Source: Streptomyces mobaraensis
GTDB lineage: Bacteria; Actinomycetota; Actinomycetes; Streptomycetales; Streptomycetaceae
Length of the DNA: 64,000 nucleotides
Assembly: GCF_020099395.1 (NCBI RefSeq)
Contig: NZ_CP083590.1
Location: forward strand, 4,340,001-4,404,000
Direction: 5' to 3'
The notes beneath the pieces are model-generated. The model was not told the origin of the DNA and did no database searches. It saw only the letters and a program-made list of their open reading frames with translations. The stretch's first letter is position 1. The number at the start of each line of letters is the position of its first letter. The position numbers and the translations under genes were made by a program. Shown piece after piece: positions 1 to 64,000 of this stretch.

Positions 1-2226
1 CTGATCACCCTCGGGGACAAGCCCGAGGACCGCTGGCCCGAGGCGCGCGAGTGGCTGGACGCGCACGGCTACGACGACACCCTCGCCTACGTCCGGGCGA
101 TCTCCATCCGCATCCTGGAGGAGACCGGGCTGCTGCCGCACCTCAACCCGGGCGTCATGTCCTGGACCGACTTCCAGCGGCTCAAGCCCGTCTCGCCGTC
201 CATGGGGCTGATGCTGGAGACCACGGCGGAGCGGCTGTGGAGCGAGCCCGGCGGGCCGCACCACGGGTCGCCGGACAAGGAGCCCGCCGTCCGGCTGCGC
301 CACCTGGAGGACGCGGGCCGCAGCTCCGTACCGCTGACCAGCGGGCTGCTGCTGGGGATCGGGGAGACGGCGGAGGAGCGCGCCGAGTCGCTGTTCGCGC
401 TGCGCCGCGTGTCCCGCGCGTACCACGGCATCCAGGAGCTGATCCTGCAGAACTTCCGCGCCAAGCCGGACACGGCGATGCGCGGGATGCCCGACGCCGA
501 GCTGGACGACCTGGTCGCCACGGTGGCCGTCGCCCGGCACATCATGGGGCCGTCCGCCTGCCTGCAGGCGCCGCCGAACCTGGTGGACGAGGAGTTCGGC
601 CGGCTCATCCGGGCGGGCGTCGACGACTGGGGCGGCGTCTCGCCGCTCACCCCCGACCACGTCAACCCCGAGCGGCCCTGGCCGCAGATCGACGAGCTCG
701 CGGCGCGGTCCGCCGCCGAGGGCTTCGAGCTGAAGGAACGTCTCGCCGTCTACCCGGAGTTCATCCAGCGGGGCGAGCCCTGGCTGGACCCGCGCATCCT
801 CCCGCACGTCCGCGCGCTGGCCGACCCGGAGACCGGGCTGGCGCGCGAGGACGCCGTCGTGGAGGGCCGCCCCTGGCAGGAGCCGGAAGAGGTGTTCGTC
901 CCCACCGGCCGCACCGACCTCCACCGCACCATCGACAGCGAGGGCCGCACCGGCGACCGGCGCGCCGACTTCGACGAGGTGTACGGCGACTGGGAGGCGC
1001 TCCGCGAGGCGGCGGCCCCCGGCATGGTCCCCGAGCGGCTGGACGGTGACGTCCGCGCGGCGCTGCGGCAGGCCGCGGACGACCCGACGCGGCTGACGGA
1101 CGCCGAGGCGCTCGCCCTCCTGCACGCCGACGGCCCGGCCCTGGACGCCCTCTGCGGCATCGCCGACGACCTGCGGCGGGCGACGGTCGGCGACGACGTC
1201 ACGTACATCGTCACCCGCAACATCAACTTCACCAACGTCTGCTACACCGGCTGCCGCTTCTGCGCCTTCGCGCAGCGCCGCACCGACGCTGACGCCTACA
1301 CGCTGTCGCTGGACCAGGTCGCCGACCGCGCCCAGCAGGCGTGGGAGGTCGGCGCCGTCGAGGTCTGCATGCAGGGCGGCATCCACCCCGACCTGCCCGG
1401 CACCGCCTACTTCGACATCGCGCGGGCGGTGAAGGAGCGGGTGCCGGGGATGCACGTGCACGCCTTCTCACCCATGGAGGTCGTCAACGGCGCCTCCAGG
1501 ACCGGGCTTTCGATCCGCGACTGGCTCGCCGCCGCCAAGGAGGCCGGCCTCGACAGCATCCCCGGCACGGCCGCCGAGATCCTCGACGACGAGGTCCGCT
1601 GGGTGCTCACCAAGGGCAAGCTGCCGACGAAGGACTGGGTGGAGGTCGTCACCACCGCGCACTCGCTCGGCATCCGCAGCTCGTCCACGATGATGTACGG
1701 GCACGTGGACCAGCCCCGGCACTGGCTCGGCCACTTCCGGAAACTGGTGGAGATCCAGAAGGAGACGGGCGGCTTCACGGAGTTCGTGACCCTCCCCTTC
1801 ATCCACACCAACGCCCCCGTCTACCTCGCCGGCATCGCCCGCCCCGGGCCCACGATGCGGGACAACCGGGCGGTGACGGCGATGGCTCGCGTGCTGCTCC
1901 ATCCGCACATCACCAACATCCAGACGAGCTGGGTGAAACTGGGCGCCGAGGGTGCCGCCGAAATGCTGCGGTCGGGCGCCAACGACCTGGGCGGCACGCT
2001 GATGGAGGAGACCATCTCCCGGATGGCGGGCTCCTCGTACGGCTCGTACCGCTCGGTGCGGGACCTAGTCGCCATCGCGGAGGCGGCGGGGCGGCCGGCG
2101 CGGGCGCGTACGACGCTTTATGGGTTGGTTCCGGAGGAGCGGCGGGCCGCCGCGGCGGCTTCGGACGGGCATCTGCCGCGATTGCTGCCGGTGTTGGGGG
2201 CACCTCCCAGCCCGTCCGGCGTTTGA
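1..2226 (+). CDS. fbiC: FO synthase (CofG/CofH fusion), 5' truncated by window edge
   Basis: The frame is open from base 1, so the N-terminus lies outside the window. The product makes the deazaflavin FO, precursor of coenzyme F420, from tyrosine and a pyrimidine intermediate using two radical-SAM halves. The tail of the CofG half is present up to about base 1000. The CofH half carries its CX3CX2C cluster motif (CYTGCRFC, Cys codons at 1240, 1252 and 1261), followed by conserved stretches such as CMQGGIHPD and [13 protein letters not shown]. The CofG cysteines must lie upstream. The last codons (PSPSGV-stop) are encoded by an intergenic repeat element, so the natural C-terminus appears to have been replaced or extended by repeat DNA. 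Identification is firm; only the 5' end is unknown. Confidence 0.93.
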
Positions 2227-2330
2227 GGACCTCGCGGCGGAGCCGCGATGCCGGGGTCTGGGGGCTTGCCCCCAGGAATCGGCGAAGGTGGGGGTACCCC
2301 CTCTGGGGGAGGGACCGGGGCACAGCCCCC
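2205..2330 (+). repeat. Intergenic repeat, copy 1 (CGTCCGGCGTTTGAGGAC family)
   Basis: It starts with the CCCAGCCCGTCCGGCGTTTGA core, then a hairpin around CGCGGCGGAGCCGCG, a GGGTCTGGGGGCTTGCCCCC hairpin, and the CCCTCTGGGGGAGGGACCGGGGC end. Two further copies of the same module lie head to head at 48221-48456. The TGA of fbiC lies inside the core. The hairpins could act as a transcription terminator; that role is inference. Confidence 0.8.
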
Positions 2331-2409
2331 CGCAGGGGCCCCCGCGTGTTGCCGACCTGTCGCACACACTCGATCGGACGGCAACACTCCCCCGCATAAG
2401 GTGTCCCGC

Positions 2410-3567
2410 ATGTCTTCACCCCAGAATCCCCACCAGCCCCAGCAGCCGCACCCCCCGCAAGCCCCGCAGGGCGGCGGCTTCGGAGGCCCGCCGCCCACCT
2501 GGGGCCCGGAGGGGACGGGCCACGCCCAGCCGACGATGGTCGGCGGCCAGCCGGCCGTCCCACCGCCGCCCCCGCCGCCGGGCCAGGGCTCGGTACCGCC
2601 GCCGGGCCACGGCTCCGTACCGCCGCCGCCCGGCCCGGTGCCCGGCGGTGGCCCCGGGCCGTACGGGGGCGGGGCCCCCGGTCCGTACGGCGCCGGGCCG
2701 GGCATGGCCCCCATGCCCGCGCCCACGCCGCCGCCCCGGCGCGGGAACAAGAAGGTGCTCGCCATCGTCGGCGGTGTCGTCGCCCTGGCGGTCATCGGCG
2801 GCGGCATCGCGTTCGCGGTCAAGGGCGGGTCCGGGGACGACGACAAGAAGGAGGACGCCAAGGGGGCGTCCACCGCGCCCAAGGACCCGGCCGGCCCGCA
2901 GGCGTCGGCCTCGGCGCCCGCGACGGGCGGCGGCCAGGGCGCGGACAAGCCGGCGGACGGCGGCCACAAGGCCCCCGCGGGCTGGCAGACGCAGGTCTAC
3001 GAGCGGCACGGCTTCGCCTACGACGTCCCCGGCAAGGGGGAGAAGTGGAAGGTCCTGCCCGGCGACACGATGCTGTCGTACACCGCCAACGGCAAGCCGG
3101 TCGTCGCCATGACCGGCACCGCCAACTTCCATGAGGGCGGCTGCTCGTCGAACCCCAACCCCGACACCTTCGGCGAGGCCGGCAAGGGCCAGCTCGCCAC
3201 CGTCGGCACCACCGGTGGCGGCAAGGACGGCGACCTCCAGACCAACGCCCGTAACTGGGCGGGTAACTGGGGTGTGATGGCCTACGGCGGCACCGGCGCC
3301 AACAAGCCGAAGATCGAGGTCGGCCAGGCGACGCCGTGGAAGCACAACGGCATCGAGGGCTACACCGCCACCGCGAAGGTCAAGGTGACGCACCGGCCGA
3401 GCTCCTGTGTGCCGCCCACCGCGATCGTGAAGAGCATCGCGCAGAAGCTGCCGGACGGCACCTTCCACGGCTGGGTGATCTACGCGGACCAGGGTGTCCC
3501 GGACGCGCTGTCCGAGGAGCGCATCGACAAGATCATGCAGACGGTCCGCCCGGCCGTCGCGCACTGA
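2410..3567 (+). CDS. Proline-rich single-pass membrane protein with extracellular domain, function unknown
   Basis: 385 aa from the ATG at 2410; an upstream in-frame ATG at 2248 would only translate repeat DNA, so it was not chosen. Residues 1-110 are a Pro/Gly/Gln-rich cytoplasmic region, followed by the basic stop RRGNKK, one membrane segment (VLAIVGGVVALAVIGGGIAFAV), a charged Ser/Ala/Pro linker, and a folded domain of about 190 residues beginning near GWQTQVYERHGFAYDVP. That domain has two cysteines (GGCSSN and SSCVPP) that could form a disulfide. The layout is common among streptomycete anchored extracytoplasmic proteins. No enzymatic motif is visible and I do not assign a function. Confidence 0.85.
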   Translation: MSSPQNPHQPQQPHPPQAPQGGGFGGPPPTWGPEGTGHAQPTMVGGQPAVPPPPPPPGQGSVPPPGHGSVPPPPGPVPGGGPGPYGGGAPGPYGAGPGMAPMPAPTPPPRRGNKKVLAIVGGVVALAVIGGGIAFAVKGGSGDDDKKEDAKGASTAPKDPAGPQASASAPATGGGQGADKPADGGHKAPAGWQTQVYERHGFAYDVPGKGEKWKVLPGDTMLSYTANGKPVVAMTGTANFHEGGCSSNPNPDTFGEAGKGQLATVGTTGGGKDGDLQTNARNWAGNWGVMAYGGTGANKPKIEVGQATPWKHNGIEGYTATAKVKVTHRPSSCVPPTAIVKSIAQKLPDGTFHGWVIYADQGVPDALSEERIDKIMQTVRPAVAH

Positions 3568-3726
3568 CCGGGCCTGCGGCACGGTCGGCGGAGCGTGTCA
3601 CCCGAGGGCCTCGGAGGGGTGTGGCCCCCGGGTGCCGCCCGGCACCGGGCCGGTGCGTCGCCGAGCCGGTGCTCGGCGGCCGGACCGGTGCACGACCGCG
3701 CGTCGCTACGCCGTCGCGTCGCTACG

Positions 3727-3921
3727 TCACTCGCCGTCCGTGACGGTCGCGGTGAACGCGGTCCACGCCTCGGGGGTGAAACCGAGCACCGGGCTCGCCG
3801 GGTCCTTGGAGTCGCGGACGGCGATGGCGCGGGGGAGGGGGGAGGCGACCTCCACGCAGTCGCCGTGCGCCAGCGAGTAGGAGGACTTGCGCCAGGTGGA
3901 CTTGCCCTGCTGAATGGCCAT
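3727..3921 (-). CDS. DUF397 domain protein, partner of the upstream XRE regulator
   Basis: 64 aa, typical for DUF397. It has the family signatures WRKSSYS near the N-terminus, DCVEVA in the middle, VRDSKDP, and a WTAFTATV C-terminus. The start ATG at 3921 follows a GGAG ribosome site at about 8 nt. It lies downstream of, and co-oriented with, an XRE/DUF5753 regulator (4119-5018). Such pairs are very numerous in Streptomyces (for example the whiJ and abaA-type loci) and influence development and antibiotic production. A direct interaction of the two products is known for some pairs and inferred here. Confidence 0.9.
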
Positions 3922-4118
3922 GGTGTTGCTCCGTTGCCTGTGAGTGCTGCCTGTGGTCAGAAACGCCGGTTTCCCGAGGTGGAACCGACGGTACGCGCCA
4001 ACATCAGATGCTGAACTGGCTGTTCACCCGACCGGATGGCATATTCCAGGCACCCCTTCCGCGGAAGTGGCGGCAGGTGTACCGTTCCGCCTCTCGCGTG
4101 GCGGGGTTGCGGCAGGGG

Positions 4119-5018
4119 CTATGCGCGGGCGCCGTCGGCGGCCCGGTACTCCTCCGCGACGCGGAGCATGAACTGCCGTGAGTGCTCGGCGTTCAGTGCC
4201 TGCATCCGCAAATGCTCGTACATCACGCTGTACGCCTGGACGTCGTTCGGCTTCTCCAGGTAGAGGTCGCTGGTGATCCCCTCCAGGTACACCGTGCTCG
4301 CGTCCTGCGGGTCGTGGAACTCCAGGATGCAGAACTTCCCGTACATGCCGGGGTGCGCGCCCACGTCGTACGGCAGCACCTGCACGGTGATGTGCGGCTG
4401 GAGGCTGAACTCCACCAGGTGCTCCAGCTGTTCGCACATCACGGCCCGGCTGCCGACCACCCGGCGCAGCGCCGCCTCGTCGATGACGGCCCACAGCCGC
4501 AGCGGGTTGTCCGGGTCGCTGATGCGTTCCTGCCGCCGCATCCGCACCTGCACCCGGCGCTCGACCTCCGCCGCGGTGGCCTCCGGCCAGGAGCCCTCGG
4601 TGACGGCACTGGCGTAACCGGGCGTCTGGAGCAGCCCGGGGACGAGCGACGCCTCGTAGATGCGCAGCGAGGCCGCGTCCGTCTCCAGCCCGATGTAGAC
4701 GCTGTACGGGATGTCGCCGAACGCGTGCCACCAGCCTTGCTGGCGCGACTCCTTGGCCATCTGCATCAGCGAATCGACGATGCGGTGGTCCTCGACCCCG
4801 TACACCCCGCAGAGGTCGCGGACGTCGCGCTGGCTGATGCTGCGGCGGCCGTTCTCCAGCCGGCTGATCTTCGACTGCGACACCAGCAGCCGTTCGGCGA
4901 CCTCCTCCGCCGTCATCCCCTTGAGCTCACGGAGCTTGCGCAGCTCCTGCCCCAAGCGGCGCCGCCTTACGGTGGGATTGACACTGGACGCCACGGGACG
5001 CACCTCCGGCTCCGTCAT
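4119..5018 (-). CDS. XRE-family regulator with DUF5753 domain
   Basis: 299 aa. Residues about 18-75 form a helix-turn-helix (LGQELRKLRELKGMTAEEVA, then SQSKISRLENGRR). The rest is a DUF5753 domain with the usual EASLVPGLLQTPGYA, RMRRQERI, QVLPYDVGAHPGM and LYLEKPNDV blocks. This is the WhiJ-like class paired with DUF397 genes; it probably binds its own promoter and is modulated by the DUF397 partner. The gap to the partner is about 200 bp, so the two may be separate transcripts. The region upstream carries no divergent gene that I can support. Confidence 0.92.
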   Translation of the reverse strand: MTEPEVRPVASSVNPTVRRRRLGQELRKLRELKGMTAEEVAERLLVSQSKISRLENGRRSISQRDVRDLCGVYGVEDHRIVDSLMQMAKESRQQGWWHAFGDIPYSVYIGLETDAASLRIYEASLVPGLLQTPGYASAVTEGSWPEATAAEVERRVQVRMRRQERISDPDNPLRLWAVIDEAALRRVVGSRAVMCEQLEHLVEFSLQPHITVQVLPYDVGAHPGMYGKFCILEFHDPQDASTVYLEGITSDLYLEKPNDVQAYSVMYEHLRMQALNAEHSRQFMLRVAEEYRAADGARA

Positions 5019-5931
5019 GCTGCTGTCTCCTGCTCCCGCAGCCTGCCACCACCGGCCGGGGCGGCGCTGGAAAACGCCGACACAGGATCTCGCTCACGGT
5101 GACCGTGGTCACGACGGCGACATCCCCGCCGGAAGCGCCCGGCGGTGCGCCCACTGTGCCCCGGGGTGCGCCGGGGCGGTCGGTCACGCCGTAGGCCGCG
5201 ATTCCGTTTCGACGTTCCCTGTGGGGTCCGGGGGGTTGCCGCCCCGCGGCCCCCGCGGCGGGCGCGGACCCTTCCGGTTCCGCGGCCGAGGGGGGTGGTG
5301 CGTAACGCTCGTGCGGGACGTGCGTGACGTGCGGGTGCGGCGTACCCGGCGACGCGGTCAGCATTCCGTCGCGGCCGTCACCTCACCGGGATCGCCGCCT
5401 CCGTGACCGGAGTTGACCGTTCCGCCGCGCTCATGGCGCTTGCCGCGCCCGTCGGGCCCGTCGCCAGTGCCGCGAGGCCCGCTGGACGCGACGCGCGCTG
5501 GACGCGAGGCCCGCTGGACGCGACGCCCGGTGGACGCGACGCCCGGTGGACGCGACGCCCGCTGGACGCGACGCCTGGTGGGCGCGGTGGCGCGGTCGCG
5601 ACGACGTCACGGCGGACGCCCGCCGGTACGGGTGCGACCGGCCGGGCGGCCGCCGACGGCCGTCCGCGGTGGCGCCGGTACGGGTGTTCCGTACCGGCGC
5701 GCGGATGAGGTGACGCGGTGCCGGATACGGCCCGGCGGCCGGGCCGCGGTGGCCGTGGACGGCCGCGGTGGCCGGCGGAGTTCGTCGGTGGCCGTCGGTC
5801 GTCGTACCCGGCGTTCACCGGCCCGCGGTGGTCGCACCCGGCGTTACCGCCGCCCGGCGTTCACCGTGCCGGGTGTCACCGCGGTACGCCGCGTCGCCCG
5901 TCCGGTGCTCCCCGCGGCCTGCCGCGGCGCG
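5019..5931. other. Long non-coding stretch with tandem repeats
   Basis: No reading frame here has convincing codon use or a recognisable product. A 145-codon minus frame at 4927-5364 overlaps the regulator start and resembles no family I know. 5481-5576 is a 16-bp tandem array, and 5600-5900 is rich in imperfect copies of CCCGGCGTTCACCG and GCCGGTACGGGTG. It looks like repeat-expanded intergenic DNA. Confidence 0.6.
5481..5576. repeat. 16-bp tandem repeat, six copies
   Basis: Six consecutive 16-bp units of the form GSTGGACGCGACGCCC begin at 5481, 5497, 5513, 5529, 5545 and 5561, with one to three substitutions between copies and a degenerate seventh unit after 5577. The unit length is not a multiple of three, so copy-number change would break any frame; this supports non-coding DNA. 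Confidence 0.85.
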
Positions 5932-6711
5932 TCACGAGGCCGCCGCGCGCGCCATCACGCCGCCGCGGTGCCCCGCTTGCTGAGGAACGGTTTCAGCAGG
6001 TGCCACGCCGCTGCGGACGGCCGCCGTCCGGCGGCCCGAACCGCCGTTCCCGCCGCCGGCCACGGCCGCGGCCCGGCGCGGCTGGGCCGCGGCGCCGTTC
6101 TGGACGTCCATCACGGCGTGCGCCACGAGGCCGCCCATGGGGTCGTGCCGGATGAGGTCCCGGAGCCTGGAGCGCGACGAGCGGCCCTCGTTGCCCGGAT
6201 AGAGGTGCTTGCCCAGGCCGACCGCGTGGGCCAGCGCGGCGAGCGCCGCGGTCCGCGGGTCCGGCGGCACGCCGGTGCGGATCGCGCTGTCCAGCCGGGC
6301 CCTGATCTCCCGGCTGATGGCCGTGTCCGTCGCCTGGTACCTGGTGGTCGGCAGTACCCCGCACATCTGGCCGGCGACGGCGTGCACCATGCCGCACCGC
6401 TCCAGATGGGTGAGATACGTCTGACGCAGCCCCAGCCGGGGCCCGCCGATCCAGTGGACCGCGCGGACCGGACTGCCGCGGCGGCGCAGCAGTTCGAGCG
6501 CGGTGTCCAGGGTCGGATCTCCTGTCGGCCGTGGCATCACCACGGCGATACGATCCCCGTCAGGGGCTATCCGTCCGGCCAGAGCCAGCTCCACTAGCTG
6601 GGCTCCGGCGAGACCGAGGTCGAGCGACTGCGGCTGCGCCGTGGTCCCCGTGGCCGGGTCCAAGGCGAGCAGCAGAAGCTCCTCCGGAATTGTTCTGCGG
6701 CTCCTGCCCAT
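5932..6711 (-). CDS. GOLPH3/VPS74-family protein
   Basis: 259 aa from the ATG at 6711, which has GGGGAGG five bases upstream. The N-terminal block RTIPEELLLLALDPATG, then DLGLAGAQLVELALAGRI and a run of amphipathic helices through MGGLVAHAVMDVQNGAAA match the bacterial GOLPH3 (GPP34) fold, which in eukaryotes binds phosphatidylinositol-4-phosphate on Golgi membranes. Streptomycetes carry many paralogues of unknown role, presumably membrane-peripheral. The last about 45 residues are low-complexity Ala/Gly. It is transcribed away from the carboxypeptidase gene that starts at 6971. Confidence 0.88.
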   Translation of the reverse strand: MGRSRRTIPEELLLLALDPATGTTAQPQSLDLGLAGAQLVELALAGRIAPDGDRIAVVMPRPTGDPTLDTALELLRRRGSPVRAVHWIGGPRLGLRQTYLTHLERCGMVHAVAGQMCGVLPTTRYQATDTAISREIRARLDSAIRTGVPPDPRTAALAALAHAVGLGKHLYPGNEGRSSRSRLRDLIRHDPMGGLVAHAVMDVQNGAAAQPRRAAAVAGGGNGGSGRRTAAVRSGVAPAETVPQQAGHRGGVMARAAAS

Positions 6712-6970
6712 CCATGCCTCCCCGCGTGGATGAGTGACAGGGTGACCCCTCTCACATTGGTCTGTCGAGAGTGCGTGGTGGCTTCGGGTGGGAACCGGTA
6801 GGTATGTCGTCTCGTCTTGCACATGGGTGAAGCCGGGGAAGCCGCCTGCCGGGTGGTCGCGCGGTGGCACGCCGACGGCAGAGCACACTGGTAGACGTTG
6901 AGAATGTCCGGAACGGCGGAGCGCGCGGCGCTTCGTCCCGGCGTACGGCGTGGGAATCGAGGAGGCATCG

Positions 6971-9514
6971 GTGGCGGGCGAGTCCCCCGACAAGTCTGAG
7001 CAGGGGAAGCCGTCGGGGGAGGCGGCCGGCGGTGAGCGCGACCCGAGGCTCGGGATGCACCGGGAGTCCGGAGCGGCCGTGGCCGTGGCCGGCGGTACCG
7101 GTTCCCACGCGGACCAGGACGACCAGGACGGCGACGAGAACGCCGACGAGGGCGCCAAGAGCGGCGAGGGCGGCGCGGACGGCGAGAGAGACGTGAAGGG
7201 CGCCGGCGGGAACGCCGCGTCCTCCTCCTCTGCTTCTTCGGCCTCTTCGGCTTCTTCGGCGTCCCGGCCGGACGCGAAGGATGCGAAGGGCGCGAAGGCC
7301 GGTGCCTCCGCCGACGCTTCCGCCGCGGCGCCCGAGGGCGGCGCGGAAACCGATGCGGATGCAAAGCCCGCCGCCTCGGAAGCGGGCCGGGTGCCGCCCG
7401 GCGACGCCCGGCTGAAGGCCGCCGTCGCCGCCTGGATGGCGAACGCGGACGACGAGGGGTCCGAGGGCGGATCCGAGGACGGGACCGAGGGCAAGACCGG
7501 GACCGAGAAGGGGGCCCGCTCCGGCGCGTCCGCTTCCGGCGTGTCCCCGTCCGCCGACGCCTCCCCCGCCGACCAGCCGACGCAGCTCATCAAGGCCCCG
7601 GCACCGGCCGGCGGGACCGCCGAGCCGAAGAACGGCGGCGGCCGCGACGGCTCGGACGCCCGTCCCGTGGACCGGCCGACCGCCGCCTTCGGCGTCGTCC
7701 GTCCGGACGCCGGGACGAGGACGAACCCGGGGAACGGCCCGAAGAGCGCCCCGAAGGGCGGCGCGAACGGCGGCGCGAACGGCGGCGCCAACGGTGCCGG
7801 TCGGGACGCCGGGGAGCCCTCCGGCTCCTCCTCCGCGGACCAGCCGACCGCCCTGCTCAAGGCCCCGGCCGTCCCGCCGGAGGCCCCCGCGGCGGGGGCC
7901 CGTCCGGATGCCGGCCAGGGCCGGAGCAGCCGGTTCGTCCCGCTGAAGTCGGACGACGAGGCGCCCGCGCTCGGCAAGAAGGCCGCGCCCGGCGCCCCCT
8001 CGGCGTCCGCCGGCGCGCCTGCCGCTCCCGCGCGGCCCGCGGCGCCGGAGCGCCCCGCCGTCCCCGTCAAGGTCACCCCGCCCGCCCCCGCCGCCCGCCC
8101 GGTCCCCGGTCCCGCGGGTCCCGGCGGCCCCGAGCGCACCACGCAGACGCCGATGCCCGTCGGCCCGGACGGCGAGAAGCAGGCGCCGCTCGACCTGCTG
8201 GCCCAGCTCACCAACAGCCCGCCGCCGCCGGAGACGCCGGTGCGGACGGCCATGCGCCGCGTGAAGATCTGGACGCCCATAGTGGTGCTCCTGCTGGTCG
8301 TGTTCTGCGTGGTGCAGGCGTTCCGCCCGCTGCCTGACCCGTCCCTGGCACTCGGCAAGCAGGCCGCCTACACCTTCGGCGGTGAGAAGTTCGACATGAA
8401 GTGGCCCACCGAGGGCCAGTCCGCCGCCAAGGTGCTCGGCGTCGGCGACCTCGGCACGTACGGGCCGCAGAAGCCGGTGCCGACGGCGAGCATGGCCAAG
8501 GTCATGACGGCGTACGTCGTGCTGCGCGACCACCCGCTGAAGATGCGCAAGGGGCCGGGCGGCCAGGACGTTCCCGAGCAGGGTCCGGCCGTCACCATCG
8601 ACGAGCGGGCGGAGAAGGAGGGCAAGGCCAAGGACGAGTCGGCCATCCGCGGCCTGCGGGCCGGGCAGACCTTCTCGGAGTACGACATGCTCCAGATGCT
8701 GCTGATCCCCTCCGGCAACAACATCGCCCGCCAGCTCGCGCGGTGGGACGCCGGCTCGGAGGAGGCGTTCCTCAAGAAGATGAACGACACCGCCAAGCAG
8801 CTCGGCATGAAGAACACCACGTACACCGACGCCAGCGGTCTCAACAAGACCACCGTCAGCACGGCCGTCGACCAGGTGCTGCTCGCCGAGCAGGTCATCA
8901 AGGACCCGGTCGTCCGGTCCATCACCACCAAGCCCAACACCCCGATCAAGGGCCTCAACGAGGGCATCAACAGCAACATCGACGACCTGCTGATCAAGCA
9001 CACCGGTGTGCTGGGCATCAAGACGGGCTCGTCCTCGCCGGCCGGCGGCACCCTGATGTGGGCGGCCCGCAAGCGGCTGAACGGCGAGGAGGTGCTGATC
9101 GTCGGCGCCACCATGGACCAGCACTTCAAGGGCGGTCCGGACGTCAACGCCGAGATGAGCCTCAAGATGGTCAAGCGCGTCAGCTACGAGCAGCTCACCG
9201 CCGTGCAGAACGCCCTCCAGCAGGCCGTCGTGGTCAAGAAGGGCCAGGTCGTGGGCTACGTCGACGACCAGCTCGGCGGGAAGACCGAGGTCGTCGCCAC
9301 CAAGGACGTCAAGGGCTACGGCTGGGGCGGCCTGCGGGCGAAGTTCGCCCTGGACAAGAAGAAGGGTGCGGCGCTGCCGCACTCGGCCAAGGCCGGCACG
9401 GTCGTCGGCGAGCTCGTCGTCGGCAGCGGGCCCGACGCGGTCCGGGTCCCGGTGGCGCTGAAGAAGACGCTCAGCGAGCCGTCCTTCGGCTCGAAGCTGA
9501 CCCGTCTCGGCTGA
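6971..9514 (+). CDS. D-alanyl-D-alanine carboxypeptidase (class A PBP5-like) with long disordered cytoplasmic N-terminus
   Basis: 847 aa from the GTG at 6971, which has GAGGAGG six to seven bases upstream; a GTG at 6950 lacks this spacing. Residues 1-430 are disordered and charged (Gly/Ala/Asp/Lys), with repeated GGAN units and two copies of a DQPTxLxKAP motif. One membrane helix follows at about 431-453 (VKIWTPIVVLLLVVFCVVQAF), then an extracellular transpeptidase-fold domain with Ser507-Met-Ala-Lys510 (SxxK), Ser581-Gly-Asn583 (SxN) and Lys684-Thr-Gly686 (KTG). All three active-site motifs are intact. It should trim the terminal D-Ala from peptidoglycan stem peptides. The huge N-terminal region is typical of streptomycete homologues and may serve cytoplasmic regulation or interactions (inference). 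Confidence 0.93.
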   Translation: MAGESPDKSEQGKPSGEAAGGERDPRLGMHRESGAAVAVAGGTGSHADQDDQDGDENADEGAKSGEGGADGERDVKGAGGNAASSSSASSASSASSASRPDAKDAKGAKAGASADASAAAPEGGAETDADAKPAASEAGRVPPGDARLKAAVAAWMANADDEGSEGGSEDGTEGKTGTEKGARSGASASGVSPSADASPADQPTQLIKAPAPAGGTAEPKNGGGRDGSDARPVDRPTAAFGVVRPDAGTRTNPGNGPKSAPKGGANGGANGGANGAGRDAGEPSGSSSADQPTALLKAPAVPPEAPAAGARPDAGQGRSSRFVPLKSDDEAPALGKKAAPGAPSASAGAPAAPARPAAPERPAVPVKVTPPAPAARPVPGPAGPGGPERTTQTPMPVGPDGEKQAPLDLLAQLTNSPPPPETPVRTAMRRVKIWTPIVVLLLVVFCVVQAFRPLPDPSLALGKQAAYTFGGEKFDMKWPTEGQSAAKVLGVGDLGTYGPQKPVPTASMAKVMTAYVVLRDHPLKMRKGPGGQDVPEQGPAVTIDERAEKEGKAKDESAIRGLRAGQTFSEYDMLQMLLIPSGNNIARQLARWDAGSEEAFLKKMNDTAKQLGMKNTTYTDASGLNKTTVSTAVDQVLLAEQVIKDPVVRSITTKPNTPIKGLNEGINSNIDDLLIKHTGVLGIKTGSSSPAGGTLMWAARKRLNGEEVLIVGATMDQHFKGGPDVNAEMSLKMVKRVSYEQLTAVQNALQQAVVVKKGQVVGYVDDQLGGKTEVVATKDVKGYGWGGLRAKFALDKKKGAALPHSAKAGTVVGELVVGSGPDAVRVPVALKKTLSEPSFGSKLTRLG

Positions 9515-10128
9515 CGGGGCTCGTCTCGGCCGGGGTCGGGGTCGGGGCCGGGGGCTCGCCTCGGCCGGCGCCGGGGCCCGTCGTGGCGGGCGCCCGGAGC
9601 CGCGTCGGCCGAGCGGACCCGCCCGCGTCGGCCGAGCGGACCCGCCCGCCTCGGCCGAGCGGACCGAGCCGCCTGTCCGGGCCCGGTCCGGGGCCGCCCG
9701 TTCCGGATCCGGCCCGTCTGCCCGACCGGCTTCCGATCCGCCTGTCGGCCGGACCGGTCCCGGCCCCTCTGTTGCCGGACCGGCTCCGGCCCGTCCGTTG
9801 CCGGGGCCGGTCCCAGCCCGTCTGTTCCTGACCGGTCCCGGCCCGGCGGCCGTTCCGGGGCCGGCTTCCGTTCGCGGTCCCGGGCGTCTCGGCGGATCCT
9901 CTCGTCGGAGCGGCGGGCGCCGTGCGCACCGGGCGCCGGCACCGCGTAATGGAACGAGGCCATTTCGCGATCCGGGAGCCCCGGCGCCGCCCGTGCTAGC
10001 GTCGCGCGGGGTCCGCGCAGGTCGCGGGCCCGTCGCGTGCCGGACCCGATCGCGTACCCGGAGCCACCGGGGCGGTCGGGGCATGCGGGAAGATGGGGGA
10101 AGACCTCGGGGAGACGGGGAGAGCCGCA
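9515..10128. other. Non-coding interval with tandem repeats
   Basis: No supported gene. Three copies of a 23-bp unit (GCGTCGGCCGAGCGGACCCGCCC) start at 9602, 9625 and 9648. 9680-9850 is a series of imperfect CCGGCCCGTCTGTTGCCGGACCGG-like repeats. Long minus-strand open frames across it reflect GC bias only. Confidence 0.6.
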
Positions 10129-11964
10129 GTGACCACCGTGGGCCCGGCGCGGGCCGGGAAATCCGAAGAGCAGGCAGGCGCCGCACCGGCAGGGGCGGAC
10201 GCCGCTCTGGCACGCCCCGGCGCGTGGCCGCGGGCCCGCGCGGCGCTCACCGGCACCGTGCCGGTCACCCTGTTCGTGGCCGCGGTGCTGCACGTGGTGT
10301 GGCGGTTCGTCTTCGCCAACAGCGGCGGCGACCTCGCGGCGCAGGACGCCTGGGCCGAGTTCGCGCTCCAGCACCCCACCTCCGCGTACAACCTCGCCTG
10401 GTACGGCGGCATGCACCCCGTCTCGTACAGCGTGATCTCGCCGTACCTGATGGCGCAGCTCGGGGTGCGTCCCACGATGATGATCGCGGGGACCGTCGCG
10501 TCCGGGCTGATCGCGCTGCTGCTGGTGCGCAGCAAGGCCGTCCGGCGGCCGCTGTGGCCGTCGCTGTACGGCGCTTTCGCGCTGGTCTGCAACGCGATCT
10601 CCGGGCGGGTGACCTTCGCGCTGGGGTCCATGTTCGGCCTGGCGGCGGTGGCCGTGATATTCGCCTGGCCGACGAGCTGGCGCGTGGAGCGCCGGTACCG
10701 CTGGTCGCGGGCGCTGCTCGCCGCCCTGATGGCGGGCCTGGCGACGGCGTCGAGCCCGGTGGCGGGCCTCTTCGTGGGCATAGTGGCCGCCGCGCTGTGG
10801 CTGAGCAAGCGCCGGGCCGCCTCCTACTCGCTGGGTCTGGCGCCGGTCGTGGTGGTGGGCCTGTCGGCGTGGCTCTTCCCGTTCTCCGGGCAGCAGCCGA
10901 TGGACGTCCCCTCGACGGTCCTGCCGCTGCTCTCGGGCGCCTTCGCGCTCGCCTTCGCCCCGCGCTCCTGGCGGACGGTCCGGATGACGTCCGGGCTGTA
11001 CGTGGTCGGCGTGATACTGGTGTGGCTGATCCCCTCCCAGATCGGCACCAACATCGCCCGGCTCGGCATGATCTTCGGCGGTGTGGTGCTGCTCGCCGCC
11101 CTGCAGGAGGCCGAGGTGCCCCCGCGGGCGCAGTGGCTGCGCGCGGGCCGGATGTGGACCGCCTCCGTCCTCGCGCTGGTCACGGTGACCGTCTGGCAGG
11201 TGGTGAACTCCACCGCCGACATCATCAACACCACCCCCGCCGCCTCCTGGGCGCGGGAGATGGCGCCGCTCGTGGACCGGCTGCAGAAGGTCGACGCCGA
11301 CCGCGGCCGGGTCGAGGTCGTCCCGGCCCGCAGCCACCGCGAGGCGTCCGCCCTCGCCCCGTACGTCAACCTGGCGCGCGGCTGGAACCGGCAGGCCGAC
11401 ATGAAGCGGAACCCCGTCTTCTACAAGGAGGGCCTGCTCAACCCGCAGAGCTACCGCACCTGGCTCGACCGCTGGGCCGTGCACTACGTGGTCCTGCCGA
11501 TCGGCGAGCCCGACCACGCCGCAGTCAAGGAGGCCGAGCTCGTCGGCAAGGGCCAGCCCTACCTCGACGAGGTCTGGTCCGACGCCAACTGGCGCCTGTT
11601 CGCCGTCAAGAACCCGACGCCGCTCGCCGCGCCCCCGGCGGAGGTGCTCCGCGCGGACGCCGACGAGCTCTCCCTCACCGTCCGGTCGCCCGGGCCCGTC
11701 CTCATCCGCATCCCCTACACGCCGTGGCTGGGCCTGGTGGACGAGTCCGGCAAGCCCGTGGAGCCGCCGAAGTCCGGCCCCGACGGCGGACCGGCGGTGA
11801 ACGAGCGCGGCTGCCTCACCAAGAAGGTCGAGCAGCCGCCGGGCGAGGACGACCCCGAGGACGACTGGACGGTGCTGCACGCGCCGCACCCCGGTACGTA
11901 CCGCATCGGCGCGCCCTACAAGTTCCCGCGCGGGACGGGCTGCCCCGACGACATGGCGCCGTAG
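10129..11964 (+). CDS. Multi-pass membrane protein, probable GT-C-like architecture, function unknown
   Basis: 611 aa from the GTG at 10129, preceded by GGGGAGAG at about 6 nt; an ATG at 10093 is a weaker alternative. There are about ten to eleven hydrophobic helices between residues 35 and 370, starting with TVPVTLFVAAVLHVVW, then a soluble C-terminal domain of about 240 residues. The first extracytoplasmic loop has GGDLAAQDAWAEF and NLAWYGGMHPVSYSV, with acidic residues placed as in GT-C glycosyltransferases that use lipid-linked sugars. The C-terminal part (LDRWAVHYVVLP onwards) resembles the soluble tail of such enzymes. It stands alone. A role in cell-envelope glycan assembly is inference only. 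Confidence 0.82.
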   Translation: MTTVGPARAGKSEEQAGAAPAGADAALARPGAWPRARAALTGTVPVTLFVAAVLHVVWRFVFANSGGDLAAQDAWAEFALQHPTSAYNLAWYGGMHPVSYSVISPYLMAQLGVRPTMMIAGTVASGLIALLLVRSKAVRRPLWPSLYGAFALVCNAISGRVTFALGSMFGLAAVAVIFAWPTSWRVERRYRWSRALLAALMAGLATASSPVAGLFVGIVAAALWLSKRRAASYSLGLAPVVVVGLSAWLFPFSGQQPMDVPSTVLPLLSGAFALAFAPRSWRTVRMTSGLYVVGVILVWLIPSQIGTNIARLGMIFGGVVLLAALQEAEVPPRAQWLRAGRMWTASVLALVTVTVWQVVNSTADIINTTPAASWAREMAPLVDRLQKVDADRGRVEVVPARSHREASALAPYVNLARGWNRQADMKRNPVFYKEGLLNPQSYRTWLDRWAVHYVVLPIGEPDHAAVKEAELVGKGQPYLDEVWSDANWRLFAVKNPTPLAAPPAEVLRADADELSLTVRSPGPVLIRIPYTPWLGLVDESGKPVEPPKSGPDGGPAVNERGCLTKKVEQPPGEDDPEDDWTVLHAPHPGTYRIGAPYKFPRGTGCPDDMAP

Positions 11965-12204
11965 CGGCGGCGGAACCGGTATCAGCCGCCACCGGCCCGG
12001 CGCGCCTGCCGCGCCGGTGGCGTGCCCCGTACGGCGGATGCCCGTCACCCGTTCGTCCGCAGCCGGTACCGGCCGACGGGGATCACCCGTTCGTCGTCGC
12101 GCGGCGTGCGGCACCGGCCACGGACCGTTTCGCTCGGAAGTGCGCGGAACCTCCCACCTGCTGCGGCACATCGGTGTGCCGCGTCCGCGCACGGAGGAAC
12201 GAGC

Positions 12205-12750
12205 ATGCGTACTGCACGAGTGCTGGCCGGAGCCGTCCTGACCATAGCTGTCGCCGGGCTGCCCTGCGCCCCCGCCTTCGCCGGGGACTTCGACAAGCTG
12301 GAGATCGAGCCGGGGACCGCGTCGCCGGGCGCGACGGTCACGGTGAGCACGCTCGCCTGCGGCAAACACGGCATGGGCTCCGGTGACGCGAGCGCCGTCG
12401 GCGGGCCCTCGGCGTTCGAGCTCAAGCCGGGCACCCACAAGGAGCTGGTGGTCGGCCAGTTCAACGTGCCGGAGGCGGCCAAGGCCGGCACCTACGGCAT
12501 CGGCGTGAAGTGCAAGAACGGCAAGGAAGCCACCGGCGACCTGGTCGTCACCACCGGCTCGTCGTCCTCCGCCCCCGCCAAGCCCGGCAAGCCGGCCAGC
12601 CCGCCGAAGGGCGGCATGCGGACCGGCGCCGGCGGCACGAGCGAGGGCTCGGGCACGGCGGAGATCATCGCGGGCGCGTCCGTACTGGGCGCCGCCGCGG
12701 TGGGCGGCACCTGGTTCCTGCGCCGCCGCGCGGGCACCGACCGGGCCTGA
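12205..12750 (+). CDS. Secreted, C-terminally membrane-anchored protein beside the class F sortase gene
   Basis: 181 aa from the ATG at 12205 with GGAGGAAC upstream. It has a cleavable signal peptide (MRTARVLAGAVLTIAVAG, cleavage near APAFA-GD), then an Ig-like beta domain of about 110 residues with one cysteine pair (LACGKHG and GVKCKNG). A Ser/Pro/Gly linker leads to a C-terminal helix (IIAGASVLGAAAVGGTWFL) and RRR. That tail has the layout of a sortase sorting signal, but the expected LPXTG/LAXTG is missing; the nearest match is GMRTG ahead of the helix. The sortase gene follows at 12904. It may be a non-canonical substrate or simply a tail-anchored protein. Confidence 0.85.
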   Translation: MRTARVLAGAVLTIAVAGLPCAPAFAGDFDKLEIEPGTASPGATVTVSTLACGKHGMGSGDASAVGGPSAFELKPGTHKELVVGQFNVPEAAKAGTYGIGVKCKNGKEATGDLVVTTGSSSSAPAKPGKPASPPKGGMRTGAGGTSEGSGTAEIIAGASVLGAAAVGGTWFLRRRAGTDRA

Positions 12751-12903
12751 GGGCCCGTTCCGCCCGCCGGTGCCCGGCCCGCGTCGGGGCCGGGGACCGG
12801 CGGGCCGGCCGGGGGGGGCTTTGGGGGGATCGGCCGGGGCCGACGGGGGACGGGCGACGGGGGGACCGCCGTACATCCGCCGGTGGAGGACGGTGACATC
12901 TCG

Positions 12904-13866
12904 ATGCTCCGGACGACGCGCGCCACACTGACCGCGCTGGTCACCTGGCTCGGCTCGCGGCCCGTGGCCGCCGCCGTACTCGTCACGGCCGGTCTGTTCT
13001 CCGGCTGCTGGCTGATAGACAGCGGGTCCCGGGCCGCCGCCCCGCCGCCGCAGCCCTCCCGGGCCGAGGCGTTCCCCGCGGGCGGGACGGGCGCCCTGGC
13101 CCCGCACCGCCGCGACCCGCTGATCCGGCCGCTGCCGCCCGTCACCCCGGTCCGGGTGCGCATCCCCGAGATCAAGGTCGACGCCCCGCTGCGCGGGCTC
13201 CGGCTGCTCCCGGACGGCAGCCTCGCCAGCCCGCCGCGGGACGACAAGAACCTCGCTGGCTGGTACGAGTCCGGCACCGCGCCCGGTGCCATCGGCACCG
13301 CGGTCGTCGCCGGCCACGTGGACACGTCCACCGGGCCGGCCGTCTTCTACAACCTCGGCGCCCTCAAGAAGAAGGACCTCGTCGAGATCGTCCGCGCCGA
13401 CGGGCGCACGGCGGTGTTCACCATCGACGCGATCGAGGTGTACGACCGGGGGGACTTCCCGTCCCGGAAGGTGTACGGGGCTTCGGGGCGGGCCGAGTTG
13501 CGGGTGATCACGTGCGGGGGCGGGTTCTCGGAGGAGCGCCACGCGTACCTGGGGAACGTGGTGGTGTACGCGCACCTCGCGAAGGTCGTCGAGGCGGGGT
13601 CGGGGTCGGGGGGCGGGTCTTCGCCTTCTTCGGCTCCCCCTTCGCCCGAACGCTCGTCTTCGCCCGTGTCCTCGTCTTCCCCCTCGCTCTCGTCTTCGCC
13701 TCCTCGGGAGGTCGGACCTCCGGCGAAGCGGACCGGACCGTCGCGCGCACCCGCACCCGCACCGGCGCGGTCGGCGGCGCCGAAGGCGGGTGGCCGGGGA
13801 GCCGCCGCCGGCATGTCACCCTCACCCGCCGCCCCGGCGAAGTCCCGGACAAGCGGCCGTCGTTGA
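12904..13866 (+). CDS. Class F sortase with long Ser/Pro/Ala C-terminal tail
   Basis: 320 aa from the ATG at 12904; an in-frame GTG at 12883 is possible. An N-terminal signal anchor (VAAAVLVTAGLFSGCWLI) is followed by a beta-barrel starting at VRVRIPEIKVDAP. The catalytic His138 (AGHVDTS) and Cys204 (VITCGG) are clear. The usual catalytic Arg before the last strand (…RDNVVV in many relatives) is not there: this protein reads AYLGNVVVYAHL, leaving Arg212 as the only nearby candidate. After the domain ends near residue 225, about 95 residues of Ser/Pro/Gly/Ala repeats follow, which is unusual for the family. The gene follows a likely substrate (12205-12750). Sortases anchor secreted proteins to the cell wall. 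Confidence 0.88.
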   Translation: MLRTTRATLTALVTWLGSRPVAAAVLVTAGLFSGCWLIDSGSRAAAPPPQPSRAEAFPAGGTGALAPHRRDPLIRPLPPVTPVRVRIPEIKVDAPLRGLRLLPDGSLASPPRDDKNLAGWYESGTAPGAIGTAVVAGHVDTSTGPAVFYNLGALKKKDLVEIVRADGRTAVFTIDAIEVYDRGDFPSRKVYGASGRAELRVITCGGGFSEERHAYLGNVVVYAHLAKVVEAGSGSGGGSSPSSAPPSPERSSSPVSSSSPSLSSSPPREVGPPAKRTGPSRAPAPAPARSAAPKAGGRGAAAGMSPSPAAPAKSRTSGRR

Positions 13867-13879
13867 AGGTCCAGGCGGA

Positions 13880-14443
13880 TCAGGGCCGCCGCGCGCGGGC
13901 CCGCTCCCGCCGTATCTCCACCCCGTCCGCCGTCAGCGGGGCACGGATGGCGGACACGTCACCGACCCGCAGGCCGCTCGGGGTGCGGTACTCCTCGCGC
14001 ATGCCGATGACCGAGATCTCCACCTCCGACTCCGGCTGCCAGAACGTGCGGTAGTACGGCGCGTTGGCCGGGTCCTCCGGTATCTCCACCAGCGGCACCC
14101 CGCGCCGCTCCAGCAGGCGGCGGAGCTTGGCGAAGCGGAGCCGGGGGGTGAAGCGCCCGTACCGTTCCCGGAGCACCGGCTCCAGGAACTCCCGTCCGCG
14201 GTGCGTCAGGCGATGCACCTGGAGGGTGAAGTGGTGCGCCTCCCACGGGGATCCAGCTGACTCGCGGATCCAGTGGAACTCGGTCAGGCCGTGGTCCCGG
14301 CACAGGCCGTACTCGTGGACGTTGTCGCCGAAGTCCGGGCCGAGGACCTCGGCGACGCGCTCGGGGGAGTCCGCCGGGCGCAGGCCGAGCACGGTGCCGG
14401 TGGTGACGACGTCCACGTAGAACGCCAGGGAGTGCGGGGTCAT
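13880..14443 (-). CDS. Uncharacterised protein, 187 aa
   Basis: Starts at an ATG with GGAGGG seven bases upstream. It has no signal peptide or membrane segment. The sequence is rich in aromatic and charged residues (YVDVVTTGTVLGLRPADSPE, GDNVHEYGLCRDHGLTEFHW, HHFTLQVHRL) and ends in an Arg-rich tail. The first 60 residues resemble bacterial proteins annotated only as hypothetical, often near polymorphic-toxin immunity-like families; I cannot assign a family from sequence alone. It lies 42 bp downstream of recQ on the same strand and could be cotranscribed with it. Confidence 0.72.
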   Translation of the reverse strand: MTPHSLAFYVDVVTTGTVLGLRPADSPERVAEVLGPDFGDNVHEYGLCRDHGLTEFHWIRESAGSPWEAHHFTLQVHRLTHRGREFLEPVLRERYGRFTPRLRFAKLRRLLERRGVPLVEIPEDPANAPYYRTFWQPESEVEISVIGMREEYRTPSGLRVGDVSAIRAPLTADGVEIRRERARARRP

Positions 14444-14485
14444 ATGGCTGCCCTCCGGGTGCGGTGGCCGACGAGGGGCGGGGTG

Positions 14486-16411
14486 TCAGTCCGTCGCGGC
14501 CGTCGCCGTCTCCTCCCCGTCCTCCTCTGGCGCGCCCAGCGCCTTGAGCACCTCCAGGATCGCGTCCCCGTACTTCACCAGCTTGTTCTCGCCCACGCCG
14601 TTCACGGTCGCCAGGCCGTCCAACGAGTCGGGCCGGACCGTCGCGATCTCCCGCAGCGTCGCGTCGTGGAAGATGACGTACGCGGGGACGCCCTGCTCCT
14701 TGGCCGTGGCGGCCCGCCAGGCGCGGAGCTCCTCGAAGACCGGCACCGCCGCCGCCGGCAGCTCGGCCGCCGCCGCGCGGCTCCCCGACCGGCCGCCGCC
14801 ACCGCCGGACGCGGACTTCGTCCGGGCCGCCTTCCGCTCCGGCTCCCTCCGCAGCAGCACCTGGCGCCGGCCGCCGAGCACGTCCCCGCTGGCGTCGGTG
14901 AGGACGAGCGTGCCGTATTCGCCTTCTACCGTGAGCAGCCCCTCGGCGAGCAACTGCCGTACCACGCCCCGCCATTCGACGGCGCTGAGCTCCGTGCCGA
15001 TGCCGAAGACGGTGAGCTGGTCGTGGTCGTGCTGGATGACCTTGGCGGTCCGCTTGCCGAGCAGGATGTCGATGATCTGGCCGGCGCCGAACTTCTGCCG
15101 GCGCTCGCGGGCCAGCCGGAAGACCGCCGAGAGGAACTTCTGGGCGGCGATCGTGCCGTCCCAGGTGACGGGCGGCGTCAGGCAGGTGTCGCAGTTGCCG
15201 CACGGCTCGCCGTGCTGGCCGAAGTAGGCGAGCAGCCGGACGCGGCGGCACTCCACCGTCTCGCACAGGGCGAGCATCGCCTCCAGGTGGGCGGCCAGCC
15301 GCCGGCGGTGCGCCTCGTCGCCCTCCGAGCCGTCGATCATCTTCCGCTGCTGGACGACGTCCTGGAGGCCGTACGCCAGCCAGGCCGTCGACGGCAGGCC
15401 GTCGCGCCCGGCACGGCCGGTCTCCTGGTAGTAGCCCTCGACGGACTTCGGCAGGTCGAGGTGGGCCACGAAGCGGACGTCCGGCTTGTCGATGCCCATG
15501 CCGAAGGCGATCGTGGCGACCATCACCAGGCCGTCCTCCCGCAGGAAGCGCGCCTGGTTGGCGGCGCGGACCCGCGCGTCGAGGCCCGCGTGGTACGGCA
15601 GCGCCTCGACGCCCTCCCGCACCAGGAACGCGGCCGTGTCCTCCACGCTCTTGCGGGACAGGCAGTAGACGACGCCCGCGTCGCCCGCGTGCTCGCCGCG
15701 GATCAGCTCCAGGAGCTGGCGGCGCGGCTCGTTCTTCTGCGCGATGCGGTACTGGATGTTGGGCCGGTCGAAGCTGGCCACGAAGTGACGGGCGTCACCG
15801 AGCTGGAGCCGCGCCGCGATCTCCCGGCGGGTGGCGTCCGTCGCGGTCGCGGTCAGGGCGATGCGCGGCACGTCGGGCCAGCGCTCGTGCAGCGCGGACA
15901 GGGCCAGGTAGTCGGGCCGGAAGTCGTGGCCCCACTGGGCGACGCAGTGCGCCTCGTCGATCGCGAAGACCGAGACCTTGCCGCGGTCCAGCAGGCTCAT
16001 CGTCGATTCGAGGCGCAGCCGCTCCGGGGCGAGGTAGAGCACGTCCAGCTCGCCCGCCAGGAACTCGGCCTCGACCATGCGGCGCTCGTCGAGGTCCTGC
16101 GTGGAGTTCAGGAAGCCCGCGCGGACGCCGAGGGCGCGGAGCGCGTCCACCTGGTCCTGCATCAGGGCGATCAGCGGTGAGACGACCACCCCGACACCCG
16201 GTCTGACCAGGGCCGGGATCTGGTAGCAGAGCGACTTGCCGCCGCCCGTGGGCATCAGGACGAGCGCGTCGCCGCCCGCGACGACGTGCTCGATGATCTC
16301 TTCCTGCGCCCCGCGGAACGCGTCGTAACCGAAGACGCGGCGCAGCACGCCGAGCGCCTCGCTCGACGCTTCGGGCTCACGGGTCGCGGTGGTCTCGGTG
16401 GGGTCGGCCAT
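14486..16411 (-). CDS. recQ: ATP-dependent DNA helicase RecQ
   Basis: 641 aa, close to the usual bacterial RecQ length. A 3'-5' superfamily 2 helicase that unwinds recombination and repair intermediates. It shows Walker A (MPTGGGKS, residues 53-60), the DEAH box (152-155), the [15 protein letters not shown] aromatic-loop region, helicase motif VI ([10 protein letters not shown]), the RQC zinc cluster ([12 protein letters not shown] through CGNCDTC), a winged-helix region, and an HRDC domain in the last about 75 residues ([20 protein letters not shown]). A glycine-rich linker near 540-560 separates the winged helix from HRDC. No lesion or frameshift was seen. Confidence 0.95.
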
Positions 16412-16529
16412 TCGGGCAGTCTACGAGGAACGGCACGCCCGAGCGGGTGATCAAGGAAGCCTGTGGACGACGGGCGGCTTGTGGACAACTCCGTCACTCC
16501 TCGGTGTAAGGACAGGCGACGCTCGCCCG

Positions 16530-18608
16530 CTACGCCACCTCGATGCCGTACTCCTGGACCAGAGCCTCCAGACCCCCGGGATACCCCTTGCCCCCCACCA
16601 CGAAGTCCCAGTTCCCGCCCGACCGCTTCCGGAACGAGCCCAGCACCAGCGCCGTCTCGCCCGGCCGGCCGTCCGAGACCTCCAGCTGCCCGAGCTCCGC
16701 CCCCGCCGCGTCCGAGAGCCGTATCCGGGCGTCCGTGAAGCGGGAGAGGTCGGCCTCCGGGTTGATCTCGGGGTCTATGGCCGCCGCCAGCACCAGCCGG
16801 TCCGCCGGCTCGGGCAGCGCGTCGAACGCGACCCGCAGGGCCGCCTTGTCCCCGGGCAGCGGGTCGACCGACCGCACGGTGCCGTCGGGGGTGCGGGGGT
16901 TGTTGTAGAAGACGAAGTGCTCCTCGCTGAGCACGCGGGAGCCCCGGCAGACCAGGGCACAGACGTCCAGGGCCACGCCGCCGGACCAGGACATGCCCAG
17001 CACGTTGTGGTCGGCGGGCTCCGCGGGGTCCGCTGCGGGAGCGGCCGTACGGGACGCCGCCGCGCCACCGCCCGTACCCCCCGCCCCGTCCGCCGGCCCC
17101 AGCCGCCCCCGCAGCCCGTGCTGCGCCAGCAGACCCACCAGCTCCTCGCCGTTGACCAGCGTCAGCGGCTTGCCGTTCGCGAACGCGTACGAGCCGGGGC
17201 CGAACCGGGACGTCGTCACCAGGACGCCCTTGTTGGCACCCGCCCCCTGCACCGTCCCGAACAGATCCCGGACCGCCGTCGGGGGCACCGTCTTCCGGTA
17301 CCGCTTCACCTGCACGATGATCCGGCCGCCGCTGATCGGATCCGGGTCCAGCGCCTCGACGTCCACCCCGCCGTCGTTCGAACGGGTCGTCATCACCGCC
17401 CGCATCCCGCGCGCCCGGAACAGCTCCGCGACCAGCGCCTCGAACTCCACCGGGTCCATCTCGAACAGGTCCGGGTCGCCGTCGTCCCCGCCGCCGTGCG
17501 ACACCACGCCCCGGCCGACCTCGTCCGGCGTCCGCTCCGCCCGGACGGCCGTGCGCTGGTCCGGCCGCGCCGACAGCCGCCCGCCCAGCCCGTCCACCAG
17601 GCAGTCCGGCGCGCTCACCTGCTCCAGGTGCAGCCGCCCGAACGCCTCCCGGTCCACCGTGACCGCCGCCAGCACCAGCCGCGCCCGGCGGCCCGTCGCC
17701 GGGTCGTGGTCGTCCACGAAACCGTTGAGGACGACGGACTCCAGCGCCCCGAACGCGTCCGCCGCGAACAGCTCGCGCACCGCCAGCAGCACGCACTGCG
17801 CCACCACGTCCCGGTACAGCGCCCGGCGCTGGGCCGCCGGGCGGGCCGTCTCCTTCTCCTGGTCGGCGGTCGGCATGTAGCGCACCGACTTCACCTCGGG
17901 CACCACGTCGAACCCCGGCAGCTCCCACTCCAGGACGAGTTGCCGCGCCCCCGGGTCGTAGGCCGCCGACACCTGGTGCGGGAACTCCTCCGGCCAGGCC
18001 GACGACGCGTACAGCGCCGCCGAGAAGTACTCCACCACCGCGTCCGGATCACCCGCCCGCAACGCCGCCACCAGCTCCGCGACGCCCGCGTTGTGCTGCC
18101 GCACCTGCGCCAGCCGGGCCGCCGCCCACTGGTCGTACTGCTGCCGGTACGCGGCCAGCTGCCGCTGCCGCAGCGCCTCCGCCTCCTGGGCCGCCCGCAG
18201 GTCGCGCTCGTACTGCGACCGCCGCCCGAACCCGTACCGCGCCGGGTCCGGCAGCGGCGCCGGCACCCCCAGGTGGCCCGGGTTGAAGGGCTCCAGCACC
18301 TCCGGCTCCGTCAGCCGCGCCGCCGAGAACGCCGGCGCCGCGCACCCGGTGCGCAGCAGCCCCTCCAGCTCCGCGACCCGGGCCTCCAGCTCCTCCGTCC
18401 GGCGCCGCGCCTCGGCCTCCCGCGCCTGCCGGTAGGCCGTCCGCCGCTCCCGGTCCAGCCGCGCCGCCTCCCGCTGGGCCGTCCGCTGCGCCCGCTCCCG
18501 CTCGCGCTGCTCCTGCACCTCGGCCCGGTGCCGGAGTTCCTGCTGCCGGTTCTGCGCGCGCTGGGCCTCCGCCCAGATGCCTATCAGTCCGTTGGAGCGA
18601 CGAGTCAT
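16530..18608 (-). CDS. Mrr-type restriction nuclease / TerD-domain fusion protein
   Basis: 692 aa from the ATG at 18608. Residues 10-85 are a strongly charged coiled coil (RERERAQRTAQREAARLDRE), and a second helical stretch covers 130-200. A globular middle part (230-345) is of unknown family. Residues 385-490 are a Mrr-like PD-(D/E)XK nuclease with Asp416 (NDGGVD) and the Gln433-Val-Lys435 (QVKRY) motif, plus the downstream GVLVTTSRFGPGSYAFA block. After a Gly/Ala/Pro linker, residues 533-692 form a TerD/CABP domain (GMSWSGGVALDVCALV, HFVFYNN, FRKRSGGNWDFVVGGKGY). TerD proteins bind calcium and act in tellurium, stress and phage-resistance systems; Mrr cuts modified DNA. A nuclease under Ter-type control is the simplest reading. 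No helicase or methylase partner adjoins it. Confidence 0.9.
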   Translation of the reverse strand: MTRRSNGLIGIWAEAQRAQNRQQELRHRAEVQEQRERERAQRTAQREAARLDRERRTAYRQAREAEARRRTEELEARVAELEGLLRTGCAAPAFSAARLTEPEVLEPFNPGHLGVPAPLPDPARYGFGRRSQYERDLRAAQEAEALRQRQLAAYRQQYDQWAAARLAQVRQHNAGVAELVAALRAGDPDAVVEYFSAALYASSAWPEEFPHQVSAAYDPGARQLVLEWELPGFDVVPEVKSVRYMPTADQEKETARPAAQRRALYRDVVAQCVLLAVRELFAADAFGALESVVLNGFVDDHDPATGRRARLVLAAVTVDREAFGRLHLEQVSAPDCLVDGLGGRLSARPDQRTAVRAERTPDEVGRGVVSHGGGDDGDPDLFEMDPVEFEALVAELFRARGMRAVMTTRSNDGGVDVEALDPDPISGGRIIVQVKRYRKTVPPTAVRDLFGTVQGAGANKGVLVTTSRFGPGSYAFANGKPLTLVNGEELVGLLAQHGLRGRLGPADGAGGTGGGAAASRTAAPAADPAEPADHNVLGMSWSGGVALDVCALVCRGSRVLSEEHFVFYNNPRTPDGTVRSVDPLPGDKAALRVAFDALPEPADRLVLAAAIDPEINPEADLSRFTDARIRLSDAAGAELGQLEVSDGRPGETALVLGSFRKRSGGNWDFVVGGKGYPGGLEALVQEYGIEVA

Positions 18609-18729
18609 GGCGGATTCAGCCCTCCCCCCGAGACCGATCCGTCCCGGAACCGCGATACGTACTGGCTCCATGACCAGCGGTGACCCGTCAACTCTAGTCG
18701 CGGCGGGGCGGTGCCGGACTGGCGGTCCG

Positions 18730-19458
18730 TCAGGCCAGGGCCGCCGCTTCGCGCTCCGCGCCCGCCTCCGCCTCGGCGTCCAGCAGCTTCTCCATCGGGC
18801 TCACGCCCACCGCGCCGCCGACCACGATGCCCACCAGGATGGCGCCCAGCAGCATGGCCGTGGAACCCCAGGAGGCCATGGCCTCGACGGGCAGCGTGTA
18901 CGCGCCGATCACGCGGGCCGCGCACTCGGCGAGCAGGGCCGCGCCCCAGACGGCGCTGTAGCGGCGCTCCAGGCTCCGGAAGCGGGCGTTCCCCGACGTC
19001 AGGCGGTCCCATGCGGCGGCCTTCGCCGAACTGCCCTTGACGAGCATGGGCTTGAGGCCGGCCGTCATCAGGGGCGTGCCCCGGACGGCGGACCAGAGGA
19101 TGGCGCCGCCGACGAAGCTGCTGATGACGGAGTCCTTGGCGATCATCAGCCGGGCGTCGCCGGTGGCGAAACTCAGCAGCAGGGAAAGGAGATTGACGAC
19201 CAGCATCACGCCGGCCAGCCCGTTCACCGCCCGCTCGCGCACCAGGCTGAGGACGGTGCGGACGGCGGGCACCACGCTGCTGAGGGCCAGGGAGAGGACG
19301 AGGCTGAGCCCGAAGCCCTCGTGCAGCAGGTAGTAGCCGCCCAGCGGCACGGCGACGTCCAGCAGCAGCGGCATGAGGGCGGTGGAGAGCGGGTTCTCCT
19401 CGCGCGCCGGGGCGCCGGGGGTGGTGGCGGTGCCGGGCTGGTCCGTTGCCTGCGACAT
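18730..19458 (-). CDS. VC0807-like integral membrane protein
   Basis: 242 aa from the ATG at 19458 with AGGAG about 7 nt upstream. It has five or six hydrophobic helices (DVAVPLGGYYLL, LVLSLALSSVVPA, LAGVMLVVNLLSLLLSFATGD, AILVGIVVGGAVG). The arrangement LLDVAVPLGGYYLLHEGFG… ATGDARLMIAKDS matches a widespread uncharacterised family, VC0807-like. A charged Ala/Glu tail closes the protein. Function is unknown, and no operon partner is close on the same strand. Confidence 0.8.
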   Translation of the reverse strand: MSQATDQPGTATTPGAPAREENPLSTALMPLLLDVAVPLGGYYLLHEGFGLSLVLSLALSSVVPAVRTVLSLVRERAVNGLAGVMLVVNLLSLLLSFATGDARLMIAKDSVISSFVGGAILWSAVRGTPLMTAGLKPMLVKGSSAKAAAWDRLTSGNARFRSLERRYSAVWGAALLAECAARVIGAYTLPVEAMASWGSTAMLLGAILVGIVVGGAVGVSPMEKLLDAEAEAGAEREAAALA

Positions 19459-19569
19459 GCTTGCTGCTCCTGGGCTGTTCCCGGGCCGATCCCGGGGCGT
19501 TGATCACAGCTTCGCGGAGCGGGGGTGCCCGGCGGCAGGGCCGGGTGTGGGGGATACGGCAGGACGAAT

Positions 19570-19608
19570 GTCATGGGTGGGGCCGCGCCCTCGTGCCCCA
19601 CCCATGAC
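19570..19608 (-). terminator. Terminator hairpin after the conservon operon
   Basis: A perfect 14-bp stem (GTCATGGGTGGGGC / GCCCCACCCATGAC) with an 11-nt loop lies 9 bp past the stop of the last P450 gene, where a terminator is expected. There is no clear U-tract, as is common in Streptomyces. Confidence 0.75.
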
Positions 19609-19616
19609 CCGCGGGA

Positions 19617-20861
19617 TCAGCCGAGCAGCACCGGAAGCGTCCGGACGCTGTTGCTGATGAAGGAGGGGAGCGGGAGGAGTTCGTCCGGGGCGGCGGCGAG
19701 GGAGAGGTCCGGAAAGCGGGTGAAGAGGGCCGGCAGGGCGGTCTCGGCCTGCAGCCGGGCCAGCGCCGCGCCGAAGCAGAAGTGGGCGCCGTGCCCGAAG
19801 GTGAGGTGGCGCTTGTTCTCGCGCGCGGTGTCGAAGGCGTCCGCCGACGGCCCGTACTGCTCCGGGTCCCGGCCCGCCGCCACGTACGAGGCGAGGATCG
19901 CGTCGCCGCGCCGGATCACCGCGCCCTCCAGCGGGATGTCCTCCTTGGCGTAGCGCATCGGGAAGTGGGCGACGGGCGAGTCCCAGCGCAGCGTCTCCTC
20001 GACCACCGCCGTCCAGGGCAGCTCACCGGCGCGGACGCGGGCCAGCTGCTCGGGGTGGGTGAGGAGGGCGCGCACCGCGTTGGTGACGAGGTTGAGGGTG
20101 GTGCCGTGACCGGCGACGAGCATGAGGAGCAGGGTGCCGATGAGCTCCTCCTCGGACAGCCGGTCGGCGTCCTCCCGGGCGGCGATCAGGTCGCTGATGA
20201 TGTCCTCGCCGGGCGCCGCCCGCTTCTCGGCCACCAGCGCGGCGAGCAGCGCGAGCAGCCGGCGGCGGGTCGTGAGGACCTCGTCGGGCCCGGTGGCGCT
20301 GCTGGTCAGGCTAGCGGAGAGGGCCCGGAACTCGTCGTACCGCTCCTCAGGGACGCCGAGCAGGTCGCCGATCGTCCGCATGGCCAGCGGGTAGGCGAAC
20401 AGCGCCCGGACGTCCACCGGCCCGGCCGGCTGCGCGGCGAGCCGGTCCAGCAGCCCCCGCACGTTCGCCTCGACGGGCGCGCGCATCCCGGCGATGCGCC
20501 GGGGCGTGAACGCCTGGGTGACCAGGGTGCGCAGCCGCCGGTGGTCGTCGCCGTCGGCGGTCACCATGCCGGCCGGCGCGACGAAGTTGATGAGCGGCCA
20601 GCCCTCCGGCACCGAACCGTCGCGCAGCAGAGCCCAGTTGACCGGGTCCTTGACGACGCGCGGGTCGGTGAGCAGCTCGCGCAGCAGCCGGTGGCGGGTG
20701 ACGACCCAGGCGGGTATCCCGTCCGGGAGCTCGACGCGGACGACGGGACCGGTGTCGCGCAGCCGCCGGACCTCCCCGTGGAGGTCCGCTCCGGTCACGT
20801 CCAGGCGGTAGGGCGGTGCGTCGCGGAAGAGTTGTGCGTCGTCGGTGCGGGTGTCGTCCAT
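19617..20861 (-). CDS. Cytochrome P450 (CYP154-like), last gene of the conservon
   Basis: 414 aa from the ATG at 20861. A soluble bacterial P450 with the I-helix motif AGHGTT, the K-helix EXXR (Glu289-Thr-Leu-Arg292), and the heme loop FGHGAHFCFG with Cys362 as thiolate ligand. All absolutely conserved residues are present, so it should be a working monooxygenase. Its start overlaps the preceding P450 by 67 bp, implying cotranscription. Conservons commonly end with CYP157 and CYP154 pairs; the family assignment here rests on that context and on general similarity. The substrate is unknown. No ferredoxin gene lies nearby. Confidence 0.92.
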   Translation of the reverse strand: MDDTRTDDAQLFRDAPPYRLDVTGADLHGEVRRLRDTGPVVRVELPDGIPAWVVTRHRLLRELLTDPRVVKDPVNWALLRDGSVPEGWPLINFVAPAGMVTADGDDHRRLRTLVTQAFTPRRIAGMRAPVEANVRGLLDRLAAQPAGPVDVRALFAYPLAMRTIGDLLGVPEERYDEFRALSASLTSSATGPDEVLTTRRRLLALLAALVAEKRAAPGEDIISDLIAAREDADRLSEEELIGTLLLMLVAGHGTTLNLVTNAVRALLTHPEQLARVRAGELPWTAVVEETLRWDSPVAHFPMRYAKEDIPLEGAVIRRGDAILASYVAAGRDPEQYGPSADAFDTARENKRHLTFGHGAHFCFGAALARLQAETALPALFTRFPDLSLAAAPDELLPLPSFISNSVRTLPVLLG

Positions 20862-22435
20862 GACGGGCCTCCAGCGGCGGCTGTGCGGTGTCGGGTGGCA
20901 GTGCTTGGTCTTGGTACGACGGGACTGAAGCGCACGGGCAGAGCGGTGAGCGCACGGGCCCAGGGCGACGGCCGGTAGGCCAGCTCCCCGGCGGGCACGG
21001 CGAGCCGGATGTCGGGCAGGCGGTGGACGAGGGTGTCGACGGCGGTGTGCGCGATCACCCGGGCCTGGTCGCGGGCCGGGCAGGTGTGCGGGCCCGCGCC
21101 GAACGCCAGGTGGGAGCGGTTGCCGGGGACGATCTGGCCGTCCGGCGGCAGCACGGCGGGATCGTGGTTGGCGGCGGCGAGGCCGAGCAGCAGCGCGTCG
21201 CCCTCGCGCACGTACCGCCCGCCGAAGCGCAGGTCGCGGGTGGCGTACCGGCCCGGGAAGTTCTGCACCGGCGCGTCCCGCCACAGCACCTCGTCGAGGG
21301 CCGCGTCGACGGTGAGCCGGCCGCCGGTGACGTGCGTCCGGAAGCGGGTGTCGGTGAGCAGCAACCGGACCGTCGCCGCCGTCCAGTTGGCGGCCGGGCC
21401 GTTGCCCGCGACGATGATGACGGCCAGGTGGTGCAGGACCTCCTCGGGCGACAGGCCCTCGGGATGCGCGAGCAGCCACGAGGTGAGGTCGTCGCCGGGC
21501 TCGGCCAGCTTGCGGTGCACGAGGTCACCGAGGATCCGCTGGAGCGCCTGGTTGGCGGCGGTCGCCTCCGGGCCGCTGTCCACCATCCCGCGCACGGCGG
21601 CGATCAGTTCGGGCGCGATCGCGTCGGGAAGGCCGAGCATCCGGGAGGCGGCCCACAGCGGCAGCTGGAGCGCGTACTCGCCCAGCAGGTCGGCCTCGCC
21701 GCGCGGGGCGATGGCGTCGAGGAGCATGTTCGACAGCTGGGCGATGCTGCGGCGCAGCCGGTGCTGGTCGAGGCGGGCGAAGCCGTCGTTCACCGCGCGG
21801 TAGAGGCGGCGGTGCTCGGGCCCGTCGGCGAACAGCACGGTCGGCCGGTAGCCCATCATCGGCAGCAGGGGGGAGTCGGGCCGCACCAGCCCCTCGCGCA
21901 ACGCCCGCCAGCGGCGCGAGTCATGGGAGAAGCACTCCTCGTTGCGCGTGACCTCCAGCAGCTCCCGGTAGCCGATCACCAGCCAGGCGGGAACGCCCGG
22001 CTCCAGCTCGACGGGGACGACCGGGCCGTGCTCGCGGCGGAGGCGCTCGTAGAGGGCGTGGGTGTCGCCGGTGAGGACTTCGCCGTAGAGGGCGGCGGCG
22101 GGGGTCGGGTGGGGCGCCGGTGTGTGGGCCGGCTGTGAGGGCGCCGGTTGCCCGTCCGTTGATTGGTGGGCCGGGCAGCCGGGCGGGGGCGGTGGCACGG
22201 ACGGAGAGCCCGCCGGTTGCGGCGGGGTCGGCTGGTGCGCGAGGGGCGCGGTGGACGTGGCGGATGGGGCGGGCGCGGAGGCCGGGGGCGCCGGGTGGGG
22301 GTCGCTTTCCCGGGCCGCCGGGTTCTGCGGGGCGGCCGGTGTCCGGGGGGCACCAGGGGTTTTCCGGGCAGCCGACGTTTCCGGGACGCCCAGTGCGTCA
22401 GGCGATTCCGACGAGTCCGGTATCGGGGCGGTCAT
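20795..22435 (-). CDS. Cytochrome P450 lacking EXXR (CYP157-like), conservon member
   Basis: 546 aa from the ATG at 22435, sharing ATGA with the upstream GTPase gene. Residues 1-110 are an unusual Pro/Ala/Ser-rich extension; the P450 fold starts near AALYGEVLTGDTHALYERL. The heme loop is intact (FGAGPHTCPA, Cys452), but the K-helix reads Glu382-Val-Leu-Trp385 where every ordinary P450 has EXXR. The CYP157 family is known for exactly this loss (published as EQSLW). The C-terminus runs 67 bp into the next gene in another frame, giving a Thr/Pro-rich tail. Catalytic competence is uncertain; a redox-inactive or signalling role within the conservon is possible. Confidence 0.9.
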   Translation of the reverse strand: MTAPIPDSSESPDALGVPETSAARKTPGAPRTPAAPQNPAARESDPHPAPPASAPAPSATSTAPLAHQPTPPQPAGSPSVPPPPPGCPAHQSTDGQPAPSQPAHTPAPHPTPAAALYGEVLTGDTHALYERLRREHGPVVPVELEPGVPAWLVIGYRELLEVTRNEECFSHDSRRWRALREGLVRPDSPLLPMMGYRPTVLFADGPEHRRLYRAVNDGFARLDQHRLRRSIAQLSNMLLDAIAPRGEADLLGEYALQLPLWAASRMLGLPDAIAPELIAAVRGMVDSGPEATAANQALQRILGDLVHRKLAEPGDDLTSWLLAHPEGLSPEEVLHHLAVIIVAGNGPAANWTAATVRLLLTDTRFRTHVTGGRLTVDAALDEVLWRDAPVQNFPGRYATRDLRFGGRYVREGDALLLGLAAANHDPAVLPPDGQIVPGNRSHLAFGAGPHTCPARDQARVIAHTAVDTLVHRLPDIRLAVPAGELAYRPSPWARALTALPVRFSPVVPRPSTATRHRTAAAGGPSWTTPAPTTHNSSATHRPTAWT

Positions 22436-23040
22436 GACGCCGGTGCCTCCAGCGACGCGGCGGCCGCGGCCGTGTACAGATGGTCGACGAGCGTGACCAG
22501 CGCCCGCGCGCTCGACGCCCGGTCGCGGGCGTCGCAGAGCATCACCGGGGTGTCCGGGAGCAGGTCCAGCGCCTCCCGCAGCTCCTCCGCCGGGTACACC
22601 GGCGCGTCCGGGAACGCGTTGGCGGCGACGGCGAACGGGACGCCCAGGTCCTCCAGGTGCCCGAGCACGTCGAAACTCGCCTCCAGCCGGCGCGTGTCGA
22701 TCAGCGCCAGCGCACCGAGCGCGCCGTGCGTCAGATGCCGCCACAGCGGGAAGAAGCGCGGCTGACCGGGGGTGCCGAAGAGGTAGAGGACACGCCGCCG
22801 GTTGAGGGTGATCCGCCCGAAGTCCATGGCCACGGTGGTGGTGGCCTTGCCCGGCAGCACGTCGTCCACGCCCTGCCCCGCCTGCGTCATGGTCTCCTCG
22901 GTGCGCAGCGGCGGGATCTCGCTGAGCGAGCCGATGAGCGTCGTCTTGCCGACGCCCAGCGGGCCGGCGATCACGATCTTTACGGACGTGCGCACGGTCG
23001 GGGGAAGGTAGCGGCCGCCCTCAGAGTTGGCGGAGTCCAT
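22432..23040 (-). CDS. cvnD: Conservon GTP/ATP-binding protein (CvnD)
   Basis: 202 aa. A small Ras/MglA-like GTPase with the P-loop GPLGVGKTT near residue 26, the switch II region LFGTPGQPRF, and ANAFPD in place of the classic NKXD, as is usual for CvnD. Conservon proteins form a membrane-associated, heterotrimeric-G-protein-like signalling complex in S. coelicolor. The start overlaps the DUF742 gene by 20 bp and the stop overlaps the P450 start by 4 bp, so translation is coupled. Membrane attachment would come through CvnA rather than from this protein itself. Confidence 0.95.
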   Translation of the reverse strand: MDSANSEGGRYLPPTVRTSVKIVIAGPLGVGKTTLIGSLSEIPPLRTEETMTQAGQGVDDVLPGKATTTVAMDFGRITLNRRRVLYLFGTPGQPRFFPLWRHLTHGALGALALIDTRRLEASFDVLGHLEDLGVPFAVAANAFPDAPVYPAEELREALDLLPDTPVMLCDARDRASSARALVTLVDHLYTAAAAASLEAPAS

Positions 23041-23428
23041 CGAGTACCTCTTTCAGCAGGGCGGGATCGTGCCGGTCGGCGGCCGTGACCGGGGGACGGG
23101 CGACGACCAGGCCGGCGTCGAGCAGGTCGGCGAGCAGCACCTTGATCACCGCGACCGGCTGGCGCAGATGGGCGGCGACCTCCGCCACGGACAGCAGCCG
23201 GACGCAGAGGTCCAGGATCTCGGCGCACTCCGGGCCGAGGTCGGGCGTGTGCTCACCGGCGGACGCGGCGACGCCGGTGGCGTCGGCGCCGGTTGCGCCG
23301 GCTGTTTCGGCGGCTGTTTCGGCGGCCACCACCAGGGTCTCCAGCGCGAGGCTGTCCCGGGAAGGGGCCACCCGGCCACCGGTGATCACATAGGGGCGTA
23401 CCGGCCCCGCGCCGGTCGCGCCGCTCAC
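23021..23428 (-). CDS. cvnC: Conservon DUF742 protein (CvnC)
   Basis: 135 aa with the DUF742 signature VRPYVITGGR near the N-terminus and a winged-helix-like half (ILDLCVRLLSVAEVAAHLRQPVAVIKVLLADLL). An Ala/Thr-rich insert at about residues 34-60 (AAETAAETAGATGADATG) is longer than in most homologues. Its GTG start overlaps the stop of cvnB by 4 bp (GTGA). CvnC interacts with the other conservon subunits in the characterised systems. Confidence 0.94.
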   Translation of the reverse strand: MSGATGAGPVRPYVITGGRVAPSRDSLALETLVVAAETAAETAGATGADATGVAASAGEHTPDLGPECAEILDLCVRLLSVAEVAAHLRQPVAVIKVLLADLLDAGLVVARPPVTAADRHDPALLKEVLDGLRQL

Positions 23429-23829
23429 GGAGTGGCGGTACGGGCGCGGGGCGGGCTGCTGAGGTGCTGCCCTATGCGCACCACCATGTGCTGCATCTCC
23501 CGCGCGACCAGCCCGGCGTCCACGTCCGCCGCCGTGGCCACGGCCAGCGAGGCGCCCGGCCCGGCGGCCACCAGGAACAGGAAACCGCCGTCGAACTCCA
23601 CCATCACCTGACGCGGCGCGCTCCCGTCGCCCGCGAGCTGTGCCGCGGCCTCGTGGCCGAGCGAGAGCAGGCCGGAGCAGATCGCCGACAGACGGTCGGC
23701 GTCATCGGTGGATATGTCGGGCGAACCGGCCAGCCGCAGCCCGTCGCGGGACACCACGAGCGCGTGCCGCACCGCGGGCACCCGCAGGATGTCGGCGAGC
23801 AGCCACTCCAGATTCCCGTTCGTACTCAA
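23425..23829 (-). CDS. cvnB: Conservon roadblock/LC7 protein (CvnB)
   Basis: 134 aa roadblock/LC7 domain (LEWLLADILRVPAVRHALVVSRDGLRLA … RQVMVEFDGGFLFLVAAGPGASLAV). Roadblock proteins act as GTPase-activating or scaffolding partners of MglA-like GTPases such as CvnD. The start is a TTG at 23829 that overlaps the TGA of cvnA by 4 bp (TTGA), so expression probably depends on translational coupling. No alternative ATG or GTG fits the conserved N-terminus. Confidence 0.95.
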   Translation of the reverse strand: MSTNGNLEWLLADILRVPAVRHALVVSRDGLRLAGSPDISTDDADRLSAICSGLLSLGHEAAAQLAGDGSAPRQVMVEFDGGFLFLVAAGPGASLAVATAADVDAGLVAREMQHMVVRIGQHLSSPPRARTATP

Positions 23830-26321
23830 CGCGATTCCCTTTCGCTGTCGTTCGGCACACGGGGCCGCGCCGGCTCTGCCGCTTCCGCTTCCGCCTTCGG
23901 ATCCGCTTCCGCTTCCGCTTTTGCGTCCGCTTTCGCTTCTGCTTCTGCTTCCGCTCCCGCTTCCGCGATGCCGGCCGGGTCCGTCGGACGCGGCCGCTCC
24001 GCAGGAGCCGCTGCTTCCGCCGGGCCGGCCGTACCCGTCGATCCGCCGGAGCGTTCCGCCCGGACGGGTTCCGACGCGCCGACGTGAGGCGACGAGCCGT
24101 CGTGATCCGGCAGCTCGGCATCCTCCGCCGGCCCGACGTGGCCCGGCGGCCCGACGCGAACCGGCGGTTCACCCGATCCCGATCCCGATCCCGATCCCGA
24201 TCCCGATCGTGATCCCGACCCCGACGGCCGGGCCGAAGTCTCCGACCCGGCGCCACTGCCCGCGCCGCGACTGTCTGCTGACGGGACGAAACCCGCCCGC
24301 TCGACGGCTCTCGCACGTACGGCGGCTCCCGCTCCCACGGCAGCTCCTTCCGCTGCGGCAGTGTCCGAGGGGCCGACCGGACCGGTGGCCTCCGCCGCCA
24401 TTGTGGCTTGTGGCGTCCGGGCGGCCACCGCCGCCTCCGCTTCTCCACCGCCACCCGCCTGCGGCGATGCCGCGGCGGGCGCCGTCGGAGGCACCTGTGC
24501 GGGCATCTCGACGGACGTCTCGGCTGCCGCCCTCGCCGCCGGTTCCGCCGGGGGAGCCGTCGCCGGCACGCTTGCCGGCGTACGGGCACTTCCGGCTGCC
24601 GTCCCCGCCGCCTCCTCGCGCCCCAGCCGAGTCCCGGCTTGCAGGCTGCTCATGAAGGCCGCGGCCTGCTGCGGCGACCGGACGGGCTCCGGGCCCCGCG
24701 TCGCTGCCGCCGGAGCCGCCGACCTCCGAGGCACCGACCTCCGAGGTGCCGCCCCCCGAGACTCCGCCCCCTGGCCAGGGCCCGCCGCCCGGCGGCTGCG
24801 CCGGCGCGGAAGACCGCCGGGGGTGATACCGGCGGGCTCCGAGGCGTCGGAGCCCGGGACTTCGGGGCGGCGCGGGCCCGTACCGTGCCCGGCGACACCG
24901 TCCGTCCCCGGGCCGCCGACGGCGTGCGCGGCGTGCCCGTCGCGTACCCCGGTCTCGTACCCGTCCCGCACCCCGGCCTCGTCGTCGAAACCATCCTGAC
25001 GTGGCATCGGCTCCGGCCGCGCATGCTCCCGCCGCACGTCCCACGTCGGCGCGCCGCCGCCCGGTGCTGCCGGCGCTGCTGGTGCGTCCGGCGTGCCCGG
25101 GCTGCCCGGCCTGCCCGCCCCGGCCGCCGGTGCCGTCGGTGCCGCCAGTGCCGACGGAACGCCCGCGTCCGCCACGGCGGCCGCTCCCGCGGCCGTCCGC
25201 GCCCGCCGCCGTTCCGCTTGCTCAAGCTCCGCCTGTTCCCGCAGCCCCGGCGCGCGCGGGGGCGCGGGGGTGGCCGGGGTCGTCGGCCCCTGGCTGAGCA
25301 GGGCGGACGGGACGAGGACGACGGCCCGGACGCCCCCGTACGCCGACGGCGAGTCCAGCTTCACCGAGAAGCCGTACCGCCGGGCCAGCATGCCCACGGC
25401 GGCCAGGCCGAGCTGCGGCTTCGCGCCCAGGCCGCGCCCCTGGGCCGCCGCGCCGCCGCCGAGCCGCACCTCGGCCTCGGCGAGGGCCTGTTCGGTCATC
25501 CCGAGCCCGCCGTCGTCGATTTCGATCACGGCGCCGCTGTGCACCGGGCGGATGCCCACCAGCACGGTCACGGTCGGCGGCGAGTAGCGGGTGGCGTTGT
25601 CGAGCAGCTCGGCGACCGCGTGGATCAGCGCCTCGACCGCGCGCGGCTCGACGGCGGCGTCCCGCGCGCCCTGGACGCGGACCCGCTGGTACTCCAGGAT
25701 CCGCGACTGCGCGCCGCGCACCACGTCCAGCAGGGAGACCGCGTCGGGCCACTGCCGTCCGGGCCACGCGCCGCACAGCACCTTCATCGTCTGCGCCTGC
25801 CGGGCGAGCTGCGCCGCCGCGTGGTCGGCGCGCATCAGACCGGCCATCAGCACCGGGTCCTCGGCGCTCTGTTCCAGCACGTCGAGGCCCTGCTGCTGGG
25901 CGAGGGCCATCACCTGGATGCGGTCGGCCATGACCAGGAACGCGGCGCGCCCGGACTCCTCGATGTCCTTCCGCGCCCGGATGGCCGCCGCCGTCCGCGA
26001 CAGCAGCTCCTCATGGCGGGCGGCGATCGCCCCGGCCTCCGGATCGCCGTCGGGAACGGCGTACAGCGGCTTCGGAACGTCGGACTCCGGGACGCCCTCC
26101 AGGACCGCGGGCAGCCGGACGCCGACGAGCCGCTCCAGCTCCTCCGCCCAGGCGCGCTGCCGGTCGCCCAGCCGGGACCCGTACTCCGTGGCGGCCGCCA
26201 GTTCCTCGCGCAGCCGCGCGGTCAGGCGCCGGGCGCGGATCAGCAGCGGCGTGGCGATCACAGCGGCGGTGGCCGTGCCCGCGGCCAGGCCCAGGGACAC
26301 GGCCTCCGTTATCGGCATCAT
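23826..26321 (-). CDS. cvnA: Conservon sensor kinase-like protein (CvnA) with very long repetitive tail
   Basis: 831 aa. It has an N-terminal membrane helix (VSLGLAAGTATAAVIATPLLI), a coiled-coil stretch, an H-box-like DHAAAQLARQAQTM (His166) and an HATPase_c domain with the N box (ELLDNATRYSPP, Asn242), G1 box (DDGGLGM, 269-275) and G2 box (LGLAAVGML, 304-312). The fold ends near residue 345; the remaining about 485 residues are low-complexity, including a Gly-Ser run from a 6-bp DNA repeat and an AEAEAEAKADAKAEAEAD run. CvnA is the membrane platform of the conservon. Start codons ATGATG at 26321 and 26318 are equivalent. It is the first gene of a six-gene overlapping operon. Confidence 0.94.
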   Translation of the reverse strand: MMPITEAVSLGLAAGTATAAVIATPLLIRARRLTARLREELAAATEYGSRLGDRQRAWAEELERLVGVRLPAVLEGVPESDVPKPLYAVPDGDPEAGAIAARHEELLSRTAAAIRARKDIEESGRAAFLVMADRIQVMALAQQQGLDVLEQSAEDPVLMAGLMRADHAAAQLARQAQTMKVLCGAWPGRQWPDAVSLLDVVRGAQSRILEYQRVRVQGARDAAVEPRAVEALIHAVAELLDNATRYSPPTVTVLVGIRPVHSGAVIEIDDGGLGMTEQALAEAEVRLGGGAAAQGRGLGAKPQLGLAAVGMLARRYGFSVKLDSPSAYGGVRAVVLVPSALLSQGPTTPATPAPPRAPGLREQAELEQAERRRARTAAGAAAVADAGVPSALAAPTAPAAGAGRPGSPGTPDAPAAPAAPGGGAPTWDVRREHARPEPMPRQDGFDDEAGVRDGYETGVRDGHAAHAVGGPGTDGVAGHGTGPRRPEVPGSDASEPAGITPGGLPRRRSRRAAGPGQGAESRGAAPRRSVPRRSAAPAAATRGPEPVRSPQQAAAFMSSLQAGTRLGREEAAGTAAGSARTPASVPATAPPAEPAARAAAETSVEMPAQVPPTAPAAASPQAGGGGEAEAAVAARTPQATMAAEATGPVGPSDTAAAEGAAVGAGAAVRARAVERAGFVPSADSRGAGSGAGSETSARPSGSGSRSGSGSGSGSGSGEPPVRVGPPGHVGPAEDAELPDHDGSSPHVGASEPVRAERSGGSTGTAGPAEAAAPAERPRPTDPAGIAEAGAEAEAEAKADAKAEAEADPKAEAEAAEPARPRVPNDSERESR
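24175..24222. repeat. 6-bp tandem repeat (GATCCC)n inside cvnA
   Basis: Eight 6-bp units, five of them perfect GATCCC, read on the minus strand as alternating Gly-Ser. Being a multiple of three, length changes would keep the frame and only change the linker. Confidence 0.8.
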
Positions 26322-26707
26322 CAGACGGTTCCCGGGAGGCGATCTTCAACTGGAGGACGGCCGTCAGCGTACGGGGCGGGGCGGCGGTGGTGGAAGTGTT
26401 GGGTGTGTCCTGACGCTTGGTCGAATTTCGGGCGATTCCTCCGCGTCCTCCGCGAAAGCACGCCTCGGCGGAGGAAGGCTCGTTCCGGTCTTGGCCGCTG
26501 GCCGCTGGCCGCCGACTGTGGATCGACCACTCGCTGCTGACCGTGCGCCCGCTGCTCGCAGCCCGCCCGGCCGCCGACGTACCCCCGGCGATCCCCCGGC
26601 CGACCCGGCTGGGTCGCCTCCCCCCGGACCGCGGCCCCCTACCGCTCTACCGCTCCCTACTGCCTGCCACCGCACCCGCCGCTGACCTCCCCCTCCCCCC
26701 TCCTTCC
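26322..26707. other. Intergenic region upstream of the conservon
   Basis: No gene is supported. It must contain the promoter of the cvnA-led operon (minus strand) and the 3' untranslated end of the deacetylase. I see no clear -35/-10 pair. Repeated GCTGGCCGC and CCCGCTGCTCGCAGCCCG words are present without dyad structure. Confidence 0.5.
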
Positions 26708-27451
26708 TCACACCCGGCCATCAAGCAACCTGTCGAGTGAGAGAAACCCGTACCCCCGATCGCTGATGGCCTTGAGGAGCGCAGGCAGCGCCGTCGCGTC
26801 CACGGTGGACGGATCGGCGGAACTGGTCCGTCCGACGTGCATCAGCACGATGGCGCCGGGGACCAGGGCGCCGAGCACCCGCTCGACGACCCGCTCTGTC
26901 GTGATGCCTCCGCCGGCGCCCTTCCACCCCAAGGTGTCGACGGTCCAGCGGACGCAGGTGTACCCCTCGGCGTTCACATCGGCGACGCACTCCCGGTTCA
27001 CCTCCCCGTAGGGGAAGCGGAACAGTCGCACCGGCGGCCGCCCGACCGCCCGTTCCACGGTCGCCGCGGCCGACCGCACCTCCTCCACCCGCTGCTCCCG
27101 GGTGAGGCCCGGGAAGGCGGGGTGGGTCATGGAGTGGTTGCCGACGGGGTACGCGCGGGCGATCCGGCGCGCGGCGTCGCCATGAGCGGAGGCGAACCGC
27201 CCGGTCATGAAGAACGTGGCGGCGACTCCCCAGGCCCCCAGCACCCCCAGCACCTCATCGACACCTTGGTCCCCACCTCCACAGTCGAAGGTGAGGGCGA
27301 CCTCCCGCTCCCGGGTGGGCACAACGGTCAAGTCCCGTCCGTCGAACGCCCGCCCATCACCCCGAGCCACTCCGCCCCACCCGACAACCCCCGCACCGAC
27401 CGCACTCGAGACGACCCGCAACAACGCCCGCCGCCCGACTTCCCCACCCAA
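26708..27451 (-). CDS. Exported polysaccharide deacetylase (NodB/CE4 family)
   Basis: 247 aa from a TTG at 27451; a GGGAGGGCAG ribosome site about 9 nt upstream and the signal sequence that follows support this start. The N-terminus (GRRALLRVVSSAVGAGVVG) has a twin arginine followed by a hydrophobic stretch, so Tat export is plausible. The CE4 motifs are intact: motif 1 TFDCGGGDQ, motif 2 NHSMTHP, motif 3 RFPYGEVN, and the later VDTLGW and VLMHVG. It should remove N-acetyl groups from a cell-wall or chitin-like polymer in a metal-dependent way. It is a single-gene unit. Confidence 0.9.
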   Translation of the reverse strand: MGGEVGRRALLRVVSSAVGAGVVGWGGVARGDGRAFDGRDLTVVPTREREVALTFDCGGGDQGVDEVLGVLGAWGVAATFFMTGRFASAHGDAARRIARAYPVGNHSMTHPAFPGLTREQRVEEVRSAAATVERAVGRPPVRLFRFPYGEVNRECVADVNAEGYTCVRWTVDTLGWKGAGGGITTERVVERVLGALVPGAIVLMHVGRTSSADPSTVDATALPALLKAISDRGYGFLSLDRLLDGRV

Positions 27452-27625
27452 GCGCCTGCCCTCCCGACAGAGTCCGCGAAAAGACCCACTCTGCCGCCTG
27501 GCCGCGACTCCACGGACCGCTGACCCGACCCCACCTCACGCGGAGTTGACGCACGAAACCCTGAGATAGCCGCGCGACGCGCACCCGGGATACTGAGAAC
27601 CCGGGAAGCCATGGAGGGGGACTGG

Positions 27626-28339
27626 ATGCAATCGGTGCTGGAGAACATCGCCATCGGCTTGGCGACCAGCTTCCTCGGCGGCGCCTTCGTATGGCTGTGG
27701 GAGCGGGCCAAACGGACGCGCGAGGTGAACAGAAGAGCACGCTTCTTCGGTGTCCGCCCCGGCCAGACGTGCCTCGTCGTGCTGGGCAACAAGTACAACG
27801 CCCCCAGGGCGACCGCGTACCCCGACACCCGAGCGGCCGTCGAACTGGCCCTGCTGGCAGGCGAACTGGGCTGCGAGGTGCTCGTCGAATCGGGCACCTT
27901 CCGCGGCGGCAACGGCGACCGCACCGAGTTCTGCGTAGGCGGCCCCTCAGGAGGCGCCAACCCCCGCACCGGAGGCCACCTCGCCGCCCACCTCCCCGGC
28001 GTCACCCTCCACCCCTACGACACCGCGGACACCCACTCGATCGCCATAGAAGTCGACGGCGAGAAGTACCTCTTCGACCGAGGCAACCGCGAACACGTCC
28101 TGGTCGCCAAGTTCACCCCCACGGAGTCGACCAGCCCGGTCTTCCTCGTCTGCGGCCAAAGCTCCCTGTCCAACCTGGCCGCCATCCACTACCTCCGCCG
28201 CGAATTCGCCACAGTGGCGAAGAACATTCCGACCGTGGACCGCTTCTGCATCCTCATCGCCGTCTCCGACATCCACACCTACGACCACCACCGCGCAACA
28301 CTGGAACGCGACGTGACAACGGCCGCCTTCGCGCGCTGA
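27626..28339 (+). CDS. Membrane-anchored protein of unknown function
   Basis: 237 aa from the ATG at 27626, which has GGAGGGGG five bases upstream; an ATG at 27611 lacks such a site. A short hydrophobic segment (IAIGLATSFLGGAFVWLWE) is followed by basic residues and then an alpha/beta-like soluble domain: CLVVLGNKYNAPRAT, CEVLVESG, EFCVGGPSGGANPRTGGHLAAHLPGV, then VFLVCGQSSLSNLAAIHYL. The alternating beta strands and the CGQSSLSN turn suggest a Rossmann-type ligand-binding domain, in the style of receptors that sense nucleotide second messengers, but I cannot place it in a named family. It ends 130 bp before the left repeat of the integrated element. Confidence 0.72.
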   Translation: MQSVLENIAIGLATSFLGGAFVWLWERAKRTREVNRRARFFGVRPGQTCLVVLGNKYNAPRATAYPDTRAAVELALLAGELGCEVLVESGTFRGGNGDRTEFCVGGPSGGANPRTGGHLAAHLPGVTLHPYDTADTHSIAIEVDGEKYLFDRGNREHVLVAKFTPTESTSPVFLVCGQSSLSNLAAIHYLRREFATVAKNIPTVDRFCILIAVSDIHTYDHHRATLERDVTTAAFAR

Positions 28340-28430
28340 CGCCCCCACCCGAGGCCCCACCAAGATCGCAAAGATTCCTGTCGTGCGCATGGCACGACCG
28401 GCCGCTGTTCGATGTTCCTCAGCACACACG

Positions 28431-28464
28431 AAAGGCCCCGGACCGTGATCGGTCCGAGGCCTTT
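28431..28464. terminator. Terminator-like hairpin next to the left tRNA fragment
   Basis: Stem AAAGGCCCCGGACCG / CGGTCCGAGGCCTTT with one mismatch and a TGAT loop, flanked by A/T runs on both sides, so it could end transcription in either direction. A near-identical hairpin recurs at 29822-29855. Confidence 0.75.
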
Positions 28465-28470
28465 GCCTTG

Positions 28471-28513
28471 GTGCCCCCGGGCAGATTCGAACTGCCGACA
28501 CCCGCTTTAGGAG
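28471..28513 (-). repeat. Left attachment-site repeat (tRNA-Arg 3' half)
   Basis: 43 bp identical to 32645-32687. It contains the 3' acceptor strand, the whole T arm and the anticodon 3' stem up to the CCT anticodon region. Beyond 28513 the similarity to the tRNA stops, so this is not a functional tRNA. Confidence 0.88.
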
Positions 28514-28766
28514 TTCGGTCGGAGACCGTTCCGACTCTGCCGTCGACTGGTGCGACGGCCGGGCAGGAGCGCTGGTGTACGCCTTCGTCCGGCGTTGTTG
28601 ATGTCAGCCGTGGATGTCAGGTGCTACAGCCGGCTTGCTCCACATTGCATGGACATGTCCATGTACCGCGCCGCGACCGCGCCGCAAGCCTGCCGGGAAC
28701 TTGCCGCGTGATACTCTCCCTGCCGTAAGTATGCCGCGACGGCAGATGATAGGAGGGTGGGTCTCC

Positions 28767-29492
28767 ATGGAGGCTGCACCAAATCCACCCGACTGGCAGG
28801 ACACGAGACATGGCTCCAAGATCCGCGTCGCGGCATGGCTGGCCACAGTGGTGGGGGAAGGGAACTCGTTCACTCGTGAGCAGTTGCACGAGGCGTTCCA
28901 GGGGGTTACGCATATCGAACGGCGTATGCGTGATCTGCGCGACTCAGGCTGGGAGATCGAGACCTACCGCGGGGGTGCCCACGGTACCGAGATGCGCCTG
29001 ATCAAGATCGGCGAACCCGTGTGGAGCCCCTCCTACCGCAGGGTGTCGCGTCCGTTCGTGGCATCTCAACAACGTCATCAGGTGCTCGCGCGGGATGAGT
29101 ACCGATGCACGGATTGCGGTCTGGGGGCCGGAGAACGGGACCCCTCTGCTCCGGCCGGGGCTGCCGCACTTGAGGTTCACTTCGTCGTCCCGCTGTCGGC
29201 TGGGGGCTCGGCGGACATCACGAACATGGTCACCTTGTGCGCCAGCTGCAATGCTGGAAGGAGAGGCAGCCCAGTCACAGATCCTGAAGCGGTTTCGCTT
29301 GAAGTCAGCCGTCTCACTTTCCAGGAGCGGATGATCCTGCTCGCCTGGATGGCAAAGGGAGAGCGAACGACTTCGCCAGTAGAGCGAGCTTGGGTCATGT
29401 ACCGGCACCTCAGCCCCGAGCAGCGTCAGCTCATGAGGCAAAAACTTTCGGAAACTGTCGAGCGCGCAGTCACAGACTCGATGGCTGATTAA
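28767..29492 (+). CDS. HNH endonuclease
   Basis: 241 aa from the ATG at 28767 with GGAGGG upstream. The N-terminal about 95 residues look like a winged-helix module (RVAAWLATVVGEGNSFTREQL … IERRMRDLRDSGWEIETYRGG). The C-terminal half carries an HNH fold with paired zinc ligands: YRCTDCG, then LEVHFVVPLSAGGSADI, then NMVTLCASCNAGRRG. The usual double His is reduced to one His followed by Phe (VHFVVPLS). Standalone HNH proteins of this sort are common cargo in actinobacterial elements and may act in restriction or anti-phage roles. It lies inside the tRNA-flanked island. Confidence 0.85.
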   Translation: MEAAPNPPDWQDTRHGSKIRVAAWLATVVGEGNSFTREQLHEAFQGVTHIERRMRDLRDSGWEIETYRGGAHGTEMRLIKIGEPVWSPSYRRVSRPFVASQQRHQVLARDEYRCTDCGLGAGERDPSAPAGAAALEVHFVVPLSAGGSADITNMVTLCASCNAGRRGSPVTDPEAVSLEVSRLTFQERMILLAWMAKGERTTSPVERAWVMYRHLSPEQRQLMRQKLSETVERAVTDSMAD

Positions 29493-29586
29493 CCCCAAAG
29501 CCCCGCCGGCCCCGCGCACCTTCCACAGCATCACGGGGCCGACGGCCGTCACACACCCCTATCGAGGAGAGGAGGTGACAACATCC

Positions 29587-29784
29587 ATGATGACCTATCC
29601 CGCCGGCGAGCACCGGAAGCTGGACCTGCGCCTGCTGCTGGAGTGCTTACTCCTGCTGCTGCTCGCTCTGTGCGTCCTCGTCCTCGCAGGCCGCCTCAGT
29701 CCCGAGCAGGCTGGTGAGTTCTTGGGCGCCTTGGTGTCGGCTCTCGCCACCGGGCTGGCCAACAATCGGCCGCGCAGGGCGTGA
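29587..29784 (+). CDS. Small single-pass membrane protein
   Basis: 65 aa from the ATG at 29587, downstream of a strong GAGGAGAGGAGGTGA ribosome site; a GTG at 29575 overlaps that site and is less likely. One long hydrophobic helix (LLLECLLLLLLALCVLVLAG) is followed by an amphipathic stretch and a basic tail (NNRPRRA). Size and layout recall small phage or element proteins of the holin or spread-protein kind, but no family can be named. It lies within the island, after the HNH gene. Confidence 0.65.
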   Translation: MMTYPAGEHRKLDLRLLLECLLLLLLALCVLVLAGRLSPEQAGEFLGALVSALATGLANNRPRRA

Positions 29785-29821
29785 CATCCAGGCGGCGGCC
29801 TTCGGGCTGCCGCCCCCACCC

Positions 29822-29855
29822 AAAGGCCCCGGACCGTGATCGGTTCGGGGCCTTT
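29822..29855. terminator. Second copy of the terminator-like hairpin
   Basis: AAAGGCCCCGGACCG / CGGTTCGGGGCCTTT with a TGAT loop and one G-T pair. It differs from the 28431 hairpin at only two or three bases and, like that copy, is followed directly by a tRNA 3'-end-like sequence. Confidence 0.72.
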
Positions 29856-29859
29856 CGGC

Positions 29860-29887
29860 TGGTATCCCCAGCAGGATTCGAATCTGC
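29860..29887 (-). other. tRNA 3'-end-like remnant
   Basis: On the minus strand the sequence reads as a T arm (GCAGATTCGAATCCTGC) followed by TGGGGATACCA. An A-C mismatch sits at the conserved last T-stem pair, and no matching 5' acceptor or D arm lies upstream, so it is not a gene. Its position beside a copied hairpin suggests an older or internal attachment site. Confidence 0.5.
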
Positions 29888-29940
29888 GGCAACCTGTCGC
29901 CCGCACTCGGTGCTCTCGCTTCCCTCCCACTAGCTTCCCG

Positions 29941-30091
29941 GCTGCCATCCCGTCTGCCGTCGTCCCACACGCATGTGGAGCGGGCTTGGCCCGGGGTGTC
30001 CAGGTGGAGCGCCCGGCTGGACGAACGACCTGGACGCCCCGGGCCAAGGCTGCTCGGCTTCGCCTGGGTCGACGGCAGACGGGATGGCAGC
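29941..30091. repeat. 151-bp imperfect palindrome
   Basis: Outer arms are a perfect 22-bp inverted repeat (29941-29962 with 30070-30091). Inner arms of 21 bp (29985-30005 with 30028-30048) match except for one G-T pair, with a 22-nt loop. The rest of the 29785-30321 gap holds only the hairpin, the tRNA-like remnant and GC-rich sequence without a gene. It could be a recombination, replication or transfer site of the lost element. Confidence 0.75.
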
Positions 30092-30321
30092 TCCCCCCTC
30101 AACCCCATGCGACCCGCACCCGCCCGCCGGCCCCCCGCCATCCCGGAGTCGGAGCGCCCCCGCCGGAGGCATCCGTTCTGAGGGAAAGTGGCGACTCCGC
30201 TTCAGTCGCGCGGCCGGGCGGACCCGGGCCGGAGCGGGGCGGAGACAGGAGCGGCGGCCCGGGGGAGCCGGGCCGCGCGCGGCGAGCGGAGCGAGCCGCC
30301 TTGAACCCGTAGAGAAGGTTG

Positions 30322-30735
30322 TTACTCAGTCGGCCGGGGCGGCAACAGCGGTCTGAAGGGGTAGGTGGTGAACCGCCTGGAGCAGGTGGGGAGTCGGGAC
30401 TTCGAGCGGTCGGCCAGGGGGAGGAAGAGGGCCGGGCGGATCGTCCACGTCAACTCCATCTCACCCCGGGTCGCCGTGTAGGTGCACATGTGGCCCGCGA
30501 TGAGCGATGACGCGGCCTGGGTCCTCTCGGCCCACGCCCGGGCGGCCGCCGCCTCCTTCTCCTCTGGGGTGGTCGCCATCATCTCCATGGCCACGATGAC
30601 GCCGATGACGGCTTCGGCCGCGCTTCGCGCGTCAAAGGCCGTGACCAGCTTGGGGCCGTCGGTGACCCCACCGAAGACGACGTTGCAGGAGCACCAGTAG
30701 CCGCCCTTTAAGGCTGATGAGTCGCGTCGCTTCAT
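30322..30735 (-). CDS. Unknown 137-aa protein cotranscribed with the RsbW-like ATPase
   Basis: From an ATG at 30735 with GGGAGAAG upstream, overlapping the ATPase stop by 4 bp (ATGA). The middle (KLVTAFDARSAAEAVIGVIVAMEMMA, then TTPEEKEAAAARAWAERTQAASSLIAGHMC) is mostly helical; a Cys pair (YWCSCNVV) and one later Cys (HMCTYTA) could bind metal. The last about 35 residues look like run-on into GC-rich DNA. No family was recognised. Coupling suggests it works with the anti-sigma-like ATPase, for example as partner or target. Confidence 0.65.
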   Translation of the reverse strand: MKRRDSSALKGGYWCSCNVVFGGVTDGPKLVTAFDARSAAEAVIGVIVAMEMMATTPEEKEAAAARAWAERTQAASSLIAGHMCTYTATRGEMELTWTIRPALFLPLADRSKSRLPTCSRRFTTYPFRPLLPPRPTE

Positions 30736-31160
30736 CGTTCTTCTCCCATGGTTGTCGGGGTGGTCACGAGCTCGGCGGTCACGGTGTGGCCCCTCCTGTC
30801 CCCGCGGACCGTCGTCCTGGTCGCGAGGCAGCAGACGAGGGACAGGCCCCGGCCGCTGGACGCGGTCGGCTGCGGGTGACCGATCACCGGCCTGGTGGGG
30901 GAGCCGCCGGCGTCCGCGACGGAGATGGCGATGACGTGCTCGGACACGCACAGCGCGACGTGGAAGTGCCCGACCCGGCAACCGCTCGCGGTGTGGAGCA
31001 CGGCGTTGCTGCTCAGCTCGCTCACGATCACCTCGGCGTCACCGGCGTAAGGCGAGTGCCGCAGCACGTCGCGCGTCCAGCGCCGAACGCGTCCGACCTC
31101 TTCCACGGAACCTGGGCAAGTGAGCCCCCAGACCCGCGCCTCACTCATATACTCATCCAT
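30732..31160 (-). CDS. ATP-binding protein, RsbW/anti-sigma-factor-like (HATPase_c_2)
   Basis: 142 aa. A stand-alone histidine-kinase-type ATPase domain with VRRWTRDVL, the N box (VSELSSNAVLHT), a G1-like DAGGSP and the GRGLSLVCCLA G2 region. Streptomyces has dozens of these; in known cases they bind or phosphorylate anti-anti-sigma partners, or act as free regulators. The start ATG at 31160 is preceded by AAAGGA. It sits inside the island between the Nudix gene and its own small partner gene, all on the minus strand. Confidence 0.85.
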   Translation of the reverse strand: MDEYMSEARVWGLTCPGSVEEVGRVRRWTRDVLRHSPYAGDAEVIVSELSSNAVLHTASGCRVGHFHVALCVSEHVIAISVADAGGSPTRPVIGHPQPTASSGRGLSLVCCLATRTTVRGDRRGHTVTAELVTTPTTMGEER

Positions 31161-31205
31161 ACAAGTTCCTTTGTGCTGGTAGGCCGCTATGGGTAGTGGA
31201 TTCAG

Positions 31206-31637
31206 CTAGACGAGTCGCACGCCGTCATGGGCTCGGACGGCCGGCGGGTTCGCCGCGTCGAGCGCGTCCAGGACGCGTATCGCGTACGCCTCGTCGGCAA
31301 GTTCCACGACCTCGTCGCGCGTCGCCCAGCGCAGTGCCCGGGTCTCGGCGCCCGTGGTCGGGTTCCCGTCGATCGCCTCGCAGCGGAAGACGAGGGAGAC
31401 GATCAAGCCGGTCATGTTCTTGTACACGCCAGTCAGGACCGCCGGAGTCGCGATCTTGATTCCGGTCTCTTCGAGTACTTCGCGCTCCAGGGCGTCGGGG
31501 ATCGTCTCCCCGGCCTCCAGTACTCCCCCGGGCGGTTCCCAGTGGCCGTTGTCCCGCCGCTTGATCAGCAGGGCGCGGCCCTGGTCGTCGACGATGATCC
31601 CGGCGACGCTCACGGAGTGAGGGCGCTCTGTGCTCAC
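31206..31637 (-). CDS. Nudix hydrolase, Pif-like position in integrative element
   Basis: 143 aa from a GTG at 31637, with GAGGAAC just upstream. The Nudix box is complete (residues 37-60: GGVLEAGE, then RE, then LEETGI), with SVSVAGIIVDDQGRALLIKR leading into it. It should hydrolyse a nucleoside diphosphate-linked substrate. In pSAM2 the Nudix-motif protein Pif blocks transfer into cells already carrying the element; the position here, divergent from a HutC-type GntR repressor in a tRNA-bounded island, suggests the same role. That role is inference. Confidence 0.87.
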   Translation of the reverse strand: MSTERPHSVSVAGIIVDDQGRALLIKRRDNGHWEPPGGVLEAGETIPDALEREVLEETGIKIATPAVLTGVYKNMTGLIVSLVFRCEAIDGNPTTGAETRALRWATRDEVVELADEAYAIRVLDALDAANPPAVRAHDGVRLV

Positions 31638-31696
31638 GTTCCTCGGTCCCCTTTGGCTGGCTAGGCTCTCCACCGTAGCAACAGAACTTGGCCGCT

Positions 31697-31706
31697 TGTC
31701 TAGACA
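31697..31706. promoter_or_regulatory. Operator for the GntR/HutC repressor
   Basis: TGTCTAGACA is a perfect palindrome containing GTCTAGAC, which fits the HutC-subfamily operator consensus GT-N-TA-N-AC. It lies 16 bp before the repressor start, in the 85-bp divergent gap shared with the Nudix gene, so autoregulation and control of both genes are likely. Confidence 0.75.
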
Positions 31707-31722
31707 CCTAAGGGAGTACCCG

Positions 31723-32511
31723 ATGGCTCCTCTGCCTTCCGGCCTTCTCGGCGCACTGGACCCGACGAGTGATCGGGCGGTCTTCCGCCAGATCGCCGAC
31801 CAACTGCGCATGGCGATCGACAAGGGGCGTTTCCGCGAGGGCGACAAGCTTCCGTCGGAATCCGAGCTGGTGGAGCACTTCGCCGTCTCGCGGATGACCG
31901 TGCGGCACTCGCTCTCCATCCTCCAGGGCGAGGGCCTGGTGTCGTCCGAGCATGGCAAGGGCGTCTTCGTCCGGCCGCGCCCGCCGGTGCGCCGGCTGGC
32001 TTCCGACCGCTTCGCCCGGCGTCACCGCGAGCAAGGAAAGTCCGCCTTTACGGTGGAAGCGGAAGCCGCGGGAAGCCGACCGGAGGTTGACAGCCTGGAG
32101 GTCCGGGAGGAACGGCCTGCGCCCGACATCGCGGCCCGCCTCGACGGCGCCCGGCGAGTGCTCGCCCGACGGCGGCGCTACCTCCTCGATCAACGTCCGG
32201 TCGAGTTCGCCACCTCCTACATCCCGCTGGATCTGGCCAGGAACACTCCGATCGCCGAGCCCAACCCCGGCCCGGGCGGCATCTATGCCCGTCTCGAAGA
32301 ACTCGGCCACCGCCTCGACCACTTCGACGAGGAGATCCGGGCCCGGATGCCTTCGCCGGCCGAGGTGAAGACGCTCCGCCTGGCGTCGGGCGTTCCGGTC
32401 ATCCACCTGGTGCGGACCGCCTTCGACACCGAGGGCCGTGCCGTCGAGGTTTGCGACACCGTCATGGCGGCCGACGCGTACGTTCTCGCCTACCAACTGC
32501 CCGCCACTTGA
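31723..32511 (+). CDS. GntR-family repressor, HutC subfamily (KorSA-like)
   Basis: 262 aa from the ATG at 31723 with AAGGGAG seven bases upstream. An N-terminal winged helix (FRQIADQLRMAIDKGRF, LPSESELVEHFAVSRMTVRHSL, GLVSSEHGKGVFVRPRP) is followed by a UTRA/HutC ligand domain (RRYLLDQRPVEFATSYIPLDLA, VIHLVRTAFDTEGRAVEVCDTVM). In the pSAM2 group such repressors (KorSA) hold replication and transfer genes silent. It is transcribed towards the tRNA-Arg gene and ends about 135 bp before it. Confidence 0.9.
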   Translation: MAPLPSGLLGALDPTSDRAVFRQIADQLRMAIDKGRFREGDKLPSESELVEHFAVSRMTVRHSLSILQGEGLVSSEHGKGVFVRPRPPVRRLASDRFARRHREQGKSAFTVEAEAAGSRPEVDSLEVREERPAPDIAARLDGARRVLARRRRYLLDQRPVEFATSYIPLDLARNTPIAEPNPGPGGIYARLEELGHRLDHFDEEIRARMPSPAEVKTLRLASGVPVIHLVRTAFDTEGRAVEVCDTVMAADAYVLAYQLPAT

Positions 32512-32592
32512 GGCCGCTCAGGCGGGCTTCCCACCCGCGCCGCCGATGCGCCGAGGAGTTGTCGTCGGTCGAAGCGGACGCCCGAGGCGTCG

Positions 32593-32646
32593 ACTGATGC
32601 CGAAGGGGCACCTAGGAACGTTCCTAGGTGCCCCTTCGGCATCAGT
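32593..32646. repeat. Perfect 54-bp palindrome touching the tRNA 3' end
   Basis: 27-bp arms are perfectly complementary with no spacer (centre AACGTT at 32617-32622). The right end reaches the tRNA discriminator base at 32646. It may terminate tRNA-Arg transcription (minus strand) or take part in integration. A dyad this long and exact is well beyond a normal terminator. Confidence 0.85.
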
Positions 32647-32687
32647 GCCCCCGGGCAGATTCGAACTGCCGACACCCGCTTTAGGAG
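32645..32687 (-). repeat. Right attachment-site repeat, within tRNA-Arg
   Basis: Identical over 43 bp to 28471-28513. It spans the tRNA 3' end through the anticodon, the usual core for actinomycete element integrases. Confidence 0.88.
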
Positions 32688-32718
32688 AGCGGTGCTCTAT
32701 CCCCTGAGCTACGGAGGC
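32646..32718 (-). tRNA. tRNA-Arg(CCT)
   Basis: A 73-nt cloverleaf on the minus strand: acceptor GCCTCCG with CGGGGGC (one T-G pair) plus discriminator A; D arm with AGCTCAGGGGATAGAGC; anticodon stem CCGCT/AGCGG around loop CTCCTAA, giving anticodon CCT; T arm GGCAG-TTCGAAT-CTGCC. CCA is not encoded. The integrated element lies against its 3' end and restores an intact gene. Confidence 0.95.
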
Positions 32719-32813
32719 GCGGCCGTCCGTGGAGGGGCGGCCGAGGACAGGTTAGCCGATGGTAGGTGATCCGTGCTGGGCGGTGGTGGGGGTGGTGGGG
32801 GCGGGGTGGTGGG

Positions 32814-33602
32814 TCAGCGGGGGGCGATCAGGAGGGTCTGGAGGATTCTGCCGCAGTTGCCCGACGCGTCGTCCAGGCGGCCCTCGGCCAGGCCCGAGCC
32901 GGCGGGGGCGGCGGCGGTGGACGAGGTCAGGCAGAGCCATTCGCCGACCGGGTCGCGGTGCAGGGCGAGGGTGACGTCGGTGTTGATGACGAGGCCGTTG
33001 ACGTGGTCGAGTTCGAAGCCGACGGCCCAGTTGCTGTCGGCCAGGGTCAGGGCGCGGGTCAGCGGGGTGTCCTCCTCGCCCGCCACCAGGGGGATCCGCT
33101 GGCGTGCCCAGGCCGTGCCGGGGCCGGGGGTGTCGAATCCGCCGCCGGACGCGAAGCGCCACTCCATCGCCGAGACGTAGCCGTCCGTGTACGCGCCCTT
33201 GAAGCCGTGCTCCGGCTGGGGCTCGGGGAGGGCGGGCGGGGGCGGGTCGTGGCGCAGGGCCGGGGTGTCCGGCGGGGCGGCGGCCGTCCGCCAGGCGCGG
33301 GCCAGCATCACCGGGCGGCCGTTCGCGGTGATCTCGCCTTCGAGGAGTTCCGTGCGGCGCCCGCCGCGGACCGTGCGCACGCGCACCAGCAGGTCGCCCA
33401 CCGGCACCGGGGCCGGGATCTCCAGCGTCACGCGCGCCACCCGGAAGCCCTCCCGGGGTTCGTGCCGTTCCATCGCCCGGCCCAGGAGGGCGGACGGCGG
33501 GCCCGCGTGCTGCGCCTCGGGGCTCCACGGGCCCGCTGTGGCGGGCGTGCTCTCGTAGCGGCCGTCCCCCGCGTCCCGGTAGAAGGACTCGTCCGGTGCC
33601 AT
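32814..33602 (-). CDS. Acyl-CoA thioesterase family protein (TesB-like double hotdog)
   Basis: 262 aa. A double-hotdog arrangement is suggested by the N-terminal half (WSPEAQHAGPPSALLGRAMER, RVARVTLEIPAPVPVGDLLV) and the C-terminal half (FELDHVNGLVINTDVTLALHRDPVGEWLCLTSS, then GSGLAEGRLDDASGNCGRILQTLLI). This matches the actinobacterial thioesterase family related to TesB. Likely substrates are acyl-CoAs; specificity is unknown. It lies 120 bp downstream of the VOC gene on the same strand, so it could be the tail of the hydrazine cluster, though it is common elsewhere as a stand-alone gene. Confidence 0.85.
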   Translation of the reverse strand: MAPDESFYRDAGDGRYESTPATAGPWSPEAQHAGPPSALLGRAMERHEPREGFRVARVTLEIPAPVPVGDLLVRVRTVRGGRRTELLEGEITANGRPVMLARAWRTAAAPPDTPALRHDPPPPALPEPQPEHGFKGAYTDGYVSAMEWRFASGGGFDTPGPGTAWARQRIPLVAGEEDTPLTRALTLADSNWAVGFELDHVNGLVINTDVTLALHRDPVGEWLCLTSSTAAAPAGSGLAEGRLDDASGNCGRILQTLLIAPR

Positions 33603-33722
33603 CGGCTTGGCTCTCCCCTCTGCCTCATTCCTGCGGCGTCGTGCGTACGGTCTCAGGTCGCGCCCGGGTGGTGAGTGGCGGGGGGCGGAATTCAGGCGTC
33701 CGGCATTGGTGGTGCGGTGCGG

Positions 33723-34574
33723 TCAGTGGGGCGGCGTTCTCAGCTCGGCCCTGGTTCCGCCCGGCAGGGTCAGGACGGCGGGGGCTTCCGGCGTACCCTC
33801 GGGCGACCCGGCCGTTCCCGTCAGTTCCGCGACCTGCTCCGGTGACCGTGCCAGCAGAGTGAAGGCGATCGGTTCCGTGTCCGTCGCGGTCGTCAGCAGC
33901 AGGTTGCCCACGATCGCCGTCCCCTCGGGAGCCTCCGCTTCCGCCTCCGTTTCCAGCGCCGTCCGATAGAAGCGGACCGCCTCGGCCAGCCCGCCCGCCG
34001 GCACCGCGTGCCGGGCCAGGAGGCGTACGCCCGTGTCCGTCGCCTCGCGGACGGCGAGGCCCGGGCGCGGGGAGGGGCGTTCGCCGGGCTGCGGGCGGTG
34101 TTCGACCAGCTCGGCGAGGGAGCCGTCCGGATACCGCACCCGGGCCCGCGAACCCGGCTTGATCGCCTCGACCGGCTCCAGGACCTCCGTCCCCGTCCGC
34201 TCCAGCAGCCCCAGCTGGCCGGCCAGGGACGGCACGATGAGCGAGTACGCCGTCCGCCGCTGGACGGGCGTGAACGGCCGCTCGCTCGCGATGAGGAGCA
34301 AGTTGCCCACGGCGGCCAGTTCCAGACCGCCGAAGTCCGGGATGGGCATGCGCAGGTCGGCCGGGACGCCGAGGAGACGCTCGTAGAACGCGATCCGGTC
34401 GTCCAGGTCCGCCAGCTCGATCAGCAGCCTCGCCAGCAGCCGGGGCCGGTCGAGGGAGGACGAGTCCGGGCGGGTGCGGAACCAGCGGTCCGCCGCAGGG
34501 GTCCGTGCCGTCACGCTTTCCGTGGGGCTGCTTTCCGGTGGTGCCTCGACCTGCGTCAAGTCCCATACTCCCAT
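33723..34574 (-). CDS. Tandem VOC (glyoxalase/bleomycin-resistance fold) protein
   Basis: 283 aa from the ATG at 34574, overlapping the acyltransferase stop by 19 bp. Two VOC-like halves are visible: residues about 42-160 (LARLLIELADLDDRIAFYE … LELAAVGNLLLIAS … RYPDGSLAELVE) and 185-280 (LARHAVPAGGLAEAVRFYR … TAIVGNLLLTTA … LTLPGGTRAEL). Clear metal-binding His/Glu sets are hard to see, so it could be a binding or resistance protein rather than an enzyme. It closes the operon and may give self-protection against, or tailor, a reactive hydrazine product; this is inference from position. Confidence 0.8.
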   Translation of the reverse strand: MGVWDLTQVEAPPESSPTESVTARTPAADRWFRTRPDSSSLDRPRLLARLLIELADLDDRIAFYERLLGVPADLRMPIPDFGGLELAAVGNLLLIASERPFTPVQRRTAYSLIVPSLAGQLGLLERTGTEVLEPVEAIKPGSRARVRYPDGSLAELVEHRPQPGERPSPRPGLAVREATDTGVRLLARHAVPAGGLAEAVRFYRTALETEAEAEAPEGTAIVGNLLLTTATDTEPIAFTLLARSPEQVAELTGTAGSPEGTPEAPAVLTLPGGTRAELRTPPH

Positions 34575-36274
34575 TCGTCGTTCGGTTCCTTTCGTTCCGT
34601 CCACCACTCCCGGCCCCGCAGTCCCCACGCCGCGAACTCCTCCGCCGCCAGCTCGCGCAGCGACCGGGCGTCGCCGAAGTGGTCGGGGATCGCCGTCACG
34701 GTCACGGTCAGCCGGTCGCCGACGCGTACCGCGCACAACGACACGCGCAGGCCCGCCCGTTCGGGCACCAGACCGGGCACGTTCATCGTGCGCAGGGCCA
34801 CGCCGACGGCCGACTGACCCGCGAAGCGGCGTACGCCGTCCGGCAGCGTGCCGAAGTTGGACGCGACGACGTCGGTCGCCTGGGCGCCGGGCGTCTTGAG
34901 CCGGTCGGCGTACCGGCGCGGCAGCAGGTGCCACAGCGGCTCGGGCACCAGCGTGGCGCTGTGCTCCCCCGTCCCGTCCAGCGCGGCCTTGGTGCTCCGG
35001 CGCGTCGGCCCCAGGTCCGTCCGGCGGACCGGGCCCGCCGGTAGGGACAGAGGGACGACGACGAGGGCGTTGGCGCGCACGTCGGCGGTCGTACGCCGCA
35101 GGCTCACCGGGACGCCGACCCGGATCGCGGCCCGGTCGCCGAGCGGTACGCGGGCGCGGACGAGGTTGGCGGCGATCTCGACGAACAGGCTGTTCGCCGT
35201 GCCGCCGTGGGCCCGTGCCCGCTCGTCCCACTCCGCGGCGTCGAAGTCGAACACCGCGGTGGAGAAGAAGCGCGGCGCGGACGCCGGTGGTTTCGGTGCC
35301 GGCCGCAGGGCCGCCGCGAGCTCCGCGCGGGCCCGCCGGTCGGGGAGCGTCCGCGCCGTCCAGCCCGCCGTCGCGGCCACGGCACGCGCCACCTGCCGTA
35401 CGGCATCGGCGAGATCGCCGTCCGCCGCCCCGGCGAGCGGCCCCCGCCGGCCGGGCGGCGGACCGTCCTCCGTCAGGGCCGTGAAGATCCCCATCCCGTC
35501 GGCACGGAAGTGCGGCACGGTGAGTGACACCAGCGCCCCCCGGCCGTGCGGCGCCGACGCCAGCCGCCAGAGGGCCCCGGAGCCGGCCGGCAGGGGAGCG
35601 CGGACCTGCTCGTCGATCCACTCCCACGCCGTGTCGTCCGTCAGGCGCGCCGGGTACGGGCGCGGGGGCTCCGCGTTGTGCGCGGGCACCCACGCACGGC
35701 GCGCCGCCGGGACGCGGGCCGCGGCCGGGCGGCGGCTGAGCCGGCCCCGGTCGAGCCGCTCCCACTCCGCGCGCAGGGCGGCCGGCGGCACCGGCTCCGG
35801 AAGGCGCCACAGCACCTGCACGATCCGGGACGAGCCGAGGGCCCGCTCGGCGCGGTACAGCATCTCGTCGGTGGGGTTGAGCCGGGCGGACGGGGGAGGG
35901 GCGGTGGTGCGACGAGTGGGGCGGCGGGCGCCGCGACGGGTGGGATGGGCCGCCGGGGGAGCCTCTCTTCTCGCGTGGCCGCTCGCGTGGCCGTTCGTGT
36001 TCCCGTTCACGTTGCCGTTCGCTTGGCCGTCTCCGCTCACGTCAGCGTCTTCCGCCGTGTGAGCGTCTTCCGCCACGTGAGCGTCCTCGGCCACGTGAGC
36101 GTCTTCCGCCACGTGACGGTTCCCGGCCGCGCGAGCGTCGCCTGCCACGTGACCGTCCTCCGGCATACGGCTGTCCCCCGCCCTACGACCGTCCTCTGCC
36201 ACACGACCGTCCCCCGCCACGTGACCCTCTCCCGCCACACGACCGTCCCCCACCAAACGATCGCCTCCCCTCAC
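34556..36274 (-). CDS. WS/DGAT or condensation-like acyltransferase with repeat-rich N-terminus
   Basis: 572 aa from a GTG at 36274 that overlaps the oxidase stop (GTGA). Residues 1-132 are repetitive Gly/Asp/His/Ala (units such as HVAEDA and GDGRVA) and then Asn/Gly and Arg-rich. The catalytic fold starts near LNPTDEMLYRAERALG and has the acyltransferase motif His255-Phe-Arg-Ala-Asp259-Gly260 (VPHFRADG). The C-terminal half (IRVGVPVSLRRTTADVRANALVVVPLSLP, SNFGTLPDGV, LTVTVTAIPDHFGDARSLRELA) matches wax-ester synthase/DGAT-type proteins and NRPS condensation domains. It may acylate the hydrazine amine or acid. An internal start near residue 138 cannot be excluded. Confidence 0.83.
   Translation of the reverse strand: MRGGDRLVGDGRVAGEGHVAGDGRVAEDGRRAGDSRMPEDGHVAGDARAAGNRHVAEDAHVAEDAHVAEDAHTAEDADVSGDGQANGNVNGNTNGHASGHARREAPPAAHPTRRGARRPTRRTTAPPPSARLNPTDEMLYRAERALGSSRIVQVLWRLPEPVPPAALRAEWERLDRGRLSRRPAAARVPAARRAWVPAHNAEPPRPYPARLTDDTAWEWIDEQVRAPLPAGSGALWRLASAPHGRGALVSLTVPHFRADGMGIFTALTEDGPPPGRRGPLAGAADGDLADAVRQVARAVAATAGWTARTLPDRRARAELAAALRPAPKPPASAPRFFSTAVFDFDAAEWDERARAHGGTANSLFVEIAANLVRARVPLGDRAAIRVGVPVSLRRTTADVRANALVVVPLSLPAGPVRRTDLGPTRRSTKAALDGTGEHSATLVPEPLWHLLPRRYADRLKTPGAQATDVVASNFGTLPDGVRRFAGQSAVGVALRTMNVPGLVPERAGLRVSLCAVRVGDRLTVTVTAIPDHFGDARSLRELAAEEFAAWGLRGREWWTERKEPNDEWEYGT
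36035..36253. repeat. Imperfect tandem repeats in acyltransferase 5' coding region
   Basis: About eleven or twelve 18-bp-period units related to CACGTGAGCGTCTTCCGC (plus strand), translated on the minus strand as DxxVAEDxxVAGD-type repeats. The period is a multiple of three, so copy number can vary without frameshift. Confidence 0.75.
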
Positions 36275-37455
36275 GCGATCACCTCCCCGATCCGCTCCGC
36301 CGCGTACCGCCCGACCGCGGGCGCCTTCTTGAAGCCGCCGCCGTTCCAGCCGACGGCCGTGACCAGCCCCCGTGGGTCCGGCCAGACGGTCACCGCGCCC
36401 CCGCCCTCCGGCGCGAGCGCGTCGAAGGCGGTGACCCCGCCGACGACGTCCGCGTCGCCGAGCGCCGGGCAGCGGTACCGCGCGACCTCGCGGACGCGCT
36501 TCACCTCCGTGTCCGGTACGCCCTGGGTGATCAGCGGCGGTACGTCGCACTCCCGGGACGGCACCCCCGCCAGCACGGCGGAGCCGTCGTCCCAGCGGCG
36601 CAGCCAGCCGCCGGTCGTGGTGTCGAGGACGGCCGGCAGGACGCCCGGGACGGGGACGCGCGGTGCGAAGACGCAGAAGCTCACCGACCGGGTGCGCAGC
36701 GGGAGTTCGACGCCCGCCGTGCGGGCCAGGGCGGTGCTGCCGACCCCCGCGGCCAGCAGCACGGCCCCGGCCGCGACGAAGCCGTCGGTGGTCCGGACGC
36801 CGGTCACCCGGGAACGCGCGGTGACGATCTCCAGCGCCCGGGCGCGGAGCACGGTGACCGTGTCCGCGTCCCGGAGCATCGCCTCGGCCACGGCCCGCGC
36901 CGGCAGCCAGCCGGCGCGGGGTTCGTGGACGCCGACCATCCCCTCGGGCGGGGCCAGGCCGGGGAAGGCCGCGGCGATCTCCCGCGCGTCGAGGACCTCG
37001 ACCGGGAAACCGGCGGCCTGTACCCGTTCGGCGCCCGCCGCGGCCCGCCCGGCGGCGTCCGCGGCGAACAGGGTGAGACTGCCGTGCTCCCGGACGGCCG
37101 GCCAGCGGCCGTGGCCGCCGCGCCGCAGGTAGCGTCCGAGCCCCTCCGCCGCCCAGTCCCGGGCGGCGGAGGAACCGGAGCCGGAGGAATCGGCGCCGGA
37201 GGAACCGGAGCCGGAGGAAACGGAGACGGAATCGGAGTCCGAGTCCGAGTCCGAGTCGGCGAAGGACGGGTCGAGCGCCCGGACCAGCCCGCCGGACGCC
37301 CCGGTGACGCCGCCCGCCACGCCGCGGTCGTCGATGACGATCACGGAGTGGCCGCGGGCGGCGAGGCGTTCGGCGGTGGCGAGGCCGATGACGCCGGCGC
37401 CGACCACGGCGACGTCGGCGGTCCTGGCACCGGCGGTGGTGACGGTGGTCGTCAC
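36271..37455 (-). CDS. FAD-dependent DAO-family oxidase (Spb39-like role in hydrazine release)
   Basis: 394 aa from a GTG at 37455 that overlaps the N-hydroxylase stop (GTGA). The N-terminus holds the dinucleotide fold (VAVVGAGVIGLATAERLAAR … SVIVIDD) and GGVTGASGGLVRA; the C-terminus has DALAPEGGGAVTVWPDPRGLV and GWNGGGFKKAPAVGR, typical of the glycine/D-amino-acid oxidase family. In known hydrazine clusters such an enzyme cleaves the lysine-hydrazine adduct to the free hydrazino acid. Residues 67-97 are an inserted Asp-Ser then Gly-Ser run (DNA 37165-37257) just after a conserved block, which looks like repeat expansion in a surface loop. Confidence 0.87.
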   Translation of the reverse strand: MTTTVTTAGARTADVAVVGAGVIGLATAERLAARGHSVIVIDDRGVAGGVTGASGGLVRALDPSFADSDSDSDSDSVSVSSGSGSSGADSSGSGSSAARDWAAEGLGRYLRRGGHGRWPAVREHGSLTLFAADAAGRAAAGAERVQAAGFPVEVLDAREIAAAFPGLAPPEGMVGVHEPRAGWLPARAVAEAMLRDADTVTVLRARALEIVTARSRVTGVRTTDGFVAAGAVLLAAGVGSTALARTAGVELPLRTRSVSFCVFAPRVPVPGVLPAVLDTTTGGWLRRWDDGSAVLAGVPSRECDVPPLITQGVPDTEVKRVREVARYRCPALGDADVVGGVTAFDALAPEGGGAVTVWPDPRGLVTAVGWNGGGFKKAPAVGRYAAERIGEVIA

Positions 37456-38876
37456 CGGAGGGCCTCGTCCGGTACGAGGCGGTCCGTCACGAGGCCGTCC
37501 GTCACGGGGCCGTCCGTTCCAAGGCCGCCCGTTCCGAGGCGGTCCGTCACGAGGTGGTCCGGAACAAGAGCGTCCGGCTCCAGCATCAGCGACTCCACGA
37601 TGTCCGTGGACCGGGCGGACAGCACCGCCAGCGCGCCCGCGTCGCCCATGCCGTGGCTCGCCTCGCACAGCCCGTTGAGGTACAGGCGCAGCGGGCGCGA
37701 GCCGTAGGAGTGCCGTGAGGAGCTCCGTGCGACCGGGACCGAGTAGTCGCGGGCCACGGCGGGGATGCCCTCCTCGGTCAGCGCGAGCCGGTCGGCCACG
37801 TCCGCCAGCAGCGGGTGGTAGGGCTCGTCGTCGGGTCCGAGGCCGAAGTCCCGGAAGCCCGTGGCGAGGACGACGACGTCGGCGTCGTAGACGCCGCGCG
37901 TGTCGGTGTTGACGTCGCGGACGACGAGCCGGTGCACGCCGCCGTCCCCGTGCGGGGCCACCTCGGACACCTCGGAGAACGGCATCAGCCGCAGCCGGTC
38001 GGAGCCCTTCAGCTCGTACTCGTGCTGGACGGTCGCCAGCCGGTCGATGACGTCCTGGTCGCACGCCGCGTAGTTGATCGACCGCAGCTCCGCGCGGATC
38101 CGCCGCTTGGTCTCGGCGGGGAGCGGATAGAAGTAGTCGATGAACTCCGGCAGGAAGACGCGGCGGCTGTACGGGCTGGTGTCCTTCAACCGGAAGCCGA
38201 TGCCCCGCTGGACGGACACCACCTGCGCGACGTCGTCCCGGCCGAGCAGGTCGAGGACGATCTCGATGGCGCTCTGGCTGCCGCCGACGACCGCGACCCG
38301 CAGGGCCCGCCCGCGCAGCCGGCGCAGCGAACTCAGGTAGCGGGTGGCGTGGAAGACCGTCGGCCCCAGGCGGCGGCGGAACACCGGGGGGATGCGCGGT
38401 GAGCGGCCGGTGCCGATGACGACCGTCTCGCCCAGGTACTGCCGGCCGTCGTCGGTCTCCAGCCGGAACACCTCGCCGTCCGCGGTGTCCGCGACGGTCA
38501 GCCGGGTCGCCGACCGCCCGTAGTCGACCGCGTCGCGGAAGGAGTCGGCGACCCAGCGCAGGTAGCCGGCGTACTCGCGGCGCAGCGGGAACTTGGCGTT
38601 CAGGTGCAGGTAGTCCGTCAACCGCCCCTGCGAGGCGAGGTAGTTGACGAAGGTGTAGGCGCTACCGGTGTTGCGCGGCATGGTCAGGTCGCGGAACGGA
38701 TTGTTCTGGATGTCCGCGCCGTCGATGAGCTGCTCGTCCTGCCACTGGAAGTCCGCGGCCCGCTCGACGAACCGGGACCGGCCGGTGTAGCCGAGTTCCT
38801 CCATGGTCACGGCGAGGGACAGGTTGGCCGGGCCGAAACCGATGCCCAGCACCGAATGGATCTCGTGCTCCGTCAT
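37452..38876 (-). CDS. L-lysine/L-ornithine N-hydroxylase (SidA/IucD/PvdA family), Spb38-like
   Basis: 474 aa. A class B flavin N-monooxygenase using NADPH and O2 to hydroxylate an omega-amine. It has the FAD motif GIGFGPANLSLA (residues 11-22), the substrate-site stretch QWQDEQLIDGADIQNNPFRDL, the NADPH motif VAVVGGSQSAIEIV and the late ATGFRDFG motif. Context (MetRS-like and cupin genes) points to lysine and formation of N6-hydroxylysine; siderophore use is less likely because no NIS or NRPS gene is present. The last about 40 residues are repeats of VTDGLVTDRL/LGTDGP type, an unusual tail made by a repetitive gene end. Confidence 0.9.
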   Translation of the reverse strand: MTEHEIHSVLGIGFGPANLSLAVTMEELGYTGRSRFVERAADFQWQDEQLIDGADIQNNPFRDLTMPRNTGSAYTFVNYLASQGRLTDYLHLNAKFPLRREYAGYLRWVADSFRDAVDYGRSATRLTVADTADGEVFRLETDDGRQYLGETVVIGTGRSPRIPPVFRRRLGPTVFHATRYLSSLRRLRGRALRVAVVGGSQSAIEIVLDLLGRDDVAQVVSVQRGIGFRLKDTSPYSRRVFLPEFIDYFYPLPAETKRRIRAELRSINYAACDQDVIDRLATVQHEYELKGSDRLRLMPFSEVSEVAPHGDGGVHRLVVRDVNTDTRGVYDADVVVLATGFRDFGLGPDDEPYHPLLADVADRLALTEEGIPAVARDYSVPVARSSSRHSYGSRPLRLYLNGLCEASHGMGDAGALAVLSARSTDIVESLMLEPDALVPDHLVTDRLGTGGLGTDGPVTDGLVTDRLVPDEALR

Positions 38877-38954
38877 GGCTCGTACCTTCTGATCAGGTCG
38901 TACGTAACGCGCCGGCGAGGCGCCGGGCGGAGAGGGGAGTGCGGCGGGCGCGGC

Positions 38955-39317
38955 TCACGCCGTGACCGTTTCGAGGATCTTGTTGCTCTCGTCCACGTGC
39001 ACGACGCGCGGCTTGTGCTCGGCCACCTCTTCGTCGGTGAGCTGGCCGTAGGCGATGATGATCACCTTGTCGGCGGGCTGCACCAGGCGGGCGGCGGCGC
39101 CGTTGACGATGACCTCGTTGGCGCCCGGGGCGCCAAGGATCGTGTACGTCTCGAAGCGCGCGCCGTTGTTGATGTTGACGACGTGGACGAGCTCGTGGAC
39201 GCCGATGTCGGCGGCGTCGAGCAGCTCCGGCGAGATGGTGATGGAGCCGACGTAGTTGAGGTTGCTGTCGGTGATGGTGGCGCGGTGGATCTTCGAACGC
39301 ATGAAGGTGCGCAGCAT
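38955..39317 (-). CDS. panD: Aspartate 1-decarboxylase, embedded in the hydrazine operon
   Basis: 120 aa. A pyruvoyl enzyme that converts L-aspartate to beta-alanine. The self-cleavage site Gly24-Ser25 is intact (NYVGSITIS), as are KIHRAT (Lys9), NNGARFETY and NGAAARLVQPADKVIIIAYG. Start ATG has AAGGAG upstream. PanD normally feeds pantothenate synthesis next to panC; here it is alone between the MetRS-like and N-hydroxylase genes on the same strand. A dedicated supply of beta-alanine for the pathway, as N-N coupling partner in place of glycine, is the obvious hypothesis. A misplaced housekeeping copy is the alternative. Confidence 0.95.
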   Translation of the reverse strand: MLRTFMRSKIHRATITDSNLNYVGSITISPELLDAADIGVHELVHVVNINNGARFETYTILGAPGANEVIVNGAAARLVQPADKVIIIAYGQLTDEEVAEHKPRVVHVDESNKILETVTA

Positions 39318-39422
39318 GATGTCTTTCTCCTTGGTGAGTGAGGTGCGTGAGGTGAGAGAGATGAGCGAGACGGTGAAGTCAGGCGCTTCTTAAGGAGGTT
39401 GCGCGAAAGGCGATCCGGGCCG

Positions 39423-40982
39423 TCACACGGACAGCGCGCGGAACTCCCCGGCCGGCGGCTCGGCGGCGTCCCGCAGCAGCGGGGTGCCGGTGGCGTCGGC
39501 GCCGAACGCCGTGGCCACGGCCCCGGCGAGGTCGGGGGTGACCGGCCAGGCGAGCGTGCGCAGCGTCCACAGGAACAGCAGGGCGCCGGAGACGTCGCTC
39601 GCGTCGTCGGCCCGGACCTGCCCGGCCCGCAGGGCGAGGACCTCCAGGTGGAGGGCGAGCGCCTCGGCGGCCTTGCGGATACTGAAGGTCTCCAGGGTGT
39701 ACGCGGCCTCGAACCGCCGCCGCGACGCCTCGATGGCGGCGGCCCACCAGGCGGACGGCGGGGCGTCGACGCGCCGGCCGGCCAGCTTCTCGCCGAGCGT
39801 CCGCGCGATGGTGGCGAGCGGGGTGTCGAAGCGGGCGCTGAGCGTGCCCTCGGCCACCTGCTCGGTGAACTCGGACTGCTGGAGCTCCGGGCTGGTCAGC
39901 GCGAGGACGAAGCGCGCGCGGTCCCGGCCGGCCTTCTCCAGGTACTCGCCCGCCCACAGCACGTCGCCCTTGCTGGTGGAGAACTTGCGGCCCTCCAGCA
40001 GGTAGTACTGGTTGGTGAGCGTGCGGGTGACGGGGAGCTCGACGGGCAGCCCGTGACGAACCGCCAGCAGCTTCAGCGCGACGTAGACGAAGGCGTTGTA
40101 GAAGCCGTTGTCGATCCCGATGAACTGGACGAACTCGTCGCAGCCGGCCCGGCGGCGCTCGCGGACGCGCTGCGGCCAGTAGAGGTGGCCGACGTAGATC
40201 TCCGGCCAGGCGTTGATCGCCTGCGGGGGCGCGTCGGGCCCGTCCCAGTCGACCTGGATGCCCCACGTGGAGGGGTACGTGATGGGGATGTACGGCAGCC
40301 GTCCGGCGAGCGTCAGGTCGACGACCTTCCGGAGGTCGGGCCGGAGCGGGACGTCGGAGACCTGGTACCAGTGGGTCAGGAGGGAGCGGTAGCGCTCCAG
40401 GTCGAGGACCCAGATGGAGACCGGGCGGGTCGGCAGCGCGGTCTCGGTGTCGCTCGCCAGCAGGGCGCCCGGCAGGTTGTACAGGCCGCAGGCCTCGCAG
40501 ACGCCCGCCCGGGCGTGGGCCAGGCAGGTCGGGCAGCGGCCGGTGACGAACGCCTCGGCGCGGTACTCGTCCGCCTCGGCGTCGTACGGGAGGTGCACCT
40601 CGCGCCGGTCGAAGGCGCCGTGCTTCCACAGGTGGGTGAAGAAGTCCCGGACGAACGCGGTGTACTGCTCGTCGGGCCGTTCGTAGAGGTCGACCTCGAC
40701 GCCCGCGAGTTCCAGGGAGCGGCGGGTGCTGTCCAGGGCCTGCCGGATCAGCTCTTCCGGGGTCACGCCCACCCGTTGGGCGGTGGTGACCACGTAGGTC
40801 TGGTTGTCGTCGGTGCTGCACGCGTACACCACGTCGTTGCCCAGGATCTTCTGGGACCGTGCGCAGACGTCGCTGCCGAGCACCGGGCCGGCGAGGTGGC
40901 CGAGGTGTAAGTCCCCGTTGGGCGTGGGCGGGGAGAAGCTGACGTTGACGCGGCGCACGGCGCTGTCCGTTCGCTCAGCCAC
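39423..40982 (-). CDS. Methionyl-tRNA synthetase-like protein, catalytic half of split hydrazine synthetase
   Basis: 519 aa from a GTG at 40982, overlapping the cupin stop by 8 bp. Class I synthetase motifs: HIGH-type His26-Leu-Gly-His29 (NGDLHLGHL), a zinc knuckle (Cys150, 153, 162, 165) and KMSKS-type KFSTS (333-337), with helical-bundle sequence to the end. True MetRS is an essential single-copy enzyme elsewhere. In Spb40/RHS1 the MetRS-like domain activates an amino acid and esterifies it with N6-hydroxylysine, while a fused cupin domain performs the N-N rearrangement. Here the cupin is the adjacent upstream gene, in the same order as in the fused enzymes. Amino-acid specificity cannot be read from sequence. 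Confidence 0.9.
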   Translation of the reverse strand: MAERTDSAVRRVNVSFSPPTPNGDLHLGHLAGPVLGSDVCARSQKILGNDVVYACSTDDNQTYVVTTAQRVGVTPEELIRQALDSTRRSLELAGVEVDLYERPDEQYTAFVRDFFTHLWKHGAFDRREVHLPYDAEADEYRAEAFVTGRCPTCLAHARAGVCEACGLYNLPGALLASDTETALPTRPVSIWVLDLERYRSLLTHWYQVSDVPLRPDLRKVVDLTLAGRLPYIPITYPSTWGIQVDWDGPDAPPQAINAWPEIYVGHLYWPQRVRERRRAGCDEFVQFIGIDNGFYNAFVYVALKLLAVRHGLPVELPVTRTLTNQYYLLEGRKFSTSKGDVLWAGEYLEKAGRDRARFVLALTSPELQQSEFTEQVAEGTLSARFDTPLATIARTLGEKLAGRRVDAPPSAWWAAAIEASRRRFEAAYTLETFSIRKAAEALALHLEVLALRAGQVRADDASDVSGALLFLWTLRTLAWPVTPDLAGAVATAFGADATGTPLLRDAAEPPAGEFRALSV

Positions 40983-41373
40983 GGGCCGGCTCCTGGGTCT
41001 GTGTCTGGGCCTGGGCCTGCGGTTCGGTGGTGGGCTGCGCGGTGGGCTGCGGCCAGTAGATGCTGACGAAGGTCAGCAGGGTGTCGTCACTGGTGTTGGT
41101 GACGACGTGGTCGTTGCCGTTGGGGATGTAGATGACGTCCCCCACGGTCACGTCCCGCTGCTCGTCGCCCACCCGGACCGTGCCGGAGCCGCCCGTGAAG
41201 ATGAACGTCTCGTCCGTGGCGTGCTGGTGCTTGGTGCTCGACTCGTGCGGGTGGACACTGCACAGGGTGCTGTTCCACGGCGGCACGACGACGCCGTCCC
41301 ACGGGTAGAGCTGGCGGACGTCGATGTTGTTCTTGCGCACATAGCCGTCCTCGGCCGTGGTGCGTACATACAT
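40975..41373 (-). CDS. Zinc-cupin protein, N-N bond-forming half of split hydrazine synthetase
   Basis: 132 aa from the ATG at 41373. A single cupin domain with both motifs complete: motif 1 ligands His49, His51, Glu55 (KHQHATDE) and motif 2 GDVIYIPNGNDHVVTN with His89. The N-terminus (VRKNNIDVRQLYPWDGVVVPPWNSTLCSV) resembles the cupin part of Spb40-type enzymes. The last about 25 residues are a Gln/Thr/Pro tail that may be a relic of the linker to the MetRS-like domain. It should bind zinc and rearrange the hydroxylysine ester into the N-N product. First gene of the operon. Confidence 0.87.
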   Translation of the reverse strand: MYVRTTAEDGYVRKNNIDVRQLYPWDGVVVPPWNSTLCSVHPHESSTKHQHATDETFIFTGGSGTVRVGDEQRDVTVGDVIYIPNGNDHVVTNTSDDTLLTFVSIYWPQPTAQPTTEPQAQAQTQTQEPARG

Positions 41374-42412
41374 GGTGGGGAATCCTTTTCCTGGTGGCCG
41401 GCCGCGCGGGCGTGCGCGGCCGGTGAGGGCGCGCCGGAATTCCGGGGATGCCGTTCCGGACGTCACGGGTAAACGGGCGTCGGAAAGCGCCGGGGAAGCC
41501 TCGGGAGGCTCCGGTGGAATCCTCGGGAAACTCTGGATGGCGCGGAGTGGGTAAGCCGCGGATAAACTCCGCGGTATATCCGGGAAAGAGGTGTGGGTGG
41601 GGGAGTCGCTGTCGAGGCGGCCGGAGGCCGTCGAGCGGAGAACCGGCGGCGGGCAGCGGAAAGCGCACTTCGCCGGAGCCGGTGAAAGGTGAGATGGGGG
41701 TGGGGTGGGATGGGGTGGGAGTGAGGTGGCGTCCTCGTGGTTCACGGTGCCGCGCGATGCACGCTGATGCGCGTTGGCGGTCTCCCGGATGCCGGGATGC
41801 CCTGGGGAACAGGGCGGTCGCCCGCCCTTCGGGCGGCGCTCGTGACCGCCGCGGTCGCGTTGCTGCTCGTCACCGTGCCGCGCTCGTCTCCGCGCTACGG
41901 CTCGTCGTCGCGGCCGCTCGCTGTCGCGTCGCTATCGCGCGCCGGACGCCTGAATGGGGCAGGACGGGCGGCGGCAAGCCGTCGGCCCTGCCGGCCGAGG
42001 TCGCGTCGTGTCAGGCCTCAATCATCAATCCCCCCGTAGCTGGCGCGGTTCCCGGCGGTCCGGCGGGAAAGCCGGGGTGCCGTCACCGCGTCCGTCCGCG
42101 TGTGAACTTCTGTCCTGAGGACGACGCCAATCCTCCATGAAGGCGCTTGAAGGGTCAACCCTGAACCGGCGTTAACGGCGGCCTCTTTGGAATTCGCCGG
42201 CGTCACCTGCGGGAATGGGTGACGGAATTATGTATTCCGGTATCCGGTGTGTAAGGAAACTATGTAAACGTGGTCCGTGCCACACGGGGCGAGGGTGTAC
42301 GAATATCGGCCACTGTAATGTCCGGCCGCGGTAACGCCCGGGCACCGTGACGCGCGGCCGCCGTAATGCCCTTCCGCGGTGACGCCCTCGCGCGGGTGGA
42401 CGGCCCCGGAAA
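41374..42412. other. Intergenic region upstream of the hydrazine operon
   Basis: About 1 kb without a supported gene. It should hold the operon promoter (minus strand). 41556-41574 is a dyad, CCGCGGA-TAAAC-TCCGCGG, 183 bp before the cupin start and a candidate operator. 41380-41550 has repeated CTCGGGA/CCGGGGAA words. 42170-42330 is clearly less GC-rich than its surroundings (ATTATGTATTCCGGTATCC, GTGTAAGGAAACTATGTAAA), suggesting promoter or acquired DNA. Confidence 0.55.
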
Positions 42413-42444
42413 CTCCTGTGCCCGCCGGGTGGCGGGCACAGGAG
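42413..42444 (-). terminator. Terminator hairpin downstream of the MFS gene
   Basis: Perfect 14-bp stem CTCCTGTGCCCGCC / GGCGGGCACAGGAG with loop GGGT, about 265 bp past the MFS stop. Between them, 42600-42706 is an 18-bp-period degenerate repeat around ATCGGCGGGCTC. Confidence 0.72.
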
Positions 42445-42709
42445 CCGGGGGTCGGAAGGCCGGGACGGCGAGGCGGGGGCGACGGGGGTTCGCGGTTCCC
42501 GCCCGGCGCCGTCCCGGCCGGCTGGAGGGGGTGGGTCCGGATCCGCGGGGGGTGGATCAGGCTGAATCTGATCGCATTGGACTGGATCGGACCGAGTTTG
42601 ATCGGTGCGCTTAATCGGCGGGCTCGATCGGCGCGCCCCATCGGTGGGCTCAATCAGCGGGCTCGGTCGGCGAGTTCGGCCGACGGGTCGCCCGGCGGGT
42701 TCGACCGGC

Positions 42710-44107
42710 TCAGGCCGGACTGTCCTCCGGCTGCGGCGCGACGGGCGCAGAGCCGACCGGGGCGCCCGTGACGGGCACCGATGCGACGGCCCCCGCCGTA
42801 ATCGGCGCTGCTCCAGCGGCCGTTGAATCGCCCGCGCCCGCGCCCGCGCCCACGGCCGCCGCCGCCGGGCCACCCCCACGCGCCGCCCGCAGCGTGACGT
42901 ACGCCAGGGTGAGCAGCGCCAACCCGGCCGCGCAGCTCAGCAGTACGCTCGCCCGGACGGAGTCCTGCAGCGCCGCCAGGATGAACGGCGCGGCGAATCC
43001 GATGTACGAGAGTGCCTGGTACACGGCGGTCAGCCCGGCCAGGTCCTTCGGACCGGCCATCCGCTGCACCTCCAGCAGCCCGCACACCTGGCAGCACCCG
43101 TATCCCGCGCCGAGCACCAGTGCCGCCAGCACCACGAGCGCCGGCTGGAGCGTCTCCGCGGCGGCGGCCGAGACCAGCAGGCCGGCCACCACGATCGCCA
43201 TCGACGACGCGATCAGCCGCGGTCGCCGCGGATCGTCCATCCGGCGTGCCAGCGGCTGCACCAGGATGCCCGCGAAGCCGGTCAGGGCGGTGACGACGGC
43301 GCCGAAGACGAGGGCGTTGCCGCCGACGCGGTCCTTCACCAGGCCGGGCAGATAGGCCAGGGCGACCGACGCGGAGCCGAACACCCAGGGGGCCAGCGGC
43401 GCGACGACGTTACGGAACCTCGGCTCGCGCACGGCGGGCACCCGCACCTGCCGCCAGACACTGCCCTCCCGCGAGCCGCCGCAGGTCTCGGGCGCGCCCC
43501 AGACCAGCGGGATGGAGAGCAGGGCCAGGGCCAGGTGCGGCAGGTAGGCGACGGTCATGGGGGACGGCGCCCACTGGGCGAGCAGGCCGGCCACCAGGGG
43601 GCCCACGGCGAAGCCGGTGGTCATGGTGATCGTCGCCCGGCGCGGGCCCGGGTTGGCCTCCCGGGTGGAGCCCGCGAGGGACAACTCCTTGATCCAGACG
43701 GTGCCGGAGCTGAACGCGGCGCCACTGGCGATGCCGGAGACCAGCCGGCCGGCGAACAGCAGCTCCTCCCGCGAGCCGCCCGCGATCAGCAGCAGGCTCG
43801 CCAGCACCGAGACGAACAGCGCGGGCAGCATCAGCCGGCGGCGGCCGTACCGGTCCGAGACGGGACCGCCGAGCAGCAGCCCCGGGACCAGGCCGATGGC
43901 GTACAGCCCGAACGTGGCCTGCACCGTGGCGGCCGACAGGCCCAACTCCGAGCGGTAGAGCAGCAGCAGCGGCGCGAACTGGTTGGCTCCCCAGCCCACC
44001 GCCGCGACCGCGACGCCGGCCCGCAGCCACGCCCGGCCGCCGATGCCGGCGGACGGCCCGGACACCGCCGCCGGGGCCGCGCGATTGGTCAACGCATGCT
44101 TGGTCAT
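42710..44107 (-). CDS. MFS transporter, possible exporter of the cluster
   Basis: 465 aa from the ATG at 44107. Twelve hydrophobic helices with the MFS motif A between TM2 and TM3 (GGPVSDRYGRRRL) and a matching loop in the second half (ARRMDDPRRPRL). The last about 60 residues are Ala/Gly/Pro/Val low complexity. It is divergently transcribed from the GlxA-like regulator with a 70-bp gap, so the regulator probably controls it. Substrate unknown; being next to the hydrazine operon makes product efflux plausible. Confidence 0.88.
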   Translation of the reverse strand: MTKHALTNRAAPAAVSGPSAGIGGRAWLRAGVAVAAVGWGANQFAPLLLLYRSELGLSAATVQATFGLYAIGLVPGLLLGGPVSDRYGRRRLMLPALFVSVLASLLLIAGGSREELLFAGRLVSGIASGAAFSSGTVWIKELSLAGSTREANPGPRRATITMTTGFAVGPLVAGLLAQWAPSPMTVAYLPHLALALLSIPLVWGAPETCGGSREGSVWRQVRVPAVREPRFRNVVAPLAPWVFGSASVALAYLPGLVKDRVGGNALVFGAVVTALTGFAGILVQPLARRMDDPRRPRLIASSMAIVVAGLLVSAAAAETLQPALVVLAALVLGAGYGCCQVCGLLEVQRMAGPKDLAGLTAVYQALSYIGFAAPFILAALQDSVRASVLLSCAAGLALLTLAYVTLRAARGGGPAAAAVGAGAGAGDSTAAGAAPITAGAVASVPVTGAPVGSAPVAPQPEDSPA

Positions 44108-44177
44108 GCCCCCATGCTGTCGGCGCCCCGCCGCCGCCACGAGTGTCCGGAACGACGAGGGGCGTACAGTTACGGAC

Positions 44178-45173
44178 ATGGCTTCTGTCGCGCTGGCCGT
44201 CACCGACGGCATGCCGTTACTGGAACTCGCCGCCGCCTGCGCCATCTTCGGGACGGACCGACCGGACCTCGTCGACTCCTGGTACGACTTCACCGTCTGC
44301 GCCCCGGCGGGCGCGCAGGTCGGGGGCTGGCTGCACGCCGACACCCCGCACGGGCTCGACGAACTGGCCACGGCCGACACCGTCATCGTCCCGGCCTGCC
44401 AGGACGTCGACCAGCCGCAGCCCGCCGACCTGATCGAGGCCGTCCGGGCCGCGCACGACGCGGGCGCCCGGGTGGCGTCCATCTGCACCGGAGCGTTCAC
44501 CCTGGCCGCCGCCGGGCTGCTCGACGGGCGGCGCGCCACCACGCACTGGCTGCACGCCGACGCGCTGGCGCGGCGCTATCCGAAGGTCGAGGTCGACCCG
44601 CGAGTGCTCTACATCGACGAGGGCTCGGTCCTCACCTCGGCCGGCCGGGCCGCCGGCATCGACCTCTGCCTGCACATGGTCCGCACCGACCACGGCACCG
44701 CCATCGCCAACGGCGTGGCCCGCCGGCTCGTCGTCGCGCCGCACCGCTCCGGCGGACAGGCGCAGTTCATCACCGCCCCCGTACCGCCGGAGAACGGCAA
44801 CAGCCTCACCGACGTACTGGCCTGGGCGCTGGAGGAGCTGCACCGGCCGCTGACCGTCACCGACCTGGCCCGCAGGGCCCATATGAGCCCGCGCAACCTC
44901 GGCCGGCACTTCGCCGCCGTCACCGGGACCACGCCCCTCCAGTGGCTGCTGACCCAACGGCTGCACCGGGCACAGGAGTTCCTGGAGCGCACCGACGACA
45001 GCGTCGACCGGATCGCCGCGCGGGTCGGGATGGGCAGCGGGGCGACGCTGCGCCGGCACTTCAACCGCGCGTTCGGCGTGCCGCCGGACACCTACCGGCG
45101 CATGTTCCGCGTGGACGGGCGCGGGGAGCGGGCCGCGGCGGAGGAGGCCACCGCGACTCCACTGGCCTCCTAA
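44178..45173 (+). CDS. GlxA-like AraC-family regulator (DJ-1/GATase1 sensor domain)
   Basis: 331 aa. Residues 1-180 form a DJ-1/PfpI-like domain (VALAVTDGMPLLELAAACAIFG, TADTVIVPACQDVDQPQP, ARVASICTGAFTLAAAGLLDGRRATTHW) with the nucleophile-elbow Cys in SICTGAF. Residues about 220-320 carry two AraC helix-turn-helix motifs (LTVTDLARRAHMSPRNLGRHF; VDRIAARVGMGSGATLRRHFNRAFGVPP). Members of this group often sense small nitrogenous metabolites. It is divergent from the MFS gene, so local control of the exporter and perhaps of the hydrazine operon is likely. Confidence 0.92.
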   Translation: MASVALAVTDGMPLLELAAACAIFGTDRPDLVDSWYDFTVCAPAGAQVGGWLHADTPHGLDELATADTVIVPACQDVDQPQPADLIEAVRAAHDAGARVASICTGAFTLAAAGLLDGRRATTHWLHADALARRYPKVEVDPRVLYIDEGSVLTSAGRAAGIDLCLHMVRTDHGTAIANGVARRLVVAPHRSGGQAQFITAPVPPENGNSLTDVLAWALEELHRPLTVTDLARRAHMSPRNLGRHFAAVTGTTPLQWLLTQRLHRAQEFLERTDDSVDRIAARVGMGSGATLRRHFNRAFGVPPDTYRRMFRVDGRGERAAAEEATATPLAS

Positions 45174-45222
45174 GGATGCGGCGGCCCCTCGAACATGCGC
45201 GGCCGCGCCCGTCCGCCTGCCG

Positions 45223-45663
45223 TCAGCGCGGCAGTTCGATCTGGTAGCGGATGAACCCCTTGTAGTCGGCCACGCGGTCGTACAGCCCGCGCGCCGTGGT
45301 GTTCGTCTCGTGGGTGCTCCAGTACACGCGCGAACACCCGCGCTCCTTCGCCCAGTCGACGACGGCGGCGATCAGCGCCTCGCCCACGCCCTGCCGGCGC
45401 GCGGACGGGTCGGTGAACAGGTCCTGGAGGTAGCAGACCTGCGGGCCCGAGGTGTTGGGGTGGATGAAGAAGTGCGTGAAGCCCACGAGCCGGCCGTCCA
45501 CCCGCGCGCCGAGCGCGTGCAGCGTCGTGTCCTCCTGGAAGGCCGCCCAGGCCGTGTCGTACATCTCCTGCGGCTCGTCGCGCTCGTAGAAGTCGATGTA
45601 CGCCCGGAACAGGCCCTCCCATGCCTCTCTGTCGGACGGCGCGAGCTTGCCGATGTCCACCAT
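45223..45663 (-). CDS. GNAT N-acetyltransferase
   Basis: 146 aa from the ATG at 45663 with GGAGG seven bases upstream. The GNAT core is complete: VGFTHFFIHPNTSGPQVCYLQDLFTDPSARRQGVGEAL (motif A with the RRQGVG acetyl-CoA loop), then WSTHETNTTARGLYDRVADYKGFIRYQ (motif B). It acetylates a small-molecule or protein amine. Its position between the cluster regulator and the STAND gene could mean resistance by acetylating a hydrazine or amine, but it is also a common housekeeping type. Confidence 0.9.
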   Translation of the reverse strand: MVDIGKLAPSDREAWEGLFRAYIDFYERDEPQEMYDTAWAAFQEDTTLHALGARVDGRLVGFTHFFIHPNTSGPQVCYLQDLFTDPSARRQGVGEALIAAVVDWAKERGCSRVYWSTHETNTTARGLYDRVADYKGFIRYQIELPR

Positions 45664-45871
45664 GCGATACCTCCGGAGCTTCGGAATGACGTCGATCACG
45701 ATCCAACGGCCGGACCGGTCCACGGTAGGGGTTGTGACCGGCGTCATACGGGCCGTGCCGTGCCGTGCCGCGCCGGACGCGTGCGCGGAAGGCGTGGGAC
45801 GGAGGCGGGCGCACCGATAGCGTGTCCCGGCGGATCGAACCGGTTCGCATCGGGGAGGGCGGGGAGGGCCT

Positions 45872-48220
45872 GTGGATCTGGCGATCAGCGTGGAAGCCGT
45901 GCTCGGGGCGCTGGAGACGGCCGCGTCGGGGACGCTGGGCGGGGCCGCGGGGGAGATGGGCCGCCGGGCCGCCGAGGGGCTGGCGCGGCTGCTCGGCCGC
46001 GGGCGGCGGCCCGGGGAGGACGACGACGGGGACGGGCCGCCGGTCGGCGTGGACGAGGTGCGGCGGCTCGCCGAGGCCCTGCACGCCCGTGCGCGGACCG
46101 ACCCGGACTTCGCCCGGGAGCTGGTCGCCTGGGTGCGGGAGTCCGGAGCGCCGCGCCTCGGGCCCGGGGCCGCGCCGCGGACGCTGCCGCCCGCCAGCGG
46201 GGTGTTCACCGACCGGGAGCCGGTGCTCGCCGCGCTGGAGGAGCTGCTCGACGGCGGCGAACGCCCGGCGGCGCACGTCGCCGTCCTCGCCGGACAGGGC
46301 GGCATCGGCAAGACCGCCACCGCCGTGCACTGCGCGCACCGGCTCGAGGACCGTTTCCCGGACGGGCAGTTGTTCGTCCGGCTGGGCGGCCCGGCGGCCG
46401 GGTCCGCCGCCCGGCCCGGGGAGGCGCTGTCCGTGCTCCTGGGGGACCTCGGGGTGCCGGCGGACCGGATGCCCGCCGATCCGCGCCGGCAGCAGAACCT
46501 CTACCGGGACCTCACCGCCGGCCGCCGGATGCTCGTCCTCCTCGACGACGCGTCCACGGAAGCGCAGGTCAGACCGCTGATCCCGGCCGCCCCGGGCTCG
46601 TTGGTGATCGTCACCAGCCGCTACCGGCTGGCCGGCCTCGCCGGGGATCCCGGAGCGCGCTTCCTCACCCTGGACCCGCTGCCGGAGGCCGACGCCGTCC
46701 TCCTCCTGGAACGGGTGGCGGCGATGGGCGGACGACGGGAGGGGGCGCGCGACGCGGCGCGCATGGCGGCGGTCGCGCGCCGCTGCGGCCGGGTGCCCCT
46801 GGCGCTCTGCGAGACGGGAGCGCTGGTCGCCGCCCGCGCGCACCTCAGCTGGGAGACCGTGGAACGGCGGCTCGCCGGGCCCGTTCCGGGGAACCCTGAG
46901 GGGATGGACGACCGGAACGGGACGGACGCCGTCCGCCGCACCCACGACGTGACCTACCGCGAGCTGAGCCCCGAAGCCGCCCGCCTCTACCGGCTGTTGG
47001 GCGTCTGGCCCGGCCCGGAGACCGGCGTGGCGGCCGCCGCGCGGCTGGCCGGCACCACCGAGGGCGCGGCCCGCGTCCTGCTGGAGGAACTGGCCGGCGT
47101 CCACCTCCTCCAGGAGGTCGGGGAGGAGCGGTACGGCCTCCACGACCTCGTCCGCGCGGACGCCGAGCGGCGGGCCCGCGCGGAGGACGACCCCGCCGGA
47201 CTGGCCGCGTCCGTGCGGCGCGTGGTCGTCTGGTACCTGCGGTTCGCCGCCGCGGCCGACTTCCGGGTGATGCCCGGCCGTTGGCGCCTGGGCCCCGCCT
47301 ACCGCGGCCTGACCCTGGCCGACGGCCGCGACCCCGACGACGGCCGGACCGCCCTCGCCGCACTGCGCCGCGAACGCGCGAACCTCGCGGCGGCGGTCCG
47401 GGCCGCCGAGCACTTCGGATGGGACGACCTGGTCTGGCAGCTGTGCGAGGCCACCTGGGGGCTGCACCTGCGGCTCGGCTTCCACGACCAGTGGATCGAC
47501 ACCCACCGGCGCGGCGCGGCCGCCGCCCGCCGCCAGGCCGAGGAACTCGGCGACGCCCGGGCGGTGGGACGGATCCTCGCCCAGCTCGCCTTCGCGTACC
47601 TGGGCCGGGGCCAGTGGGACGAGGCCGAGACCGCGCTGCACGAGGCCACCGACGCCGACCGCGCCGCGGGCCACCTCCGCGGCCAGGCCACCGCCGTCGA
47701 ATCCCTGGGTCTGCTGCGGCTGAGGCAGTGGCGGTGGCAGGAGGCGCGGGACTGCTTCACGAGTGCCCAGGGCCTCCTGCGACGCATCGGGCCGGAGGAG
47801 GACGGTGCGCGGGACGTCCCCCGCGGCCTGGCCCTTCTGGAGGACCACATCGGCCGCGCCCTGCGCGGCGCCGGACGGTACGCGGACGCCGTCCGCACCC
47901 TGCACACGGCCCTGGCCCTGTTCCGGGCCCTGCCCGAGCCCGACCCCTACAACGAGGGCCGCGTCTACATGAACCTCGGCGAAACCCACCTCGCCGCCGG
48001 CGACCCCGCCGCCGCCCGGCTCTGCCTCGACGAGGCCCTCACCGTCATGGACCGCGAGGGCGCCGAACCGCAACAGGCGGACGCCGCCGAAATGCGGGCC
48101 CGCTGCGCGGAGGACGAGGAACGGAGGGTGTCGTTCCTGCGGCGGGCGGAGGAGTTGTACGAGCGGGGTGGGGACGCGGCGGGGTTGGCGCGGGTGCGGG
48201 AGGGTTTGGGCGGGGGGTGA
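45872..48220 (+). CDS. STAND NTPase with NB-ARC-like domain and TPR repeats
   Basis: 782 aa from a GTG at 45872 with GGGGAGGG upstream. Residues 1-95 are a helical effector or adaptor region without a DNA-binding motif. The ATPase has Walker A GQGGIGKT (141-148), Walker B RMLVLLDDA, a sensor-1-like VIVTSRYRLAGL and the CGRVPLAL (GxP) motif; a winged helix follows (RELSPEAARLYRLLGVWPG … HDLVRADAERRA), then TPRs from about 520 to the end. This is the AfsR/NLR-like layout minus the SARP domain. Such proteins act as signal-dependent switches in regulation or phage defence. It ends in front of the facing repeat pair. Confidence 0.9.
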   Translation: MDLAISVEAVLGALETAASGTLGGAAGEMGRRAAEGLARLLGRGRRPGEDDDGDGPPVGVDEVRRLAEALHARARTDPDFARELVAWVRESGAPRLGPGAAPRTLPPASGVFTDREPVLAALEELLDGGERPAAHVAVLAGQGGIGKTATAVHCAHRLEDRFPDGQLFVRLGGPAAGSAARPGEALSVLLGDLGVPADRMPADPRRQQNLYRDLTAGRRMLVLLDDASTEAQVRPLIPAAPGSLVIVTSRYRLAGLAGDPGARFLTLDPLPEADAVLLLERVAAMGGRREGARDAARMAAVARRCGRVPLALCETGALVAARAHLSWETVERRLAGPVPGNPEGMDDRNGTDAVRRTHDVTYRELSPEAARLYRLLGVWPGPETGVAAAARLAGTTEGAARVLLEELAGVHLLQEVGEERYGLHDLVRADAERRARAEDDPAGLAASVRRVVVWYLRFAAAADFRVMPGRWRLGPAYRGLTLADGRDPDDGRTALAALRRERANLAAAVRAAEHFGWDDLVWQLCEATWGLHLRLGFHDQWIDTHRRGAAAARRQAEELGDARAVGRILAQLAFAYLGRGQWDEAETALHEATDADRAAGHLRGQATAVESLGLLRLRQWRWQEARDCFTSAQGLLRRIGPEEDGARDVPRGLALLEDHIGRALRGAGRYADAVRTLHTALALFRALPEPDPYNEGRVYMNLGETHLAAGDPAAARLCLDEALTVMDREGAEPQQADAAEMRARCAEDEERRVSFLRRAEELYERGGDAAGLARVREGLGGG

Positions 48221-48456
48221 GCCCCGGTCCCTCCCCCAGAGGGGGCACCCCCACTTCGCCGTTTCTTGCGGGGGCCGGCCCCCGCACCCCCGAAACCGCG
48301 CTCCGCGCGGTTTCCCTCAAACGCCGGACGGGCTGACTCGTGCGCCCGGGCGCGAAATCAAGCCTGTCCGGCGTTTGAGGACGAGCGGCGAAGCCGCGAA
48401 AAGGGGGTCTGGGGCGCAGCCCCAGGAAACGGAGAAAGGGCGGGACCGGGGCACCC
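48221..48456. repeat. Head-to-head pair of the intergenic repeat (copies 2 and 3)
   Basis: 48221-48334 is an inverted copy and 48355-48456 a direct copy of the 2205-2330 element; the two GTCCGGCGTTTGAGG cores face each other around a short centre. They fill the gap between two convergent genes almost exactly. Each carries the GGGTCTGGGG…CCCC and GGGACCGGGGC parts. A bidirectional terminator is the likely effect. Confidence 0.82.
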
Positions 48457-50376
48457 TCACCGCGAAGCGGCCACCCGCTCCACGACGACACGATGCCGCA
48501 CCACCCCCGTGACGACCGTCAGCTCGTCCGGAACACCGTGACCGTCGCCCAGCCACGCGTACAGCCCTGACACATACGCGGCCGGATCGCAGATATCAGG
48601 CCGCCCGTCCCCACCCGGCACGGCGGCCAGCCGCAGCAGCTCGCCTCCGCGCGTACGGACGGTCCCGCGATCGACCCCGGTGAGATAAGCGGCGAGCCCG
48701 CAGTGCGGATACCGCGCGGCGACCTCGGCGGCCCAAGCGGCAGGCGGGCCGACCCGCGGATCGTCCGGATCACCGTCCCGGAGGATGACATCGGCGTTCT
48801 CCAGCAGAGACACGTCGGACGTCTCCTCGTGCACCACCGTATGCGCCGCATCCGCCCCCGGCTCCTCCGGCTCATACGCCGGGTCGGCATACCGGACGAC
48901 GGCCACCTCGGGCGGATCGACGCGCACCACGCGCGTGAGCACGCGAACGGGCGCGGTCCGCATCGCGGGCTGGTGCGCGGGCAGGGGCAGCCGGCCGAGG
49001 AGCGCCGGGTGCTCGGACGGCTCGGGAAGCTCCATGATCCGGTAGAGGAGGCGACGCAGCAGCGCGGCCGAACGCCCCGGCGCCGAGCTCGTCAGCTCCG
49101 CCAAATCCGCGAAGGTGCCCGGGACATGGGACTCGATCACCTCCGCTATCCGGCGCCGCAGATCGTCCGACGCCCGCAGGCGCGGCGCGGCCCGGCCGAG
49201 CGCGGCCACGGGCGACTCCGGGTCGAGGTCGGCTTCGGGGAAGGAGCCGAGGAGGACCGGGCGGCCGATGGCCGCCGCGTAGTAGGTGACGCTGCCGTGG
49301 TCGCCGATGACGCAGTCGGCGGCGATCAGTGCCTGTCGCCAGTCCTCCAGCGGGTCGACCGGCGTCAGCCCAGCCCGCCGGGCCCGCTCCAGCCAGGCGC
49401 GGACCTGGCCGGGCCCGTGCCCGTACCAGATGTTGGGGTGCAGGACGGCGACCGTCCGGTACTCGTCCGCGGGGAGTTCGGAGGTCAGCCGGGACAGCAG
49501 CCAGGACAGCCGGTCCTCCGCGCCGTCACCGAACAGCGCGCGCGGCGCCCAGGTGGAGTTGAGGACGACGAGCCGCTGACCGGGGGCGACGCCGAAGGCG
49601 CGGCGGAAGCGGTCGCGGTGGGGGAGCGCTTCGAGGAGGCGGTCGTAGCAGGGGTCACCGGCGAGGACGGCCGTGGGGGCCGCCTCCGGGCAGGCGGCGC
49701 GGAGGCGGCGGAGCTGCTCGGGGTGGGAGAGGACGGTCGCCGTCGCGAGGGGGCGTCCGTCGTGGAGCAGCCACTCGGGGCCGAGGCCGAAGACGGGCGC
49801 GGCGGCCGCGGGAGCGGCGAGGGCGAATGGCAGCGGCTCCCGGCTCCCGGCTCCCGGCTCCCGGCTCCCGGCTCCCGGCTCCCGGCTCCCGGCTCCCGGC
49901 TCCCGGCTCCCGGCTCCCGGCTCCCGGCTCCCGGCTCCCGGCGCGGCCAGCCTCTTATTGTAGCCAACCCCATGCGAGAGGATCACCAACTTCCCCTCAA
50001 ATGCCTCCAATTCTCCCCCATAACTTGCCGCGATCACCACATCGAAGTCCCGTGCCTCGTCCTTCGCCTGCTCCCACGGCAGCACCGGCAGCTCCACTCC
50101 CGCCAGCAGCTCCGGTACCCCCGCGAGAAACGGTGACGACCCGGTGCACGTCGCCGCCATCTGCACCCGCAGGTCCCCGTCGAACAGCGGCTTCACATCG
50201 AGCAGCCGTGTCGCGGACGTGACGTTGTGGACGACGAACAGCACCCGCTTCACCCGGCCACGGGTCACCCACCGCGCGGCGTCCGCACCCACCGGCACCC
50301 GCACCCGTCCCGGTATCCGCACCTGTCCCGGCACCCGCACCCGTCCCGGCACGTGCTCCCGCACGTCGTCCCGCAC
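48457..50376 (-). CDS. CDP-glycerol glycerophosphotransferase-like (TagF-like) protein with 7-bp repeat array
   Basis: 639 aa from a GTG at 50376; internal GTGs at 50268 and 50253 are possible, and the family-like sequence begins at VKRVLFVVHNVTSATRLLDV. GT-B-type features include FDVVIAASYGGELEAFEGKLVILSHGVGYNK, LVVLNSTWAPRALF, VAVLHPNIWYGHGPGQV and the acceptor/donor loop DCVIGDHGSVTYYAAAIGRPVLLG, which match TagF-like transferases that build teichoic-acid-type polymers. After LSHGVGYNK a run of GAGSREP heptads (five) is encoded by fifteen 7-bp DNA repeats. One unit gained or lost would shift the frame and cut the protein to about a third. Confidence 0.85.
   Translation of the reverse strand: MRDDVREHVPGRVRVPGQVRIPGRVRVPVGADAARWVTRGRVKRVLFVVHNVTSATRLLDVKPLFDGDLRVQMAATCTGSSPFLAGVPELLAGVELPVLPWEQAKDEARDFDVVIAASYGGELEAFEGKLVILSHGVGYNKRLAAPGAGSREPGAGSREPGAGSREPGAGSREPGAGSREPLPFALAAPAAAAPVFGLGPEWLLHDGRPLATATVLSHPEQLRRLRAACPEAAPTAVLAGDPCYDRLLEALPHRDRFRRAFGVAPGQRLVVLNSTWAPRALFGDGAEDRLSWLLSRLTSELPADEYRTVAVLHPNIWYGHGPGQVRAWLERARRAGLTPVDPLEDWRQALIAADCVIGDHGSVTYYAAAIGRPVLLGSFPEADLDPESPVAALGRAAPRLRASDDLRRRIAEVIESHVPGTFADLAELTSSAPGRSAALLRRLLYRIMELPEPSEHPALLGRLPLPAHQPAMRTAPVRVLTRVVRVDPPEVAVVRYADPAYEPEEPGADAAHTVVHEETSDVSLLENADVILRDGDPDDPRVGPPAAWAAEVAARYPHCGLAAYLTGVDRGTVRTRGGELLRLAAVPGGDGRPDICDPAAYVSGLYAWLGDGHGVPDELTVVTGVVRHRVVVERVAASR
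49834..49938. repeat. Fifteen perfect 7-bp tandem repeats (CGGCTCC) in coding sequence
   Basis: All fifteen units are identical with no interruptions (105 bp). The period of seven is not a multiple of three, so three units encode seven residues. Such arrays are typical slippage sites for on/off phase variation. Confidence 0.93.
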
Positions 50377-50486
50377 CCCCGGCCCCCCTCGTCACACCCG
50401 GCGTCGGTGGCAACTCCCCACCGCCTTCTCCCGTCACGTTACTGCCGTCGCACTCGCCATCGGACGGTCCGTACGACGCCCAAGGC

Positions 50487-51743
50487 TCAGCGCCGCGAAC
50501 GCGTCACCCTCACCCGCCAGTTGCCGTGTGCGTCGCGGCCGAGGACGTCGACGGTGACGCCGTCGGTCACGCAGTGGCCGCCGACGGGGTACGGGGCGTC
50601 GCTCAGGCTCGCCGTGACGTTGGGGTCGGTGGTGTAGCAGCCGCGGCCGTGCGGGGTGGCGTCGACGGCGCGGACCGGGCCGGTGCCGGAGGGGCGGTCG
50701 GTGGCGACGGTGGTGACCAGGACCCCGGGGCGGCAGACGGCGTGGTCGAGGGGGCCGCGGGTGCGGGCCTCCAGGGTGAGGGCGCGCCGGCGGGAGACGG
50801 GGACGACGATGAGCTTGGTGCCGCCGGGAGTGGCCGTAGGGGTGAGGGTGAAGGTGCGGCTGCCGGCCACGGTGACGCACTGCACCTGCCGTGGCGCGAG
50901 CCACCCCAGCTTCCACTTGTGCCAGGCGAGGAAGTCGTTCGAAGGCCCCCAGTCCTCGTCCATCGGGTCCCAGTGCCCGACGGGGGAGACGACGCGGTCG
51001 CCGTGCCCGGCGGCGTAGAGGTCGGGGAGGCCGAAGCTGTGGGCGTTCTCGTGGACCAGGACGCGGTACGGGCTGTCGCCCGTCTGCCGGCTCCATATGA
51101 ACGAGATGTTCTTCAGGGCGGCGCCGTGGCGGGTCCGCAGACCCGTCGGAGCCCCCGCGAAGGTCACCGAACGGACGTCCTCGGTGGCCGGCGGGCCGGC
51201 GTCCGGGCTGGCCAGGACGTTGACCAGGTCGTAGCGGCGCAGGTCCACCGTGCCGTCGATGGCGGCGACGATCTCCTTGGCGAGCGCGTGGTAGCCGCTG
51301 TCGCTGCGGGTGTCGAACGGCGTGCCGCGCCGGATGCCGTACGCGGCGTACGGGCGCGACATGCGGATCCAGCGCAGCAGCGGCGTGGAGCGGTAGTCGA
51401 GGCGCCCGTACGAGCTGGCCCGGTAGTAGTCGGGGACGGCCGGGAAGAACTCGGCGTACCGCTTGCGCGGGCTGCCCTTGCCCGGGGCGTCGGGGAAGTC
51501 GATGAAGAGGGTGACCGCCCGTACGGTCCCCCGGGAGCGGGCGTAGCCGCGCGGGGTGCGGGCGCTCTCCGAGACCGAGCGGGTGCCCGAGCGCAGGGCG
51601 CAGGGACCGGACGGGGGACGGCCGGTGGGATCCGGTCCGGCGGCGGGTATCGCCGCCGGCTCGTGGGCGCCCGCCCGGCCCGCCACCGGTGCGGTGAGGG
51701 CGAACAGCGCGGCCGCCACCACGGGGATGGCCAGGGTTTTCAT
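50487..51743 (-). CDS. Secreted M6-family metalloprotease
   Basis: 418 aa from the ATG at 51743 with GGAGGTGA upstream. It has a signal peptide (MKTLAIPVVAAALFALTAPVAG, cleavage near AGA-HE). The catalytic zinc site is His231-Glu-Asn-Ala-His235 (VLVHENAHSFGLPDLY), followed by PVGHWDPMDEDWGPSNDFLAWHKWKLGWL, the typical M6 (immune inhibitor A-like) downstream block. A beta-rich C-terminal domain follows. The substrate is presumably extracellular protein. It stands alone between the TagF-like gene and the TetR unit. Confidence 0.9.
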   Translation of the reverse strand: MKTLAIPVVAAALFALTAPVAGRAGAHEPAAIPAAGPDPTGRPPSGPCALRSGTRSVSESARTPRGYARSRGTVRAVTLFIDFPDAPGKGSPRKRYAEFFPAVPDYYRASSYGRLDYRSTPLLRWIRMSRPYAAYGIRRGTPFDTRSDSGYHALAKEIVAAIDGTVDLRRYDLVNVLASPDAGPPATEDVRSVTFAGAPTGLRTRHGAALKNISFIWSRQTGDSPYRVLVHENAHSFGLPDLYAAGHGDRVVSPVGHWDPMDEDWGPSNDFLAWHKWKLGWLAPRQVQCVTVAGSRTFTLTPTATPGGTKLIVVPVSRRRALTLEARTRGPLDHAVCRPGVLVTTVATDRPSGTGPVRAVDATPHGRGCYTTDPNVTASLSDAPYPVGGHCVTDGVTVDVLGRDAHGNWRVRVTRSRR

Positions 51744-51883
51744 GCCGGTCACCTCCTGCCGGGTGACTAACACCTTGGGTCGTCGTACGTCCGTGCGCTT
51801 CCGGGGGTACGGCAAGCGGGGGACGCCGGTCGCTTCAAACGTGACGCACGCCACACCAGAGAATGCGGCGGAGGGGAAATATC

Positions 51884-51945
51884 CGGGGAGCTTCTCCCCG
51901 TTTAAGCTCTCGTCCCCGCGCAAACGGGGAAGCCTTCCCCGTTTG
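51884..51945. promoter_or_regulatory. Two dyads upstream of the TetR gene (candidate operators)
   Basis: 51884-51900 is CGGGGAG-CTT-CTCCCCG, and 51921-51945 is a perfect 12-1-12 palindrome, CAAACGGGGAAG-C-CTTCCCCGTTTG. They share the ACGGGGA half-site core. They lie 65-126 bp before the TetR start and fit autoregulation. Confidence 0.68.
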
Positions 51946-52009
51946 GTCCGGAGTCGGCTGACTCACCGGGAGAACCGGGAGAGTCCACAGGAGAGAGAGG
52001 AGACCCGTC

Positions 52010-52642
52010 GTGACCACACCCCAGCCGCGGCTGCGCGCCGATGCCCAGCGCAACAGGGAGCGCATCATCGCCGCCGCCCGCGAAGTGCTGGTCGAGCACG
52101 GGGCCGAATTCTCCTTCGACAAAATCGCTCGACGCGTCGGGGTCGGCAATGCGACGCTGTACCGTCACTTCGCGGACCGCCGCGAGCTGATCCACCATGT
52201 CACCCTCTCGGTGATGGACCGCATCGCGGACCGCGCCGAGACAGCACGAGCCGAGGAGCCCGATGCTTTCCGTGCGCTGAGGCGGTTCGTTCACGCCGCG
52301 GCAGACGAACGGGTGGGCGCGCTGTGCCCGTTGCTCGACTCCGATGTGGATCACGGTCATCCGGATCTCGTCGAGGCGCGTGACCGGCTCGACCGGAACC
52401 TCCGGGAGTTGATGGCCGCCGCCCGCGCAGCGGGGCAGTTGCGTTCCGACATCGACGTCGGTGACCTCATGGTGGCGCTCACCCAGCTGACCAGACCGCT
52501 GCCGGGCAAGGGCTGTCTGGACTTCGACCGGTTCGTCCACCGGCACCTCCAGCTGTTCCTGGACGGCCTGATGACCCCGGCCCGTTCCGAACTGCCCGGT
52601 TCGGCGGCGACTCTCGACGAACTGCGCCACAACCGGCGGTAG
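52010..52642 (+). CDS. TetR-family regulator
   Basis: 210 aa from a GTG at 52010 preceded by GAGAGGAG. An N-terminal helix-turn-helix (RERIIAAAREVLVEHGAEFSFDKIARRVGVGNATLYRHFADRREL split over two helices) and an all-helical ligand domain rich in charged residues (DVDHGHPDLVEARDRLDRNLREL). It precedes an MFS drug:H+ antiporter gene on the same strand, 335 bp away; local repression of that pump is the usual arrangement. Confidence 0.92.
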   Translation: MTTPQPRLRADAQRNRERIIAAAREVLVEHGAEFSFDKIARRVGVGNATLYRHFADRRELIHHVTLSVMDRIADRAETARAEEPDAFRALRRFVHAAADERVGALCPLLDSDVDHGHPDLVEARDRLDRNLRELMAAARAAGQLRSDIDVGDLMVALTQLTRPLPGKGCLDFDRFVHRHLQLFLDGLMTPARSELPGSAATLDELRHNRR

Positions 52643-52977
52643 GTCCGGCCCCGTTGTCAGACCCACCTGCCATAGTCCGACCTGTACGTCCTTCGCACCG
52701 CCCGCCCTGACCTACCGTTCGACCCGCTCGACTCGACTCGACCTGCTCGACCCGTTCGACCGTTCGATCCGCTCGACCTGTTCGTCCCGTCCGACCCCAC
52801 CGGTTCCCCTCCTCCCACCCCGACGGTCCGCGTCCTTCGCGCCACCCGCTTCACCCTTCTTCGCCGGCCGTGCGGGGCGTGCCGGCCGTGTCGTGCACGT
52901 CACGTCACATCCGCCCCCGGCACTCCGTCATTCCATCGGTTCTCGTTCACCTCTCGCACCACTAGGCAGGCCCTTCC
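52643..52977. other. Intergenic region between tetR and MFS genes
   Basis: No gene. 52710-52800 is a degenerate 8-10-bp repeat of the type CTCGACCTG/TTCGACCCG, another repeat-expanded spacer. The MFS promoter should lie near 52880-52960; no clear -35/-10 boxes could be picked. Confidence 0.5.
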
Positions 52978-54495
52978 ATGCCCGACACCACCACCCCGGA
53001 TCCCCGGCGCTGGAAAGCGCTGATCTTCATCGCCCTGGCCCAGCTGATGGTCGTCCTCGACGCGACCATCGTGAACATCGCGCTGCCGTCCGCCCAGGCC
53101 GACCTCGGCATCTCGGACGGCAACCGGCAGTGGGTCATCACCGCCTACGCCCTCGCGTTCGGCGGACTGCTCCTCTTCGGCGGCCGAATAGCCGACCTGT
53201 GGGGCCGTAAGCAGACCTTCGTCACCGGCCTCATCGGTTTCGCCCTCGCCTCCGCGCTCGGTGGTGTGGCCGTCAACACCGGCATGCTGCTGGCCTCCCG
53301 CGCCCTCCAGGGCGTCTTCGGCGCGCTGCTCGCGCCGTCGGCGCTGTCGCTGCTCGCCGTCAGCTTCACCGAGGCGAAGGAGCGCGCCAAGGCGTTCGGC
53401 ATCTTCGGCGCTATCGCCGGTGGCGGCGGTGCCGTCGGTCTGCTGCTCGGCGGCGTGTTCACCGAATACCTCAACTGGCGCTGGACGTTCTTCGTGAACA
53501 TCCCCTTCGCCGCCGTGGCCGCCGCCGGTGCCATCGCCGTCATCCACGAGCCCGAGGGCAGCCGCAACCCGTCGAAGCTCGACATCCCCGGCGTCATCCT
53601 GGCCACCCTCGGCCTGGTCTCGCTGGTGTACGGCTTCACCCGCGCCGAGTCCGACGGCTGGACCGCCGGTCTGACGCTCACCCTGTTCGCCGCCGCGGTG
53701 GTCCTGCTGGTGTCGTTCGTCGTCGTCGAGGGCAAGGTCAAGTCGCCGCTGCTGCCGCTGCGCGTCGTCGCGAACCGCAACCGCGGCGGCGTCTACGGCG
53801 CCCTCGGTCTGGCCTCGATCGGCATGTTCGGCCTGTTCCTCTTCTTGGTCTTCTACCTCCAGGGCATCAAGGGGTACAGCCCGATCACCAACGGTCTGGC
53901 CTTCCTCCCGATGATCGCCACAATGATCACCGGCTCGACGCAGATCGGCGCCCGGCTGATGACCCGGGTCCCGGCCCGCTGGCTGATGGGCCCCGGCTTC
54001 CTGACCGCCGCCCTCGGCATGGCGTGGCTGACGCGGATCGACACCGACACCTCGTACGTGACGGGCATCCTGCCGGGCCTGCTGCTGATGGGCATCGGCA
54101 TGGGCACGGCGTTCATGCCGGCCATGAGCCTCGCCACGCACGGCGTCCAGGCCCGTGACGCCGGTGTCGCCTCCGCGATGGTCAACACCTCGCAGCAGGT
54201 CGGCGGCGCGATCGGCACCGCCCTGCTCAACACCCTGGCCAACAGCGCCAAGGACGACTACGTAGCGTCCCACCGGGCGGGTGCCACGACCAAGGAGGCC
54301 ATCCAGGTGCTGGGCATCAAGGCGACGGTGCACAGCTTCCAGGTCGGCATCGCCTGGGCCACCGGCATCCTGACCCTGGCCGCCCTGGTGGCCGTGGTCT
54401 TCGTCAACGCCGGCCGTCCGAACGCCGCGGCCACGGCGGGCGCGAGCGACGCGGAAGGCGCCGTCGAGGACGCCGTCCCGGTGATGGCCCACTGA
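52978..54495 (+). CDS. MFS drug efflux transporter (DHA2 family, 14 TM)
   Basis: 505 aa with 14 hydrophobic segments. DHA2 hallmarks: LAQLMVVLDATIVNIALP in TM1 (motif D1), GRIADLWGRKQ (motif A) and the antiporter motif C region around GAIAGGGGAVGLLLGG. Likely a proton-driven exporter of toxic compounds. AGGCAGG precedes the ATG at 52978. It is followed by a strong terminator shared with the convergent MarR gene. The upstream TetR gene is the probable repressor. Confidence 0.93.
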   Translation: MPDTTTPDPRRWKALIFIALAQLMVVLDATIVNIALPSAQADLGISDGNRQWVITAYALAFGGLLLFGGRIADLWGRKQTFVTGLIGFALASALGGVAVNTGMLLASRALQGVFGALLAPSALSLLAVSFTEAKERAKAFGIFGAIAGGGGAVGLLLGGVFTEYLNWRWTFFVNIPFAAVAAAGAIAVIHEPEGSRNPSKLDIPGVILATLGLVSLVYGFTRAESDGWTAGLTLTLFAAAVVLLVSFVVVEGKVKSPLLPLRVVANRNRGGVYGALGLASIGMFGLFLFLVFYLQGIKGYSPITNGLAFLPMIATMITGSTQIGARLMTRVPARWLMGPGFLTAALGMAWLTRIDTDTSYVTGILPGLLLMGIGMGTAFMPAMSLATHGVQARDAGVASAMVNTSQQVGGAIGTALLNTLANSAKDDYVASHRAGATTKEAIQVLGIKATVHSFQVGIAWATGILTLAALVAVVFVNAGRPNAAATAGASDAEGAVEDAVPVMAH

Positions 54496-54573
54496 GGCCG
54501 TAGGTCCCACCGGGGGCCGCGCCGCCCGGCGGCCGCGGCCCCCGAGCGGGCGCGGGGCTGAACGAGGCCCGAT

Positions 54574-54613
54574 GCGAAGCCCCCGCACGGAGCGATCCGT
54601 GCGGGGGCTTCGC
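54574..54613. terminator. Bidirectional terminator between MFS and MarR genes
   Basis: Perfect 18-bp stem GCGAAGCCCCCGCACGGA / TCCGTGCGGGGGCTTCGC with loop GCGA, placed 79 bp after the MFS stop and 31 bp before the MarR stop. Confidence 0.88.
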
Positions 54614-54643
54614 CGTCCCCGGAAGACGCGCCGGCGTCCCGGC

Positions 54644-55150
54644 TCAGCGCAGCCAGGGCAGGTCCGCGCCGGCCGGCTGGAGGCCGCTGGCGATGGTCGC
54701 GCAGATCTCGCCCAGCTCGGTGACCTGCTCGGGCGTGAGCCGGTCGAAGATCGCGGCCCGTACCGCGGCGACATGGCCGGGCGCCGTCCTGCGCAGCACC
54801 TCGAACCCCTCGTCCGTGAGCACCGCCACCTGCCCGCGCCGGTCGGACGGGCAGTCCTCGCGCCGCATCCAGCCGTTCTTCTCCAGGCGCGCCACGGCGT
54901 GCGACAGCCGGGACCGGGTGATCTTGACCTGCTGGGCCAGTTCGGTCATCCGCATCCGGCGGCGGGGGGCCTCGGAGAGCTGGACGAGCAGCGCGTAGTA
55001 GATGTGCGGCATCCCCGCGTCACGCTGGAGCTGACGGTCGAGATGGTCCTCCAGGAGCGTGGTGGCGTGCAGGTACGCCTGCCAGGTCGCCTGCTCCTCG
55101 GCGGAGAGCCAGCGGGGCTCCGCCGGGTCCGTTGCGGGTTCTTTCCTCAT
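54644..55150 (-). CDS. MarR-family regulator
   Basis: 168 aa from the ATG at 55150; the open frame extends upstream to 55303 but that part would translate the operator region. The winged helix is clear: LAQQVKITRSRLSHAVARLEKNGWMRREDCPSDRRGQ (recognition helix plus wing), framed by dimerisation helices. It is divergent from the dioxygenase gene with a 139-bp gap holding a dyad at 55245-55260, so it probably represses that gene and itself. Confidence 0.91.
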   Translation of the reverse strand: MRKEPATDPAEPRWLSAEEQATWQAYLHATTLLEDHLDRQLQRDAGMPHIYYALLVQLSEAPRRRMRMTELAQQVKITRSRLSHAVARLEKNGWMRREDCPSDRRGQVAVLTDEGFEVLRRTAPGHVAAVRAAIFDRLTPEQVTELGEICATIASGLQPAGADLPWLR

Positions 55151-55244
55151 GACATCCACTGTTCCACTCGTCGGCCGGCCGGCCGTTCGGCCCCTCGGGG
55201 ATTCTTGAAGTCTAAATAAAGTCGTTCTAAAGTGATGCTGTAGA

Positions 55245-55260
55245 GCTTGAAAGTTCAAGC
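55245..55260. promoter_or_regulatory. MarR operator candidate
   Basis: Inverted repeat GCTTGAA-AG-TTCAAGC, the TTGAA…TTCAA form typical for MarR proteins, 30 bp before the dioxygenase start. The surrounding 55200-55260 stretch is AT-richer than the neighbourhood, as expected for a promoter. Confidence 0.75.
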
Positions 55261-55289
55261 AAATCGACCGAGCGAGCTCAGGAGCGACC

Positions 55290-56102
55290 GTGCAGGACGA
55301 CACCTCGGACCCCCGCCCCGCACCCGTCCCGGTCCCCGGACGGATGCCGGCCCTCTACCTCTCCCACGGCGCCCCGCCGCTCGCCGACGACGCGCTGTGG
55401 CCCGGCCAGCTCGCCGCCTGGTCGGCCGAGCTGCCACGGCCCCGCGCGATCCTCATGGTCTCGGCGCACTGGGAGGAGGCGCCGCTCGCGCTCGGCGCGA
55501 CCCGGACCGTCCCGCTCGTCTACGACTTCTGGGGCTTCCCGGAGCACTACTACCGCGTGCGGTACGCCGCCCCGGGCGCCCCCGGCCTGGCGGAACGGGT
55601 CCGCTCCACGCTGCGCGGCGCCGGCCTGCCCGTCCAGGACATGCCGGAACGCGGGCTGGACCACGGCGCGTACGTGCCGCTGGTCGAGATGTACCCGGAC
55701 GCCGACATTCCGGTGCTCCAGATGTCGATGCCCTCGCTCGACCCGGTGCGCCTCATGGAGATCGGACGCCGGCTCGCCCCCCTGCGCGACGAGGGCGTGC
55801 TGATCATCGGCAGCGGCTTCTTCACCCACAACCTGGCCGCCCTGCGGCACCAGGGCGGCACCCCCGCCTGGTCCGCCGAGTTCGACCACTGGGGACGGGA
55901 GGCGCTGGAGGCACAGGACGTCGACGCCCTGCTGGACTTCACGCACACGTCGCCCGCCGCGCACCTGGCGCATCCGCGCACGGAGCACTTCGCGCCGCTC
56001 TTCGTCACGTTGGGTGCGGCCGAGGGGCAACTCGGCAGCCAGCGCAGTGTGATCGACGGGTTCTGGCTGGGACTGGCCAAGCGGTCGGTGCAGTTCGGCT
56101 GA
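55290..56102 (+). CDS. Class III extradiol dioxygenase (LigB/YgiD-DODA family)
   Basis: 270 aa from a GTG at 55290 with AGGAG upstream. Family blocks: ALYLSHGAPP with the first metal His, MVSAHWEEAP with the second, RGLDHGAYVPLVEMYPDADIPVLQMSM, and GSGFFTHNL. It is close to plant DODA and bacterial YgiD proteins, which open catechol rings with non-heme iron or zinc. Physiological substrates are mostly unknown. It is controlled, by position, by the divergent MarR protein. Confidence 0.92.
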   Translation: MQDDTSDPRPAPVPVPGRMPALYLSHGAPPLADDALWPGQLAAWSAELPRPRAILMVSAHWEEAPLALGATRTVPLVYDFWGFPEHYYRVRYAAPGAPGLAERVRSTLRGAGLPVQDMPERGLDHGAYVPLVEMYPDADIPVLQMSMPSLDPVRLMEIGRRLAPLRDEGVLIIGSGFFTHNLAALRHQGGTPAWSAEFDHWGREALEAQDVDALLDFTHTSPAAHLAHPRTEHFAPLFVTLGAAEGQLGSQRSVIDGFWLGLAKRSVQFG

Positions 56103-56131
56103 CGGCCCTCCGGTGGCCGCGAGGCGCGCCC

Positions 56132-57220
56132 TCACGCGCCCGGCGGCGTGATCAGCTCGACGGCGCGGACCGTGGCGGCCAGCGCCCCCGGCGCCGCCTC
56201 CGGGGCGGCCACGACGACGTCCAGCGCCGTGTCCGTGAACTTGATCGTGTGCTCGTCGCCGTGCTCCGCCGCCCGGGCGAACGCCTCGTCGGCCGTGGGG
56301 GGCGTCCCGGTGACCGGCTCCAGCGGCCCCGGCGCGGGGTACGCGGCCGTCACCGACGCGCTCGTCTCCCAGGCCGCGAGGAAACTGGGCACCCAGAGCT
56401 CGCGGGGGAGCGCGGGGAGGGTGCGCAGGACGGCGTTGGGCGCGGTCGCCGCGTGGACGAGCATCACCGGCGAACCGTGGGCCCGCTCGCCGTAGCGCAG
56501 CACCGTCTCCCGGACCAGCTCCGCCAGCATCCCGGGCACCTCGTCGGGACCGGTGGGCGGGCGCACCGCGTTCGCGGCGGAGGGCCAGCCGGGGGTCTCC
56601 GGCAGCCGCGCGAAGCGGCGGCGGATGCCGGGTGGCGGGTCCGCGATGCCCGGCACACCCGCCAGCGCGGCCCCGATGCCGGCCGTCCCCGACGGCGTCA
56701 CCGGCGCGGCGAGCGGCTGGTGGCGGGCGGCCCAGTAGCCGAGCGCGTGCCCCAGCTCGGCCAGCCGCGGCGCGGTCTCACCGCCGCCACCGTCGCCGTC
56801 CTCGGCGCCGTCCAGGAGCGCGCGGACGGCGTGACCGGTGCGGATGACGGGATGCGTCGAACCGCCCGTGATGCCGGGCAGCAGCCGCGGCCACCACTCG
56901 ACGAGCACCTCCCGCCACGGCCGTTCGGCCAGGACGCGGGTGAAGTGGTCGATCCAGTCCCCGAGCCGGGCGGGGTCGCCGAGCGCCGCGCGCCACGACG
57001 CGTCGTCCGCCCCGTCGATCCGGACGCCGGTGCGGCCCGGCATGTCCTCCAGCTTGTGCCGGTACCCGTCGAGCCAGCGGTGGACGAGCGGCGCGTGCCC
57101 GTGCCGGACCAGCGCCTCGACGGTCATGGGGGCGTGGTTGGTGAGCCAGCCCTCGAACTCCGGGCCCTTGGCGTGGAGTCGTTCGAGGGCCTCGTCGAAT
57201 GTTCCGGTGGTGTCGGTCAT
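56132..57220 (-). CDS. Questin oxidase-like protein (DUF4243 family)
   Basis: 362 aa. It carries the family landmarks NHAPMTVEALVRHGH near the N-terminus, WWPRLLPGITGGSTHPVIRTGHAVRAL in the middle, and HAATAPNAVL … TIKFTDTALDV towards the C-terminus with multiple conserved His. Fungal relatives (GedK, AflY) carry out Baeyer-Villiger-type ring opening of anthraquinones without a classic flavin site. The bacterial role is not known. Convergent with the dioxygenase gene; a shared pathway in aromatic breakdown is possible but unproven. Confidence 0.85.
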   Translation of the reverse strand: MTDTTGTFDEALERLHAKGPEFEGWLTNHAPMTVEALVRHGHAPLVHRWLDGYRHKLEDMPGRTGVRIDGADDASWRAALGDPARLGDWIDHFTRVLAERPWREVLVEWWPRLLPGITGGSTHPVIRTGHAVRALLDGAEDGDGGGGETAPRLAELGHALGYWAARHQPLAAPVTPSGTAGIGAALAGVPGIADPPPGIRRRFARLPETPGWPSAANAVRPPTGPDEVPGMLAELVRETVLRYGERAHGSPVMLVHAATAPNAVLRTLPALPRELWVPSFLAAWETSASVTAAYPAPGPLEPVTGTPPTADEAFARAAEHGDEHTIKFTDTALDVVVAAPEAAPGALAATVRAVELITPPGA

Positions 57221-57337
57221 GACGCCACGCTAAGCCTCTCCCGTCACACGGGAAACGGTCTGCGGACGTACACCTCCGGACTTCGGCCGCCCTCGCAAGC
57301 CGTCCGAATGAGCCCTGCTGGAGCGGGAGTTGATGTA

Positions 57338-57805
57338 CTACCGGCGGACGTGGCGCTCGTTCCAGTGGAACAGGTTGTACGACGCCAGCCCGACCAGGAC
57401 GGCGAAGCCGAGCCCGATGCCGAGCGAGCGCAGCCAGGACCCGCCGGCCACGCTGTGCAGGAAGCCGAGGGTGATGCCGGTGAGCGCGCCGTACGCCGCC
57501 GCGCGCACCTCGGTGATCATCGCGTTGCGGTCGCGCACCAGCAGGTAGCCGACGCCGGTCGCGACCGCCGCGGTGACCAGGCCCAGCAGCCAGCCGCCCA
57601 GCTCGGAGAAGCCGTTCTCGTGCGCGAGGAACACGGTGTACAGGAAGAGGACGAACCCCAGGCCGACGGGGACGGCCCAGACGGGACGGCTCCGGTCGGG
57701 GACCGGACCCGCCCGCGTCCCGCGCACCGGGAGACGGGCGCCCCTGGGCACCGGACCGGGGCCCTCCGGGGTGTGGTGGGAAGGCAGGATCGCGTGCGCC
57801 GGCAT
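57338..57805 (-). CDS. Small membrane protein, three to four TM segments
   Basis: 155 aa from the ATG at 57805 with GAGGAG seven bases upstream. About 40 Pro/Arg-rich residues precede three or four helices (WAVPVGLGFVLFLYTVFLA, GGWLLGLVTAAVATGVGYLLV, AYGALTGITLGFLHSVAG, GLGFAVLVGLASYNLFHWNERHVRR). No family function is known to me. It is a single gene, transcribed away from hrdD. Confidence 0.78.
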   Translation of the reverse strand: MPAHAILPSHHTPEGPGPVPRGARLPVRGTRAGPVPDRSRPVWAVPVGLGFVLFLYTVFLAHENGFSELGGWLLGLVTAAVATGVGYLLVRDRNAMITEVRAAAYGALTGITLGFLHSVAGGSWLRSLGIGLGFAVLVGLASYNLFHWNERHVRR

Positions 57806-58271
57806 GGCAGGGCTCCTCTCGTCCGTCCGGGGAACCGGTCGCGTCCGTCCGGGGGAACCGGCCCCTGAGAACCAGCGCACACCCGCGCCCGCGCGGCGGC
57901 AAGTGGATCAGTGAGACGATGCGTTCCTCTGCGTCTGCTCGCCCGCGCGATCGGGCCCGAGGGCGCCCGCACTCTGTCACGTCCCCGCCTCGCGCGGCCG
58001 CGCAACCGTCTGGCGGCGCAGGCCGTCCTTCGAGGTGGGGGAGGCGCCCCGAGGTACCGGGGCGGCGTTCTTCCGAGGCCGCGGGGAAGGCGTCAAGGGT
58101 GACGGCCGTCTCAGCGGGCGCGAGGGGCGCGGTGCGGGCGAGGGTCCCACCGGTCGTCCTCCGGCCGTTCGCACCCGCCCTGACCAGGACGTCCGTTGGC
58201 CCGTCCGGCATGCGTGCCCGCGTGTGGCGGGACAGGGTACTGCATGATCGTAAAAAAGAAGACGCCTCCTG
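57806..58271. other. Intergenic region upstream of hrdD
   Basis: No gene is supported on either strand. It contains the divergent promoter of the small membrane protein and the 5' part of the hrdD promoter region. The SigR-type promoter follows at 58272; just before it is an unusually A-rich GTAAAAAAGAAG tract at about 58250-58262. Confidence 0.5.
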
Positions 58272-58297
58272 GGAATTCTGTCCGGTTTCCAGTCGTT
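58272..58297 (+). promoter_or_regulatory. SigR-type promoter of hrdD
   Basis: GGAAT at 58272-58276 and GTT at 58295-58297 with an 18-bp spacer match the SigR consensus GGAAT-N18/19-GTT. It lies 73 bp before the start codon. hrdD of S. coelicolor is an established SigR target, so disulfide-stress control is expected here. Confidence 0.82.
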
Positions 58298-58370
58298 CTT
58301 TCCTTCGGACGGGTTCGCTGAGTGCGAGCCCCCCACCATCCCGCGACCGTCTCATCGCAAGGGAGTACGC

Positions 58371-59369
58371 ATGGCAACCCGTGCCGTCGCCCGTCGTCAG
58401 CCCGCAGCCAAGGGCGCCGACGAGGCAAGCAGTGTTCGCGCCTCGAGCGGGGAGATCGCCGATCGCGACCTGGTCGGCATGTACCTGGACGAGATCGCGC
58501 GGACGCCCCTGCTCGACGCCGCGAAGGAGGTCGAGCTGTCGCAGGCCATCGAGGCGGGCGTGTACGCCCGGCAGATCCTGGACGGCCTGGAGTCCGGCGA
58601 GGCGGGGGGCGCCTCGCGCGAGGAGCTGGAGGCGATAGCCGACGAGGGCGCCCGCGCCAAGGACGTCTTCATCAAGTCGAACCTGCGGCTCGTGGTCGCC
58701 GTGGCCCGCCGGTACCCGCGCAGCGGGCTGCCGCTGCTCGACCTGATCCAGGAGGGCAACGCCGGCCTGGTCCGCGCGGTGGAGAAGTTCGACTACACCA
58801 AGGGATTCAAGTTCTCCACGTACGCGACGTGGTGGATTCGCCAGGCGATCACCCGCTCGATCGCCGACCAGTCGCGCACCATCCGGCTCCCCGTCCACCT
58901 CGTCGAGGAGCTGGGCCGCATCCGCCGGGTGCAGCGCGAGTTCAACCGGGAGAACGGCCGCGACCCCGAGCACGCCGAGATCGCCGCGGAGCTGGGCACC
59001 ACGCCCGAGCGCGTCGGCGATGTCCTGGACTGGGCCCGGGACCCGGTCAGCCTGAACATGTCGGTGGACGACGAGGGCGAGACCCAGTTCGGCGACCTGC
59101 TGGAGGACACCTCCGCCGTTTCGCCGGAGCAGTCGGTCATCGCGCTGCTGCGCAGCGAGGAACTGGAGACCCTCATCGGCCGGCTCGACCACCGGACCGC
59201 GTCGATCATCAAGGCGCGCTACGGGATCGAGGACGGGCGGGAGCGCACGCTGACCGAGGTCGGCAAGCAGCATGGGCTCACCCGGGAGCGGATCCGGCAG
59301 ATCGAGAAGCACGCGCTTCTGGAGCTGAAGAAGATGGCTCACGACACCGGGTTCGACGCGGCGGCCTAA
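58371..59369 (+). CDS. hrdD: Principal-like sigma factor HrdD
   Basis: 332 aa from the ATG at 58371 with AAGGGAG six bases upstream. A group 2 sigma-70 factor: region 1.2 (DRDLVGMYLDEIARTPLL), region 2 (NLRLVVAVARRYPRSGLPLLDLIQEGN, FDYTKGFKFSTYATWWIRQAITR), region 3 (RLPVHLVEELGRIRRVQREFNRE) and region 4 (RTLTEVGKQHGLTRERIRQIEKHALLELKK). The N-terminus MATRAVARRQ and overall length are those of HrdD, a non-essential paralogue of HrdB. It has a SigR-type promoter upstream and a strong terminator downstream. Confidence 0.92.
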   Translation: MATRAVARRQPAAKGADEASSVRASSGEIADRDLVGMYLDEIARTPLLDAAKEVELSQAIEAGVYARQILDGLESGEAGGASREELEAIADEGARAKDVFIKSNLRLVVAVARRYPRSGLPLLDLIQEGNAGLVRAVEKFDYTKGFKFSTYATWWIRQAITRSIADQSRTIRLPVHLVEELGRIRRVQREFNRENGRDPEHAEIAAELGTTPERVGDVLDWARDPVSLNMSVDDEGETQFGDLLEDTSAVSPEQSVIALLRSEELETLIGRLDHRTASIIKARYGIEDGRERTLTEVGKQHGLTRERIRQIEKHALLELKKMAHDTGFDAAA

Positions 59370-59390
59370 AAGGGCATATCCTTATAGATC

Positions 59391-59425
59391 GGACCCCGGC
59401 GCCTCCCCCCCCTGCGCCGGGGTCC
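59391..59425 (+). terminator. hrdD terminator
   Basis: Perfect 12-bp stem GGACCCCGGCGC / GCGCCGGGGTCC, loop of 11 nt, followed by the T-rich TTCTCTTT, 22 bp after the hrdD stop. Confidence 0.88.
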
Positions 59426-59466
59426 TTCTCTTTCCCCGGGCCCCGGGCCCCGGCTCCCGGCCCCCG

Positions 59467-60441
59467 TTACTCCCCGGCCGGGCCGCCCGCCGCCCGCGTG
59501 ATCCGCTCCCCGAGCAGCCGTGTGCACGCGATCAGCTTCTCCGGCTCGTGCACCTCGAACTCGCAGCCGAGCATCGCCAGGTGGATGGCCACCCACTCGA
59601 CGGAGTCGGCGCACTCCGTGTCCAGCCGGCAGGTCCCGTCGTCGACCGGCTGGGGCGCTCCCATCCAGTGCGGCAGCCGGCCCGCCACGGCCGACACGGG
59701 CGCGTGCAGCGTCACGACCATCCGCAGCTCCGGCTGCCGCCGGGTCGTGGGGCCGCTGACGAACTCCGCCGCGTTCTCCGCCGGCAGTTCGCGCGGCTCG
59801 AAGCGCGCGCCCGTCGGGAAGGGGTCGCTGACCCGGTCCACCCGGAAGGTGCGCCAGTCCTCGCGGTCGTTGTCGTAGGCGACCAGGTACCAGCGGCGGC
59901 CGGTGCTCACCAGCCGGTTCGGCTCCACCAGCCGCTTGGTCTCCACACCCTCGGCGGTGCGGTACGAGAACCGCAGCCGCTCGTTGCCGGTCGTGGCGGC
60001 GGCCATGACGGTGAGCGTCCGCGGGTCGACCGTCGCGCCGTCGCCCCAGGTGAGCGGCACGGTGGCGGCCTGGAGGGCGGTCACCCGGTGGCGGAGCCGG
60101 GACGGCAGCACCTGTTCGAGCTTGGCGAGCGCCCGTACGGACGCCTCCTCGATGCCCTCGACGGCGTGCCCGGCCCCGGCCCGCAGGCCCACCGCGATGG
60201 CCACCGCCTCCTCGTCGTCCAGGACCAGCGGCGGCATCGCCGCCCCGGCGGCCAGCCGGTACCCACCGACGGCTCCCATCGTTGCCTGTACGGGGTAGCC
60301 GAGGTCGCGCAGCCGCTCGATGTCCCGACGGATCGTCCGCGGGCTCACACCGAGCCGCTCGGCGAGTTCGCTGCCCGGCCATTCGCGTGGGGTCTGCAGA
60401 AGGGAGAGCAGATTCAGAAGCCGTACGGGTGTGTCGGTCAT
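59467..60441 (-). CDS. WYL-domain transcriptional regulator
   Basis: 324 aa. An N-terminal DeoR/HTH_11-type winged helix (LLNLLSLLQTPREWPGSELAERLGVSPRTIRRDIERL) leads into a WYL domain (RLRFSYRTAEGVETKRLVEPNRLVSTGRRWYLVAYDND, the RRWYLVAYD part being the WYL core) and a WCX C-terminal region. WYL proteins respond to nucleic-acid or small-molecule ligands. It is divergent from an MFS gene with a 92-bp gap that contains the dyad CTAGGAC…GTCCTAG (60461-60493), a likely shared operator. Confidence 0.92.
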   Translation of the reverse strand: MTDTPVRLLNLLSLLQTPREWPGSELAERLGVSPRTIRRDIERLRDLGYPVQATMGAVGGYRLAAGAAMPPLVLDDEEAVAIAVGLRAGAGHAVEGIEEASVRALAKLEQVLPSRLRHRVTALQAATVPLTWGDGATVDPRTLTVMAAATTGNERLRFSYRTAEGVETKRLVEPNRLVSTGRRWYLVAYDNDREDWRTFRVDRVSDPFPTGARFEPRELPAENAAEFVSGPTTRRQPELRMVVTLHAPVSAVAGRLPHWMGAPQPVDDGTCRLDTECADSVEWVAIHLAMLGCEFEVHEPEKLIACTRLLGERITRAAGGPAGE

Positions 60442-60533
60442 AACGCCAGCGTGGCAGGCATCTAGGACACAGCTTGACCTAGACGGGTCCTAGCGTGGGA
60501 CACCCCGGAAGACGAAGTGGAAGGCAATACCCC

Positions 60534-62090
60534 GTGAGCTCCCCGAGCACCGATCCGAGCACTGATCCGAGCGCCGGTCCGGACACTGGTCCAAGCACTG
60601 GTCCAAGTGCTGGTACGCCCCTCGACCGCCGCCGCTGGATCGCGCTGGCCGTCGTGCTGACCGCGTCCTTCATGGACCTCGTCGACGTGACGATCGTCAA
60701 CATCGCGATGCCCAGCATCAGCCACGACCTCGGCGCCTCGTTCAGCGTCCTCCAGTGGATCACCGAGGGCTACGCCCTCGCCTTCGCCGCCGGCCTGATC
60801 ACCGGCGGCCGGCTCGGGGACATATACGGGCGCCGGCGGGTCTTCCTGCTCGGCATGGGCGGCTTCACCCTCGCCTCGATGCTCTGCGGTCTCGCCGGCG
60901 ATCCGCACCTGCTCGTCGCCGCCCGCGTCCTCCAGGGCGGCACCGCCGCGCTGATGGTGCCCCAGGTGCTGGCGATCGTGCACTCCACCTTCCCGGCGCA
61001 CGAGCGCGGCAAGGTCTTCGGCATGTTCGGCGCCATCGTCGGACTGGGCGCCGTCTCCGGCCCGATCCTGGGCGCGCTGCTCACCGAGTGGAACATCCTC
61101 GGCCTGGAGTGGCGGCCGATCTTCCTGGTCAACCTGCCCGTCGGCATCGCCGGGCTGATCCTCGGCCGCCGGTTCATCGCCGAGTCCAAGGCCGAGAACG
61201 CGCTCAGGCTCGACCTCGTCGGCGTCGCCCTCGCGACCGGTGGCATCGTCATGTTCCTCTACCCGCTCACCCAGGGCCGGGAGCTGGGCTGGCCGCTCTG
61301 GGGCTTCCTGCTGATGGGCGGCAGCGCCGTGGTGCTGGCCCTGTTCGTCGTCTACGAGCGCCACAAGAAGCGGAAGGACGGCTCGCCGCTGGTCGAGCTC
61401 TCCCTGTTCACCGTGAAGAGCTTCGCCGCCGGCATCGGCGTCCAGCTGGCCTTCGGCATCCTCTCCGGCATCTACTTCCTCTGCTGGACGCTCTACATGC
61501 AGCTCGGCCTGGGCTGGAGCGCGCTGCGGTCCGGCCTGACCGGCATCCCGTTCTCCATCGCCGTGTCGATCACGGCCGGCATGTCCGTCCAGAAGCTCGT
61601 CCCGCGCTTCGGCCGCAAGGTCCTCCAGGCGGGCGCGCTGGTCATGGCCGCCGGTGTGCTGCTCTACATCTGGGAGACCGGCCACTATGGCGCCGACATC
61701 ACCTCCTGGCAGATGGCCCTGCCGCTGACGGTCATGGGCGCGGGCATGGGCTTCGTCGTCGCCCCGCTCACCGACGCCGTCCTCTCCGAGGTGCCCCGCG
61801 AGCACGCGGGCTCCGCGTCCGGCCTGATAAACACCACGCAGCAGCTGGGCAACGCGATCGGCCTGGGCCTCGTGTCGGTGGTCTTCTTCGGGGTCCTGGA
61901 CGAGGACGCGGTCGCGAAGGGCCGGGGCGCCACGGCCTTCGGCGACGCGTACGGCAACGCCCTCTGGTGGGTCGCCGGCCTGCTCGTCCTCGTCTTCCTG
62001 CTCGTCTTCGCCCTCCCGCGCCGCTCCCGCACCGAGGTCCCGGTGGCGGACGCGGTGCCCGCGGAGAAGGGCGAGCCGATAGCCGCGTGA
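60534..62090 (+). CDS. MFS efflux transporter (DHA2 family)
   Basis: 518 aa from a GTG at 60534 with GGAAGG upstream. Residues 1-30 are a small tandem repeat (STDP/SAGP/STGP units). Fourteen hydrophobic segments follow, with DHA2 motif D1 (LTASFMDLVDVTIVNIAMP), motif A (GGRLGDIYGRRRVF) and motif C region (GAIVGLGAVSGPILGALL). Probable drug or metabolite exporter under control of the divergent WYL regulator. Confidence 0.92.
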   Translation: MSSPSTDPSTDPSAGPDTGPSTGPSAGTPLDRRRWIALAVVLTASFMDLVDVTIVNIAMPSISHDLGASFSVLQWITEGYALAFAAGLITGGRLGDIYGRRRVFLLGMGGFTLASMLCGLAGDPHLLVAARVLQGGTAALMVPQVLAIVHSTFPAHERGKVFGMFGAIVGLGAVSGPILGALLTEWNILGLEWRPIFLVNLPVGIAGLILGRRFIAESKAENALRLDLVGVALATGGIVMFLYPLTQGRELGWPLWGFLLMGGSAVVLALFVVYERHKKRKDGSPLVELSLFTVKSFAAGIGVQLAFGILSGIYFLCWTLYMQLGLGWSALRSGLTGIPFSIAVSITAGMSVQKLVPRFGRKVLQAGALVMAAGVLLYIWETGHYGADITSWQMALPLTVMGAGMGFVVAPLTDAVLSEVPREHAGSASGLINTTQQLGNAIGLGLVSVVFFGVLDEDAVAKGRGATAFGDAYGNALWWVAGLLVLVFLLVFALPRRSRTEVPVADAVPAEKGEPIAA

Positions 62091-62221
62091 CGACCTCGGG
62101 GACGGGGACGCACGTCGGCCCCCGCCGGGCCGCCACCGTGACGGTGGTCCGGGCGGGGGCCGACGCGTTCTCCGTGGCCCTGTGGTCCCGTGGTCCTGTT
62201 GTGGTCCCGTGGTCCCGTGGG

Positions 62222-62818
62222 TCATCCCCGGTCGAGACGCCTCACGAGCCGCTCCCGCACCGAGGGCCACTCCTCCCGCAGCATCGAGAAGTAGACGCTG
62301 TCCCGCCAGCTCCCGTCCGGCCGCTGCCGGTGCCGCCGGAGCGTCCCCTCGTGCACGGCCCCGAGCCGCCGTACCGCCGCCTGGGACCGCTCGTTCCGGT
62401 GGTCGATCTTCCAGAAGACGCGGCCCATGCCGAGCTCCTCGTAAGCGTGCGTGAGCAGCAGGAGCTTGCTCTCGGTGTTGACGGCGGTGCGCCAGTATTC
62501 CCGCCCGTACCAGGTCCCGCCGATCTCCACCTCCTCGTGCTCGGTGCTCGCCCCGAAGTAGCAGGTGATGCCGGCGGTCCGGCCGGTCGCGAGGTGGACG
62601 ACGGCGAACGGGACGCAGGCGGGGTCGGCGAGCCGGCCCTTGACGATGGTGTGGAGCTCGTCCTCCGTGTGCGGGGTGAGGCTGAACGTCCAGCGCCAGA
62701 CCTCGTCGTCGCCGCCGACCGCGCGGAACAGGTCGGGTACGTGCGTGTGGTCGAGGGGTTCCAGGCGGACGTGCCGGCCGGTCAGGGCGGTGGTGCGGGT
62801 GGGCAGCTTCGCGATCAT
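62222..62818 (-). CDS. GNAT acetyltransferase (RimJ/RimL-like)
   Basis: 198 aa. Begins LTGRHVRLEPLDHTHVPDLFRA, the usual start of RimJ/RimL-type GNATs, then IGGTWYGREYWRTAVNTESKLLLLTHAYEELGMGRVFWKIDHRNERSQAAVRRLGAVHEGTLRRH in pieces typical of the acetyl-CoA site and the DxxNxxS motif (DHRNERS). It acetylates a protein N-terminus or a small amine. Single gene, convergent with the MFS transporter; the short gap holds GTGGTCCC repeats (62170-62220). Confidence 0.9.
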   Translation of the reverse strand: MIAKLPTRTTALTGRHVRLEPLDHTHVPDLFRAVGGDDEVWRWTFSLTPHTEDELHTIVKGRLADPACVPFAVVHLATGRTAGITCYFGASTEHEEVEIGGTWYGREYWRTAVNTESKLLLLTHAYEELGMGRVFWKIDHRNERSQAAVRRLGAVHEGTLRRHRQRPDGSWRDSVYFSMLREEWPSVRERLVRRLDRG

Positions 62819-62991
62819 GGCTCAGGAACGTAGGCGCATTTCGCACTAGGGGCAAGGGAGTTACGCACTAGTACGTAAGGTCGTGCCCGTTTCTGTCCGG
62901 CCGACTTCCGTAAGTGTTTACTTCGTGCCCGCAGCGCCCGTATTCTGCCGCTGATCCCACACAAGCGGGCGTAGAACGGAAGCGATCCCAC

Positions 62992-63765
62992 ATGTACGGA
63001 CCGGAACGCCAGCAGGAGATCCTGCGGCTCGCGCGCGAGGGCGGGCGGGTGGACGTGCTGTCGCTGGCGGAGACGTTCCAGGTCACAGCGGAGACCGTGC
63101 GCCGCGACCTCAAGGTGCTGGACCGGGCCGGGCTGCTGCGGCGCGTGCACGGCGGCGCGATCCCTGTCGGCCGGCTGGACTTCGAACCGGACCTCGCGGA
63201 ACGCGAGGCCACGGCGGCGGACGAGAAGGACGCCATCGCCAGGGCGGCCCTGGCCGAGCTGCCCGCCGGCGGCAGCGTGATCCTGGACGCCGGGACCACG
63301 GTGGCCCGCCTCGCCGCCCTCTTCCCGCTGGACGTCGGCCCCGGCGCCGAGCTGACGGTCGTCACGCACGCGCTGCCCGTCGCCGCCCGGCTGGCGGACC
63401 ACCCGGGCATCGCCCTGCACCTGGTCGGAGGCCGGGTGCGGCACCGCACCCGGGCGGCCGTCGACGCCTGGGCGCTGCGCGCGTACGGCGAGGTCGCGGC
63501 GGACGTCGCCTTCGTCGCCACCAACGGCTTCTCGGCGGACGGCGGACTGACCACCCCGGACCTCGCCGAGGCGGCGGTGAAGCGGGCGACGATCGCCGCC
63601 GCCCGGCGCGTCGTCCTGCTCGCGGACTCCGGCAAGTTCGGACAGCGGCATTTCGCCCGCTTCGGCGACCTCTCCGACGTCGACCTGCTGATCACCGACA
63701 CCGGGCTGAGCCCCGAGGACGCCCGCGCGATCGAACGCCGCGGCCCGGCGGTGATCCGCGCGTGA
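62992..63765 (+). CDS. DeoR-family regulator of the fructose operon (FruR-like)
   Basis: 257 aa from the ATG at 62992. DeoR winged helix (RQQEILRLAREGGRVDVLSLAETFQVTAETVRRDLKVL) and sugar-phosphate-binding DeoRC domain with GGSVILDAGTT, TVVTHALPVA, FVATNGFSADGGLTTPDLAEAAVKRA and LLADSGKFGQRHFARFGDLSDVDLLITD. The stop overlaps the next gene (fruK) by 4 bp (GTGA), so it is likely the local regulator of fructose uptake and phosphorylation, responding to a fructose phosphate. Confidence 0.93.
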   Translation: MYGPERQQEILRLAREGGRVDVLSLAETFQVTAETVRRDLKVLDRAGLLRRVHGGAIPVGRLDFEPDLAEREATAADEKDAIARAALAELPAGGSVILDAGTTVARLAALFPLDVGPGAELTVVTHALPVAARLADHPGIALHLVGGRVRHRTRAAVDAWALRAYGEVAADVAFVATNGFSADGGLTTPDLAEAAVKRATIAAARRVVLLADSGKFGQRHFARFGDLSDVDLLITDTGLSPEDARAIERRGPAVIRA

Positions 63766-64000
63766 TCCTCACCGTCACCCCCAACCCCAGCCTCGACCGC
63801 ACCTACGAGGTCCCCGCGCTGCGGCGCGGCGCCGTCCTCCGCGCGGCGGCCGACCGCGTCGACCCGGGCGGCAAGGGCGTCAACGTCTCGCGCGCGGTCG
63901 CGGCGGCCGGCCACGCCACCACGGCCGTGCTGCCGCTCGGCGGCGCGGAGGGCGCCCTGCTGGAACGCCTCCTCCGTGAACAGGGCATCGACGTCGCGGG
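63762..64000 (+). CDS. fruK: 1-phosphofructokinase, 3' truncated by window edge
   Basis: Starts at a GTG overlapping the regulator stop and runs off the window. The 79 codons present show the PfkB/FruK start: ILTVTPNPSLDRTYEVPAL, then DPGGKGVNVSRAVAAAGHATTAVLPLGG, the first ribokinase-family signature. It phosphorylates fructose 1-phosphate to fructose 1,6-bisphosphate; a PTS fructose transporter (fruA) is expected next, outside the window. Confidence 0.92.
   Translation, partial: MILTVTPNPSLDRTYEVPALRRGAVLRAAADRVDPGGKGVNVSRAVAAAGHATTAVLPLGGAEGALLERLLREQGIDVA

Follow-up and report, generated by a model that had tools for sequence, protein, structure and literature searches.

The closest described systems are hydrazine pathways built on a MetRS/cupin synthetase. 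In the s56-p1 pathway, Spb38, Spb39, and Spb40 lead to hydrazinoacetic acid, and related sets serve triacsin (Tri26-28), azaserine, and N-nitroglycine (NngKLM) (PMC11705231, PMC13274452). The actinopyridazinone enzymes Apy9-Apy10-Apy11 follow the same three-enzyme logic and include a DAO-type oxidase, although that system cleaves the other side of the hydrazine; it uses N4-hydroxy-DABA and L-alanine, and both partners can thus vary within the family (PMC11705231). Stand-alone MetRS-like and cupin proteins also act as a pair (PMC8664883), as in RHS1 and other split pairs from Rhodococcus jostii and others (PMC8664883) and in Afn8/Afn9 of albofungin (PMC11705231). Glutamate is the substrate of the RHS1 partner, and the RHS1 cluster was located via its homologue of the saccharopine-dehydrogenase-like pyrL (PMC8664883).

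Like Spb38-40, the locus analysed here is built around a MetRS/cupin hydrazine synthetase together with an N-hydroxylase and a DAO-type oxidase. Its MetRS and cupin are, however, separate proteins, and the set is extended by PanD, a VOC protein, and a condensation-like acyltransferase. It shares with the split pairs the stand-alone cupin and MetRS-like proteins, a lysine-type hydroxylase, and the zinc-site Glu, but unlike RHS1 it contains an FAD oxidase and PanD, and the residue equivalent to Asp63 is His. The GNAT succinyltransferase, adenylase, and carrier protein of the Dob pathway (PMC13061610) had no matching counterpart in the operon. This cluster sub-type was not recognised, and no link to a known compound emerged, in the literature searched, an absence that is weak because most subscription papers lie outside that search; neither "PanD" nor "decarboxylase" occurs in the main text of the review PMC11705231.

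A recurrent seven-gene set

The window is the whole 64,000-nucleotide stretch of a Streptomyces chromosome that was analysed. Seven genes occupy positions 33723-41373 on its minus strand, in the order cupin-MetRS-PanD-hydroxylase-oxidase-acyltransferase-VOC, and three accessory genes lie beside them:

40975..41373, minus strand: stand-alone cupin of the zinc type, putatively the rearrangement enzyme that forms the N-N bond (PF07883, 1.5e-13)
39423..40982, minus strand: MetRS-like protein, stand-alone and amino-acid-activating, with its start at the GTG of 40982 or at 40958 (PF09334, 9e-48)
38955..39317, minus strand: PanD, pyruvoyl-type aspartate 1-decarboxylase, cluster copy (PF02261, 9e-48; TIGR00223 equivalog, 146 bits against a cut-off of 106)
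37452..38876, minus strand: flavin N-hydroxylase, lysine/ornithine type (PF13434, 5e-80)
36271..37455, minus strand: DAO/sarcosine-oxidase-type FAD oxidase, putative C-N cleavage of a hydrazine intermediate (PF01266, 8e-40; sarcosine oxidase 7exs, profile E 1e-30)
34556..36274, minus strand: stand-alone condensation-domain-like acyltransferase, start uncertain (HxxxDG; AlphaFold and Foldseek)
33723..34574, minus strand: two-lobed VOC-fold protein (profile and model matches)
32814..33602, minus strand: acyl-CoA thioesterase-like protein (4HBT_3), accessory (PF13622/PF20789)
42710..44107, minus strand: MFS transporter, probable exporter, accessory (PF07690)
44178..45173, plus strand: accessory regulator of the GlxA/AraC type, oriented divergently to the MFS gene (DJ-1_PfpI and HTH_18)

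The enzyme families, their order, and the conserved catalytic motifs can be read from the sequence itself. All seven consecutive minus-strand genes claimed in the sequence-only reading were found at their positions. Its description of mostly overlapping ends holds for four of the six junctions (8, 4, 4, and 19 bases), whereas gaps of 105 and 78 bases separate MetRS from PanD and PanD from the hydroxylase. The oxidase/acyltransferase overlap depends on the GTG at 36274. The window copy opens with a repetitive stretch that is absent from the 18 relatives compared, in which the acyltransferase starts 1-4 bases short of where the oxidase gene ends; the conserved part of the protein starts near 35890.

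The same seven genes in the same order were found in 22 of 22 distinct clusters (the window and 21 relatives), an identity of order that is far beyond chance and that is kept even in the most distant cluster, with 55% MetRS and 34% oxidase identity. The cluster occurs in 8 of 392 genomes of the genus, and a class-wide search of 394 genomes (E 1e-90) returned only the window's own cluster, so the sub-type is sparse. It recurs in several actinomycete genera, culture-collection strains among them. The loci L011 and L012 are nearly identical.

The accessory genes were distributed more variably. A thioesterase-like gene is present in 7 of the 22 clusters (6 of the 21 relatives' loci, several others of which stop short of its position). 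Relatives of the MFS gene lie near 3 of 21 clusters (L003, L020, and L051), a count from which short matches at L005, L014, and L016, antisense to the regulator gene, were excluded; relatives of the regulator occur in 7 of 21 loci, one of them cut by a contig end. In 19 of the 22 clusters the cupin is preceded by an additional gene, for an FAD monooxygenase, which is missing from the window, whose set is therefore a reduced version. No such monooxygenase was found elsewhere in the window genome at 1e-10, an empty result that says little by itself.

The synthetase, its partner enzymes, and the added proteins

The MetRS-like protein falls far short of the NCBIfam cut-offs for MetRS, with 179 bits against 553 in one case. 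It belongs to a clade with 100/100 support that is separate from the L071 housekeeping MetRS, in a tree for which the program flagged long branches, and an identity as a housekeeping or resistance MetRS was set aside on the basis of this tree. In the plasmid collection, the top matches to this protein reach 39% identity, among the best 15 of 313 records with a match. We compared the 14 positions that we take to form the methionine pocket of E. coli MetRS, with their presumed roles, across all 38 MetRS-like proteins; another MetRS-like comparison covered 18 of the 38 (8 of the 22 clade members). Six of the 14 equivalent positions are conserved in the clade (five in 22/22, one in 21/22) and absent from all 16 outgroup proteins. 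Clade-specific columns make up 63 of 519 positions overall (hypergeometric p 0.003-0.004, descriptive only, because the pocket positions were set after the alignment had been seen). The pocket residues thus point to a distinct specificity and do not indicate which amino acid is bound.

In the cupin, His49, His51, Glu55, and His89 are invariant in all 18 aligned sequences (9 from this clade and 9 from the outgroup). They align to Asp63, His65, Glu69, and His103 of RHS1 (PDB 5UQP; profile, E 6e-14), with an offset of 3, counted by hand, between the 5UQP chain numbering and the RHS1 residue numbers. The zinc ligands His65 and His103 and the invariant Glu69 of RHS1 are matched by His51, His89, and Glu55, and the fourth ligand, Asp63, is replaced by His49 in all 18 cupins, outgroup included. 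In the available sections of the RHS1 study, D63A abolished activity, and the zinc-site Glu is the sole residue named as invariant (PMC8664883).

The flavin N-hydroxylase, co-located in 22 of 22 clusters, has L-lysine 6-monooxygenase (5cqf, 9e-60) as its best solved relative. The cluster enzymes form a 100/100 clade (outgroup L060 and L068, whose called ORFs are overlong, were excluded), and the genome's three other PF13434 hydroxylases branch elsewhere, one of them (L079) with four outgroup hydroxylases. A role as a siderophore-cluster enzyme was set aside on this separation, the three other hydroxylases being assumed to be siderophore-type. The sarcosine-oxidase-type oxidase is likewise present in 22 of 22 clusters, and a related oxidase occurs in 12 of 16 other MetRS/cupin loci, anywhere within about 19 kb (weakest match, 28 bits). 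The phylogenetic comparison proposed in the sequence-only reading thus gave no refutation of its hydrazine assignment, which is borne out by homology. Because of this, and because the cupin keeps the RHS1 zinc site except for Asp63, the cluster is, judged by its genes, a MetRS/cupin hydrazine cluster.

The HxxxDG motif is found in NRPS condensation domains, AzeD, CmnI, and wax ester synthase, and it is invariant in the 13 of 13 aligned acyltransferases. The AlphaFold model of the acyltransferase (pLDDT 81, pTM 0.84) matches NRPS condensation domains (best Foldseek E 2e-18, probability 1.0), and the modelled fold resembles that of AzeD, CmnI, and wax ester synthase as well (PDB 8s6l, 9uay, 6chj). 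The predicted fold and the motif together place the protein in the NRPS condensation-domain superfamily. Unlike those enzymes, it is free-standing, has no carrier protein matched nearby, and has no Pfam match in any of the 13 aligned members at E up to 1. There was also no NCBIfam match for the single relative searched (L013), and no meaningful match to PDB sequences (one chance hit, E 0.95). The cluster had been described as lacking PKS or NRPS. This stands insofar as no PKS or NRPS family and no adenylation or carrier domain was matched by Pfam among 47 window ORF references (a part of the window's ORFs, a few mutually overlapping), but the acyltransferase itself has an NRPS-condensation-domain fold in its model.

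The VOC protein matches Glyoxalase_6 weakly (3.5e-4, short of the curated threshold), and with E up to 1 the family was matched by 5 of 12 members. A double VOC fold is supported by matches to PA4183 (profile 6e-19, model 2e-11) and by the two-lobed model, the C-terminal lobe of which is poorly conserved. Relatives of the acyltransferase and of the VOC protein were each found in none of the 16 other MetRS/cupin loci (about 19 kb each). The alignments drew on subsets of the available sequences, with 13 acyltransferase, 12 VOC, 18 cupin, and, for one further family, 11 sequences.

PanD as the hallmark of the sub-type

PanD, for which the sequence-only reading gave no explanation, defines this cluster sub-type. 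It immediately follows MetRS in 22 of 22 clusters and was found in none of the 16 other MetRS/cupin loci (about 19 kb each). All 21 relatives keep Lys9, His11, Tyr22, Gly24-Ser25, Arg54, Thr57, and Tyr58, as does the window copy (the latter counted by hand); we take Gly24-Ser25 to be the pyruvoyl precursor and Lys9, Tyr22, Arg54, Thr57, and Tyr58 to be catalytic. The cluster gene is not the genome's only copy, as a second PanD lies at G000:C1:828052. All 22 host genomes carry at least one further PanD, so the cluster PanD is an extra copy, and those of the 21 relatives are 47-53% identical to the other PanD of the window genome.

Outside the clade, PanD lies within 15 kb of 1 of 87 MetRS-like genes (80 genomes, 7 of them without any PanD match; contig breaks may hide links). 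In that exception, G296, PanD is 10.5 kb from the MetRS-like gene, outside the hydroxylase-MetRS gene run, and is of the housekeeping type (68% identical to the window genome's other PanD and 57% to the cluster PanD). The 22 clusters share a common descent, so the PanD link represents one evolutionary event.

A possible beta-alanine pathway and its alternatives

We consider it somewhat probable that the cluster is of the MetRS/cupin hydrazine type and supplies its own beta-alanine. PanD would convert L-aspartate into beta-alanine, and the flavin enzyme would N-hydroxylate an omega-amine, most likely that of L-lysine. Beta-alanine would be adenylated by the MetRS-like protein and esterified to the hydroxylamine, and the zinc cupin would rearrange the ester into the N-N conjugate N6-(2-carboxyethylamino)-lysine. 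The FAD oxidase may then cut the C-N bond on the lysine side, releasing free 3-hydrazinopropionic acid, of which either the hydrazine or the carboxyl would be acylated by the condensation-domain-like enzyme. The VOC protein may modify or bind the product, and the MFS protein may export it. We infer every substrate, the side of oxidase cleavage, the acyl group, and the product, including the acylated hydrazino acid proposed earlier. In favour of this pathway, PanD directly follows MetRS in 22 of 22 clusters and, of the seven conserved genes, only that for MetRS encodes a recognised enzyme of amino-acid activation; the cupin site equals that of RHS1 at His65, Glu69, and His103, and the hydroxylase is nearest to lysine N6-monooxygenases. 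Against it weigh the change of Asp63 to His, the shared descent of the clusters, the window's lack of the FAD monooxygenase, and the six-membered, instead of five-membered, rearrangement that a beta-amino acid would probably need. Beta-alanine is also absent from the amino acids listed for the family (Gly, Ala, Ser, Glu, and Tyr) in the available part of PMC11705231.

Other roles for PanD have to be weighed against this pathway. Pyruvoyl enzymes react with hydrazines, which trap pyruvoyl and carbonyl cofactors, and a spare, perhaps tolerant PanD might therefore protect the producer, with the MetRS-like protein using a common alpha-amino acid, for example glycine or alanine. The divergence of the extra copy and the other PanD in every host genome are consistent with such self-protection, but in all clusters PanD is part of the biosynthetic operon and immediately follows MetRS, and the other hydrazine-type loci lack it despite the same hazard (0/16 loci; 1/87 by distance, an unrelated copy), which makes this explanation unlikely. 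Rather doubtful, too, is a later use of beta-alanine, in which the condensation-like enzyme couples it to a hydrazino acid made from glycine or alanine, or in which PanD boosts CoA for an acyl-CoA. A free-standing condensation-domain fold is indeed conserved in the same operon, whereas MetRS is the only activator recognised and the 47 ORF references yielded no adenylation or carrier domain.

Flavin N-hydroxylases act on omega-amines of varied substrates, and the cluster enzyme might hydroxylate the amine of beta-alanine itself while MetRS brings an alpha-amino acid. Other partners are on record, N4-OH-putrescine and N3-OH-DAPN being named in PMC11705231, but the closest solved relatives hydroxylate lysine or ornithine and the retention of an oxidase is in line with removal of lysine as by Spb39, so that beta-alanine as the hydroxylamine partner appears very improbable. 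The MetRS-like protein and cupin of the 22 clusters could in principle serve, e.g., a tRNA-like or metallophore function. The joint presence of N-hydroxylase, MetRS-like protein, oxidase, and a cupin that has the zinc site of RHS1, and trees that separate the cluster proteins from housekeeping MetRS and the other hydroxylases of the genome, leave hardly any room for a cluster unrelated to hydrazines.

Returning to the beta-alanine pathway, we propose tentatively, at a little below an even chance, that the clusters represent the first hydrazine synthetase lineage using a beta-amino acid, in which PanD-made beta-alanine is N-N joined to N6-hydroxylysine, released as GABA-shaped 3-hydrazinopropionic acid, and acylated by a free-standing condensation-domain enzyme to give a secreted antimetabolite. 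This acid has the carbon-nitrogen skeleton of the drug meldonium. No paper on hydrazinopropionic acid was found under five spellings, within the same limits of the literature searched. A 2021 enzyme survey looked for lysine conjugates with the twenty amino acids (PMC8664883); the conjugates of beta-alanine and alanine are equal in mass, so enzymes using beta-alanine could have been missed or misassigned. Enzymes that form N-N bonds are sought for biocatalysis. The seven-gene set is small, recurrent, and directly testable, and, if the proposal is true, a beta-alanine-using lineage would offer a direct enzymatic entry to 3-hydrazinopropionate.

Organization and distribution of the gene cluster

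The window (G000:C1:4340001-4404000, G000 being the window genome) comes from a 7.67-Mb assembly, and the seven minus-strand genes described in the sequence-only reading were found in it at the claimed place and in the claimed order:

41373 down to 33723, minus strand: cupin, MetRS-like protein, PanD, flavin N-hydroxylase, DAO-type oxidase, HxxxDG protein (acyltransferase), and VOC protein
42710-44107: MFS gene, upstream of the cluster
44178-45173, plus strand: divergent GlxA/AraC-type regulator, upstream of the cluster
32814-33602: 4HBT-type thioesterase gene, downstream of the VOC gene
32645-32718: tRNA-Arg, beyond the thioesterase gene

Overlaps were observed between the cupin and MetRS-like genes (8 bases), the hydroxylase and oxidase genes (4 bases), the oxidase and acyltransferase genes (4 bases, provided that the latter starts at the GTG at 36274), and the acyltransferase and VOC genes (19 bases), and gaps of 105, 78, and 120 bases lie at the MetRS/PanD, PanD/hydroxylase, and VOC/thioesterase junctions, respectively. 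The absence of PKS and NRPS, also claimed in that reading, was borne out as far as the Pfam search went: of the 47 ORF references scanned, which represent part of the window's ORFs, none matched these families.

A contig scan with the MetRS-like query detected at least 18 loci, a lower bound because the scan relies on exact peptide patterns. All 18 shared the order and strand of the seven genes, with MetRS-like proteins 55-86% identical to the window copy. Three further loci (L051, L053, and L054), found by searching 392 genomes of the genus, and the window itself bring the seven-gene order to 22 of 22 clusters. According to the record titles, the hosts belong to Streptomyces, Kitasatospora, Streptantibioticus, Microtetraspora (a label that may be wrong), Kibdelosporangium, Actinomadura, and Nocardia. 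In the genus search, the window's cluster type occurred in 8 of the 392 genomes at ≥74% identity, and the remaining matches listed were all at ≤44%.

Variation around the cluster

A FAD_binding_3 monooxygenase gene lies 5' of the cupin in 19 of the 22 clusters; it is absent from the window, L003, and L051, and no match was found across the window's own genome. In many monooxygenase-bearing clusters, the VOC gene is followed by a korAB-like 2-oxoacid:ferredoxin oxidoreductase pair, with KorA full-length in seven of 22 (L011, L012, L013, L018, L019, L053, and L054; five of these also have a ferredoxin gene) and cut by contig ends in five (L006, L008, L009, L010, and L015). The cluster korAB of S. 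filamentosus shares 99.2% identity with the genome's other korAB across 2.9 kb, and the corresponding values are 95% in S. griseofuscus and 80% in S. spinosus; the cluster korAB thus looks like a second copy, re-copied or converted in some genomes. Candidate roles include supplying acyl-CoA or reduced ferredoxin and providing self-resistance of the target type. A cytochrome P450 gene was found near six clusters (L004, L005, L007, L014, L016, and L020), three of which also carry a ferredoxin gene and none korAB within the stretch read. Tailoring seems to differ from cluster to cluster.

Gamma-butyrolactone-type regulatory genes (AfsA, TetR-type receptors, SDR) occur upstream in 11 of the 21 relatives (L006, L007, L008, L010, L011, L013, L015, L017, L018, L053, and L054), in many relatives beside a DDE transposase-like gene, and are not present in the window. 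In L051, the closest relative, a transposase-like ORF (16942-18741), which we take to resemble IS110, lies between the VOC and thioesterase genes, which are 120 bases apart in the window. The window acyltransferase, oxidase, and hydroxylase contain low-complexity stretches internally or at their ends (36010-36274, 37168-37257, and 37455-37556), as does the cupin at its C-terminus. They comprise Val-Ala-Glu-Asp-type repeats, a Ser-Asp/Ser-Gly run, and Val-Thr-Asp repeats, and the first two are missing from the aligned relatives. Elsewhere in the window, 27300-32718 has lower GC (0.65-0.70 at 28-32 kb), carries GntR/UTRA regulator, NUDIX, and HNH genes beside tRNA-Arg(CCT), and looks like an integrative element remnant, with no integrase among its scanned ORFs. 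In one protein, encoded at 16530-18671 (minus strand), an Mrr-type restriction endonuclease domain and a TerD domain are joined.

Enzymes of probable hydrazine formation

In phylogenetic trees, both carrying a long-branch warning, the 22 MetRS-like proteins formed one 100/100 clade well separated from the housekeeping MetRS (L071), and the cluster hydroxylases formed a 100/100 clade apart from the three other PF13434 hydroxylases of the window genome (two outgroup hydroxylases were excluded). The placement that the sequence-only reading had named as refuting a hydrazine cluster, with housekeeping MetRS and with siderophore hydroxylases, was not seen against these proteins. The cupin profile retrieved the zinc cupin RHS1 (PDB 5UQP; E 6e-14), and cupin His49, His51, Glu55, and His89 aligned with RHS1 Asp63, His65, Glu69, and His103, the zinc ligands according to PMC8664883; the Asp63 position is His in all 18 aligned cupins, including those of the outgroup. 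The same source describes one Glu as invariant across all cupins tested, and MetRS-like and cupin proteins acting jointly as separate proteins. The closest solved structures to the hydroxylase were lysine N6- and ornithine N5-monooxygenases, headed by the lysine enzyme 5cqf. The oxidase belongs to the sarcosine-oxidase family, and a relative (28-91 bits) lies within about 19 kb in 12 of 16 other MetRS/cupin loci, as the Spb38-39-40 set of the s56-p1 pathway likewise pairs an oxidase with MetRS/cupin. It is very probable that the cluster belongs to the hydrazine-forming class.

The acyltransferase (ACYLTRANSFERASE) matched no Pfam family and no PDB sequence, even by profile search, and its L013 relative matched no NCBIfam family. 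However, when the AlphaFold model of its conserved part (pLDDT 81, pTM 0.84) was compared by Foldseek, AzeD, CmnI, NRPS condensation domains, and wax ester synthase matched it with E values of 2e-18 to 3e-16 (TM by query 0.4-0.6). It is thus a free-standing condensation-domain-like protein, with HxxxDG invariant in all 13 aligned sequences. The VOC model has two lobes (pLDDT 82), a strongly conserved N-terminal one matching PA4183 (TM 0.87 by target length) and a weakly conserved C-terminal one. These kinds of enzymes are already known, but the combination of a PanD-linked hydrazine synthetase, a free-standing condensation-like enzyme, and VOC was not recognized in the searched literature, which excludes most subscription papers, a 2024 phylogeny-guided study among them.

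PanD and the amino acid partner

PanD, the acyltransferase, and VOC were present in 22 of 22 clade clusters versus none of the 16 other MetRS/cupin loci. Across 80 genomes, seven of which gave no PanD match, PanD lay within 15 kb of only one of 87 non-clade MetRS-like genes, although contig breaks can hide such links; the exception was a housekeeping-type PanD outside the gene run. The cluster PanD is an extra copy, because all 22 host genomes hold at least one other. The cluster copies of the 21 relatives share 47-53% identity with the other PanD of the window genome, and all 21 retain the catalytic residues.

The MetRS-like pocket was compared with that of E. coli MetRS at positions chosen once the alignment had been inspected. 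In the clade, Ser, Ile, Tyr, His, Asn, and Tyr replace E. coli MetRS Ala13, Ala257, Pro258, Tyr261, His302, and Trp306 (M1 numbering); five are invariant in the clade and Tyr at 263 occurs in 21 of 22, whereas none of the 16 outgroup proteins has any of the six. Clade-specific columns made up 6 of 14 pocket positions versus 63 of 519 overall (p 0.003-0.004, computed for 60, 62, and 64 columns treated as independent, with positions fixed post-alignment). At the sequence level, this says that the clade enzymes would share one amino-acid specificity distinct from the others, the identity of which is not given by the pocket.

PanD immediately follows MetRS, the sole recognized amino-acid-activating enzyme of the operon. 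In the most likely pathway, PanD would form beta-alanine, the MetRS-like enzyme would esterify it to N6-hydroxylysine, the cupin would rearrange the ester to the N-N conjugate, and the oxidase would free 3-hydrazinopropionate for capping by the acyltransferase; we regard the beta-alanine step as somewhat probable. PanD might instead confer self-protection against hydrazines, a role to be set beside its status as an extra copy. Beta-alanine might also enter later, as an acyl or amine partner, in a cluster with a condensation-like acyltransferase, or serve as the hydroxylamine partner, against which stands the closeness of the hydroxylase to lysine and ornithine enzymes. Review PMC11705231 names Gly, Ala, Ser, Glu, and Tyr as amine partners, a role that it describes as confined to amino acids, and the 2021 survey looked for twenty lysine-amino-acid conjugates (PMC8664883). 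The beta-alanine conjugate of the favored pathway and its alanine counterpart would be isobaric.
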